Positions 1 to 41,838 of a stretch of 41,838 nt of DNA are shown one piece after another; positions within the stretch are counted from its first letter, which is position 1; each line of letters opens with the position of its first letter. The stretch spans positions 1 to 41,838 of the forward strand of contig NZ_DYHZ01000007.1 of the NCBI RefSeq assembly GCF_020723905.1, in the 5' to 3' direction. The position numbers and the translations under genes were made by a program. This DNA comes from Anaerolinea thermophila. GTDB lineage: Bacteria; Chloroflexota; Anaerolineae; Anaerolineales; Anaerolineaceae. Under the pieces are notes generated by a model that was not told where the DNA came from, searched no databases, and saw only the letters and a program-made list of their open reading frames with translations.

Positions 1-36
1 TGGGGGGCGACCCCCTGGGAGAGTAGGTCATCGCCA
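1..36 (+). rRNA. 5S ribosomal RNA, 3' end (partial)
   Basis: The first 35 or so bases match the 3' end of bacterial 5S rRNA. A G-rich/C-rich hairpin closes on a GCGA tetraloop (stem 2-6 with 11-15), followed by the conserved stretch GAGAGTAGGTC and the final helix strand. The rest of the gene lies upstream of the window. A T-rich tract (about 43-53) follows directly and probably serves in transcript release; no separate terminator hairpin is visible. This implies that ssb and its neighbours sit immediately downstream of an rRNA operon. Confidence 0.85.
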
Positions 37-118
37 AAAGACTTTTTCTTTTTAATTCAACCCGCGCTGATCGGTAAATTCCATCTGAATCATCGAACAC
101 GTTTTCAATAATTTCCTC

Positions 119-124
119 TATAAT
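119..124 (+). promoter_or_regulatory. candidate -10 box upstream of ssb
   Basis: A perfect TATAAT lies 45 bases before the ssb start codon, inside the 130-base gap between the 5S rRNA and ssb. No convincing -35 hexamer is found at 16-18 bases upstream, so this may be a weak or activator-dependent promoter. The gap holds nothing else recognisable. Confidence 0.4.
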
Positions 125-169
125 TAATGACAGAAGTTCTCAACCTTTGGGTAGAAAGGTGTTTGTGCT

Positions 170-592
170 ATGACGTTCCATACGATCATCATTGTGGGTA
201 ATGTGGGGCGCGAACCTGAAATGCGCTATACCCCCTCCGGACAACCGGTTACCAGTTTTTCTCTGGCTTCAAGTCGTTCCTACACCACTCAACAGGGCGA
301 TAAAGTGGAGGAAACCATCTGGTTCCGGGTTTCCGCTTTTGGGAAGTTAGCCGAAACCTGCAATCAGTTCCTCCACAAAGGCAGTAAAGTGCTGGTAGAA
401 GGGCGTCTCACCCCCGATAAAAACGGCTCGCCGCGCGTCTGGACGCGCCAGGATGGGACGGCAGGATCTTCTTACGAGGTTACTGCGACAACTGTGCGCT
501 TCCTCAGCGCTCGAGGAGAAACGGGTGGTGAAGGAACAGGAGATTTGGCGATTCCCGATGTGGGTGACATGGGAGAGGATATCCCGTTCTAG
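170..592 (+). CDS. ssb: Single-stranded DNA-binding protein
   Basis: This is a 140-residue SSB. It binds single-stranded DNA during replication, recombination and repair, and recruits partner proteins through its C-terminal tip. The N-terminal 105 or so residues form the OB-fold typical of bacterial SSB: the GNVGREPEMRYTPSGQPV opening, then a WFRV strand and the KGSKVLVEGRL strand. The protein ends in the acidic tip DIPF, the canonical partner-binding tail. The linker is short and rich in Gly, Asp and Glu. An AGAAAGGTG ribosome-binding site sits about 8 bases before the ATG. It is followed at 24 bases by a translin-family gene and then a Cas4-like nuclease, so it may head a small nucleic-acid metabolism operon. 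It could be the main or a secondary SSB of the organism; that cannot be told from here. Confidence 0.95.
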   Translation: MTFHTIIIVGNVGREPEMRYTPSGQPVTSFSLASSRSYTTQQGDKVEETIWFRVSAFGKLAETCNQFLHKGSKVLVEGRLTPDKNGSPRVWTRQDGTAGSSYEVTATTVRFLSARGETGGEGTGDLAIPDVGDMGEDIPF

Positions 593-615
593 GGGGAGGA
601 GCCGTTCAAAAGCCC

Positions 616-1281
616 ATGAATACTCTTCCTGAAATTGCCGAGCGCATTCATCAGGCGCTGGAAGCGCGCACGCGCGCCCGCGATCAGGCATTGAACCAGA
701 CGCGCGCCTTAACCCGCCATGCCGCTCACGCTATTCGCGCTGCCCATCGCGAGGAATGGGACATTGCTGGAGAGCAACTGGATCAGGCGCGCCATCTGGT
801 GCGTCAGTTACAGCAAGACCTGGCGCCTTACCCCGAACTGTATTACGCCGGTTACACTCAGGACGCCATTAAGGAATTTGCAGAAGCCAGCATCACCTGT
901 GCGATTATTCAAAATCACCCCCTTCCTTCGCCCGAAGAACTGGGCGTAGAAGAGGTAACCTATCTCAATGGTCTGGCAGAATCTGCGGGCGAACTGCGTC
1001 GCCGCTGTCTGGATATCCTCCGCCAGGGCTATTCTCAGGAAGCCGAGCGCCTGCTCTCTTGCATGGATGATATCTATGATGTCCTGGTTACCATGGATTA
1101 TCCCGATGCAGTCACCAATGGATTGCGTCGTCAGACCGATGTCACCCGCAGTCTGCTGGAGCGGACGCGAGGAGACATTACCTTAAGCCAGCGCGAACAG
1201 CATCTGGAGCAGGTGATTCGCGAAGCCATTCAACGCCTGGAAGTCTCACCGCATGACTCGCAGGACGATTCGCGCCTCTGA
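616..1281 (+). CDS. Translin-family protein
   Basis: This all-helical protein of 221 residues resembles the translin/TRAX family. In eukaryotes translin and TRAX form the C3PO complex, which binds and cleaves single-stranded RNA; archaeal and bacterial homologues are mostly uncharacterised. Family hallmarks visible are an Arg-rich first helix, the YPELYYAGYTQDAIKEFAEA helix (about 76-95), a PEELGVE..YLNGLAE..GELRR region (about 106-133), and an MDDIYDVL...DYPDA...LRRQTDV.R..ER.RGD segment near residues 148-186. Several acidic residues in these helices could form a TRAX-like metal site, but I cannot confirm catalysis. A GGGGGAGGAG site precedes the ATG. Its last 29 bases overlap the next gene, which suggests translational coupling with the Cas4-like nuclease. 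Family assignment is fairly sure; cellular role is unknown. Confidence 0.75.
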   Translation: MNTLPEIAERIHQALEARTRARDQALNQTRALTRHAAHAIRAAHREEWDIAGEQLDQARHLVRQLQQDLAPYPELYYAGYTQDAIKEFAEASITCAIIQNHPLPSPEELGVEEVTYLNGLAESAGELRRRCLDILRQGYSQEAERLLSCMDDIYDVLVTMDYPDAVTNGLRRQTDVTRSLLERTRGDITLSQREQHLEQVIREAIQRLEVSPHDSQDDSRL

Positions 1282-1498
1282 AATCGGTGCTTATCTGTAC
1301 TGTCGCCGGGCGTGGTGGTATCGCTTACAGGGGGTTGAACCGGAAAATCGCGAAGCCCTCGGCGAGGGCACGGCATATCACCTTCGACACGGAAAAGAAG
1401 TCTGGCTTGCCAGTTTGATACGGCTGGCAGGCTGGATTTTCTTAAGCGGCGCGCTGGTTTTTCTCGTGGTGGGGTTGACCCTGTACCTGCTTCCCTGA
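1253..1498 (+). CDS. Cas4-like nuclease, N-terminal part with membrane segment
   Basis: This 81-residue protein begins with SEIGAYLYCRRAWW and continues to GTAYHLRHG. That is the N-terminal signature of Cas4/Dna2-like PD-(D/E)XK nucleases: one cysteine (Cys17) that would be the first ligand of a 4Fe-4S cluster, plus the His motif. It then runs into one hydrophobic helix (about 55-80) and stops. The nuclease core and the remaining three cysteines are encoded by the next gene in another frame, so the two products look like halves of one enzyme. The stop is reached through CTT CCC TGA. The downstream frame is open from 1479, so a +1 slip there would give a continuous protein. The gene overlaps the end of the translin gene by 29 bases. 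It may be a true two-subunit enzyme, a frameshifted gene, or a programmed frameshift; no CRISPR genes are nearby. Confidence 0.65.
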   Translation: MTRRTIRASEIGAYLYCRRAWWYRLQGVEPENREALGEGTAYHLRHGKEVWLASLIRLAGWIFLSGALVFLVVGLTLYLLP

Positions 1499-1511
1499 AA
1501 GGATCATTTTC

Positions 1512-2027
1512 ATGCAGTGGATGGGGCTTGGGCTTCTGCTTTTGCTGCTGGCGGCGTTCTTGCTGTTCTGGTCTCGCCAGCGTTTGCAGTCTGCAGGGTT
1601 GCCGTTGGGCAGGATTGTCTCCACCGATACTGCCGGATGGCGTCCGCTGGAAAAGCCGCTCTACGACCCGGAAACCGGATTGACCGGCAAGCCCGATTAT
1701 GTCGTTAAAGTGGGGGGAGCGCTGGTGCCGGTAGAAGTCAAAAGCGGTTGGGCGCCTGCCGAGCCGTATGACAGTCATATCTTTCAATTAGCCGCTTACT
1801 GTCTGCTTCTTGCGCGTACTTCTGGCAAGCGTCCCCCCTATGGATTGATTCATTACCGCAACCGCACTTTTGCTGTGGACTACACCCCCGCGCTGGAGGA
1901 AGCCCTGCTTGCCGTGGTTGAAGAAATGCATGCCGATCAACGTCGAACTGCCGTTCACCGCTCGCACGATGAACCGGCACGGTGTGCGCGGTGTGGCTTT
2001 CGTTCCGTGTGCGATCAGCGCCTGTAA
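1512..2027 (+). CDS. Cas4-like nuclease, C-terminal catalytic part, membrane-anchored
   Basis: This 171-residue protein opens with a hydrophobic helix (about 4-20) and then carries a PD-(D/E)XK nuclease core. The visible active-site elements are GKPDY (about 57-61), the VPVEVKSG strand (about 70-77) and SHIFQLAAYCLLL (about 86-98), the usual motif II, motif III and QxxxY helix of Cas4/RecB-type nucleases. The C-terminus has CARCGFRSVC, which gives three cysteines; together with the one in the preceding ORF this makes the four ligands of a Cas4-type iron-sulfur cluster. An AAGGATC site lies before the ATG, which is 13 bases after the preceding stop. Expected activity is exonuclease or endonuclease on single-stranded DNA ends, held at the membrane. 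Substrate is unknown; lack of cas1/cas2 or an array argues against a CRISPR role. Confidence 0.75.
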   Translation: MQWMGLGLLLLLLAAFLLFWSRQRLQSAGLPLGRIVSTDTAGWRPLEKPLYDPETGLTGKPDYVVKVGGALVPVEVKSGWAPAEPYDSHIFQLAAYCLLLARTSGKRPPYGLIHYRNRTFAVDYTPALEEALLAVVEEMHADQRRTAVHRSHDEPARCARCGFRSVCDQRL

Positions 2028-2055
2028 GCCCGATTTTGATGGTATGCTTAACCCC

Positions 2056-3234
2056 ATGAAACGTTTATGGCGAGCCGTGTGGATTGGCTTGCTTTGCCTG
2101 ATAGCGTTGAGTGCCTGCACTGCCGGTGCAGAACCATCGGTGGGCAGGACTGCCAGTGTCTTGACCCCCACGAGGGAATTTCCTCTGAACCCAACTTCTA
2201 CGCCTTCGCTTACTCCTCTGCCGCCGCGAACCACCGCGTTTCCCACACCACGTTTTACGTCTGTGACACCTGTCCCTCCACCCGTAGAATCTCTAGAATT
2301 GCCCGATGAGGTTATCGTCTATCTGCTGGCAGGGATGGATCGCACTCAGCCCTTTGTGGGACGAACAGATGCACTCCAACTGATTTTTCTTCATCCCCGC
2401 TTTGCCAAAGTTGCCCTGATCTCTCTTGCTCCCGATTTGTTCGTCTATCTGCCCGGGTACTCGATGCAGCGCCTTTCGGCGGCGTACCCACTGGGTGGAA
2501 TGCGTCTGCTTCGGGAAACGCTGGCGTACAATTTGGGCGTCACGGTGGACGAATGGGCGGTGATGCGCATGGATGACTTTGCCTTCCTCGTGGACGAACT
2601 GGGGGGCATCGAAGTGCCTGTCCTGGAAGCCGTTCCGGGCGTGTGTGGAGATCGCATTTATCCGGGGCAGGTGTTCATGAATGGCGAACTGGCGTTATGT
2701 TATGCCCGATTGCGACAGCAGGAAAAGGAAACGGCTCGGGGGTTGCGTCAGCAGGCGCTGCTGGAACAAATCCTGCTCCGTCTGGCGCAGGGGGGAAATC
2801 TGGTGCGTTTGCCGGGCATTTTTGAGGTCATGGCTCCACGGCTGGAAACCAGCCTGAGCCGTGAAGACGTAGTCAGTCGCGGTGCTCTGGCATTGCGCTT
2901 GAGCGATACCCGTCGGCTGGGATATTTTCAAATCGGGGAGAATGCAGCCCGTGTGTGGGAGATTCTGGATAATCCCCGTACCACCGTTTTCCTGCCCGAT
3001 GAAGAAGCCGTAAGGCGGGTGCTGGAGCAGGCTGTGGCATTTGTCAGCCGCCCGGAGGCATTTTCAGAACGGATTGCCACGCTGGAGTTTGAACTGACCA
3101 TCTCTCCTACCCCGACGCCATTGCCTACCGATACGCCCATTCCACCCAGCACGTCTACGCCTCTCCCCACGGCAACCCGCACACCGACGCCGGTGGTGAT
3201 TACGCCCACGAATACTCCCACTTTAGCGCCCTGA
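2056..3234 (+). CDS. LytR-CpsA-Psr (LCP) family lipoprotein, divergent
   Basis: The protein has 392 residues from the chosen ATG. That start gives a signal peptide ending in a lipobox (LSAC, Cys21); an in-frame ATG four codons upstream is an alternative. A Thr/Pro-rich linker (about 30-75) leads into an LCP domain (about 80-290), followed by a second Thr/Pro-rich tail (about 350-392). LCP proteins transfer lipid-linked glycans to the cell wall. Family features seen are GRTDALQL, the NLGV..DEW segment, FLVDELGGIEVPV, and YARLR followed by RQQ. The strongly conserved S-x-P-R-D segment, which carries a phosphate-binding Arg, reads SLAPD here, so that Arg is missing. It may be a weak or non-catalytic LCP homologue. 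Its 5' end follows the Cas4-like gene by 28 bases. It could attach the glycan made by the large locus downstream, but that is inference. Confidence 0.75.
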   Translation: MKRLWRAVWIGLLCLIALSACTAGAEPSVGRTASVLTPTREFPLNPTSTPSLTPLPPRTTAFPTPRFTSVTPVPPPVESLELPDEVIVYLLAGMDRTQPFVGRTDALQLIFLHPRFAKVALISLAPDLFVYLPGYSMQRLSAAYPLGGMRLLRETLAYNLGVTVDEWAVMRMDDFAFLVDELGGIEVPVLEAVPGVCGDRIYPGQVFMNGELALCYARLRQQEKETARGLRQQALLEQILLRLAQGGNLVRLPGIFEVMAPRLETSLSREDVVSRGALALRLSDTRRLGYFQIGENAARVWEILDNPRTTVFLPDEEAVRRVLEQAVAFVSRPEAFSERIATLEFELTISPTPTPLPTDTPIPPSTSTPLPTATRTPTPVVITPTNTPTLAP

Positions 3235-3288
3235 CGAATTTCCCCCCAGAGCGGGAGGCTCATCATACCGGAGATGGATTTTCTTCGC

Positions 3289-3317
3289 TTGTTTCCCGGT
3301 GGAAAATTTGTTATCTT
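3289..3317 (+). promoter_or_regulatory. candidate promoter of the gdhA leader RNA
   Basis: TTGTTT (3289-3294) and TATCTT (3312-3317) are separated by 17 bases. An overlapping TATACT (3317-3322) could be an alternative -10. A transcript starting near 3324-3330 would run about 95 bases to the terminator at 3384-3419. The match is fair, not perfect, and the sequence between the LCP stop and this site (3235-3288) holds nothing else I recognise. Confidence 0.4.
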
Positions 3318-3323
3318 ATACTT

Positions 3324-3419
3324 GTAAATCGTGGCGGGATGGAGAAGCCTGTGAGCAATCAACCCCACATAAACTGGCAAAACAAGCGGGCACAGTCCGT
3401 GGTGCCCGCTTATTTTTTT
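3324..3419 (+). ncRNA. putative leader RNA or small RNA upstream of gdhA
   Basis: The segment between the candidate promoter and a strong intrinsic terminator is about 95 bases and has no open reading frame with a ribosome-binding site. It contains GTGG (3331-3334) able to pair with CCAC (3365-3368), closing a 30-base region that contains GGATGGAGAAGCCTGTGAGC. The pentamer GCGGG occurs twice (3334-3338 and 3386-3390), so the 3' arm of the terminator could pair with either copy. This would allow a switch between terminated and read-through forms. I do not recognise it as a known riboswitch class; it does not look like the glutamine or glycine aptamers. It could be a gdhA attenuator or a free small RNA. 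Confidence 0.35.
3384..3419 (+). terminator. intrinsic terminator before gdhA
   Basis: GCGGGCAC (3386-3393) pairs perfectly with GTGCCCGC (3402-3409) over an 8-base loop; the stem extends by two A-T pairs and is followed by a run of T residues (3410-3419). It ends 51 bases before the gdhA start codon, so it either closes the LCP transcript or acts as a leader attenuator of gdhA. Confidence 0.85.
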
Positions 3420-3470
3420 GCCCGCCGAATCCCATCTAATCCCTATTCTCATTTGTAGAGGAGTGTCCGC

Positions 3471-4757
3471 ATGTCAGGAATGATCAATGAATTTGAAATG
3501 GCTCAGCGTCAGTTCGATCATGTTGCGAGTCTGATGCACCTCGACCCACAGGTGGCTGAATTCCTGCGCTGGCCCATGCGCGAGTTTCATTTCCGCATTC
3601 CCGTGCGCATGGATGACGGCACCATCCGCACCTTCCAGGGGTTCCGCGTTCAGCACAATGATGCCCGCGGTCCCAATAAGGGCGGCATTCGTTTTCACCC
3701 TGCTGAGACTATTGATACCGTGCGTGCGCTTGCCTTCTGGATGACGTGGAAGTGTGCCGTCGCTGATCTGCCGCTGGGCGGCGGAAAAGGCGGCGTGGTG
3801 ATTGACCCGGCAACCCTCTCGACCGCTGAGAAGGAACGTCTGTGCCGTGGGTATGTAGATATCATGTGGCGCAACCTTGGTCCCCGCACTGATGTCCCTG
3901 CTCCCGATGTGGGCACCACCCCGCAAATGATGGGCTGGATGATGGATGAGTACTCCAAACTGGCGGGGCAGTACACCCCGGGTGTGATCACCGGCAAGCC
4001 GCTGGGAGGCGGCGGTTCGGCAGGACGCACCGAAGCCACCGGTTACGGTGTCATCTACACCGTGCGCGAAGCCATGAAGATGCTGGGTATTGAACCGCAG
4101 GGCACGATTGCAGCCATTCAGGGCTTTGGCAATGTGGCGCAATATGCCGCTATTGGCTTCGTGGAAATGCTTGGCGGTAAAGTTGCCTGTGTTTCGTACT
4201 GGGACCGCGAAGACCGCTGCGCTTACACCGTCTCGAAGCCGGGCGGCATTGATCCTCACTTCCTGATGTCCATTACTGATCAATATGGCACCGTTGACAA
4301 GAACAAAGCCGTTGCCGCGGGGTATCAGATTGAAGATGGCGATGCCTGGATCACCAAAGAAGCCGATGTGCTCATCCCCGCAGCGCTCTCCGGCACAATC
4401 AATGCCGAGACGGTCAAGGGCGTGCATGATCGCGTCAAAATTGTGGCAGAGGGCGCCAATGGACCCACCACTCCGGAAGCGGATGAGGTCTTCAAAGCCC
4501 GCAACATTTTTGTCATTCCCGATTTCCTCTGCAATGCTGGCGGCGTGACGGTTTCATACTTTGAGAGCGTCCAGAATGATATGAACTACTACTGGACGAA
4601 GGAAGAGGTGCTTACCCGTCTGGATACCAAGATCACCACAGCCTTCCACGGTGTGGTGGAGATGGCGAAAAAACAGGGCGTCTTCATGCGCGATGCCGCT
4701 TATATGGTAGCAATTGACAAGGTTGTCAAAGCCATGCAATTGCGCGGCTGGGTCTAA
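3471..4757 (+). CDS. gdhA: Glutamate dehydrogenase
   Basis: This is a 428-residue Glu/Leu/Phe/Val dehydrogenase family enzyme. It interconverts glutamate with 2-oxoglutarate and ammonia using NAD(P), joining nitrogen and carbon metabolism in the cytoplasm. The dimerisation/substrate domain contains GPNKGGIRFH (Lys70), Lys94 and LPLGGGKGG (Lys106). These lysines have the 24- and 12-residue spacing of the substrate-binding and catalytic lysines in known GDHs. The NAD-binding domain starts with the IQGFGNVAQYAA Rossmann motif (around residue 215), and CNAGGVTVSYFE is near the end. Length is typical for the hexameric short form. An AGAGGAG site precedes the ATG. Upstream terminator and downstream terminator make it a single-gene unit. 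Glutamate is favoured over branched-chain amino acids as substrate by general likeness, but cofactor choice is not determined. Confidence 0.93.
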   Translation: MSGMINEFEMAQRQFDHVASLMHLDPQVAEFLRWPMREFHFRIPVRMDDGTIRTFQGFRVQHNDARGPNKGGIRFHPAETIDTVRALAFWMTWKCAVADLPLGGGKGGVVIDPATLSTAEKERLCRGYVDIMWRNLGPRTDVPAPDVGTTPQMMGWMMDEYSKLAGQYTPGVITGKPLGGGGSAGRTEATGYGVIYTVREAMKMLGIEPQGTIAAIQGFGNVAQYAAIGFVEMLGGKVACVSYWDREDRCAYTVSKPGGIDPHFLMSITDQYGTVDKNKAVAAGYQIEDGDAWITKEADVLIPAALSGTINAETVKGVHDRVKIVAEGANGPTTPEADEVFKARNIFVIPDFLCNAGGVTVSYFESVQNDMNYYWTKEEVLTRLDTKITTAFHGVVEMAKKQGVFMRDAAYMVAIDKVVKAMQLRGWV

Positions 4758-4780
4758 ATCTTCAGGCTGAAAGGTCAAAG

Positions 4781-4812
4781 CGCCTGCCCATCCGGCAGGC
4801 GTTTTCTATTTT
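4781..4812 (+). terminator. intrinsic terminator of gdhA
   Basis: CGCCTGCC (4781-4788) pairs with GGCAGGCG (4794-4801) over a 5-base loop and is followed by TTTTCTATTTT. It lies 24 bases after the gdhA stop codon and separates gdhA from the regulator and glycan locus. Confidence 0.88.
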
Positions 4813-4857
4813 CCGATTCTCTTAAGGAGATCTTAAAGTGAATCGGATGGTTGCGCC

Positions 4858-4886
4858 TTGACCGCCTCACGGTTGGGGGTTATAAT
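4858..4886 (+). promoter_or_regulatory. sigma-70-type promoter for the regulator and glycan locus
   Basis: TTGACC (4858-4863), a 17-base spacer, then TATAAT (4881-4886) make a near-consensus housekeeping promoter. The expected start is near 4892-4894, leaving only about 20 bases before the ATG at 4913 and about 8 before the in-frame TTG at 4901. The leader is therefore very short and carries no clear Shine-Dalgarno. This is the strongest promoter sequence I can see upstream of the 32-kb glycan locus. Confidence 0.8.
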
Positions 4887-4912
4887 TCAACCACTGAATT
4901 TTGGATTTTCCT

Positions 4913-6368
<1,456 letters not shown>

Positions 6369-6404
6369 GAAGAACCGTACCGGTAATTTGCCGGTGGAGC
6401 GAAC

Positions 6405-7262
6405 ATGACGACCGTCAAGAATCCATCCTATCCCATCACCTACCTGCGTCCCGCCAGTGGCTGGATGCCGCTGGATCTTGCTGCTCTGTGGGAATATCGT
6501 GAGTTGATTTATTTCCTTACCTGGCGGGATATCCGTGTGCGTTACAAGCAAGCCCTGCTGGGAGTGGGGTGGGCAATTCTTCAGCCGGTCTTTCACATGG
6601 TGCTGTTTACGGTCATCTTTGGACGCCTTGCCGGGCTGAAGCCCGATGCCGGCATTCCTGAGCAACTCTATCCCATCTTTTCCTTTGCAGCGTTGTTGCC
6701 CATGCAGTTGTTCCAGCAAGCCCTGCAGCGTTCCAGCATCAGTCTGGTACAGAACGCCAACCTGCTGACCAAAATTTATTTCCCGCGGCTGATCATTCCC
6801 CTTTCAGCGGTGGGTGCGGCGCTGGTAGATTTTTTCTTTGCCATGCTGGTGTTGGGCGGGCTGATGGTGGCGTATCAGGTGCCGGTGACTCCCCGCCTGC
6901 TCTGGCTCATTCCGTTGACCTTGCTGGCGGTGCTGGCGGCGCTGGCAATCGGGTTGTGGCTTTCAGCGCTGAATGTGCAGTACCGGGATGTTCAGCATAT
7001 GATCCCGTTCCTCATTCAGGCATGGATGTATGCCTCTCCGGTAGCCTATTCCATTGATGTGATTCCGCAGTCGGGTATCTGGCGCTGGGTGTATGCGCTC
7101 AATCCCATGGCGGGGGTCATTCAGGGGTATCGTTGGGCATTGCTGGATGCCACCCCGCCGGCGGGGTTCCTGTGGGTTTCGGTTGCAGTGGTAGCCGTTT
7201 TGCTGATTTCCGGGTTGTATTACTTCCGCGCCATGGAGCGCACCTTTGCGGATATGGTGTAA
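6405..7262 (+). CDS. wzm: Polysaccharide ABC exporter, permease
   Basis: This 285-residue ABC-2 type permease has about six hydrophobic helices. Near the N-terminus are LWEYRELIYFLTWRDIRVRYKQALLGVGWAILQP-type features, which are typical of Wzm/KpsM/TagG exporters (the cytoplasmic amphipathic start and the first membrane helix). The C-terminal MAGVIQGYRWALL segment also fits. It forms the membrane channel for a lipid-linked polysaccharide or teichoic-acid-like polymer. The next gene, one base after the stop, encodes the ATPase partner. Its place directly after the fcl-like gene sets the export mode of the whole locus. Family is sure; the exported polymer is not known. Confidence 0.9.
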   Translation: MTTVKNPSYPITYLRPASGWMPLDLAALWEYRELIYFLTWRDIRVRYKQALLGVGWAILQPVFHMVLFTVIFGRLAGLKPDAGIPEQLYPIFSFAALLPMQLFQQALQRSSISLVQNANLLTKIYFPRLIIPLSAVGAALVDFFFAMLVLGGLMVAYQVPVTPRLLWLIPLTLLAVLAALAIGLWLSALNVQYRDVQHMIPFLIQAWMYASPVAYSIDVIPQSGIWRWVYALNPMAGVIQGYRWALLDATPPAGFLWVSVAVVAVLLISGLYYFRAMERTFADMV

Positions 7263-7263
7263 G

Positions 7264-8520
7264 ATGAGCGATTGGGCAATTCGAGTTGAGCGATTGGGAA
7301 AACAATACCGCATTGGAACACTGAACAGTCAGCGTTACCAGACACTGCGCGACGCGATTACCGGTGTGTTCGATCGTTCTGCGCGCTCGGCTGTTTCCGG
7401 GCGTATCTGGGCATTGAAGGATGTGTCCTTTGAAGTGCGTCAGGGACAGGTGCTTGGAATCATCGGGCGCAATGGCGCGGGCAAGAGCACCCTGCTCAAA
7501 ATCCTCTCGCGGGTCACCCAGCCCACCGAGGGTTTTGGAGAAATCCGCGGGCGGGTTGGCTCTTTGCTGGAAGTAGGTACCGGCTTTCATCCTGAACTGA
7601 CCGGGCGGGAGAATATTTACCTGAACGGCGCCATCCTGGGCATGAAACGGCGCGAAATCGAGCGCAAGTTTGATGAGATTGTGGAGTTCGCCGAAGTCGG
7701 CGCTTTCATTGATACCCCCGTAAAGCGCTACTCCAGCGGGATGTATCTGCGTCTGGCGTTTGCTGTGGCTGCACATCTCGAACCGGAGATTCTGGTGGTG
7801 GATGAAGTGCTGGCGGTGGGTGATGCCGAGTTTCAGCGCAAATGCCTGGGAAAGATGAGCGATGTGGCTCAGGAAGGGCGCACGGTGCTTTTCGTCAGCC
7901 ACAACATGAGCGCCATTCTGCGCCTGACACAGGAAGCGCTGGTGATCGAAAAAGGTCGTTTGAAGTTGCGTGCGCCTACTGCCGAAGCCGTGGATTACTA
8001 CCTCTCGCAGGGGTATTCGCAGGAAGGGCAACGCACCTGGGATGCCGATGAAATCCCGCCCGAGGCGGCGCCTTTCCGCCCTCGTGCTGTGCGTGTACTC
8101 AGCGCAGAAGGCAGGGTGACCGATACAGTGCGATCTACTGAGCCCTTCCATATTGAAGTGGAGTACGCTCTGGATGCGCCTATCACCGGCTTGCGGGTGG
8201 GCATTTACCTGATGAGTATGCGCGGGGAGTACATCTTCACCTCTTTCGATACCGATGATCCCCAGCGCTTTGAGCGTTACCCGGTGCGGCAGCCCGGGGT
8301 GTATGTCAGCCGGTGTACTGTCCCGGCAGACTGGTTGAATGAAGGGCGTTACGCCGTGGGAATCAATGCCAGTTCCTTCCGGGTGCGCCGCTATTTTCAG
8401 GATGATCAGGCATTAAGTTTTATGGTGGATGCTACCGGCGCTCCCGGCACGCAGTGGACGGAAGCACGGTTGGGTCCATTGCGTCCGCGTCTGGACTGGA
8501 AAATTGAGGTGAAAGCATGA
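7264..8520 (+). CDS. wzt: Polysaccharide ABC exporter, ATPase with C-terminal glycan-binding-type domain
   Basis: The protein has 418 residues from the ATG at 7264, which follows the permease stop by one base. The ATPase domain (about 1-245) has Walker A GRNGAGKS (68-75), the YSSGM signature (156-160), Walker B ILVVDE (176-181) and a SHNM H-loop. A second domain (about 260-418) is beta-rich and corresponds in position to the carbohydrate-binding domain of Wzt from E. coli O8/O9a. That domain recognises the modified, non-reducing end of the finished chain. This implies that the exported glycan here carries a terminal cap. The methyltransferase two genes downstream is a candidate capping enzyme. 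The 3' end overlaps the next gene by four bases. Confidence 0.9.
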   Translation: MSDWAIRVERLGKQYRIGTLNSQRYQTLRDAITGVFDRSARSAVSGRIWALKDVSFEVRQGQVLGIIGRNGAGKSTLLKILSRVTQPTEGFGEIRGRVGSLLEVGTGFHPELTGRENIYLNGAILGMKRREIERKFDEIVEFAEVGAFIDTPVKRYSSGMYLRLAFAVAAHLEPEILVVDEVLAVGDAEFQRKCLGKMSDVAQEGRTVLFVSHNMSAILRLTQEALVIEKGRLKLRAPTAEAVDYYLSQGYSQEGQRTWDADEIPPEAAPFRPRAVRVLSAEGRVTDTVRSTEPFHIEVEYALDAPITGLRVGIYLMSMRGEYIFTSFDTDDPQRFERYPVRQPGVYVSRCTVPADWLNEGRYAVGINASSFRVRRYFQDDQALSFMVDATGAPGTQWTEARLGPLRPRLDWKIEVKA

Positions 8521-10133
8521 AAGCGGCAGGCAAGCAAGTCATCAAACACTTTTTGGGGCAGATTCCATTCACTGCCGAACTGTACTGGCTCTTGCGTCAG
8601 AATGGCAAGCCTATTCGCACGCGCTTTAGCCTGAAGCACCTGCAAACTGAACTGCCCGAGATGGTGCGTCAGGCGGAAGCCATGCATCGGGTAGTGGGAA
8701 CCAGCAAGAACGTCTTTATTTTTGCCACCCTCCATTACTGGATTGAACACACGGCTTTGTTAGGAATGGCGCTGGCGGCGCAGGGGCATCGGGTGACTCT
8801 CGGCTTTTTGCCTTATGCGGAGTGGCAGGAACCCATTAACCTGTTCGATTTGCGTCGGCAAAATGCCTATGCCCGTAAGGTGTTAAGCGGTGCAGAGCCC
8901 TGGCTCCATCCGGTTTCTTTCCTGAACACCCGCCCGACGGTGGTACGCCTGCCCGATGAAGTCATGGATGCAGTACGTCTGGTATCCAATTACGATGCTC
9001 AGTACACCCTGCAGGTGGAAGAGGTTGATCTGGAGAGCGACATTTACAAACTGCGCCTGGAGCGCAATACCGAAGCCGCCCGCACGCTGTACCCTTACCT
9101 CAAAGCCAACCGTCCGGATGTCATCATCGTTCCGAACGGGACCATTCAGGAACTGGGCGTAGCCTACCGGATTGCCCGTATCCTGAACATTCCTGTGGTC
9201 ACGTATGAATTTGGCGATCAGCGTCAGCGGATCTGGCTGGCGCAAAATGCCGAGGTCATGCGGCAGGAAACCGATGCGCTCTGGGCAGCCCATCAGGGCG
9301 CTTCGCTGACCCCGGAGCAACTGGAGCGGATGCGGGCGCTGTTCATGGCGCGTCAGCGTGGGGCGTTGTGGGAAAACTTTGCCCGTCAGTGGCAGGGCAC
9401 ACCGGCACAGGGCGGCAATACCATCCGCCAGCAATTGCATCTGGACGAACGACCTCTGGCGCTTCTGGCAACGAATGTGCTGGGCGATAGTCTTACCCTG
9501 GGACGTCAGGTCTTTTCCCAGAGCATGGCGGAATGGATCGAGCGCACGGTGCAGTACTTTGCCGGACGTCCCGATGTGCAACTGGTCATTCGTATTCACC
9601 CCGGCGAGGTGCTTACCCATGGGCAGTCCATGATGGACGTGGTCAAGCGCGTTCTACCGCGCCTGCCGGAACACATCCGCCTGATTGGACCGAAAGAAAA
9701 GATCAATACCTACGATCTGGTCGAGGTGGCGGATGTAGGGCTGGTTTATACCACCACCGTAGGCATGGAAATGGCGATGTGTGGCTTGCCGGTCATTGTC
9801 AGCGGGCAAACACACTACCGCGGCAGAGGTTTTACCTTCGATCCCGATTCGTGGGTGAGTTACTACAAACTGCTGGGACAAATTTTAAGCAAACCCTCCG
9901 CGTTCCGTCTCAGCCGCCAGCAGGTGGAAAGCGCCTGGGAGTACGCTTACCGCTTCTTCTTCGATTACCCCCGTCCTTTCCCGTGGCATCTGGTGCGCGC
10001 ATGGGAAGATTACAAAGCCCGCCCGCTTCAAAGCGTGTTGAGCGATGAAGGACTGGCGCAGTACGGCGATACCTTCCGCTATCTGGTGGGTGATGAAATC
10101 AACTGGGAACGCATCCTTCAGGAGAATGCATGA
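8517..10133 (+). CDS. Capsule-type glycosyltransferase (GT-B like)
   Basis: This 538-residue cytoplasmic protein resembles capsule polysaccharide biosynthesis proteins. The first half has a Rossmann-like segment (KNVFIFATLHYW, about 64-75) and VIIVPNGT. The second half holds the better conserved part: LVIRIHPGE (about 358-366) followed by INTYDLVEVADVGLVYTTTVGMEMAMCGLPVIV (about 393-425), the HP and TxGxE-type nucleotide-sugar site seen in KpsC/KpsS-like and related enzymes. It overlaps wzt by four bases (ATGA) and the methyltransferase gene by four bases. A second gene of the same general type lies at 24711-26321. KpsC/S enzymes use CMP-Kdo, so a CMP-ulosonic acid donor is possible here, but donor and acceptor are not known. 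Confidence 0.65.
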   Translation: MKAAGKQVIKHFLGQIPFTAELYWLLRQNGKPIRTRFSLKHLQTELPEMVRQAEAMHRVVGTSKNVFIFATLHYWIEHTALLGMALAAQGHRVTLGFLPYAEWQEPINLFDLRRQNAYARKVLSGAEPWLHPVSFLNTRPTVVRLPDEVMDAVRLVSNYDAQYTLQVEEVDLESDIYKLRLERNTEAARTLYPYLKANRPDVIIVPNGTIQELGVAYRIARILNIPVVTYEFGDQRQRIWLAQNAEVMRQETDALWAAHQGASLTPEQLERMRALFMARQRGALWENFARQWQGTPAQGGNTIRQQLHLDERPLALLATNVLGDSLTLGRQVFSQSMAEWIERTVQYFAGRPDVQLVIRIHPGEVLTHGQSMMDVVKRVLPRLPEHIRLIGPKEKINTYDLVEVADVGLVYTTTVGMEMAMCGLPVIVSGQTHYRGRGFTFDPDSWVSYYKLLGQILSKPSAFRLSRQQVESAWEYAYRFFFDYPRPFPWHLVRAWEDYKARPLQSVLSDEGLAQYGDTFRYLVGDEINWERILQENA

Positions 10134-10993
10134 GCGGAGAACCGGTTCGTCAACAGGTGCGATCATTCTACGATGAAATTGGCTGGCAGAAGGAAGCCGA
10201 TGGGCTGTATCAGAACGCCCGCTACGAGGATTTGCGTCCGGTTTCGGCGGAGTATATTCACCGCTGTCATCTGCGTGTCAATCGTCACCTCGCGCCTGAA
10301 GGGCGTTATCTGCTGGATGCCGGTTCAGGTCCGGTACAATATCCTGAATATCTCACCTACTCGCAGGGCTACCAGTACCGTGTCTGCGCCGATTTGTCCA
10401 TCGTTGCCCTGCAGGAAGCCCGCCGCCGTCTGGGCAACCATGCGCTGTGCGTGGTGGCAGATGTAGCGCATCTCCCCTTTGCCCCGGAAGCCTTTGATGG
10501 CGTGGTTTCTCTGCACACCCTGCATCATTTGCCGCTGGAGGAACAGCCCGGTGCGTATCAGGAACTGTTCCGCGTGTTGAAGAGCGGGAAGAAGGGTGTG
10601 GTGGTCAACGGATGGACAGACTCGCCACTGATGAGACGCTGGGCGCCGCTGGTCACACTGGCGGAGCGTCTGGGGACATGGCTGGCGCGTCTGCGCGGAC
10701 GGGCTGTGTCCGCAGAAAAGAAACCCGGAGCCACTCCCTCCCGTCCAACCGGGACGTTCGTGCGCAAACTGGATGCCGCCTGGCTCCGGGAACATCTGGA
10801 GGGCAAAATTCCTTACGAAATTTATGTCTGGCGCAGTGTCAGTGTGCGCTGGTTACGGGCTTTGATACACCCCATCACGGCGGGAAAATGGTGGCTCAAA
10901 TGGCTGTACTGGCTGGAAGAGCGGAATCCGCGCTGGTATGGGGAAAACGGACAGTATCCGATGATCGTGATTTCGAAAGAACGCAGGAGTTAA
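10130..10993 (+). CDS. SAM-dependent methyltransferase
   Basis: A 287-residue class I methyltransferase. Motif I is LLDAGSGPVQ (61-70), an acidic residue (Asp88) ends the second strand, VVADVAHLPFAPEAFDGVVSLH covers motifs II-III, and an LHHLP loop plus FRVLKSGKKGVVV complete the fold. Substrate cannot be read from the sequence. The C-terminal 100 residues are basic and amphipathic, which would suit membrane or glycolipid contact. Coupled by an ATGA overlap to the capsule-type glycosyltransferase and close to wzt, it may methylate a sugar, perhaps capping the chain before export as known for WbdD-type systems. That role is inference. Confidence 0.75.
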   Translation: MSGEPVRQQVRSFYDEIGWQKEADGLYQNARYEDLRPVSAEYIHRCHLRVNRHLAPEGRYLLDAGSGPVQYPEYLTYSQGYQYRVCADLSIVALQEARRRLGNHALCVVADVAHLPFAPEAFDGVVSLHTLHHLPLEEQPGAYQELFRVLKSGKKGVVVNGWTDSPLMRRWAPLVTLAERLGTWLARLRGRAVSAEKKPGATPSRPTGTFVRKLDAAWLREHLEGKIPYEIYVWRSVSVRWLRALIHPITAGKWWLKWLYWLEERNPRWYGENGQYPMIVISKERRS

Positions 10994-10997
10994 GCGC

Positions 10998-12005
10998 ATG
11001 GACTGGAGTCAAAAAGTTGTCCTGATTACCGGTGGTACCGGTTCCTTTGGCAAGAAATTCGTTGAAATCATGTTGAATGAGTATCATCCCGCCAAGTTGA
11101 TTATTTACAGTCGGGATGAACTGAAACAGCATGAGATGCGACAGGCGGGGTTCGATCACCCTTCCTTGCGTTACTTCCTCGGCGATGTACGCGACAAAGA
11201 CCGTCTGCGGCGCGCTTTTGAAGGGGTGAACATTGTGGTGCATGCCGCTGCACTCAAACAGGTGCCCGCCTGCGAGTACAACCCCATGGAAGCCATCAAG
11301 ACCAACATCCTCGGTAGCAGCAATGTAGTAGACGCCGCTCTGGATACCGGTGTGGAGAAAGTGCTGGCGCTCAGCACCGATAAAGCCGTCAATCCGGTCA
11401 ACCTGTATGGCGCAACCAAACTGGCGGCGGAGAAACTCATCATCCAGTCGAACGCCTATGCGGGTGGTAAGGTGACCCGCCTCTCATGTGTACGTTACGG
11501 CAACGTGGTTGGAAGCCGGGGGAGTGTGGTGCCGGTTTTCCTCAAACAGCGCGAGAACGGCAAAGTCACCGTCACCGATGAACGCATGACCCGTTTCTGG
11601 CTGACGCTGGAGCAGGGGGTGCGCTTTGTCATTCGCAGTATTGAACAAATGCGCGGTGGCGAAGTCTTTGTTCCCAAGATTCCCAGCATGTCCATTATGG
11701 ATCTGGCGCGGGCAGTGGCGCCGGAGAATGACATTGAAATCATCGGGATTCGACCCGGTGAAAAACTGCACGAGGTGCTGGTTTCTGAAGATGAAGCCCG
11801 CCATACGGTGGAACTGGAGGATATGTTCGTGGTCATGCCTGCCGAAGCCATCTGGTTTGGGCTGGACTGGCATGATAAGGGCAAACCTCTGCCCGACGGC
11901 TTCCGTTATGCCAGCAATAACAATTCCGAGTGGCTGACCATCGAACAGATTCGCGAGATGATTCGCCCCATTGAAGAAGCCCACCGTAAAGGCACGCTGG
12001 AGTAG
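10998..12005 (+). CDS. pseB: UDP-GlcNAc 4,6-dehydratase (inverting), PseB-like
   Basis: This 335-residue SDR of the PseB/FlaA1 family would convert UDP-GlcNAc to the 4-keto-6-deoxy-L-arabino sugar nucleotide (dehydration with C5 inversion). The NADP-binding motif TGGTGSFG is at 11-18. Asp128-Lys129 (STDKA) and Tyr137-x3-Lys141 (LYGATK) are the catalytic set of FlaA1. Further family features are AALKQVPACEYNP and RYGNVVGSRGSVVP. An AGGAG site precedes the ATG. It is followed by an RmlD-like reductase rather than the PseC aminotransferase of the pseudaminic acid pathway, and by an SAF-containing NeuB. So the keto group is more likely reduced than aminated. Known PseB/reductase pairs lead to L-sugars such as L-QuiNAc or L-FucNAc, an alternative fate. 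Confidence 0.9.
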   Translation: MDWSQKVVLITGGTGSFGKKFVEIMLNEYHPAKLIIYSRDELKQHEMRQAGFDHPSLRYFLGDVRDKDRLRRAFEGVNIVVHAAALKQVPACEYNPMEAIKTNILGSSNVVDAALDTGVEKVLALSTDKAVNPVNLYGATKLAAEKLIIQSNAYAGGKVTRLSCVRYGNVVGSRGSVVPVFLKQRENGKVTVTDERMTRFWLTLEQGVRFVIRSIEQMRGGEVFVPKIPSMSIMDLARAVAPENDIEIIGIRPGEKLHEVLVSEDEARHTVELEDMFVVMPAEAIWFGLDWHDKGKPLPDGFRYASNNNSEWLTIEQIREMIRPIEEAHRKGTLE

Positions 12006-12011
12006 AAACGA

Positions 12012-12947
12012 ATGGGAGAACGGCGTATACGTCTGCTGGTGACGGGAGCGAGCGGTTTGCTGGGCATCAACCTGTGCCTCGATGCAGTGGCTGATTTCGA
12101 GGTCACCGGGGTGGTGAACAGCCGCCGTCTGGCAGGCGCGCCGTTTCCTCAAATCCAGGTAGATTTCACACAGCCTGGTTCTGCGGCGAAGATCATTGAG
12201 GATATTTGCCCGCAATGGGTGGTGCATTGTGCTGCGCTGGCAGATCTGGACGCCTGCGAGAAAAATCCGGACCTTTCGACACGCCTGAATGCCCATCTGC
12301 CCGGAGAGGTGGCAGAAGCCTGCCGAAAGGTGGGAGCGCGCCTGGCACATATTTCCACCGATGCCGTGTTCGACGGCGAACGCGGCGGTTACAGCGAAGA
12401 AGACCAGCCCAACCCGCAAAGTGTTTACGCCCGCGATAAATGGCTGGGAGAGCAGGCGGTTCTGCAAGCCAATCCGCAGGCGATTGTGGCACGGGTGAAT
12501 TTCTATGGGTGGAGTTTACTGGGTCAGCGCAGTCTGGCGGAAAAATTTTTCTATACCCTATCGGCGGGCAGGGGCATGATGGGCTTTACCGATGTGTATT
12601 TCTGCCCGCTGGTTAACCGGCACCTTGCACATATTTTGCTGGAAATGCTGGAGAAAGGGTTGGAAGGACTGTACCACGTCTTCAGCAGAGAATGCCAGAG
12701 CAAATATGCCTTTGGGGTGGCGCTGGCGAGACGCTTTGGACTGGATGCCGGGCTGATTCGTCCCGTGTCTGTACAGGAAGCCGGTCTTTCAGCGCGCCGC
12801 TCTCCCAATCTGACGATGCGTGTAGATAAAATTGAGGCGGCGTTAGGGCATCCCATGCCCGGGCAGGAAGAGGAACTGGAAGCGTTCTATCGTCTGTATC
12901 AGGAGGGCTACCCTCAACGATTGCGGACGATGGTTGCTGTGGAGTAA
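12012..12947 (+). CDS. RmlD-like sugar-nucleotide 4-ketoreductase
   Basis: This 311-residue extended SDR is most like dTDP-4-dehydrorhamnose reductase (RmlD). The nucleotide-binding motif TGASGLLG is at 11-18, HCAALADLDACE near 72-83 and STDAVFDG at 115-122. The catalytic pair is Tyr139/Lys143 (YARDK) with a conserved LGE following. No rmlA, rmlB or rmlC lies nearby, so dTDP-rhamnose synthesis is unlikely. The gene begins seven bases after the PseB-like gene and probably reduces the 4-keto product of that enzyme. A reductase at this step is known in UDP-L-QuiNAc and related pathways (WbvR-type). What is odd is that a NeuB follows, which suggests feeding a 4-hydroxy rather than 4-amino 6-deoxy sugar into ulosonic acid synthesis. 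Confidence 0.75.
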   Translation: MGERRIRLLVTGASGLLGINLCLDAVADFEVTGVVNSRRLAGAPFPQIQVDFTQPGSAAKIIEDICPQWVVHCAALADLDACEKNPDLSTRLNAHLPGEVAEACRKVGARLAHISTDAVFDGERGGYSEEDQPNPQSVYARDKWLGEQAVLQANPQAIVARVNFYGWSLLGQRSLAEKFFYTLSAGRGMMGFTDVYFCPLVNRHLAHILLEMLEKGLEGLYHVFSRECQSKYAFGVALARRFGLDAGLIRPVSVQEAGLSARRSPNLTMRVDKIEAALGHPMPGQEEELEAFYRLYQEGYPQRLRTMVAVE

Positions 12948-12982
12948 GGTCTAGGTTTGCAGGCTGGAAAGGAGAGTTTCAC

Positions 12983-14050
12983 ATGGATATTCAAATTGGC
13001 AATCGTCTGGTTGGTTTGAAGCACCCCACCTATTTCATCGCCGATATCGCCGCTAATCACGATGGGAGTCTGGAACGGGCAAAGCAGTTGATTCGCCTGG
13101 CAAAAGAAGCCGGAGCGGATGCCGCAAAGTTTCAGAATTTCCGTGCCCCAAAAATTGTTTCGGATTACGGTTTCAAGTCTCTGGGCGGGCAGAAGTCACA
13201 TCAAGCCACGTGGCGAAAGAGTGTCTTCGAGGTCTATCAGGATGCGTCTATCCCCTTTGAATGGACGTATGAACTGAAAGCCGTATGCGATGAAGTGGGT
13301 ATTGACTATTTCTCTTCGCCCTATGACTTTGAAGCCACCGATTTCCTTGTGCCTTACATGCCTGCCATCAAAATCGGTTCTGGAGAAATCACCTGGCATG
13401 AAGCGCTGGAACACATCGCCCGCAAGGGATTGCCCGTCATCCTCGCGACCGGCGCGTCTGACATTGGCGAAGTTGCCGCGGCAGTGCGTCTGATTCTCTC
13501 GATTAACCCGCAACTGGTGTTGATGCAGTGCAATACCAATTACACAGCCAGTCTGGAGAACTTCAACCATGTGCATCTGAACGTGCTCAAAACCTACGGG
13601 TTGATGTTCCCGGACGTGGTGCTGGGACTGTCCGATCACACCCCCGGACATGCTGCCGTGCTGGGTGCGGTGGCGCTGGGTGCACGGGTCATTGAAAAAC
13701 ACTTTACCGATGACAACAACCGCGAAGGTCCCGACCATAAGTTTGCCATGAACCCCGATACCTGGGCGCAAATGGTGGAGAACACCCGTCAGTTGGAACG
13801 GGCACTGGGCTCGGCGGACAAATTCGTTGCCGAAAACGAGCAGGAAACGGTGGTATTGCAACGGCGGTGCCTGCGCGCGGCGCGGGATCTGCCTGCCGGA
13901 ACGGTCATCACCCGTGAGGATCTGGACGTTCTGCGTCCGGCGCCCCGTGATGCCATCATACCCTATGACATTCCGCGCGTGCTGGGCAAACGGCTGATTG
14001 TGGATAAAGTTGCCGGGCAGGAACTGCGCTGGACCGATCTGGGAGAGTAA
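12983..14050 (+). CDS. neuB: NeuB-family ulosonic acid synthase with SAF domain
   Basis: The protein has 355 residues and condenses a hexose derivative with phosphoenolpyruvate. The NeuB barrel (about 14-280) shows ADIAANHDG (20-28), AKFQ (48-51), KIGSGEI (130-136), ATGAS (155-159), QCNTNYTA (182-189), LSDHTPGH (216-223), EKHF (238-241) and GPDHKFAM (249-256). Residues about 290-350 form the SAF/antifreeze-like lid, with LPAGTVITREDLDVLRP. Several signature spots differ from classical NeuB (ADIAANHDG for AE-x-G-x-NHNG; NTNY for TSxYP), placing it in a distinct subfamily. Preceded by an AAAGGAG site and a 35-base gap. The neighbouring PseB-like, RmlD-like and SpsF-like genes suggest a 6-deoxy-hexosamine substrate, giving a 9-deoxy ulosonic acid. 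Product is inferred, not known. Confidence 0.85.
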   Translation: MDIQIGNRLVGLKHPTYFIADIAANHDGSLERAKQLIRLAKEAGADAAKFQNFRAPKIVSDYGFKSLGGQKSHQATWRKSVFEVYQDASIPFEWTYELKAVCDEVGIDYFSSPYDFEATDFLVPYMPAIKIGSGEITWHEALEHIARKGLPVILATGASDIGEVAAAVRLILSINPQLVLMQCNTNYTASLENFNHVHLNVLKTYGLMFPDVVLGLSDHTPGHAAVLGAVALGARVIEKHFTDDNNREGPDHKFAMNPDTWAQMVENTRQLERALGSADKFVAENEQETVVLQRRCLRAARDLPAGTVITREDLDVLRPAPRDAIIPYDIPRVLGKRLIVDKVAGQELRWTDLGE

Positions 14051-15193
14051 ATGCGCGTATTGTACTTCACCCGCGCCTACACCCCCCATGATCACCGCTT
14101 TCTTTCAGCACTGGCTGAAAGCGGACAGGAGGTGTTTTACCTGCCGCTGGAAAATGATGGCAAAGTGCTGGAAGACCGCCCGCTTCCCCCGCAGGTGGAG
14201 CGTCTCCACTGGCGGAGTGGGACGGGACGTTTCCGCTGGCGGGATGCGCCGGCGCGGGTGCTGGAATTGCGTCGTATGCTCCGCGCGTTAAAGCCGGATG
14301 TGGTTCACGCAGGTCCGGTGCAAACCTGTGCCTTTCTGTCGGCGCTGGCAGGGGTACACCCGCTGGTGACCATGTCCTGGGGTTCGGATTTGCTCAGAGA
14401 TGCTTACTCCAGCGGGTGGATGAAACAGGTGACCCGTTTTACCCTGCGCGCCAGCGATGTGCTGGTGGGCGATTGTCTTGCTGTCCGTGATGCCGCTGTG
14501 GAGTTTGGCTTTTCTCCTGAGAATGTGGTGCTCTTCCCCTGGGGTGTGGATCTGAATCGCTTCAAGCCTGCCGAAACGCCCTCTGCCCTGCGCGAGCGGC
14601 TGGGCTGGCAGGATGCCTTTGTGGTGCTGTCCCTGCGTTCATGGGAGCCAATCTACGGGGTGGAGACGGTGGTGGAAGCCTTTGCGCAAGCCATCCAGGA
14701 AGAACCGCGTCTGCGTCTGATTTTGCTGGGGCAGGGTTCGCTGGCGGGGCGCATTCAACAGCGCCTGCATCAGAAACAACTTCATGATGTGGTGTATCTG
14801 GGCGGACAGGTCAATCAGGAGGATTTACCACGCTTTTATCAGGCGGCAGATTTGTACGTCAGCGCTTCTCACTCCGATGGCTCTTCGGTCTCGTTGATGG
14901 AAGCGCTGGCAAGTGGATTGCCCGTGCTGGTTTCGGACATCCCCGGCAATCGCGAGTGGGTTGTGCCGGGTGAGGTGGGCTGGCTCTTCCCCGTTGACGA
15001 TGCATACACGCTGGCACAGGGCATTTTGCGGGCAGTGCGTGAGCCGCAAACGTTAGCAGAAATGCGCCTCCGCGCCCGCCACCTTGCCGAAGAACGCGCC
15101 GACTGGCGGAAAAACTTCCCGAAACTGCTGGATGCCTATTGCATGGCACTTCGGCGGGTGGGAAAAATGGTGGAGGAAAAGCAAACCGCATGA
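14051..15193 (+). CDS. GT4-family glycosyltransferase
   Basis: A 380-residue GT-B glycosyltransferase. The N-terminal domain begins MRVLYFTRAYTPHDHRFLSAL, and includes KPDVVHAGPVQT (about 79-90) and VTMSWGSDLL. The C-terminal GT4 domain (about 185-360) starts VVLSLRSWEPIYGVETVVEAF and includes YLGGQVNQEDLPRFYQAADLYVS and SHSDGSSVSLMEALASGLPVL. The last is the usual E-x7-E nucleotide-sugar motif, with Asp at the first acidic position. It follows the neuB stop directly, with a GGGAGAG site inside the neuB end, and overlaps spsF by four bases. The donor is unknown; retention of anomeric configuration is expected for GT4. Confidence 0.88.
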   Translation: MRVLYFTRAYTPHDHRFLSALAESGQEVFYLPLENDGKVLEDRPLPPQVERLHWRSGTGRFRWRDAPARVLELRRMLRALKPDVVHAGPVQTCAFLSALAGVHPLVTMSWGSDLLRDAYSSGWMKQVTRFTLRASDVLVGDCLAVRDAAVEFGFSPENVVLFPWGVDLNRFKPAETPSALRERLGWQDAFVVLSLRSWEPIYGVETVVEAFAQAIQEEPRLRLILLGQGSLAGRIQQRLHQKQLHDVVYLGGQVNQEDLPRFYQAADLYVSASHSDGSSVSLMEALASGLPVLVSDIPGNREWVVPGEVGWLFPVDDAYTLAQGILRAVREPQTLAEMRLRARHLAEERADWRKNFPKLLDAYCMALRRVGKMVEEKQTA

Positions 15194-15951
15194 GCAACAC
15201 AGTCATCATCATTCAAGCCCGTATGACATCCAGCCGGCTGCCCGGTAAAGTCCTGCTGGATTTGGGCGGACAACCCGCGCTGATGTGGTGTGTGGAACGC
15301 TGTAAGCAAGCCCGCTCCGCACAGCGGGTGGTGGTAGCCACCACGACCAATGAATCAGATGAACCTGTGGTAGAACTGTGCCATCAACGTGGCTGGGAGG
15401 TCTTCCGCGGCAGTGAATTCGATGTGCTGGATCGTTTTGTGCAGGCGGCGCGTTGGGCAAATGCAGATGTGGTGGTGCGCGTGACCGCCGATTGTCCGCT
15501 GATTGACCCTGCCGAAGTGGATCGGGTGGTGGATGCCTTTTTTGCCACCGGCGCCGATTTTGCTGCCAATCGCCTGCCGCCTCCGTGGAAGCGCACCACG
15601 CCCGTGGGGCTGGATACTGAAGTGTGCAGGATGACCGCACTGGAACGGGCATGGCGTGAAGCCACCCGGAAATTCGAGCGCGAACACGTCATGCCTTACC
15701 TGTATGATGAGCCAGGGCGCTTCCGCGTCCATATTGCCGACTGGGAGCGGGACTTAAGCCATCACCGCTGGACGCTGGATACCCCTGAAGATTACCAGTT
15801 CCTGCGCGAGGTTGTCCGCCGGCTGGATCATCGCATGGATGTGCGCTGGCAGGATGTGCTGGCTTTGCTGGAAGCCGAACCTGAATTAATGCAGATCAAT
15901 GCAGGTGTGCGCCATAAGTCTGGTCTGGAACACGATGCCCGCATGAAATGA
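15190..15951 (+). CDS. spsF: SpsF-type cytidylyltransferase (CMP-ulosonic acid synthesis)
   Basis: The protein has 253 residues and belongs to the nucleotidyltransferase (GT-A like) group with SpsF, PseF and KdsB relatives. The N-terminus IIQARMTSSRLPGKVLLDLGG (about 5-25) is the nucleotide-binding loop; VVRVTADCPLIDP (about 97-109) is the metal-binding strand; WTLDTPEDY lies near the C-terminus. The ATG at 15190 overlaps the GT4 stop codon. An upstream in-frame start would overlap that gene more and lacks a ribosome-binding site. With the NeuB two genes upstream this makes an SpsE/SpsF-like pair, so it likely activates that ulosonic acid as a CMP sugar in the cytoplasm. Substrate specificity is not visible. 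Confidence 0.8.
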   Translation: MSNTVIIIQARMTSSRLPGKVLLDLGGQPALMWCVERCKQARSAQRVVVATTTNESDEPVVELCHQRGWEVFRGSEFDVLDRFVQAARWANADVVVRVTADCPLIDPAEVDRVVDAFFATGADFAANRLPPPWKRTTPVGLDTEVCRMTALERAWREATRKFEREHVMPYLYDEPGRFRVHIADWERDLSHHRWTLDTPEDYQFLREVVRRLDHRMDVRWQDVLALLEAEPELMQINAGVRHKSGLEHDARMK

Positions 15952-15958
15952 GTGTCCG

Positions 15959-16867
15959 ATGAGTCTGATTACCATTTTCACTGCTCCCAAACCCTTTACC
16001 GACCCACACATTGCGCTGATTCAGCACAATGCCATCCGTTCCTGGCTGGCGCTGGGTGAGCAGGTAGAGGTCATTCTGCTCGGCGAGGAAGAAGGTCTGG
16101 CGGAAGCGGCGGCGCTGTATGGCGTCAGGCATCTTCCGCAGGTGCAACGTACCCCTGCCGGCACGCCGCTGGTCTCGTCCATGTTTGCACTGGCGCGGGA
16201 ACATTCCACCAGTCCTCTGTTGTGTTGCGTGAATGCCGATATTCTGCTCACCCCTGACCTGCTCACGGTCGGGCAGACCATGCTGGAACGATATGCGCGC
16301 TTTTTAGTGGTAGGGCAACGCTGGGATCTGGATGTGCGCGAACCGCTGGATTTTTCTTCAGGTTGGGCGGGGCGCCTGCGTCAGCGTGTTCAGCAGGAAG
16401 GCAAGTTGCACAAAGCCACCGGTTCGGATTACTTTCTCTTCCCGCGCGGATGCTTTACGGATATGCCCGCGTTTGCCATTGGACGGGCAGGCTGGGACAA
16501 CTGGATGATCTACTCCGGGCGCGCTCAGGGCTTTCCGGTGGTAGATGCCACTCATGACCTGTTCATTGTTCATCAGAATCACGATTACCGCCACCTTCCC
16601 GGCGGACAGCCCCACTATAAACACCCGGAGACGCTGGAGAACGTGCGTCTTGCCGGTGGCAGACGAGCCATTTTTGAACTCCCTGATGTCAGCCATCGGC
16701 TGGTAAATGGGAAACTGGTACGTCCGCCGTTGACCTGGCAACGCTTCTGGCGTGAGGTGGAGGTTTTCCCGCTGGTAAAATGGCATTCGTACCCACTGGC
16801 GGTAGGGATGTACTTCTTGCTCCACCCGAAAAAAGCCTACCGCGAGTATCGTGAAGGGAGACTATAA
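15959..16867 (+). CDS. Putative GT-A type glycosyltransferase
   Basis: A 302-residue protein with a GT-A-like N-terminal half. It opens with SLITIFTAPKPFTDPHIALIQHNAIRSW, then has a probable nucleotide-sugar acidic motif in LLCCVNADILL (about 81-91), and a later GSDYFLFPRG segment (about 156-165). An AGWDNWMIY motif follows (about 178-186), resembling the acceptor/catalytic acid segment of such enzymes. The C-terminus has a basic, hydrophobic stretch (about 270-295) that may touch the membrane. It starts seven bases after spsF. I recognise the general fold but not the exact family. It probably adds a sugar to the growing glycan. Confidence 0.6.
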   Translation: MSLITIFTAPKPFTDPHIALIQHNAIRSWLALGEQVEVILLGEEEGLAEAAALYGVRHLPQVQRTPAGTPLVSSMFALAREHSTSPLLCCVNADILLTPDLLTVGQTMLERYARFLVVGQRWDLDVREPLDFSSGWAGRLRQRVQQEGKLHKATGSDYFLFPRGCFTDMPAFAIGRAGWDNWMIYSGRAQGFPVVDATHDLFIVHQNHDYRHLPGGQPHYKHPETLENVRLAGGRRAIFELPDVSHRLVNGKLVRPPLTWQRFWREVEVFPLVKWHSYPLAVGMYFLLHPKKAYREYREGRL

Positions 16868-16870
16868 AGC

Positions 16871-17827
16871 ATGCGTATTGGACAGAATCCTGCCAAATTT
16901 GTCAAAGAGGTAGCACGCCCGGAGCGTATTACCGTGGCGGTCTTGAACTACATTCCCTTTCTGAGTGGGTTTTACGCCGAAGCGCTGGATGTGCTCAAGG
17001 TATGCCTGGAGAGTGCTCGCAACGATCCGGGACTGCCCTTTGACTTAATGGTGTTCGACAATGCTTCCTGCGAAGAAGTGCGACAGTATTTGCTGGACGA
17101 GCATCAGGCAGGACGCATTCAGTATCTGTTCCTCTCCGAGAAAAATCTGGGCAAGGGTGGCGCGTGGAACATCATTCTCGCTGGCGCGCCGGGGGAAATC
17201 ATTGCATACGCCGATAGCGATGTGCTCTTCTTGCCAGGATGGCTCAAACGGTCGGTTGAATTACTGGAAACCTATCCCCGCGTAGGGATGGTTACAGCGC
17301 GTCCTTTCCGCACCCGTGAAGAATACATGACTGCCACACTGGAATGGGCTCAACGCACGCCTGAAGTTCAGGTGGAAGAGGGACAACTCATTCCATGGGA
17401 AGTTTTTCTGGAATTTGACCTGAGTCTGGGGCAGAGTGAAGAAGAAATCCGCCGGCGCTATGAAAGCACCCGGGATGTGCGCCTGACCTACCACGGCGTA
17501 CCTGCATTTGCGGGCGCTTCACACTGGCAGTTCACGGCGTGGAAGACTACTTTACAGAACTTCCTGCCCTTCAGCATGGATCGTCCCATGGGACAGGTCA
17601 AACAACTGGATGAGCGCATGAATGCGGCTGGCTTCCTGCGCCTGATGACTCCCGAACCGCTGGCAATGAACATGAGCAATACCCTGCGCGGTGTTCAACG
17701 GGCGGGTTCTGCACCGGTATCCCAGCCGGTTCGCAGGAAAGTTTCCGCTCTGCTGGAATTCCCACCAGTTAAAAAAGGGTTGCTCTCACTCTACGATTCC
17801 ATTTTCCGCTGGTATTATGACCGATAA
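16871..17827 (+). CDS. GT2-like glycosyltransferase
   Basis: This 318-residue GT-A glycosyltransferase shows ITVAVLNYIPFLSGFYAEALDVLKVCLES, LMVFDNASCEEVRQYL (about 59-74), LSEKNLGKGGAWN and IIAYADSDVLFLPGW (about 109-123), where DSD is the DxD metal/nucleotide site. A long insert (about 145-215) separates this from a GVPAFAGASHWQFTAW segment. It lies three bases after the preceding glycosyltransferase gene, with a GGGAGA site, and overlaps the following gene by 11 bases. Soluble, cytoplasmic. Donor and acceptor unknown. Confidence 0.75.
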   Translation: MRIGQNPAKFVKEVARPERITVAVLNYIPFLSGFYAEALDVLKVCLESARNDPGLPFDLMVFDNASCEEVRQYLLDEHQAGRIQYLFLSEKNLGKGGAWNIILAGAPGEIIAYADSDVLFLPGWLKRSVELLETYPRVGMVTARPFRTREEYMTATLEWAQRTPEVQVEEGQLIPWEVFLEFDLSLGQSEEEIRRRYESTRDVRLTYHGVPAFAGASHWQFTAWKTTLQNFLPFSMDRPMGQVKQLDERMNAAGFLRLMTPEPLAMNMSNTLRGVQRAGSAPVSQPVRRKVSALLEFPPVKKGLLSLYDSIFRWYYDR

Positions 17828-19262
17828 AACGATTTTCATCTCTGCCGATCACGGGCTTTCGATTGTCTATTTTCTGCAAACGGATGTCCTGCCCACGTTG
17901 CTGGAAAGCGGCGCTCGTGTAGTCGTCCTGACCGATGACGGTATCCGCGATCAGATTGCCGCCAGGTTTGCCCAGCCCAATCTGATAATCGAGGGGTTGC
18001 GCTTCCGTCAGTGCCGCGAGTATTTTGAGAAAAAGGATCACTCTCTGCAGTACTGGGTGCATTTCCTGCGCTGGATGGGTGGTTCCAATCGCATTAACAC
18101 CAACGCCATGGACGGGCATCTGCGCCAGATGGGACATGAGGCATCGCCACGCGCCAAACGTCTCATGCCTGTCATCCGCGGCTTGACTTACCTTCTGCGC
18201 CGTTCCCGGCTTGCCCGGCAGGCTCTGGTCAACTTTCAGCGCCGCTACACGCCCAATATCTATGCCGATTTATTTGAGAAGTATCAGCCGTCGCTGGTGG
18301 TTGCCAGTACCCCGGGCTGGCGCTGGGATCGTTACCTGCTCCGCGAAGCCGCCGCGCGCGGTATTCTTACCGCGGCAGTGATTGTCGGCTGGGACAACCC
18401 GTCCAGTTACCGGTTGCCAGGTGCACCGGTGGATTGGATCACCTGCTGGAGCGAGATTCAAAAGCAGGAACTGGTGCTGGGTTCGGATTGGAAGCCCGAA
18501 CGGGTTCATGTGGGTGGCATTCCTTCTTATGATGGTTATTTCCGTGGCACGTGGAAAATGTCCCGTGAGGAATACTTCCGCCTGCATGGGCTGGATCCGA
18601 ACCGGAAACTGCTTTCTTATGCCTGTTCGTTTGTCACCTTCTCACCCAACTTTGCCAATATCCGTGCGCTGGCTGAACTGGTGAATCAGGATGCCCTGGC
18701 AGAACCGGTGCAGTTACTCATCCGCCTGCACCCCAATCATTTCCAGCCGGGGTCGTTGTACGAGCAGGAAGCCAACCGCGTTCGAGAACTGATACGCGAC
18801 ATGCCCCATGTGCATCTGGTGGAGCCGGTGCCGCTGGGCGGAGAACTGGGGTATTATTCCGGCGAGGATATGCCCGAAAAAGCCTCCATGATGGCGTATT
18901 CGGATGTCTTTCTGACGGTGTATTCCACCATGGTGGTGGAAACCGCCATTCACGACCGACCCATTGTCAGTGTGTGTATTGACGAGCCGGGCGGATGGAA
19001 CACGCCGGGCAAATTTTCGCTTTCTTTGCAGGAAATTGGGGAATGGCCCACTCACCTGCGTTTCCGTGCTGCGGGGGCGGGCAGGGTGGCATACAACGCC
19101 GGGCAGTTGAAAGAAATCCTTAATCTGTATCTGCGTGCGCCCGAAACCGATTCTGCCCAGCGCCGTCAGTTTATTCAAGATGAATGTACCTTTACCGATG
19201 GTTCGGCTGGACGGCGCACGGGGGAGTTTCTTTGCAGGTTGTTGGAAAGAGGTGAGGCATGA
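17817..19262 (+). CDS. Putative GT-B glycosyltransferase / CDP-glycerol transferase-like protein
   Basis: The protein has 481 residues from the ATG at 17817, which overlaps the previous gene's end by 11 bases. The N-terminal domain begins KTIFISADHGLSIVYFLQTDVLPTLLESG, a GT-B start. The C-terminal domain has LLSYACSF (about 262-269), LLIRLHPNHF (about 299-308), and ASMMAYSDVFLTVYSTMVVETAIHDRPIVSVCID (about 357-390). This HP plus STMVVE arrangement is shared with capsule, Kdo and CDP-glycerol:glycerophosphate transferases. It likely adds a sugar or polyol phosphate to the chain. The 3' end overlaps the next gene by four bases (ATGA). Exact class is unsettled. Confidence 0.6.
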   Translation: MTDKTIFISADHGLSIVYFLQTDVLPTLLESGARVVVLTDDGIRDQIAARFAQPNLIIEGLRFRQCREYFEKKDHSLQYWVHFLRWMGGSNRINTNAMDGHLRQMGHEASPRAKRLMPVIRGLTYLLRRSRLARQALVNFQRRYTPNIYADLFEKYQPSLVVASTPGWRWDRYLLREAAARGILTAAVIVGWDNPSSYRLPGAPVDWITCWSEIQKQELVLGSDWKPERVHVGGIPSYDGYFRGTWKMSREEYFRLHGLDPNRKLLSYACSFVTFSPNFANIRALAELVNQDALAEPVQLLIRLHPNHFQPGSLYEQEANRVRELIRDMPHVHLVEPVPLGGELGYYSGEDMPEKASMMAYSDVFLTVYSTMVVETAIHDRPIVSVCIDEPGGWNTPGKFSLSLQEIGEWPTHLRFRAAGAGRVAYNAGQLKEILNLYLRAPETDSAQRRQFIQDECTFTDGSAGRRTGEFLCRLLERGEA

Positions 19263-20230
19263 AAGTCCTGATTGCCGGCTTTGGTTCAATTGGCAGACGC
19301 CACCTGCGCAATCTGCGCGCGCTGGGTGTAGAGGATATTCTGCTTTTGCGGTCGCACCGCAGTACCCTGCCTGATGATGAAATTGCCGGGTTGCCTGTCG
19401 AAACCGACATCCATGCAGCGCTGGCGCACCGCCCGGATGCTGTGATTGTTGCCAATCCCACGGCACTGCATTTGCAGGTTGCCATTCCCGCCGCGGAGCA
19501 GGGGTGCTCCATTCTCATGGAAAAGCCCATTGCGGACTCCACCGAAGAGATTCCTGCCCTGCGGCAGGCGCTGGAAAGCGGTGGGGGGCAGTTGCTGGTG
19601 GGCTTTCAGTTCCGATTTCATCCCACGTTACAGAAGGCGGCGCAGTTACTGGCGGATGGGGCAATTGGACGGGTGGTCTCGGTGCGTTCACACTGGGGAG
19701 AGTACCTGCCCAACTGGCATCCATGGGAAGATTATCGCCAGAGTTATGCTGCGCGTCCTGAACTGGGCGGCGGGGTGATTCTCACCCTGTGCCATCCATT
19801 TGATTATCTGCGCTGGCTGGCGGGAGAGTATGTGATTGCCTGGGCGGGAGGTGGTACTCTGGGCGATCTGGAATTACAGGTTGAGGATTGTGCCGAAATC
19901 GGGTTGAGATTCCACAGCGGCGCGGTGGGCACTCTGCATCTGGATTACCTGCAGCAACCCCCCAGCCACACACTGGAAATCATTGGTACGATGGGGACAT
20001 TGCAGTGGGATAATTCAGATGCCACCCTGCGGGTCTTTCGTGCGGGCGAGAGCGACTGGCAGGTCTTCCATGCGCCGGAAGGGTTTGAGCGCAACTGGCT
20101 CTTCCTGGAGGAAATGCGCCATTTCCTGGCAGTTGCTCGCCGGGAGGTGGTGCCGGTGTGCACGCTGGAAGACGGCGTGCGCGCACTTCAACTGGCGCTG
20201 GCGGCGCGTGAAGCCCTGAAAGCAATATAA
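19259..20230 (+). CDS. Gfo/Idh/MocA-family oxidoreductase
   Basis: A 323-residue NAD(P)-dependent sugar oxidoreductase. The Rossmann start is MKVLIAGFGSIGRRHLRNLRALG (GxGxxG at about 7-12), followed by VIVANPTALHLQVAIPAAEQG and the family's MEKPIADS motif (about 86-93), whose Lys is usually catalytic. The C-terminal alpha/beta domain has GVILTLCHPFDYLRWLAGE, with a His in the catalytic region. Such enzymes oxidise or reduce hydroxyl groups of free or nucleotide-linked sugars. Context suggests a sugar modification in the set B ulosonic acid genes or its precursor; similar oxidoreductases accompany SDR, NeuA and NeuB genes in flagellin glycan loci of Campylobacter. Substrate unknown. Confidence 0.8.
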   Translation: MKVLIAGFGSIGRRHLRNLRALGVEDILLLRSHRSTLPDDEIAGLPVETDIHAALAHRPDAVIVANPTALHLQVAIPAAEQGCSILMEKPIADSTEEIPALRQALESGGGQLLVGFQFRFHPTLQKAAQLLADGAIGRVVSVRSHWGEYLPNWHPWEDYRQSYAARPELGGGVILTLCHPFDYLRWLAGEYVIAWAGGGTLGDLELQVEDCAEIGLRFHSGAVGTLHLDYLQQPPSHTLEIIGTMGTLQWDNSDATLRVFRAGESDWQVFHAPEGFERNWLFLEEMRHFLAVARREVVPVCTLEDGVRALQLALAAREALKAI

Positions 20231-20231
20231 T
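20226..20231 (+). promoter_or_regulatory. possible internal -10 box before the lipoprotein pair
   Basis: TATAAT overlaps the stop of the oxidoreductase gene, 27 bases before the lipoprotein start. No -35 hexamer is seen at proper spacing, so this may be chance in an A/T-rich stop-codon region. If real, it would let the lipoproteins be made apart from the rest of the locus. Confidence 0.22.
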
Positions 20232-20257
20232 AGCCTGCCGAAAAGGAGAGACTCGGT

Positions 20258-20992
20258 ATGAAACATGTACGACTTCGTGGGTGGATGGGACTGCTGATGC
20301 TGGCAATGCTGTGGTTAAGTGCCTGTGTTTCGCCTGCACCGACAGCCACGCCTGCCCCTCTGCCCACCGATACCCCTCAACCTACGGTGACGGTCCCCCC
20401 TACCGCTACTCTCACGCTCACCCCAACCACCACCACAACGCCAACGTTGACCCTGACCCCGACGCTGACCCCTACCCTGGCGCCGTCCTTTGAGCAGGCG
20501 AAGGTCATTGAATTGCGTCTGGGGGTTGGCGGATATCAGATGGTTGTGGTGGTGCCTTCTCTCCATGTACCATATAACCTGATTCTGGGCGGAATTCAAT
20601 TTACCTGTACATTTGATGAGAAGTATGCGGAGCGTTTGTTCTGTTTCGGGCTGGCAAAGCCACCGCTGGATCAATCGCTCACTCTGGCTTTCCTGGACCC
20701 CGAAACGGGAAAAGTGGTTTATCAGGGTAAAATCATTCTCGATTCGCGTGCCTTGCCCACGCCGGTGCCTTCTGGATACAGTCAGTATGATTGCCCGGAC
20801 CGCGGCAAGAACGTTACCTGTGAAATGGAGTGTCGTATAGCACCGGATGGCAATCCCTGTGTGGTTGCCACCTGTTTCGATGCCTGTGGCCCTTACTACT
20901 CGGTTCACACCTGTCCGGAGAATGTTTCTCAGTGGACGCTGTGTGATGATAATCTCTGGCGGGAGATGAAATCCCGCTATAACATCCCATAA
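20258..20992 (+). CDS. Cys-rich lipoprotein, first of a tandem pair
   Basis: This 244-residue lipoprotein has a signal peptide with basic start and LSAC lipobox (Cys23), so it is expected to be lipid-anchored on the outer face of the cytoplasmic membrane. A Thr/Pro-rich spacer (about 27-75) follows, then a folded domain (about 80-244) with ten cysteines. The domain includes EKYAERLFC, LFLDPETGK-like strands, YDCPDRGK, CEMECRIAPDG and CFDACGPYYSVHTC. The even cysteine count suggests five disulfides, hence extracytoplasmic folding. The next gene encodes a paralogue with all ten cysteines conserved. I know no family for the domain. An AAAAGGAGAG site precedes the ATG. Its place inside a glycan locus suggests binding, anchoring or processing of the surface glycan. 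Confidence 0.72.
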   Translation: MKHVRLRGWMGLLMLAMLWLSACVSPAPTATPAPLPTDTPQPTVTVPPTATLTLTPTTTTTPTLTLTPTLTPTLAPSFEQAKVIELRLGVGGYQMVVVVPSLHVPYNLILGGIQFTCTFDEKYAERLFCFGLAKPPLDQSLTLAFLDPETGKVVYQGKIILDSRALPTPVPSGYSQYDCPDRGKNVTCEMECRIAPDGNPCVVATCFDACGPYYSVHTCPENVSQWTLCDDNLWREMKSRYNIP

Positions 20993-21006
20993 AAAGGTAG
21001 TTGGCA

Positions 21007-21741
21007 ATGAAGAAGTTGTGGGTGATGTTTGTTTTGATTGTGCTCTTCCTGCAAGCCTGTCAGCCTCAGGCAGTGGCAGTGCCTTCTCCGCAGTCGCCAG
21101 AACCAGCGGCAACGCTTCGTCCTTCGGCAACTGTTCTCCCTTCGGCTACGGCAACATGGACGCCTACCATGACGCAAACACCCACCCTGACCCCCACCGT
21201 TACGCAGATTCCCACTGCCACGCCGGTGGCACAGTTTGAAGATTTGAAAATCCTGGTCCTGGAAAACAAACTGGGCGGCTGGAGTATGCAATGGGTTCTC
21301 CCGGGTGTGCAGGTGCCGCTGAAAATGATGCTGGACAACCGCGAATACACCTGCTCGGTGGATGCGAAATATCCCGATCGGTTGTTCTGTCAGGGACTGG
21401 CTCAGCCCGCGCTGGATCGTCCGTTGACGCTGGTTTTTCTGAATCCGGAATCCGGTGTAGAGATATACCGTACGAGTTTTATCATTCCAGCGGCGCTGAT
21501 GTCCCCTCCTACTCCAGTGGGATATGCTCAAACCAATTGCCCTGACCGGGGAAAGAAGGTATCCTGTGAAACAGAATGCCGGATTGCCCCGGATGGCACG
21601 CCCTGCATTGTAGCAACCTGTGTGGATGCCTGCGGTCCGTATTTCTCGGTGCATTCCTGCCCCGACGACATGCCGCTCCCCTCGCCTTCATGTAATGCTG
21701 AACAGTGGGCGGCGATGAAAAAGAAGTACCAGATTCCGTAA
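21007..21741 (+). CDS. Cys-rich lipoprotein, second of a tandem pair
   Basis: The protein has 244 residues from the ATG at 21007 (an in-frame TTG two codons upstream is less likely). Its signal peptide ends at a LQAC lipobox (Cys18), then a Thr/Pro spacer (about 30-75) and a domain aligned with the preceding protein. Shared features are a KYPDRLFC motif, LDRPLTLVFLNPESG, GY-x-Q-x-x-CPDRGK, CETECRIAPDG and CVDACGPYFSVHSC, again with ten cysteines at matching positions. The pair clearly arose by duplication but has diverged in strands outside the cysteines, so they may have different ligands. It starts 14 bases after the first lipoprotein, with an AAAGG site. Function unknown. Confidence 0.72.
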   Translation: MKKLWVMFVLIVLFLQACQPQAVAVPSPQSPEPAATLRPSATVLPSATATWTPTMTQTPTLTPTVTQIPTATPVAQFEDLKILVLENKLGGWSMQWVLPGVQVPLKMMLDNREYTCSVDAKYPDRLFCQGLAQPALDRPLTLVFLNPESGVEIYRTSFIIPAALMSPPTPVGYAQTNCPDRGKKVSCETECRIAPDGTPCIVATCVDACGPYFSVHSCPDDMPLPSPSCNAEQWAAMKKKYQIP

Positions 21742-21751
21742 AAGAGGAAGC

Positions 21752-22576
21752 ATGAGCGATATCTTTGAAAAGTTCAGTCTAAAAGGACGCGCTGCCATTG
21801 TGACCGGCGGCGCAGGCTTGCTGGGTGTGGAATTCTGCCGCACGCTTGGACAGGCAGGCGCTGCAGTGCTGGTGGCAGACCTGAACGCGGAAGCGGCGTA
21901 TCAGACGGCAGAAAGCCTTCGCGCCGAAGGCTTGACGGCTTTGCACGCTGCTGTGGATGTCACCCAGCCCGAGTCGGTGCAGGCGATGGTGGAAGCCTGC
22001 GTTGAGGAATTTGGATCGCTGGATATCATCGTCAATTCTGCCGCCATGGATCCCAAATTTGACGCTTCGCAGGCGGGCAGGCATACCAATGCCTTTGAGG
22101 ATTATCCACTGGAGATGTGGAAGCAAGCCCTTGATGTCAACCTGACGGGGGTTTTCCTGTGCTGTCAGGCGGCAGCGCGCCAGATGGTGGCGCAGGGTGG
22201 GCGCGGTTCGATTATTAATATTTGCTCGACATACGGTCTGGTGCCCCCCGATCAGCGCATCTACGAAAAGCCCGGTCATCCTAAACAGTTCAAACCCGCT
22301 TTTTATACCGCCACCAAAGCCGGCGTGTTGGGGTTGACCAGGTACATTGCTGCTTATTACGCTGGTACGCAGATTCGGGCAAACTGTCTGACTCCTGGCG
22401 GCGTGTACAATCATCACGATGAGACTTTTGTGCGCAATTACTCCTATCGCACCATCATGGGGCGCATGGCACAGCGCGATGAGATGAACGGCGCTTTGCT
22501 CTTCCTTGCCTCCGATGCTTCTTCTTACATGACCGGCGGTAACGTCATCGTGGATGGGGGGTGGACAGTATGGTAA
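21752..22576 (+). CDS. Short-chain dehydrogenase, flagellin-glycan (PtmA-like) type
   Basis: This 274-residue classical SDR has the NAD(P) motif TGGAGLLGVEF (about 18-28), NSAAMDPKF in place of the usual NNAG (about 90-98), an ICSTYG catalytic-serine strand (about 151-156), and Tyr-x3-Lys in FYTATKAG. About 20 extra residues lie between the Ser strand and the Tyr (PPDQ...KQFKP). The C-terminus MTGGNVIVDGGWTVW is typical. That insert and the NSAA motif recall SDRs in nonulosonic acid loci. It starts ten bases after the lipoprotein pair and its stop overlaps the start of the NeuA/HAD gene (ATGGTAA), so both are probably translated together. The likely role is an oxidation or reduction in the set B sugar pathway. 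Confidence 0.78.
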   Translation: MSDIFEKFSLKGRAAIVTGGAGLLGVEFCRTLGQAGAAVLVADLNAEAAYQTAESLRAEGLTALHAAVDVTQPESVQAMVEACVEEFGSLDIIVNSAAMDPKFDASQAGRHTNAFEDYPLEMWKQALDVNLTGVFLCCQAAARQMVAQGGRGSIINICSTYGLVPPDQRIYEKPGHPKQFKPAFYTATKAGVLGLTRYIAAYYAGTQIRANCLTPGGVYNHHDETFVRNYSYRTIMGRMAQRDEMNGALLFLASDASSYMTGGNVIVDGGWTVW

Positions 22577-23805
22577 GCGCAAAGCCCGAAGTCCTGGCGA
22601 TTATCCCGGCGCGGGGTGGTTCTAAAGGCATCCCCCGTAAGAATATCAAATTGTTCGCCGGACACCCTCTGATTGCGTATTCCATTGCCGCAGGCGTGCA
22701 GGCAGAGAGCGTCACCCGTGTGATTGTCTCCACCGACGACGAAGAGATTGCCGCGGTAGCGCGACAGTACGGTGCGGAGGTGCCCTTCCTGCGCCCTGCA
22801 GAACTGGCACAGGATCAGACGCTGGATTTACCAGTTTTTCAGCATGCTTTGCGCTGGCTGGAAGAACGCGAAGGGTACCGCCCTGAGGTGGTAGTGCAAT
22901 TACGTCCTACATCACCGGTTCGCCCGCCTGCGCTGGTGGATGAAGCCGTGCGCATCTTGCTGGAGCACCCCGAAGCCGATTCGGTGCGCGGGGTGGTTCC
23001 GGCGGGGCAGAATCCGCATAAGATGTGGCGTATTGACCCGCAAACCGGAGTGATGAAAAATCTGCTGGATGTGCCGGGGGTAGATGAGCCTTACAATGCG
23101 CCGCGTCAGATTCTTCCGCCGGTGTACTGGCAAACCGGACACATAGATGCCATTCGCCCGCGTGCCATCCATGCTGGCTCAATGAGCGGAAAAATCATCC
23201 TGCCGGTGATGGTGGATCCGGCGTACACGGTGGATATTGACACCCCCAAGGACTGGGCGCGTTCGGAATGGCTGGTGTGGTACAGTGACCTGGAGATTGT
23301 CTATCCCGGACGCAGGCGCCGACCACTCCCTCAACGGGTGGATCTGGTGGTGCTGGACTTTGACGGCGTGATGACCGATAACCGGGTCTGGGTAAACGAA
23401 GAAGGGCGTGAAATGGTCGCTGCCAATCGTTCGGATAGTTTAGGGCTTGCCTACCTGCGCCGGGAGGGGGTGAAGGTGGTAGTGCTTTCGACCGAAACCA
23501 ATCCGGTGGTGGCGGCGCGCTGTCGCAAGTTGAACCTTCCGGTATATCAGGGTGTGAATGACAAAGCCGCGGCATTGCCCGGAATTTTGCAGGAGATGGG
23601 GGTATCTCCCGAGCATACCATTTACGTTGGCAACGACAGCAATGATGTTCCCTGTTTCCCGCTGGTTGCCTGTGCGCTGGTGGTGGAAGATGCGCAAACG
23701 GCGGCACGGCGGGCGGCAGATATTATTCTGACCCGCAGGGGTGGTCACGGCGCGGTGCGGGAAGTCTGTGATATCCTGCTTCAGCGTATGGGAAAGTTTG
23801 TATAA
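22570..23805 (+). CDS. neuA: CMP-ulosonic acid synthetase fused to KdsC-like HAD phosphatase
   Basis: A 411-residue two-domain protein. The N-terminal cytidylyltransferase (about 6-240) carries the CTP-binding motif ARGGSKGIPRKN (14-25), QLRPTSPVRPP (110-120) and VDIDTPKDW (221-229). The C-terminal HAD domain (about 257-405) has an intact catalytic set: DFDG (Asp263, Asp265), Ser307-Thr308, Lys332 and GNDSND (354-359). This is the KdsC/YrbI type that removes phosphate from 8- or 9-phosphorylated ulosonic acids. The same architecture occurs in animal CMAS. The next gene encodes an animal-like NeuB. Together they suggest synthesis of a 9-phosphate, dephosphorylation and CMP activation. A GTG three codons upstream is an alternative start. 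Confidence 0.88.
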   Translation: MVSAKPEVLAIIPARGGSKGIPRKNIKLFAGHPLIAYSIAAGVQAESVTRVIVSTDDEEIAAVARQYGAEVPFLRPAELAQDQTLDLPVFQHALRWLEEREGYRPEVVVQLRPTSPVRPPALVDEAVRILLEHPEADSVRGVVPAGQNPHKMWRIDPQTGVMKNLLDVPGVDEPYNAPRQILPPVYWQTGHIDAIRPRAIHAGSMSGKIILPVMVDPAYTVDIDTPKDWARSEWLVWYSDLEIVYPGRRRRPLPQRVDLVVLDFDGVMTDNRVWVNEEGREMVAANRSDSLGLAYLRREGVKVVVLSTETNPVVAARCRKLNLPVYQGVNDKAAALPGILQEMGVSPEHTIYVGNDSNDVPCFPLVACALVVEDAQTAARRAADIILTRRGGHGAVREVCDILLQRMGKFV

Positions 23806-23824
23806 ATTCAAAGAGGAGTGAAAA

Positions 23825-24697
23825 ATGGCACGAGAAGTAAAAATCGGCAACCGCATGATCGGAGATGGACATCCTACCTACATCGCGGCTGAAATTGGCA
23901 TCAACCACAATGGCGACCTGGACATTGCCAAGCGCATGATTCTGGAAGCCAAACGCGCCGGAGTGGATTCGGTTAAATTCCAGAAGCGCACCCCGGAGAT
24001 CTGTGTGCCGCGCGATCAATGGGATATCATGCGCGAAACGCCATGGGGCTACATCAGTTACATTGAATACCGCCGCAAGATGGAATTCGGTCTGGAAGAG
24101 TACAGAGAAATTGACCGGTACTGCAAAGAGGTGGGCATTGACTGGTTTGCTTCGGTATGGGATGAGCCTTCGGTGGACTTTCTGGAGCAGTTCGATCCCA
24201 TTGCGTACAAAGTGCCTTCGGCGGCGCTGACTGACCATGGCTTACTGCGTAAACTGCGTGACATTGGGCGTCCGGTGATCCTCTCAACCGGTATGTCCAC
24301 CATGGAACAGATTCGTGCCGCGGTGAGCCTGCTGGACATGGATAAACTGGTCATCACCCATGCCACCAGCACTTATCCCTGTGACCCGGAAGAGTTAAAC
24401 CTGCGCGTCATCGAAAAACTGCGCGCCGAATTCCCCTGCCCGATTGGTTATTCTGGACACGAAGTGGGCTTGATTCCTTCGGTGGTGGCGGTGGCGCTGG
24501 GCGCCTGCCTGGTGGAGCGTCACATTACACTGGATCGCGCCATGTGGGGGTCGGATCAGGCGGCTTCGGTTGAGCCACAGGGTTTTGAGCGCCTTGTGAA
24601 ATACATCCGGGTGACCGAGGCGGCGCTGGGCGATGGCGTCAAACGGGTTTACCCGAGCGAACTGTCCTCGTTGAAGAAACTGCGCCGCTTCCAGTAA
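23825..24697 (+). CDS. neuB: Short NeuB-family synthase without SAF domain, NANS-like
   Basis: The protein has 290 residues, about 65 fewer than typical NeuB, because it lacks the C-terminal SAF domain. The barrel shows AAEIGINHNGD (21-31), VKFQK (50-54), KMEF..EEYREIDRYCKEVGI (about 85-105), STGMST (154-159), HATSTYP (179-185), GYSGHE (208-213), ERHITLD (231-237) and GSDQAASVEP (242-251). The GYSGHE and ERHITLD forms and several flanking residues are like animal sialic acid 9-phosphate synthase (NANS) rather than bacterial NeuB, which usually has SDH. A Gln stands where NANS has His in GSDH. Set right after the NeuA-HAD fusion, it would use mannose-6-phosphate or ManNAc-6-phosphate with PEP. 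Missing SAF leaves open whether it is fully active. Confidence 0.82.
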   Translation: MAREVKIGNRMIGDGHPTYIAAEIGINHNGDLDIAKRMILEAKRAGVDSVKFQKRTPEICVPRDQWDIMRETPWGYISYIEYRRKMEFGLEEYREIDRYCKEVGIDWFASVWDEPSVDFLEQFDPIAYKVPSAALTDHGLLRKLRDIGRPVILSTGMSTMEQIRAAVSLLDMDKLVITHATSTYPCDPEELNLRVIEKLRAEFPCPIGYSGHEVGLIPSVVAVALGACLVERHITLDRAMWGSDQAASVEPQGFERLVKYIRVTEAALGDGVKRVYPSELSSLKKLRRFQ

Positions 24698-24710
24698 GGG
24701 AGAGACAGAG

Positions 24711-26321
24711 TTGAAACGTCTGGTGAAACGCATTGAACACGGCTTGCGCCGCCGCTGGGTGCACGGTCAGGCAAATCTACGCCTGACTGCGCTGGATGAG
24801 GCGGTGCGCCGTGCTTCTCCGCGGGACATCGCCACTGCGCCGGTGGTGTTTTTCAATGCTTCTACCCGTCTTCAGGGGTTGAGTCTAAACGCCGGTTTCC
24901 AGCGGGTCACTGCCTGGGCGATGCAGATGGCGGGGGTGCCGGTAGTGCATTTTGTCTGTCAGGGGGGGATGAGCCGCTGTGTGTTAGGCACTCAGCCTGA
25001 TAACCCATCGGCGCTTCCCCCTTGCGCGGAATGTATTGCCCAGTCCCGCGCAGTCTATGCTCACAGTGATGCGCGCTGGTTTTTACCCGCCCCAGAGGAA
25101 GCGCTGGCACGGGTGCTTGTCGGTTTGAGCCTGCCAGAGTTGATGAGTTTTGAGTGGCAGGAAGTTCCCCTGGGCGCGCTGTGTCTCCCGGGGTTGCGCT
25201 GGGCGTTGCGTCGTCACCATTTGATTGATGACGAGCCTACCCGTTTCCTGTACCGTGAGTATATCCTCTCCGCGTACCGGGTGGCGCAGGCATTCCGCGC
25301 TCTGCTGGATGAAGTTCAACCGCAGGCGGTAGTGGTGTTTAATGGGATGTTTTATCCGGAGGCAACCGCCCGCTTTGTGGCGCGTCAGCGTGGCTTGCGG
25401 GTTATCTCTCATGAAGTGGGATTGCGTCCGTTTACGGCGTTCTTCACTACCGGTGATGCGACTGCCTATCCCATTGATATCCCCGCGGATTTTTCCTTAT
25501 CTTCGGAGCAGGAACAGCGCCTGGATGCCTACCTGGAACAGCGACTGCAGGGCAACTTCACCATGGCAGGGGTGCGTTTCTGGCCCCACATGCGCGGGCT
25601 GGAGGCGGACATGCTGGAAAAAATTGCCCGTTTCCGTCAGATGGTGCCTGTCTTCACCAACGTGATTTTTGACACCAGCCAGCCGCACTCCAACGTGCTT
25701 TTCTCGAACATGTTTGAGTGGCTGGATCGGGTGCTGGAGGTGATCCAGCGACACCCGGAGACGCTTTTTGTCATTCGCGCCCACCCGGACGAGTCCCGCC
25801 CGGGAAAAGCCTCGCGGGAAAGTGTGGCACAGTGGGTTGAAGCGTGCGGTGTGAGGCAACTGCCCAATGTCCATTTTGTGGATTCGCACGAGTACATCAG
25901 TTCGTATGAGTTGATTCAGCGCGGGAAGTTTGTTGCTCTCTACAATTCCACCATTGGACTGGAAGCCTCATTGATGGGTGCGCCGGTGCTGTGCGCCGGG
26001 CGGGCGCGTTTCACCCAGATCCCTACTGTGTTTTTCCCCGCTTCGGCAGAGGAATACCTTTATCAGATGGAGGACTTCCTGCAAGCCGAGTCCATTGCAG
26101 TCCCACCGGAGTTCCGCCAGAACGCCCGCCGCTTCCTTTACTATCAACTTTACAAGGTCTCTTTGCCGTTCGATGAGTTTCTTGAGGAAGACGGTATCTG
26201 GAACGGCTATGTGCGCATCAAAGACCTGCCGCCGCAAGCCTTTGATCCCCGTCAATCGGCGGTGTTGCAGGTCATCGTCAACGGGATTTTACACGATACC
26301 CCCTTTGTGCTGGAAGGATGA
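24711..26321 (+). CDS. Capsule-type glycosyltransferase, second copy of the class
   Basis: This 536-residue protein starts at TTG after a GGGAGAGACAG site. N-terminal part: VVFFNASTRLQGLSLNAGFQRVTAWAMQ, then a HFVCQGGMSRC-x13-18-CAEC segment with several cysteines (about 80-106) that may bind a metal. C-terminal part: LFVIRAHPDESRPGK (about 351-365), ISSYELIQRGKFVALYNSTIGLEASLMGAPVLCAG (about 393-427), the HPDE and NSTIGLE nucleotide-sugar site shared with the gene at 8517-10133 and capsule-synthesis transferases. It lies between neuB and a further cytidylyltransferase, so a CMP-ulosonic acid donor is reasonable. A four-base overlap with the next reading frame exists if that gene starts at its first ATG. 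Confidence 0.65.
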   Translation: MKRLVKRIEHGLRRRWVHGQANLRLTALDEAVRRASPRDIATAPVVFFNASTRLQGLSLNAGFQRVTAWAMQMAGVPVVHFVCQGGMSRCVLGTQPDNPSALPPCAECIAQSRAVYAHSDARWFLPAPEEALARVLVGLSLPELMSFEWQEVPLGALCLPGLRWALRRHHLIDDEPTRFLYREYILSAYRVAQAFRALLDEVQPQAVVVFNGMFYPEATARFVARQRGLRVISHEVGLRPFTAFFTTGDATAYPIDIPADFSLSSEQEQRLDAYLEQRLQGNFTMAGVRFWPHMRGLEADMLEKIARFRQMVPVFTNVIFDTSQPHSNVLFSNMFEWLDRVLEVIQRHPETLFVIRAHPDESRPGKASRESVAQWVEACGVRQLPNVHFVDSHEYISSYELIQRGKFVALYNSTIGLEASLMGAPVLCAGRARFTQIPTVFFPASAEEYLYQMEDFLQAESIAVPPEFRQNARRFLYYQLYKVSLPFDEFLEEDGIWNGYVRIKDLPPQAFDPRQSAVLQVIVNGILHDTPFVLEG

Positions 26322-26323
26322 AC

Positions 26324-27019
26324 ATGACGACAGGATTAAATCGGGTTGTGGCACTGGTGCCCATGCGGCATCACTCTGAGCGCGTACCGGGAAAAAACTA
26401 TCGCCCACTGGCGGGCAAGCCGTTGTACCGCCACATTCTGGATACTCTGCTGGCGGTTCCCGAAATTGCCGAGGTGGTCATTGATACCGATAGCCCGGTG
26501 ATTCTGGACGGGCTTGCCCGTGATTACCCGCAGGTGCGCGCCATTGAGCGTCCCATCCATCTGCGGGATGGCGCGATTCCCATGAACGAAATTCTCATGC
26601 ATGACACTTCGCTGGTGCCTGCCGATTTGTACCTGCAAACGCACAGCACCAATCCGCTTCTGCGTGCGGAGACGCTCTCCCACGCTATTCGTACCCTGCG
26701 CGGTGTTTATCCGGCGTATGACTCGCTCTTTGGCGTGACGCGCCTGCAGGTGCGCCTGTGGGATCAGTTAACCCGCCCGATTAATCACAATCCCGCCATT
26801 CTTTTGCGCACCCAGGATTTGCCGCCGGTGTACATGGAAAATTCCTGCGTGTACCTGTTCACCCGGCAAACGCTGGAACAGCGCCGAAACCGTCTTGGCG
26901 AGCGTCCTTACATGTTTGAAATTCCTCAGGATGAGGCCTGGGACATTGATGAAGAAAGCACGTTCCAGATGGTTGAGTTTCTTTTGCTGGGCAGGCAGGC
27001 AAAAAATCAACAAGGATGA
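26324..27019 (+). CDS. Free-standing NeuA/KdsB-like cytidylyltransferase
   Basis: A 231-residue protein from the ATG at 26324, chosen because GGAAGG (26312-26317) is then spaced by six bases; an ATG at 26318 is possible. The N-terminus VVALVPMRHHSERVPGKNYRPLAGKPLYRHILDTLL has the nucleotide-binding loop of CMP-ulosonic acid synthetases with RHHSERVPGKN replacing the usual RGGSKxxxxKN. A DTDSPVI segment and LQTHSTNPLLRAETL follow (the usual L-x-P-TSP motif reads THSTNP), then DIDEE near the C-terminus. It is thus a divergent third cytidylyltransferase in the locus, distinct from SpsF-like and NeuA-HAD proteins. It may activate another ulosonic acid or a modified one produced with the dehydrogenase encoded next. 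Confidence 0.75.
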   Translation: MTTGLNRVVALVPMRHHSERVPGKNYRPLAGKPLYRHILDTLLAVPEIAEVVIDTDSPVILDGLARDYPQVRAIERPIHLRDGAIPMNEILMHDTSLVPADLYLQTHSTNPLLRAETLSHAIRTLRGVYPAYDSLFGVTRLQVRLWDQLTRPINHNPAILLRTQDLPPVYMENSCVYLFTRQTLEQRRNRLGERPYMFEIPQDEAWDIDEESTFQMVEFLLLGRQAKNQQG

Positions 27020-27027
27020 GGTGATTC

Positions 27028-27996
27028 ATGCCCACGGTGTTACTCTCTGCGCCTTACATGATCCCGGTGGTGGATCGTTTCCGCCCGGTATTTTCCCATT
27101 ATGGGGTGGAGTTGATCATTCCGCCGGTGCGAGAACGCCTTGAAGAGGCGGAATTGCTCGAATATGCTGGACAATTTGATGGTGCGATCTGCGGTGACGA
27201 CCGCTTTACTGCCCGCGTGATAGAACGCTGTCTGCCCCGTTTGAAGGTGATTTCCAAGTGGGGTACGGGTATTGACTCCATTGACCGTCAAGCCGCTCAG
27301 CGCCTCGGGGTGCAGGTGCGCAATACCCCTAATGCGTTCACCCTGCCTGTCTCCGACAGTGTCATGGGCTACATTCTGGCGTTTGCCCGGCAGATTCCCT
27401 GGATGGATCGAGCGGTCAAAAGCGGCATCTGGGCAAAACTCCCCGGCTATTCGCTTAGCGAGTGCACATTGGGCGTCGTTGGAGTAGGGAACATTGGTAA
27501 AGCAGTGATTCGCCGTGCCCGTGCCTTTGGCATGAAGATTTTAGGGAATGACATTGTGCCCATTGCGCCGGATTTCATCCTTGAAAACGGCGTGGAGATG
27601 ACTTCCCTGGAAGATTTGCTTGAGCGCAGTGATTTTGTAAGCCTCAATGCAGATTTAAATCCCACCAGTTATCATCTCATCAACGCCGGGACTCTGGCGC
27701 ACATGAAACCCACAGCCGTACTCATTAACACGGCGCGCGGTCCGCTGGTGGATGAACCTGCGTTGATTCGGGCGCTGGAAGAAAAGCGCATTGCTGGCGC
27801 GGCGCTGGATGTGTTTGAAATCGAACCACTGCCGGAGGATTCTCCTCTCCGGCGCATGGAAAACGTTTTGCTGGCAGCGCACAATTCCAATTCCAGCCCG
27901 GCGGCATGGGAACGGGTCCACTGGAACACCATCCGCAATTTGCTGGATGGATTGGGCATTCCTCACGATGATCTTGCGCGCTGGATGAAGTCTTAA
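27028..27996 (+). CDS. D-2-hydroxyacid dehydrogenase family protein
   Basis: The protein has 322 residues, the short form of the D-isomer-specific 2-hydroxyacid dehydrogenase family (SerA/LdhA relatives, without ACT domain). The NAD site is VVGVGNIGKAVIRRARAFGMKILGND (GxGxxG, about 150-175). The catalytic triad is visible: Arg in INTARGPLVDE, Glu in DVFEIEPLP and His in LLAAHNSNS. The start codon follows a GAGGTG site, eight bases after the cytidylyltransferase. Substrates of this family are 2-keto or 2-hydroxy acids. Ulosonic acids are 2-keto acids in open form, so it may act on such a sugar acid. A role in serine metabolism is less likely in this setting. Confidence 0.83.
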   Translation: MPTVLLSAPYMIPVVDRFRPVFSHYGVELIIPPVRERLEEAELLEYAGQFDGAICGDDRFTARVIERCLPRLKVISKWGTGIDSIDRQAAQRLGVQVRNTPNAFTLPVSDSVMGYILAFARQIPWMDRAVKSGIWAKLPGYSLSECTLGVVGVGNIGKAVIRRARAFGMKILGNDIVPIAPDFILENGVEMTSLEDLLERSDFVSLNADLNPTSYHLINAGTLAHMKPTAVLINTARGPLVDEPALIRALEEKRIAGAALDVFEIEPLPEDSPLRRMENVLLAAHNSNSSPAAWERVHWNTIRNLLDGLGIPHDDLARWMKS

Positions 27997-28004
27997 GAGC
28001 CTTT

Positions 28005-29654
28005 ATGCCTCGACGTCTTTCCGATGTCTTCTTCCTCTTGATTGTGCTGGCATACCTCGTTTATGGCGTGGTATTCCTGCTCAAGATGGTTGTGAACATT
28101 AATGGTCAGACGTATTTTCTGCTCTTTGATGACGCCACCATTTCGATGACCTATGCCCGTAATCTGGCGCAGGGGTATGGACTGGTGTGGAATCCCGGCG
28201 GGGAACGCGTGGAAGGCTACACCAATCTGTTATGGGTGCTGTACATGGCGTTCTTTCATCTGTTCCCCATTCCCGAAAACTGGATGGCGCTTCCCATTCA
28301 GGTAACCGGTCTGGTGCTGGTGATTGCCAATCTCTTTGTGGTGCGGCGCATTGCCGGTCGGATTGCTCCTGACAATCCCTGGGTGATGGTGTTGGGAGTG
28401 GGGATGACGGCTTTTTATTATCCTCTCACCAACTGGTCCTTGATCGGCACGGAGGTGGGGGTAATTCTGCTGGGGGTGAGCGTTTCGGTCTGGCTGGCGC
28501 TGGAAACTCTTGAAGATGGACGTTTCCGCCCGTGGCTGTACCTGTGGATGGGCATTTTGACGCTGGTGCGCATGGATGCGGCGGTGGGCTACCTGACTGT
28601 GTGGGCTTTCCTGCTCTGGTTCGATGTGCGCAACCGGCGTTCGCATCTGCTCTGGGGGGCAGGAATGCTTTTCCTTTTTATGGGCGGACAGACCCTCTGG
28701 CGGCGCTGGTATTACGGAGAGTGGCTGCCGAACACCTATGTGCTCAAAATGGAGGGGTTGCCAGCCTGGGCGCGCATCCGCCGCGGGGTAATTGCCTTTT
28801 ACCATTTTGTGCTGGGAATGTTCTTTCCTCTGGTGCTGTTCCCGCTTGCCCTGCCGCTTTTTCGCCGCGATCGGCGGGTGCTCTTGCTGGCGCTGGTCTT
28901 TCTGGCGCACTGCGCGTACAGCATCTATGTGGGCGGAGATGCCTGGGAACACCGCGGGGGCGCCAACCGCTTTATCTCGCCGGGAATGCCAGCGTTTTTC
29001 CTGCTCTTTGCTTTGACGGCATGGCACTGGGCAGAGTTTCTACTCAAGCAATTGGGGACTCTCTTCCAAGGACTTAAACGACTTATGCCTCTTTTGATGG
29101 GTGTAGGTCTGGTGGCATTTGCTGTGCTGTCCCTGCTGATGATGAACCGGCTGGTAAACAATGGCTGGGTGGGCTCCAACCTGCGTCACCCGGAAAAGGG
29201 TGCACTGCGCTTTTTCCTGCTATATGAGCGTTCCATTTACGTCCCGGGCAGTTTGCGCTATGCTAAAGATGGTTTGCTGATTCGCGAGATAACGAATCCC
29301 GGGGCGAGCGTGGCAATGGTGACGGCGGGGAATATCTGTTATTTTTCCCATCGAACCTGTATTGACCTGCTGGGCAAAGCCGATAAACGCATTGCCCGTT
29401 CACCCATTCAGGTTCCCCCGGATGCCGACTGGCAGGTCCTGCGTCCCGGGCATATTAAATTCGATTATTCGTATTCCATTGGTGCCCTCAAGCCCGATGT
29501 GGTGGTAGAACTGCTGGAAAGTACCTATGATATTGGAGAGCGGTTTTTAATAGAGTACGAAAAGGTAAAATTGAACGGGCACTGGATGTATTTCCGTAAA
29601 GATTCAAAGGCTGTAAACTGGGAGAAGTTATATGCCATACGAGAAGACAGGTGA
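28005..29654 (+). CDS. GT-C membrane glycosyltransferase, AftB-like
   Basis: This 549-residue integral membrane protein has about ten hydrophobic helices in the first 380 residues and a soluble extracytoplasmic C-terminal domain (about 385-549). The first outer loop has LFDDATISMTYARNLAQGYGLVWNPGGERVEGYTNLLWV. Its DD motif and NPGERVEGYTN block are typical of GT-C enzymes of the AftB (arabinofuranosyltransferase) type, which use polyprenyl-phosphate sugars on the outer face. A WxxGGDAWEHRGGANRF-like block (GGDAWEHR at about 306-313) is also a family feature. It starts nine bases after the dehydrogenase stop. It would add a sugar to the glycan or to a protein outside the membrane. Donor unknown. 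Confidence 0.72.
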   Translation: MPRRLSDVFFLLIVLAYLVYGVVFLLKMVVNINGQTYFLLFDDATISMTYARNLAQGYGLVWNPGGERVEGYTNLLWVLYMAFFHLFPIPENWMALPIQVTGLVLVIANLFVVRRIAGRIAPDNPWVMVLGVGMTAFYYPLTNWSLIGTEVGVILLGVSVSVWLALETLEDGRFRPWLYLWMGILTLVRMDAAVGYLTVWAFLLWFDVRNRRSHLLWGAGMLFLFMGGQTLWRRWYYGEWLPNTYVLKMEGLPAWARIRRGVIAFYHFVLGMFFPLVLFPLALPLFRRDRRVLLLALVFLAHCAYSIYVGGDAWEHRGGANRFISPGMPAFFLLFALTAWHWAEFLLKQLGTLFQGLKRLMPLLMGVGLVAFAVLSLLMMNRLVNNGWVGSNLRHPEKGALRFFLLYERSIYVPGSLRYAKDGLLIREITNPGASVAMVTAGNICYFSHRTCIDLLGKADKRIARSPIQVPPDADWQVLRPGHIKFDYSYSIGALKPDVVVELLESTYDIGERFLIEYEKVKLNGHWMYFRKDSKAVNWEKLYAIREDR

Positions 29655-30408
29655 GACACGTTACATGCTCATAACCGGCGCCGCCGGTGGAATTGGGCGG
29701 GCAACCGTCAAGGTGTTTGCCGAAGCCGGATGGGTGGTGATTGGGGTAGATCGCCGTCCTTTTGGCGAGGATTTCCCAAAGAACGGTCTGTTCATTCAGG
29801 CGGATATTGCTGACCCGGAAGCCCTGCGGGGAATTTACGATCAGGCGGCGGCATTTACCCATACGCTGGATGCGGTTGTCAACAATGCGGCGATTCAGAT
29901 TGCCAAACCGCTTCTGGAAACCACCGCAGAAGAATGGGATCTGGTCATGGCTTCTAACCTGCGTTCTGTGTTTTTAGGCGCCAAACTGGGATATCCTCTG
30001 CTCAAGGCGGGCGGCGGTGGGGCAATTGTCAACGTATCTTCGGTCCATGCCATTGCCACTTCAGCCAATATTTCTTCCTATGCTGCCAGCAAAGGCGGTT
30101 TGCTGGCGCTGACTCGTGCCATGGCAATTGAATTTGCTCCAGATAACATTCGGGTCAATGCCATCCTGCCCGGGGCAGTGGATACCCCCATGTTGCGGAT
30201 GAGTATGCAACGCGGCAGTCTGACCGGTTCGGATGTGGTGGACCGCCTTGAAAATCTGGCGCGCAAGACCGTTAATGGGCGGGTAGCACAGCCAGAAGAA
30301 ATTGCCCGTTGTATTTACTTCCTTGCCGACAGCACCCAGTCTTCGTTCATGACGGGGCAGGCGCTGGTGGTGGATGGCGGAGCCACCGCTCGACTCAGTA
30401 CCGAGTGA
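29632..30408 (+). CDS. Short-chain dehydrogenase/reductase
   Basis: This 258-residue classical SDR has TGAAGGIGRATVKVFAEAGW (about 15-34), NNAAIQIAKP (about 84-93), VNVSSVHAIA with the catalytic Ser, YAASKGG with Tyr and Lys, INPGAVDTP-like AILPGAVDTPM, and FMTGQALVVDGG. It overlaps the preceding GT-C gene by 23 bases, with a GGAGAAG site before the ATG. The general class includes 3-oxoacyl-ACP reductases and sugar dehydrogenases. Its place suggests a sugar-modifying role rather than lipid synthesis, but substrate cannot be read from the sequence. Confidence 0.8.
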   Translation: MPYEKTGETRYMLITGAAGGIGRATVKVFAEAGWVVIGVDRRPFGEDFPKNGLFIQADIADPEALRGIYDQAAAFTHTLDAVVNNAAIQIAKPLLETTAEEWDLVMASNLRSVFLGAKLGYPLLKAGGGGAIVNVSSVHAIATSANISSYAASKGGLLALTRAMAIEFAPDNIRVNAILPGAVDTPMLRMSMQRGSLTGSDVVDRLENLARKTVNGRVAQPEEIARCIYFLADSTQSSFMTGQALVVDGGATARLSTE

Positions 30409-30419
30409 GGGAAGCGACC

Positions 30420-31223
30420 ATGCTGGATACGATGAAAAAAGCCATTCCTGTCCCTGTGCGCCGCGCCATTGGCGAGATGCTGGATGCGGTTGACCGCACT
30501 GCTCAGATGCCTGCGGCGATGTTTCACCCCTGGAGGCGGGATACTATGGAACGTCTCAGCGCCCTGCATAACCGCCACAAGGGTGAGCGCTGTTTTATCA
30601 TTGGCAACGGTCCCAGTTTACGCCATACCGATATGAGCAAACTCCGCGGCGAGTACACCCTGGGCATGAACCGTATTTACCTGATGTTCCCAGAACTGGG
30701 CTTTCAGACTACTTACTACCTTTCTGTAAACGATCTGGTCATCGAACAGTGTGCCGCTGAAATACAAACCCTGAAGATGCCGCGGTTTGTTTCCTGGAGG
30801 GCGCGCCGCTGGCTTACTCCTGAACCTGATCTGTACTTCCTCTGGACCACTTACACCGGTCCCAAATTTGCCACTGATTTGCGCGGCAGACTCTGGGAAG
30901 GTGCCACGGTGACCTACACTGCTTTGCAAACGGCTTATTATCTGGGGTTTTCTGAGGTGATTTTGATTGGCGTGGATCATAATTTCACCACGCAGGGGAA
31001 GCCCAACACCACAGTGGTTTCTCAGGGCGATGATCCCAATCATTTCTCACCCGCTTACTTCGGCAAGGGCTTCCGCTGGCAGTTGCCCGACCTGGAAACT
31101 TCCGAGCGTGCCTACCGAATGGCGCGCGAAGCCTTTGAGCGAGATGGCAGACGGGTGCTCGATGCTACCGTTGGCGGCAAGTTGACCGTTTTCCCCAAAG
31201 TGGATTACGAGACCCTCTTCTAG
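30420..31223 (+). CDS. DUF115/MptE-like protein, candidate ulosonic acid transferase
   Basis: The protein has 267 residues from the ATG at 30420, 12 bases after the SDR stop with a GAGGGAAGCG site. After a 50-residue helical start comes RCFIIGNGPSLRHTDMSKL (about 57-75), then TLGMNRIYLMFPELGF, YYLSVNDLV, VTYTALQTAYYLGFSEVILIGVDHNF (about 164-189), NHFSPAYF (207-214) and ERAYRMAREAFERDGRRVLDATVGGKL. The GNGPSL loop, the MN-x-x strand and the ALQTAYYLGF-x-x-IxLIGVDH block belong to the DUF115 (PF01973-like) superfamily. That group includes flagellin ulosonic acid transferases (Maf) and MptE, and it is also like the layout of the CstI sialyltransferases. In an ulosonic acid locus it is a good candidate for the transferase using the CMP sugar. 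Confirmation of the donor is lacking. Confidence 0.65.
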   Translation: MLDTMKKAIPVPVRRAIGEMLDAVDRTAQMPAAMFHPWRRDTMERLSALHNRHKGERCFIIGNGPSLRHTDMSKLRGEYTLGMNRIYLMFPELGFQTTYYLSVNDLVIEQCAAEIQTLKMPRFVSWRARRWLTPEPDLYFLWTTYTGPKFATDLRGRLWEGATVTYTALQTAYYLGFSEVILIGVDHNFTTQGKPNTTVVSQGDDPNHFSPAYFGKGFRWQLPDLETSERAYRMAREAFERDGRRVLDATVGGKLTVFPKVDYETLF

Positions 31224-31236
31224 GAGATCATCTCTC

Positions 31237-32172
31237 ATGCCCCCGCTGGTCTCAATCGTCACCCCATCCTTCAATCAGGCGCTCTATCTGGAGCAGACGT
31301 TGCGCTCGGTGCTGGAGCAGGATTACCCTGCCATCGAGTATTTTGTGATGGATGGTGGTTCGACCGATGGCAGTGTGGAGATCATTCAACAATACGCCCA
31401 TCGGCTGGCGGGGTGGGTTTCTGAACCCGATCGGGGACAGGCGGATGCCATCAATAAAGGCTTTTCCCGCGCGCGGGGAGAAATTGTGGCATGGCTCAAT
31501 TCGGATGATCTCTATTTACCCGGCGCGGTGCGCGCTGCCGTGGAAGCCTTTGAGCGTCATCCCCAGGCGGGGATGGTGTTCGGGGATGTCATCTCTATTG
31601 ACAGCGAAGGAACCCCTGTCCATGTGATGACCTTTGGGGATTGGACGCTGGATGATTTAATGCAGTTTCGCATCATCAGCCAGCCGGGGGTATTTATCCG
31701 CCGTGAGGTGCTTGAACGGGCAGGATTTCTGGACCCCTCTTATCATTTTCTGCTGGATCATCATCTGTGGTTGCGCTGTGCACAGGTTGCGCCGATGGTG
31801 TATCTGCGCCAGCGCTTAGCCAGTGCCCGCTTTCATCCGCTGGCGAAGAATGTGGCGCAGGCGGCTCGCTTTGGTCAGGAAGCCTATCGTCTGGTGGACT
31901 GGATGGCTCAGGAGCCTGCCCTGGCGGAACGGTTTCGCCGTCTGGAAAAGCCCATTCGGGCGGGAGCGCACCGCCTGAATGCCCGCTACCTGCTGGATGC
32001 GGGGCAGATCCGCCCTGCCGCGGCGGCATATACGCGCAGTTTACTGACCCATGCTCCCACAGCGCTGATGGAATGGCGGCGCATTCTGTATGCCTATGCC
32101 CGTCTGCTGGTCAATGTGGAAGGACTGAAGCACCTGTATCTGCGTGCCCGGCGGCGGCGCATGAGGTTGTAA
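31237..32172 (+). CDS. GT2-family glycosyltransferase A
   Basis: This 311-residue GT-A enzyme begins PLVSIVTPSFNQALYLEQTLRSVLEQDYPAIEY, has the FVMDGGSTDGSVEI motif (about 34-46), SEPDRGQADAINKGFSRARGEIVAWLNSDD (about 62-91; the last Asp pair is the metal site), and a LDPSYHFLLDHHLWLRCA acceptor segment. A C-terminal extension of about 90 basic residues follows the catalytic domain. An AGGAG site sits 14 bases before the ATG. It is a close paralogue of the gene at 36643-37416 across the first 110 or so residues. Cytoplasmic, inverting by family; donor unknown. Confidence 0.87.
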   Translation: MPPLVSIVTPSFNQALYLEQTLRSVLEQDYPAIEYFVMDGGSTDGSVEIIQQYAHRLAGWVSEPDRGQADAINKGFSRARGEIVAWLNSDDLYLPGAVRAAVEAFERHPQAGMVFGDVISIDSEGTPVHVMTFGDWTLDDLMQFRIISQPGVFIRREVLERAGFLDPSYHFLLDHHLWLRCAQVAPMVYLRQRLASARFHPLAKNVAQAARFGQEAYRLVDWMAQEPALAERFRRLEKPIRAGAHRLNARYLLDAGQIRPAAAAYTRSLLTHAPTALMEWRRILYAYARLLVNVEGLKHLYLRARRRRMRL

Positions 32173-32174
32173 AC

Positions 32175-33674
32175 ATGGCTCACCGATTGAGCGCCGGGTG
32201 GCAGGATCTGCGGGCGGTCTTTTCGCTATCTCCGCTTTCGCGAGATGAACGATGGTACCTGTTGTTCATCTCGCTGGCGGGAATGCTGGTGCGCGTGCCT
32301 TTGCTCTCGCGTCCCATGGTGCATGATGAAGCCTACACCTACGTGGCGTTTGCTTCGCGTCCTTTCCTGGCGCTGATTTCCGATTACCATCTTCCCAATA
32401 ACCACATCTTTCACTCTTTGCTGGTGCACTGGACGACGATGGCGCTGGGAACGCACCCGTGGACGGTGCGCCTGCCCGCCTTCCTTGCCGCAGGGTTGTG
32501 CATCCCTGTGCTGGCGGTGCTGGGCGCGCGGATGTACTCCTCCCGCACGGGACTGCTGGCGGCGACTCTGCTGGCGGGTTTGCCGGTTCAGGCTCTCTAT
32601 GCCACCAATGCGCGCGGATACAGTTTTTATACCCTCCTGACCCTCGTGCTTTTCCTGCTGGCGCAGGCAATTGTGTCTCGTTCCAGCCCTGCCCGTTGGA
32701 TTCTCATGGTGCTTGTGGCTGGGCTGGGGTTTTGGACGGTGCCGTTCATGGCATATCCCTTTGTGGGAGTGATGCTCTGGCTTTCCCTGGTGCTTTGGGA
32801 TCGCGAAAACCGTTCCTTTGCTGTGTGGATGCGGAAATTTTCACTTCCGCTGATGGGCGTGGTAGCCGCTACGGGGCTTTTTACGGCGCTGGCGTATTTG
32901 CCTGTCGTGTTATGGGGTACGGGGTGGCGTTCGCTGGTGGGGAACGGTTTTGTTCAGCCGCTGGACTGGCATGCCTTCTTCCCAACTGTGCTGGTTCGCC
33001 TGCAGGAAACCGCCGATGAATGGACTCTGGGGCTTCCCTCGTGGGTGGGCTGGGTCATCTCAGCCGGAGCGCTCAATTCAATCCTTTTTCACGCCCGTGT
33101 CAGTCGAGAACGGTTTTCTCCCCTGTTGATTGTGATGATTGGCGCGGCAGGGGTGGTAATGTTGCAGCGGGCAAATCCCATGGCGCGCCTGTGGACGGCT
33201 CTGATCCCGTTCTGGGTGCTGGGCGGGGCGGTTGGATGGTGGCAGGTGTGGAATGTTCTCCGCGGTAAATTGCCCCGCCTCTCCCGCTTTGAATGGATCG
33301 CTGGTGTAGTGCTTCTGGCACTTTTGATGACGACTTCTCTTCGTACTGTTTCGCATCTTCACCCGGCGGATGTGCAACCGGTTGCTGACCTTTTGGTTAA
33401 TGAGAGGGTGGCAAAGCCCTTTGTCGTGGCAGGTACGCCAGATGATGCTCCTTTGTGGTTTTATCTCATGGAAGCGGGGGTGGGGCGGGAGTGGTTTGAA
33501 AGCAAACGTATGCACTCGCCCGACACAATATTCATTGTGGTGCGTCCTTCTGAGGGACAAACGCCTCAAAGTGTTCTTGCCGAGCGTGGTCTGGATGATT
33601 CGCTTTGCTCACCTTTGCGATTGAGCCTGTGGAATCAGGTGGGCGGTTTACTGGTATTCCGGTGTGAGCCATAG
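32175..33674 (+). CDS. GT39/PMT-like membrane glycosyltransferase
   Basis: A 499-residue integral membrane protein with about ten to eleven hydrophobic helices. The first outer loop has LLSRPMVHDEAYTYVAFASRPF (about 49-70), with the acidic HDE motif of the PMT/GT39 GT-C family. Two further features are HLPNNHIFHSLLVHW and VRLPAFLAAGLCIPVL, common to family members. A soluble C-terminal portion starts near residue 385. These enzymes take a polyprenyl-phosphate-linked sugar and glycosylate a lipid, glycan or protein outside the cytoplasmic membrane. It begins three bases after the GT2 gene's stop. Target is unknown; S-layer or lipoprotein glycosylation are options. Confidence 0.72.
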   Translation: MAHRLSAGWQDLRAVFSLSPLSRDERWYLLFISLAGMLVRVPLLSRPMVHDEAYTYVAFASRPFLALISDYHLPNNHIFHSLLVHWTTMALGTHPWTVRLPAFLAAGLCIPVLAVLGARMYSSRTGLLAATLLAGLPVQALYATNARGYSFYTLLTLVLFLLAQAIVSRSSPARWILMVLVAGLGFWTVPFMAYPFVGVMLWLSLVLWDRENRSFAVWMRKFSLPLMGVVAATGLFTALAYLPVVLWGTGWRSLVGNGFVQPLDWHAFFPTVLVRLQETADEWTLGLPSWVGWVISAGALNSILFHARVSRERFSPLLIVMIGAAGVVMLQRANPMARLWTALIPFWVLGGAVGWWQVWNVLRGKLPRLSRFEWIAGVVLLALLMTTSLRTVSHLHPADVQPVADLLVNERVAKPFVVAGTPDDAPLWFYLMEAGVGREWFESKRMHSPDTIFIVVRPSEGQTPQSVLAERGLDDSLCSPLRLSLWNQVGGLLVFRCEP

Positions 33675-33687
33675 GGATGAGAAAAGG

Positions 33688-35205
33688 ATGCCAGGTATGA
33701 GAAATGTCCTGAAGCAATGGCGGAACTCCCGGACAGGAGAAGTTCTCCTTGTGCTGATGTTGCTGGCGGCAGGGCTGTGGATTCGCCTGTATGATCTGGA
33801 CGATCCGCCGCTGGATTTTCATCCTACCCGGCAACTGCACTCGCTCATTCTGGCGCGGGGGATGTATCTTGCTGACGCGCCCGGTGTTCCCGAATGGCAG
33901 AGAGAACGTGCCCGCCTTCAAGCCCGGGCGGAGGGGATCGTTGAACCTCCTGTCATGGAGATGCTGGCGGTGGGCGCCTATCGTTTGCTGGGGAGGGAAG
34001 TGCCTCTGGTGGGCAGGTTGTATGCGCTCATGTTCTGGGTGACGGGGGCGCTGGGCGGGTACCTGCTCATGCGCCGCTGGCTTTCTGCGCCGCTTGCGGC
34101 TGTGGGGCTGGGTTTCCTGCTCTTTTTCCCTTACGGGGTCATTGCAAGCCGCTCTTTCCAGCCTGATCCGTTGATGGTGGCGCTGATACTCTGGTCTTTG
34201 TGGGCATTGACGGGCTGGTGGCAGACGCAATCCTGGCGCTGGTGCATTGCCGCCGGGATTTTGAGCGGGCTGACTCTGCTGATTAAAGCCACCGCTGGGT
34301 TTATGCTCTTTTTCCCTCTGGCAGTACTGCTCTGGACTGAAAGGAGTCGCTTTTCCCGCCGCATGGGGGGGCAACTGCTGGCTTTGGGTGGACTGGCGTC
34401 TCTTCCCCTGCTGGGGTATTCCCTGTATGGGTGGTTTGTGGTGGGGTATCTTCAACAGCAGATGAGCCTGCGCTTTTTCCCACAGTACTGGATGGATGCG
34501 GTGTTTTACCTGCGTTGGGCAAGCCTGCTCACTCAAACCTTTGGACTGGCATGGATGGCGTTTGCCCTGCTGGGGACAATGGTTTTGCCTGTGCCTCTGC
34601 GGGCGATCGCGTTTGGAGGATGGATGGGATATGTGGCGTTGGGGCTGGCGCTTCCTCATCATATTTCCACGCACGACTACTACAGTTTGCCTCTTCTTCC
34701 CTTCATGGCGCTGGGAATGGCGGGAATGGTTTCAGTATTCCTTCAGCGGCTTGCTGAGCCGCGTCGTCTCTGGCAGGCGGGTATGGCGCTGGTGCTGCTG
34801 GGAACTGCGGTCTGGATGCTCTACGAAACCCGCAATACCTTAAGGAAGTCAGATTATCGCGCCGAGCCTGCTTTCTGGCAGTCTCTTGCCGAACAGATGG
34901 GGCGCGATGCCCGCGTGATTGGATTGCTCCCCGATTATGGCGCGCGGCTGACCTACTGGGGATGGATCACCCCAACTGCCTGGTGGACGCAGGCAGAGAT
35001 GGAATTGCGCCGCCGCGCGGGTCAGGATGTAGATGTTCAGGCGTTACTGCAGGAGCAAACCCGTGACAGGGATTATTTTGTCATCACCTTGATGGATGAA
35101 TGGCAACGTCAGAAAGCCCTGCAGGATTTTCTGGTACAGTATCCTCTGATTCGACAAAGTGATACCTGTTTGATCTTTGATTTGCGCACAAACCGGGGGA
35201 ACTAA
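33688..35205 (+). CDS. GT39/ArnT-like membrane glycosyltransferase
   Basis: The protein has 505 residues from the ATG at 33688; an upstream GTG (33664) and a downstream ATG (33697) are alternatives. After a short basic start it has about ten membrane helices. The first outer loop carries IRLYDLDDPPLDFHPTRQLHSLILARGMYLADAP (about 30-63), where the DF(H)PTRQ region matches the catalytic acidic loop of PMT-2 type GT-C enzymes. HDYYSLPLLPFMALGMAG (about 329-346) is also typical. The C-terminal soluble segment (about 380-505) is like those of related glycosyltransferases. It lies 14 bases after the previous GT-C gene, so the two could act in sequence or as a pair. Sugar unknown. Confidence 0.7.
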   Translation: MPGMRNVLKQWRNSRTGEVLLVLMLLAAGLWIRLYDLDDPPLDFHPTRQLHSLILARGMYLADAPGVPEWQRERARLQARAEGIVEPPVMEMLAVGAYRLLGREVPLVGRLYALMFWVTGALGGYLLMRRWLSAPLAAVGLGFLLFFPYGVIASRSFQPDPLMVALILWSLWALTGWWQTQSWRWCIAAGILSGLTLLIKATAGFMLFFPLAVLLWTERSRFSRRMGGQLLALGGLASLPLLGYSLYGWFVVGYLQQQMSLRFFPQYWMDAVFYLRWASLLTQTFGLAWMAFALLGTMVLPVPLRAIAFGGWMGYVALGLALPHHISTHDYYSLPLLPFMALGMAGMVSVFLQRLAEPRRLWQAGMALVLLGTAVWMLYETRNTLRKSDYRAEPAFWQSLAEQMGRDARVIGLLPDYGARLTYWGWITPTAWWTQAEMELRRRAGQDVDVQALLQEQTRDRDYFVITLMDEWQRQKALQDFLVQYPLIRQSDTCLIFDLRTNRGN

Positions 35206-36633
35206 ATGGACCCACGTATGAGTCGTCGTACTGGATATGATGCTACCCGCGCGGTGCAGTGGCTGGCTGTCGGTACTTTTTTCATGGCACTGGCTTTTCT
35301 GGGCTATCTGGGTACGTATGCGCGTTACTGGGCAGATGATTACTGCTACGGGCTGGTGGCGCGCCAGTCTGGTGTATGGCGGGGGCTGGCGGAGTGGTAC
35401 ACCCTTTCAGGGAACCGCTTTTCGGCATTTGCGCTGGTGGCGTTGCTGGAGCCGCTCGGACTGAATGGCGTGCGCTTTCTCCCTGCGGCGGTGCTGGTGC
35501 TATGGGGAGTGAGCACATACCTCTTCTTGGGGGAACTGTTCTCCTTCTTCCGGGTCACCTTTTCACGTCGGGTGATTCTGTTGCTTGCCCTGATGCTGGT
35601 GTTCTACAGCGCGTTTCTGGCGCCTGACCGTCTGCAGACGCTTTACTGGCGGATGGGTACGCTCCATTACACCCTGCCTCTGCCCTTGATGTTTCTGACG
35701 GGCGCGGGGCTTTTGCGCCTTACCCGCACAGAAATTCCGGGAAAGGGACAGGGGTTATTACTCCTCTTCCCAATGATGTGGTCGTTCTTCATTGGCGGAT
35801 TTTCGGAGACTACGGGGGCGTTGCAGGTGATGTTCCTTGTCCTGTTAGGGCTGACGGTGTGGAGGAAATCTGCTTCTCTGGAAACGCGCGTCTGGTGGGG
35901 ATGGCTCTCTGCGCTGTTGGGGGCTGTGCTGGCGCTTGGGGTGATGTTTCTTTCCCCTTCCAATGCCTGGCGGCAGGCAGAACTGCCCCCTCCGCCCGGA
36001 ATCTGGGAACTGGCTGCCTTTACTTTACGCTATACCCTGGACTTCATCGGATATTCTCTTCGTGGTTTGCCCATCCCCCTTGGAATGCTTGTGCTGACGG
36101 TTTGGGGGCTGGTCCTCCTTCAACCGGGGGATCGCATCCCCCTTTCGAAAATGCTAATGGGAATTGGCTTGATTCTGGTGCTTGGGGGAATTCTTCTCCT
36201 TGCCAGCATGGCGCCCAGCGTGTATGCTGGATTGCAGTATCCTACCGGGCGAGCGCTGATGCCGGCTCGATTTGTGTTGCTCTCTACCGGTATGGGGGTT
36301 GCCATAATGCTGGGATTGGGAATGCGTTCGCCCTATCCTGCGCGAGGGATGTGGCGCTGGCTTGCGCTTGGCGTATTGCTGGCTGGGGCTATTTATCCCA
36401 TGCGTGGGGTGTTGAACCTGCAGACAGAGTACCAGAACTTGAGCGTTCGCGCGCAACGCTGGGATGAACGTCAGGCACTCATTCTGCAAACCCTTGCCCG
36501 TGGAGAACGCTCTCTCATCGTCCGTGAAACCGATGTGGTCATGGGCTTGGAAGACTGGAACGCAGGAGGTAACTGGGTGAGTACCTGCGCAGAACGCTAT
36601 TATGGTCTGGAACACCTCGAAATTGTGCGTTAA
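35206..36633 (+). CDS. DUF6056-like membrane protein
   Basis: This 475-residue multi-spanning membrane protein starts immediately after the previous stop codon; a GGGGGAAC site lies in the 3' end of that gene. The first outer loop has ARYWADDYCYGLVARQSGVWRGLAEWYTLSGNRFSAF. The WADDYCY and GNRF features are those I associate with DUF6056 and related GT-C-like proteins, where DD would be the catalytic acidic pair. About eleven helices follow, and a final soluble tail of some 70 residues. It may be a further GT-C glycosyltransferase. Function has not been established for the family as far as I know. Confidence 0.65.
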   Translation: MDPRMSRRTGYDATRAVQWLAVGTFFMALAFLGYLGTYARYWADDYCYGLVARQSGVWRGLAEWYTLSGNRFSAFALVALLEPLGLNGVRFLPAAVLVLWGVSTYLFLGELFSFFRVTFSRRVILLLALMLVFYSAFLAPDRLQTLYWRMGTLHYTLPLPLMFLTGAGLLRLTRTEIPGKGQGLLLLFPMMWSFFIGGFSETTGALQVMFLVLLGLTVWRKSASLETRVWWGWLSALLGAVLALGVMFLSPSNAWRQAELPPPPGIWELAAFTLRYTLDFIGYSLRGLPIPLGMLVLTVWGLVLLQPGDRIPLSKMLMGIGLILVLGGILLLASMAPSVYAGLQYPTGRALMPARFVLLSTGMGVAIMLGLGMRSPYPARGMWRWLALGVLLAGAIYPMRGVLNLQTEYQNLSVRAQRWDERQALILQTLARGERSLIVRETDVVMGLEDWNAGGNWVSTCAERYYGLEHLEIVR

Positions 36634-36642
36634 GGAGGGGAG

Positions 36643-37416
36643 ATGACGCTGGTCACAATCGTAACACCTTCGTTCAATCAGGCACGCTTTCTGGAGCAAA
36701 CCATGCTTTCGGTGCTCAATCAGGACTATCCTCATATCGAGTACATTGTAGTGGATGGCGGTTCTACCGATGGCAGTGTGGAGATCATTCAACGGTATGC
36801 CAGTCGGCTTTCCTGGTGGGTATCAGAACCCGATCGGGGACAGACAGATGCTATCAACAAGGGGTTTGCTCACGCACATGGTGAGATTCTGGCATGGCTC
36901 AATTCGGATGATACTTACGAACCGGGTGCAGTACGTGCCGCTGTGGAGGCGCTCGAAAAACACCCTGAAGCCGCCATGGTTTATGGAGATGCTCATTACA
37001 TAGATGAAAACGGCAGGGTGATTGGACGTTTTCCCGCCGCACAAACCGATTACCGCCGGTTGCGCCAAGGATATGTGCACATTCCCCAGCAGGCGGCTTT
37101 CTGGCGGGCTTCTTACTGGCGCCAGGTAGGTCCCCTTGACCCGAGCTTTTACTTTGCCATGGATTACGACCTGTGGGTGCGGCTGGCGGCGCTCGCTCCG
37201 CTGGTGTATATTCCCGGGCAGGTCTGGGCGAACTTCCGCCTGCATTCGGACGCCAAGACAATTTCAGCGGATGACCGTTGCTGGCCTGAGATGCTGCGGG
37301 TGCACCGGCGGCTGGGTGGGGGATGGTTTGCGCCGATTGTCTTCAAGTATTATCTGCGTCGTCTGGTTGCTCCTCTTATCCGCTGGAGAAGAAGGCGCTT
37401 ATTTACAAACGGCTAA
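36643..37416 (+). CDS. GT2-family glycosyltransferase B
   Basis: This 257-residue GT-A enzyme is very similar to the one at 31237-32172 over the catalytic N-terminus: TPSFNQARFLEQTMLSVLNQDYP, VVDGGSTDGSVEIIQRYA, SEPDRGQTDAINKGF and AWLNSDDTYEPGAVRAAVEALEKHPEAAMVYGDA. It differs in the acceptor half (LDPSFYFAMDYDLWVRLAALAPLVYI) and lacks the long basic C-terminal extension. An AAGGAGGGGAG site precedes the ATG. It appears to be the last gene of the glycan locus. Donor and acceptor unknown; the split in C-terminal sequences suggests different acceptors for the two copies. Confidence 0.87.
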   Translation: MTLVTIVTPSFNQARFLEQTMLSVLNQDYPHIEYIVVDGGSTDGSVEIIQRYASRLSWWVSEPDRGQTDAINKGFAHAHGEILAWLNSDDTYEPGAVRAAVEALEKHPEAAMVYGDAHYIDENGRVIGRFPAAQTDYRRLRQGYVHIPQQAAFWRASYWRQVGPLDPSFYFAMDYDLWVRLAALAPLVYIPGQVWANFRLHSDAKTISADDRCWPEMLRVHRRLGGGWFAPIVFKYYLRRLVAPLIRWRRRRLFTNG

Positions 37417-37418
37417 CA

Positions 37419-37448
37419 AAAACCATTTGGTGGGTATAAAATGGTTTT
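37419..37448 (+). terminator. A/T-rich inverted repeat after the glycan locus
   Basis: AAAACCATTT (37419-37428) pairs with AAATGGTTTT (37439-37448) over a 10-base loop. It lies just after the last glycosyltransferase gene and could be a weak, two-way terminator, with the T run in the stem. The low G+C of the stem makes it uncertain; it could also be an operator for the promoter close downstream. Confidence 0.4.
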
Positions 37449-37462
37449 CGATCCTTCGGTCT

Positions 37463-37468
37463 TATAAT
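37463..37468 (+). promoter_or_regulatory. candidate -10 box of the response regulator gene
   Basis: TATAAT lies 70 bases before the start codon of the response regulator gene. No good -35 is found at 16-18 bases upstream (that stretch overlaps the A/T-rich inverted repeat), so activation by a bound factor is possible. The remaining intergenic bases to 37538 hold only the GGGAGG ribosome-binding site. Confidence 0.45.
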
Positions 37469-37538
37469 ACAATACAGGTGGTGCCCTCAGTACATCCGCA
37501 CTGATAGACTGTCATGCCTGTTCCAAAGGGAGGCTCGC

Positions 37539-38441
37539 ATGGGTAAAGCCCGTCTTTTGATTGTAGAAGATGATGTAGATATCTCCAATATGTTGAAAAT
37601 CTACTTCACCAGTCAGGGCTATGAAGTAGAAACCGCTTTGCGTGGTAGTGATGCGCTGGAAAAGACACGGCAAAACATGCCCCATTTGATTGTTCTGGAC
37701 ATTATGCTCCCTGATATCAACGGGTACGAGGTTTGCCGTCAACTGCGCACCACCACCCGCACCAGCCATATTCCGGTGATCTTCCTGACCCAGAAAGACG
37801 AACGCAGTGACAGACTGCAGGGGCTGGAACTGGGCGCGGACGATTACATCACCAAACCCTTTGATATTGATGAACTGCGCCTGCGCGTTCAGAACGCCAT
37901 TTCCCGTTCGGAACGTGAGAGTTTGACCGACCCGCAAACAGGGTTGCCCGCAGGACGGATGATCGAAGATCAACTCCGCCAGATGATTCGTCAACCGCGT
38001 GGTTGGGCATTCCTTGACGTGCGTATCAATTACTTTGAACCTTTCAAGAATGTCTACGGGTTCATTGCTGGTGGGGATGTTTTACGCTTCACTGCCATGT
38101 TGTTGGGCGAGGTAGTGGATGAACTGGGCACTCAGAATGACTTTGTGGGGCATGCGGGCGGCGATAACTTTGTCATTCTCACAGCAGAAGACCGCGCTGA
38201 AGTCATCAAACAACGTGCCAAGGAACGGTTTAAAGAGGAAGTTCTCACCCATTACAACTTCATGGATCGTCAGCAGGGCTACATTCTGGCGCCCAACGAA
38301 GAAGGAAAGATTGAAACCACCCCGCTGATGACACTGGCGGTGGGTATTGTCTCGCCTGCAACGCACTATTTTGCCGATATCCGGGAAATTACCGAACTGG
38401 CGGCAGAAGAGCGGCGGAAAGATGCCGCGAATGAGCGGTAA
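37539..38441 (+). CDS. Response regulator with receiver and degenerate GGDEF domain
   Basis: A 300-residue cytoplasmic signalling protein. The receiver domain (about 4-120) has all key residues: Glu10-Asp11-Asp12, phosphoacceptor Asp54, Thr84 and Lys106 (TKPF). A GGDEF-like domain follows (about 127-295): DPQTGLP at 131-137 corresponds to the D-x-LTGLxN start. The signature loop reads HAGGDNF (205-211), with Asn instead of the catalytic Glu, so diguanylate cyclase activity is doubtful. It could bind GTP or act as a protein-protein module. A GGGAGG site sits before the ATG. It is followed by a multi-GAF sensor gene, which suggests a shared signalling route; no histidine kinase domain is visible in the window. 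Confidence 0.88.
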   Translation: MGKARLLIVEDDVDISNMLKIYFTSQGYEVETALRGSDALEKTRQNMPHLIVLDIMLPDINGYEVCRQLRTTTRTSHIPVIFLTQKDERSDRLQGLELGADDYITKPFDIDELRLRVQNAISRSERESLTDPQTGLPAGRMIEDQLRQMIRQPRGWAFLDVRINYFEPFKNVYGFIAGGDVLRFTAMLLGEVVDELGTQNDFVGHAGGDNFVILTAEDRAEVIKQRAKERFKEEVLTHYNFMDRQQGYILAPNEEGKIETTPLMTLAVGIVSPATHYFADIREITELAAEERRKDAANER

Positions 38442-38471
38442 ATCCTTACAGTTGAATGTTTGACGGTTGCA

Positions 38472-41400
38472 GTGAACGCATTTGATCTGGGGCTGATTTT
38501 TATCATCACAGGACTGGTTTTTTTCGGCGTGGTGCGCCTGCTGGCGCAAACTGCCCCGAAAATGCGTCCAGTTCCGGAAGGCGATTTGCTGCACAGTCCC
38601 GCCGGCAATGGCGAGGAAGCCGTTCTGGTCGTTGAAGCAGGGGGAAGGGTGCGTTCGCTTAACGAGCGTGCCCGGCAGGTGTTCCAGTTGCGGGAAGATG
38701 AAATCCCCGATCTGGAACGTCTGGTGCGTCATGCCCGCCCAGTGGATGCTTTGATGATGTTATGCGCCGGAGAGGGACGGGCGCGTTTTGTCTTAAACGG
38801 GCGTTTCGTGGAAGGGGTTTCGTATGCCCTGACCTTTCAACAGGATAAACTGGTACTGGTTTCCCTGCGCTTTCCTGAATTGACCGGATTGACAGAAGGC
38901 GGTGAGCAGGGTTTATCGTCTCAAACCCTGCAAACCTTTACCGAACTCACCCGTGCCATGGCGGCGAGCCTTGATCTGGAACAAACCCTCACTGCCGTTC
39001 TGGAAGGTGTGGAGAAAATAGTTCCCGCAGATTATCTTGAAGTAGGGGTTTGGGATAGCGAACTTCGCCGATTTGTTTTCTTCCAGTTAAACTGGGTTTC
39101 CAGCAGTGAACGGCGTCTGGAACAGGACCCCGTAGGAGGCGCTCCGGGTGAGGGATATACAGGCTTTCTGTATCAGGAACGTGTCCCTCTGCTGATCACT
39201 GATATCTCGCGGCGCATGGATGTGCGCCCCGCTGAAGGACGTATGCCGGGCATCCGCTCGTTTATGGGGTTGCCTCTTATGGCAGATGGCGAATTTGTCG
39301 GCACACTGGAACTGGGTTCGCGGGTGATCGGCGCATTCCGTGAAGAAGATTTGGGACTGATTCGCCTGCTTGCCGAACAGGCCGCCCTTGCCATCCGCAA
39401 TGCGCTGGTTTTTCAGGAAGAGAAAAAACGCAGTACCGAATTGAGCCGTTTGTCGCAACTGACGCAGGCTTTTGGCTCCATGCGAGACCCCAAAAGCCTG
39501 TTCTCCCGGCTGGTGGAGAACGTTGCCCGGTTGATTAAAGTCCACATAGCGGGTTTTCTGCTCTACCAGGAAGCCCAACGAGTCCTGGAAGCGCAGATTC
39601 CTTTCTACGGGTTGCCCGACCAGATTACGGAACTCTACCGCGTCAATGTTGGTATCAACAGCCCGCTGGAAAACGCCCTGCTTGAGCAGGATGTTCTCCT
39701 GACGGAAGATGCCAGTACTGACCCGCTGTGGGAAAACCTCGGACTGGCGTTTGTGGCACAAGCCGCCAGTTTACATGAGACGGTGCTGGTGCCTCTGCAA
39801 TCCGGCGGACGTATGCTTGGCTATCTGCAGGTCTCTAACCGGTTGGAAGGCGGTTCCTTCACCCAGTCTGAGTTAAACCTGCTGATGATTGTCTCCAATC
39901 AGGTCGCTTCCATCATTGAGAATGCGCTGCTCGTTCAGCAGTCCCGCCAGCGCGCTCAGCGCGCAGAAGCCTTGCGCCAAATTGTCAGCCTGACCAGTTC
40001 TGCTGCCAACCTGGATGAAATTTTGCAGTTCTCCGTTCAGGAACTGGCGCGTTTGCTCCGCGCAGAGGTGGGTGCCGTATTCCTGATGGATCAAGCCCGA
40101 ACGACGCTCAGTCTTCATCGCAGTTCGTTTGTTGGTCCCGCAGTAGATTTGCCTGAGCGGGTTACCCGTTTACAGGTAGATGATGCGCAATTCCCCTTTA
40201 CCATCACTGAATCGCAGGAAGTCCTGCGGGTTGGTTTGATTACCGACGAGGTGCCCATCATTCCCTTCTACCGGCACCTGTTGAGTCAGTGGAATGTGCA
40301 CTCCGTGCTGGCGGTTCCGCTGGTGGTACGCAGTTTGGGAGTGGGTGAATTATGGTTTGGAAATTCCGGAGAAGATGCCTTTGATGCCCTGGATGTTCAG
40401 TTAGTTGCCACCGCGGCAGGGCAACTGGCGGGTGCGGTAGAGCAAATTTTCCTGCGCGAACAAACCGACGAAAGTTTGCGCCGCCGGGTGGATCAACTGA
40501 TGTCCATCACCCGCATCAGCCGTGAACTGAGCAACTCGCTGGACCTGGATGCCATTTTACGGGTCATTCACAGCGAAGCCGTGCGTATCACCGGCGCCGA
40601 TTGCGGTTCCATTCTGTTCTTCGACCCCAGGCAACCGGAAGAAGGGCTTCCGGTTGTCCGTCGGGTATATGGCGATGCCCACAGCGGTGAATTGACTTCG
40701 CTGGAACTGCGGGCTGTGGAGAATCTGCAAGGGGTGCGGGAGGAAGACTTTGTTCAGGCAGGGTTAAACCCGCCCCATGTGGGTGTCCGTTCGGGTCTGG
40801 CTGTCCCGATTCTGATTCGGCAGACGCTGGGCGGGGTGATTTCCCTGCACGGATTGCGTCCTGCTCAGTTTGATGAGAATGCTCTGGAGATGGCGCAGTC
40901 GTTAGCCGTGCAGGCGGCGGTGGCGTTGCGCAACGCCGTGCAGTTTGAGGATGAGAGCCGTCGCAGCGCTTTGCTCAAGCGCGAACTGGATACCCTGGCG
41001 GAACTGCTCGAAGTATCCCGTTTCCTGCGTCCCAATTTGCCGCTGGAAGAATCGCTGGTGGCGATTGGCTCTGCGATTCGTCAGGCAACCCCGTTCCAGG
41101 TGAATGTTATCAGTGTCTATGAGCCTTCCGATGGAACGCTTCGGCGGGTGTGTGCGACCGGCTTGACGCTGGAACAGTGGGAAGAGTTGAAGTCGCACGT
41201 ACAACCGTGGGAGAGCCTGCGTTCTCTCTTGCGTCCCGAGTTCCGTGTGGGCAGTGTGTACTTCATTCCGGCAGATCGCTCTCCGGCAATTCCTGCGGAT
41301 GTGCACGTGCTGGAATTCGACCAGCCCGTCAGCGATCTGGGAAAAGACGCCTGGAATCCGGAAGATTTCCTGCTCGTCCCGTTGTACGACTCGGCGGGCA

Positions 41401-41838
41401 ACCCGCTGGGCTTGATCAGCGTAGATATGCCTTCCGATGGACGCCGACCTGACCGTCCCACTTTTGAAGCGCTGGAAATCTTTGGCGTGCAAGCCGGTTT
41501 GATGATTGAAAGCCACCGCCGCGTTTCCTCGCTGGAAGCGCGTCTGAGCGAACTGGAAGGCGAGCGCGAGCGTCTGACCCGAGCGGCAGAGGCGGCGCGC
41601 CTCAACATGCCGGTGCTCTTGCGTCGTGATCTGGAGCACACCCTCGAATTGCAGGACCTGAACCGCCGCATTGAGCGCATCCGCGCCTCGCTGGAAATTG
41701 CCGCCCAGGCGAATGCTCAGGACGATGCCTTTGCCGTGTTACGCACGCTGGCGCAGGGACTGCTGACCCGCTTTGCTCTGCAGGTAGCGTTAATCGCCGA
41801 GCGCACCCCCTCTGGAGTACGGCTGGTGGAAACGCTGG
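38472..41838 (+). CDS. Large membrane-anchored multi-GAF sensor protein (3' end outside the window)
   Basis: An open frame runs from here to the window end without a stop (at least 1,122 residues). The GTG at 38472 is chosen because the N-terminal membrane helix follows at once (about 6-27); a TTG at 38460 is an alternative, and neither has a clear ribosome-binding site. After the helix comes a PAS-like segment (about 45-140). At least five GAF domains follow (about 153-309, 326-483, 501-659, 673-826 and 843-1013), then a coiled coil rich in Arg and Glu (about 1014-1070) and the start of a sixth GAF. Repeated signs are PL..-GxLxLxx and LAxQAAxAIxNAxxFxE. A C-terminal kinase or other output probably lies beyond the window. 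It likely senses small ligands or redox and pairs with the preceding regulator. Confidence 0.82.
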   Translation, partial: MNAFDLGLIFIITGLVFFGVVRLLAQTAPKMRPVPEGDLLHSPAGNGEEAVLVVEAGGRVRSLNERARQVFQLREDEIPDLERLVRHARPVDALMMLCAGEGRARFVLNGRFVEGVSYALTFQQDKLVLVSLRFPELTGLTEGGEQGLSSQTLQTFTELTRAMAASLDLEQTLTAVLEGVEKIVPADYLEVGVWDSELRRFVFFQLNWVSSSERRLEQDPVGGAPGEGYTGFLYQERVPLLITDISRRMDVRPAEGRMPGIRSFMGLPLMADGEFVGTLELGSRVIGAFREEDLGLIRLLAEQAALAIRNALVFQEEKKRSTELSRLSQLTQAFGSMRDPKSLFSRLVENVARLIKVHIAGFLLYQEAQRVLEAQIPFYGLPDQITELYRVNVGINSPLENALLEQDVLLTEDASTDPLWENLGLAFVAQAASLHETVLVPLQSGGRMLGYLQVSNRLEGGSFTQSELNLLMIVSNQVASIIENALLVQQSRQRAQRAEALRQIVSLTSSAANLDEILQFSVQELARLLRAEVGAVFLMDQARTTLSLHRSSFVGPAVDLPERVTRLQVDDAQFPFTITESQEVLRVGLITDEVPIIPFYRHLLSQWNVHSVLAVPLVVRSLGVGELWFGNSGEDAFDALDVQLVATAAGQLAGAVEQIFLREQTDESLRRRVDQLMSITRISRELSNSLDLDAILRVIHSEAVRITGADCGSILFFDPRQPEEGLPVVRRVYGDAHSGELTSLELRAVENLQGVREEDFVQAGLNPPHVGVRSGLAVPILIRQTLGGVISLHGLRPAQFDENALEMAQSLAVQAAVALRNAVQFEDESRRSALLKRELDTLAELLEVSRFLRPNLPLEESLVAIGSAIRQATPFQVNVISVYEPSDGTLRRVCATGLTLEQWEELKSHVQPWESLRSLLRPEFRVGSVYFIPADRSPAIPADVHVLEFDQPVSDLGKDAWNPEDFLLVPLYDSAGNPLGLISVDMPSDGRRPDRPTFEALEIFGVQAGLMIESHRRVSSLEARLSELEGERERLTRAAEAARLNMPVLLRRDLEHTLELQDLNRRIERIRASLEIAAQANAQDDAFAVLRTLAQGLLTRFALQVALIAERTPSGVRLVETL

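Follow-up and report, generated by a model that had tools for sequence, protein, structure and literature searches.

The window, meaning the whole 41,838 nt stretch of Anaerolinea thermophila DNA analysed here, contains a surface-sugar locus in which five genes lie in a row on the + strand at 10998-15951, in the order PseB, RmlD-type reductase, NeuB, GT4 and SpsF. Profile matches confirmed PseB, the RmlD-type enzyme, NeuB and SpsF at the places and on the strand where an initial annotation of the sequence had put them; the GT4 gene (14051-15193) did not appear there as a member of the set. The features are listed below, with counts taken either from 80 NeuB-A loci, which are part of at least 587 confirmed relatives, or from the 51 named loci with enough flank.

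6405..7262, + strand: ABC-2 permease (Wzm-like), exporter; PF01061; ORF cluster in 57 of 80 loci, many of the loci being truncated
7246..8520, + strand: ABC ATPase with a Wzt C-terminal domain; PF00005 and PF14524; 58 of 80 loci
8517..10133, + strand: candidate CMP-ulosonate transferase of the GT-B type; PF05159 (Capsule_synth), 22.1 bits against a cut-off of 20
10130..10993, + strand: methyltransferase upstream of PseB; PF08241; 54 of 80 loci
10998..12005, + strand: PseB, UDP-GlcNAc 4,6-dehydratase of the predicted C5-inverting type; TIGR03589, 499.4 bits, cut-off 407.75
12012..12947, + strand: RmlD-type NDP-4-keto-sugar reductase; PF04321, 193.5 bits
12983..14050, + strand: NeuB of subfamily A (NeuB-A), ulosonic acid synthase with SAF domain; PF03102 and PF08666
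14051..15193, + strand: GT4 glycosyltransferase, counted as a fifth gene of the set; PF00534/PF13439; 51 of 51 loci
15193..15951, + strand: SpsF-type cytidylyltransferase; PF02348, 114 bits; 51 of 51 loci
15959..16867, + strand: putative GT-A-type glycosyltransferase; no Pfam match; AF2 pLDDT 92.4

The spsF gene has an alternative start, TTG at 15139, which is also open. A second, different ulosonic acid module, likewise missing from the initial annotation, is found at 19259-27019; its NeuB was ruled out as a member of the set, being of another subfamily with partners of its own.

The dehydratase falls within the PseB family on the basis of its profile score, and is predicted to invert C5. Its nearest solved structure is FlaA1 2gn4 (381 bits), followed by the 4,6-dehydratase/5-epimerase 4j2o (236 bits) and 6bwc (232 bits), the last of which is named Pen in the literature. 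The motif [ST]DK..YxxxK is kept in 64 of 65 PseB-type dehydratases. In the FnlA-type pathway to UDP-L-FucNAc and UDP-L-QuiNAc, a dehydratase is also followed by a 4-ketoreductase, and a separate synthesis of UDP-L-QuiNAc had been put forward as a competing view of this locus. However, FnlA is of a different family to the dehydratase here, which scored 244 bits against the FnlA model TIGR04130, where the cut-off is 730; as the dehydratase is of the PseB type, this reading is unlikely. It is further weakened by the lack of a Pfam match to the UDP-GlcNAc 2-epimerase family among 30 window proteins, the fold of the 8517-10133 enzyme nevertheless resembling such enzymes. Neither this pathway nor that to UDP-QuiNAc is known to include a NeuB or a cytidylyltransferase. 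The UDP-QuiNAc enzymes Pdeg and Preq share the succession of dehydratase and 4-ketoreductase with the present set, but Pdeg is a retaining enzyme.

The RmlD-type protein scores below the rmlD equivalog cut-off (182 against 224.05 bits), and since a canonical RmlD is encoded elsewhere in the same genome (C13:125449, 304.6 bits), it is unlikely to be the rhamnose enzyme of the cell. Tyr139, Lys143 and Ser115-Thr116-Asp117 are invariant in all 21 aligned rows. The 13 sequence matches in the PDB at an E value of 1e-10 are dTDP-4-dehydrorhamnose reductases or dTDP-glucose oxidoreductase, together with methionine adenosyltransferase 2 subunit beta. The nearest solved structure to SpsF is 6oew, a cytidylyltransferase.

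The synthase has the NeuB and SAF domains, and the equivalents of the metal and PEP residues K129, S132, S213, H215, E234, H236, D247 and R314 are kept in 85 of 85 NeuB-A sequences, as is the arginine contacting the N-acetyl group. It nevertheless scores under both equivalog cut-offs (NnaB, 274.7 against 399.65 bits; PseI, 238 against 340.25 bits), and beside the conserved catalytic residues NeuB-A has a sequence signature of its own (ADIxANHDG/NTNYT), which serves as a simple marker for loci of this kind. The divergent subfamily suggested initially from the ADIAANHDG and NTNY motifs was borne out, and sequence comparison supports treating the NeuB at 12983..14050 as a separate subfamily. In a tree taking in 20 of the 85 NeuB-A rows and three of ten second-module rows, the NeuB-A clade falls together with C. 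jejuni PseI and four of the rows linked to PseC, with a support of 94/78 that is under the star level of the tool; region 70-85 also appears PseI-like, as judged by eye. A 2020 study proposes that one NeuB position reads the orientation of the C2 N-acetyl group, and that it is aromatic in most Pse-type synthases. This position is a glycine, as in the Neu/Leg type, in 85 of 85 NeuB-A sequences, whilst six PseC-linked rows have Phe (three), Tyr (two) or Pro (one). With a glycine rather than Phe or Tyr here, and a score under the PseI cut-off, the window NeuB does not classify as a PseI-type synthase, and because the residue is not aromatic, 'pseudaminic acid with 7-hydroxyl' may be too simple a description of the product.

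The initial annotation had stated that the locus lacks an aminotransferase, an acetyltransferase and a UDP-sugar hydrolase, and this held: no DegT/PLP aminotransferase, acetyltransferase or Glyco_tran_28_C (PseG-type) domain was detected at a Pfam E value of 0.001 in 30 window proteins, a set that omits some ORFs, such as 30309-31223, 31767-33674, 33664-35205 and 37539-38441. Beyond the locus, none of 34 genomes had a match over the cut-off for PseC (TIGR03588; DegT relatives in 33 of 34), PseH (TIGR03585; weak GNAT matches in 27 of 34) or PseG (TIGR03590; weak matches in two); in the genome of the window itself, PseG had no match even at an E value of 0.001. This genome does have DegT aminotransferases elsewhere, and on C12 a PseC-like aminotransferase sits beside a LegB-like dehydratase (353 bits, cut-off 423.5). 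NeuC (TIGR03568, E 1e-30) was found in two of 34 genomes; the lack of a match in the window's own genome at this threshold makes ManNAc an unlikely substrate for NeuB-A.

Release of the sugar from UDP had been named as the missing step, and our searches agree in that no UDP-sugar hydrolase was found. The GT-B-type enzyme at 8517-10133 might conceivably free the sugar or alter C2, judging from its fold, for which the best match is the beta-Kdo transferase KpsC, a weak one (TM 0.35 to the query), with UDP-GlcNAc 2-epimerases coming next. The product of 15959..16867 was discarded as the missing hydrolase on account of its GT-A-like fold: most of the 50 PDB matches listed belong to GT-A glycosyltransferases and a few to CMP-sugar synthetases, at TM values to the query of 0.34-0.50. 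GT4 is an unlikely universal hydrolase, since the matches listed for 21 viral loci include none to it.

A search for co-occurrence of the set, as the initial annotation had proposed, found it to be conserved. RmlD, GT4 and SpsF lie beside NeuB-A in all 51 of the named loci with enough flank, an association above chance, and PseB does so in 49 of these, the two genomes without a nearby PseB encoding one elsewhere; the 80 NeuB-A loci yielded no PseC- or PseG/H-like gene. In a sample of 400 genomes of the phylum, with at most five candidates scored per genome, the RmlD-type reductase occurred in 33, every one of which also had NeuB-A, and NeuB-A was present in all nine genomes of the family to which the window belongs and, in another family within that taxonomic order, in 23 of 24. 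Genera with cultured members that carry the set are Levilinea, Leptolinea, Longilinea, Ornatilinea and Pelolinea, and it also occurs in Anaerolinea thermolimosa (L042). A profile of the GT4 N-terminal domain, run against the ORFs of 34 loci, matched only those of L140, L141 and L132. One genome from another class (G222) encodes PseB, RmlD (32% identical), NeuB (63%) and GT4 (33%) together with a different cytidylyltransferase, and its PseC gene is only a truncated, stop-bearing piece. Six other PseB loci in the phylum, which do not belong to the NeuB-A group, differ in carrying PseC- and PseG/H-like genes and a NeuB that is only 35-40% alike to NeuB-A. The loci inspected do not take in genome G008, which has a PseB match. 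SpsF-type enzymes also occur in the PseC-type loci of the phylum. Among the Anaerolineae, an aminoglycoside-3-N-acetyltransferase-like gene lies close to the set in 14 of 80 loci, and in seven the gene before PseB looks GNAT-like by eye. A Maritalea locus keeps PseB and NeuB-A, with an SDR lacking detectable kinship to RmlD. These comparisons of gene content support PseB, RmlD, NeuB, GT4 and SpsF forming one conserved unit; the linkage of its members is strong and the chemistry inferred.

Viral contigs also carry parts of the set. An RmlD-type gene is found directly 5' of NeuB-A in 17 of 21 viral loci, and within 4 kb there is a PseB or PseB-family gene in 16 and a PseH-like GNAT in 17, the two GNATs that were scored reaching 51 and 55 bits for a cut-off of 93. 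One of the comparisons of viral loci leaves out L180, a copy of L179. Among the matches listed for these 21 loci there was none to GT4 and none to the GT-B-type enzyme at 8517-10133, hence the latter is not general. In L186, a DegT aminotransferase, rather than RmlD, lies between PseB and a subfamily-A NeuB, with a GNAT around 6 kb away; L184 has a DegT gene 6.7 kb away, and L185 has none of PseB, RmlD, GNAT and DegT.

We consider it rather probable that the set represents a branch of nonulosonic acid synthesis that proceeds by reduction and gives a 5-acylamino-3,5,9-trideoxy acid. PseB would convert UDP-GlcNAc to a 4-keto-6-deoxy sugar inverted at C5, and the RmlD-type enzyme would then reduce the keto group to a hydroxyl at the step where PseC adds an amine. 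Once freed from UDP by a further enzyme, the sugar would be joined to phosphoenolpyruvate by NeuB-A and the product activated with CMP by SpsF. The predicted 5-acylamino-3,5,9-trideoxynon-2-ulosonic acid, with a 7-hydroxyl, would enter a polysaccharide exported by the ABC transporter, possibly via the GT-B-type enzyme; in addition, the UDP-sugar may be a direct substrate of GT4. This serial reading, first made in the initial annotation, gains from the conservation of the unit, the absence of PseC, PseG and PseH over their cut-offs and the separateness of the NeuB, whilst the glycine at the proposed C2 position counts against it. Further points against it are the failure to find a UDP-sugar hydrolase, the acetyltransferase genes at some loci, the aminotransferase that L186 has in place of the reductase, the SDR of the Maritalea locus and the PseC-like aminotransferase on C12. 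It seems quite unlikely that the set defines a fourth nonulosonic class, reductive and occurring on an alphaproteobacterial plasmid and in viruses as well as in the Anaerolineae, which makes 3,5,9-trideoxy acids without a separate UDP-sugar hydrolase because the altered NeuB-A pocket itself handles, or works on, the UDP-sugar.

The same genes could instead make two sugars, PseB and RmlD supplying GT4 with a UDP-6-deoxy-HexNAc, such as UDP-6-deoxy-L-AltNAc, and NeuB and SpsF acting on an unrelated precursor. The constancy of GT4, which extends to G222 and whose family would suggest use of a UDP-sugar, fits such a division, as does the failure to find a hydrolase; 6-deoxy-L-AltNAc and a trideoxy acid also co-occur in Fusobacterium nucleatum 25586, according to the title of Vinogradov 2017. 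However, no other source of a hexosamine for NeuB is evident, given the rarity of NeuC and its absence from this genome, and in the viral loci the RmlD-type gene abuts NeuB-A where no GT4 match is listed, such that we regard this arrangement as unlikely. An ordinary pseudaminic or legionaminic acid pathway, its aminotransferase, acetyltransferase and hydrolase encoded elsewhere and RmlD serving another sugar, could draw on the DegT genes of this genome, including that beside the LegB-like dehydratase, and on the DegT relatives and sub-cut-off GNATs of the wider sample; L186 even pairs NeuB-A with PseB, DegT and a distant GNAT. It is nonetheless very unlikely in view of the genome-wide searches for PseC, PseH and PseG, the complete separation of these genes from loci in which RmlD is constant, and the inspected Pse-type loci of the phylum, which keep their PseC and PseG/H genes together with a different NeuB. 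A two-enzyme variant of the PseB step, by Pen and Pal, is known. The RmlD-type enzyme might complete a two-enzyme route to the keto sugar in the manner of Pal from Bacillus thuringiensis, or be an epimerase, instead of a 4-ketoreductase. Yet the dehydratase is far nearer to FlaA1 than to Pen, none of the reductase's 13 PDB matches is named Pal, and pseudaminic acid would still require a PseC-type gene, making this role highly improbable.

In relation to the CMP-pseudaminic pathway (PseB-PseC-PseH-PseG-PseI-PseF), the set has in common PseB at the start, a NeuB-family synthase and a cytidylyltransferase at the end, but RmlD replaces PseC, PseH and PseG have no match over cut-off, and the NeuB is distinguished from PseI by its score and its glycine. 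In Bacillus subtilis, spsC encodes an aminotransferase and spsG a hydrolase. The legionaminic pathway of this sps cluster (SpsM-C-D-G-E-F) shares UDP-linked intermediates and the SpsF cytidylyltransferase with the present set, but includes an acetyltransferase gene, spsD, and in SpsM a Met takes the catalytic-triad position that is Tyr in the present dehydratases. Three nonulosonic acid routes, Neu, Leg and Pse, are described, and a trideoxy acid had been reported once, from F. nucleatum; the literature consulted comprises PMC7371886, PMC12648312, PMC12940168, PMC6795526, PMC10483923, PMC8517482, PMC10915975, PMC9245050, PMC7439481, PMC8987622, PMC4514872 and PMC5109656. The title of Vinogradov 2017 names, for the LPS of F. 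nucleatum 25586, both a sugar of the predicted product kind (3,5,9-trideoxy, with nitrogen confined to C5) and 6-deoxy-L-AltNAc, the hexose intermediate predicted here. The N5 group of this trideoxy fusaminic acid is acetimidoyl; the likeness is one of sugar names alone and implies no homology. A review gives the chirality of Fus5Ac as only tentatively assigned, and a 2020 paper describes the F. nucleatum 25586 gene cluster for the trideoxy acid as uninvestigated. Among the matches listed in searches on Chloroflexi nonulosonic acids and on this gene combination, there was no paper on the set. The set probably makes a relative of sialic acid whose genes are not yet known, and offers a concrete gene-level candidate for a trideoxy nonulosonic acid route, one also carried by viral contigs. 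The predicted product has a computed m/z of 410.156, and could be missed by DMB surveys limited to the masses of Neu5Ac, Kdn and Pse/Leg.

Genes of the set:
10998-12005, forward strand: PseB, scoring above its own equivalog cut-off
12012-12947, forward strand: RmlD-type protein, scoring below the rmlD equivalog cut-off
12983-14050, forward strand: NeuB, scoring below the NnaB and PseI equivalog cut-offs
14051-15193, forward strand: GT4 glycosyltransferase
15193-15951, forward strand: SpsF-type cytidylyltransferase

The initial annotation described the locus as free of any aminotransferase, acetyltransferase or UDP-sugar hydrolase, and Pfam scanning agreed, with no DegT, acetyltransferase or PseG-type protein found among 30 window proteins. 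The set is preceded by genes for a two-protein ABC exporter, a GT-B enzyme of the Capsule_synth family and a methyltransferase. The structural model of the gene at 15959-16867 matched mostly GT-A glycosyltransferases.

Four hundred genomes of the phylum were sampled, with up to five candidates per genome scored in the NeuB, RmlD and PseB searches. NeuB matches (E 1e-40) occurred in 57 genomes, reaching at least 65% identity in 34, with the next best at 41%. This close form was found in all nine genomes of the window's family and in 23 of 24 from another family of the order; the two genomes listed from two further families gave no such match. RmlD (E 1e-55) was detected in 33 genomes, all within the 34 having the close NeuB, and PseB (E 1e-80) in 41, composed of these 33, G222 (a genome from another class) and seven others. 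A scan of named genomes gave at least 587 NeuB relatives; the best 80 of these, which were kept, were all labelled Anaerolineae, Anaerolineaceae, Anaerolineales, Chloroflexi, Chloroflexota or genera such as Anaerolinea, Levilinea and Leptolinea. The co-occurrence originally proposed as a check was evident in the 51 of these 80 loci with at least 3 kb before and at least 8 kb after NeuB: RmlD, GT4 and SpsF accompanied it in every one, and PseB in 49, which hence had all four. The two loci lacking PseB, L064 and L114, have it elsewhere in the genome (65% and 73% identical, respectively). The case for linkage of the set is strong, and independent of the argument in the initial annotation. Neither PseC-like nor PseG/H-like genes (tblastn, E 1e-10, at least 30% coverage), nor DegT at E 1e-6, were detected in the 80 loci, some of which are only 3-8 kb long.

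Across the 34 genomes with the close NeuB, no PseC, PseG or PseH match exceeded the respective cut-off; DegT relatives at E 1e-60 were present in 33, weak PseH matches in 27, weak PseG matches in two, and NeuC above its cut-off in two. In the genome containing the window, searches for PseG (E 0.001) and NeuC (E 1e-30) were both negative; it encodes three strong DegT proteins, one of them WecE-like, and a canonical RmlD elsewhere. Another of the three is a PseC-like aminotransferase (353 bits for the PseC model, below cut-off) that lies with a LegB-like dehydratase and a sugar nucleotidyltransferase beside a priming glycosyltransferase (L122:7452-10314, G000:C12); judging by sequence, this would represent a separate 4-amino-sugar route.

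Six of the seven outside PseB genomes (G008 being left out) provide a natural contrast: besides SpsF, their PseB loci (L133-L138) contain matches to PseC and PseG/H, and the NeuB there is only 35-40% identical. G222 has in one row PseB, RmlD, NeuB and GT4 (55%, 32%, 63% and 33% identical, respectively), together with a cytidylyltransferase unmatched by the SpsF query. Between its PseB and cytidylyltransferase lies only a truncated N-terminal piece of PseC containing two stops (L132:16513-17094). This is a single case, but it looks as expected if reduction had replaced amination.

Outside the phylum, a NeuB 56% identical to that of the set, and bearing the signature of its subfamily A (NeuB-A), is encoded by the alphaproteobacterium Maritalea myrionectae on plasmid NZ_CP021332.1. 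The plasmid also has a PseB (56%), an ABC exporter, a DUF4910 protein and a protein of Antibiotic_NAT type whose annotation reads HAD-IIIC phosphatase. Its NAD-dependent epimerase-type SDR has no detectable kinship to RmlD, and two searched stretches of the plasmid contained no PseC or PseG match. Amongst 21 viral contig loci (including near copies L173, L175 and L176, and L179 and L180), an RmlD-type gene lies directly 5' of NeuB-A in 17; within 4 kb were PseB or a PseB-family gene in 16, a PseH-like GNAT in 17 and DegT in one, with a PseG/H match in none. The one DegT within 4 kb, in L186, occupies RmlD's place (138 of 423.5 bits for the PseC model), that of L184 is 6.7 kb distant, and L185 has no PseB, RmlD, GNAT or DegT, with an SpsF-like match around 7 kb away. 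SpsF-type domains are fused to an aldo/keto reductase and BNR repeats in Maritalea (L169:3298-6045) and to a class III aminotransferase in L186 (5472-7529). PseB, RmlD, NeuB-A and the GNAT are carried as a cassette by viral contigs (among L170-L190), such as L188:2267-11448, which by eye sits among phage-tail-like genes.

The initial annotation's view of this NeuB as divergent held up: in a tree of 55 rows, the 20 NeuB-A rows formed a single clade (100/100) with its own residue signature. Support for placing this clade with four PseC-linked rows and C. jejuni PseI, a row marked as long, was 94/78, below the tool's star level; two other PseC-linked rows joined SpsE. In 85 aligned NeuB-A sequences (the window, 80 loci and four further genomes), the equivalents of N. 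meningitidis Q55, K129, S132, S213, H215, E234, H236, D247 and R314 are invariant, the last being located at the N-acetyl group (PMC6795526). Glu25 and Pro187, found in all 39 other synthases of the alignment and three reference structures, are Asp in 84 and Thr in all 85; Phe112 is Tyr and Asn184 is Thr (within NTNYT) throughout, and 81 sequences have Ala for Ser154. The Maritalea row and the 19 readable viral rows, of 20, deviate little from this pattern, and the L186 ORF start shows ADIGANHDG.

A 2020 modelling study proposed that one position reads C2 N-acetyl orientation, being Gly in the Neu and Leg routes and Phe129 in C. jejuni PseI, and that positions 70-85 read C4-C6. Phe129 maps to meningococcal Gly133 in the present alignment (the study prints 132), where all 85 NeuB-A sequences have Gly and PseC-linked rows have Phe (three), Tyr (two) or Pro (one); the 70-85 stretch appears PseI-like by eye. 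The predicted pocket thus suits a substrate that is 6-deoxy and Pse-like at its far end and unusual at C1-C2. These features speak against plainly naming the product 7-hydroxy-pseudaminic acid.

The [ST]DK..YxxxK motif is present in 64 of 65 PseB sequences, the remaining one being unmatched by the pattern. C5 inversion by PseB is likely rather than proven, because a retaining dehydratase, Pdeg, is 46% identical; its listed motif has DE, not DK. All 72 RmlD sequences have STD and YxxxK (68 by pattern, four by eye), and no variation in the catalytic Tyr or Lys was seen across 21 aligned rows, including G222.

Acting in series, PseB, RmlD, UDP release, NeuB-A and SpsF would yield a CMP-linked 5-acylamino-3,5,9-trideoxynon-2-ulosonic acid. 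This reductive chemistry is the best available explanation, and moderately probable; the enzyme families are already known, and their order of use is outside the three described routes. According to PMC7371886, one trideoxy acid is on record, from Fusobacterium nucleatum, and the fusaminic gene cluster was uninvestigated as of 2020; Fus5Ac chirality is called tentative (PMC10915975), and a sludge survey reported Pse/Leg, Kdn and Neu5Ac (PMC10483923). Judged by configuration prefix, the L-gluco form appears to depart from Pse, which is L-manno, at C4 alone, the centre made by NeuB; therefore 6-deoxy-L-AltNAc, the sugar expected from PseB and the reductase, would be the precursor of the reported trideoxy acid.

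No candidate for UDP release fitted all contexts of the set in the loci examined. The GT-B enzyme (8517-10133) matched the fold of KpsC first and UDP-GlcNAc 2-epimerases next, with low TM-scores, and has relatives (32-35% identical) near two PseC-type loci. This fits a putative CMP-ulosonate transferase; it may alternatively free the sugar or change C2, which would suit the NeuB-A Gly. An aminoglycoside-3-N-acetyltransferase-like gene is near the set in 14 of the 80 loci (L104 and L110 among them), and a gene before PseB is GNAT-like by eye in seven. A DUF4910/M28-like gene occurs in 13; it and the aminoglycoside-3-N-acetyltransferase-like gene mostly lie between GT4 and SpsF, and both types recur beside NeuB-A in Maritalea (L167:8538-13858). 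N-acyl exchange is a possible role for them.

Also in the window:
19259-27019: second ulosonic acid module

It comprises a MocA-type oxidoreductase, an SDR, a NeuB without a SAF domain, a Capsule_synth protein, a third cytidylyltransferase and a NeuA-type domain fused to a KdsC/Kdn-9-phosphatase-like HAD domain. Several viral contigs have a second NeuB resembling 23825-24697, and L046, L083 and L085 have another NeuB (c37) and a NeuC-like gene (c38, by eye) downstream of the set. Between the MocA and SDR genes is a tandem pair of related lipoprotein-like genes (20258-20992 and 21001-21741), without a match in the Pfam scan, which by eye share a Cys-rich C-terminus.
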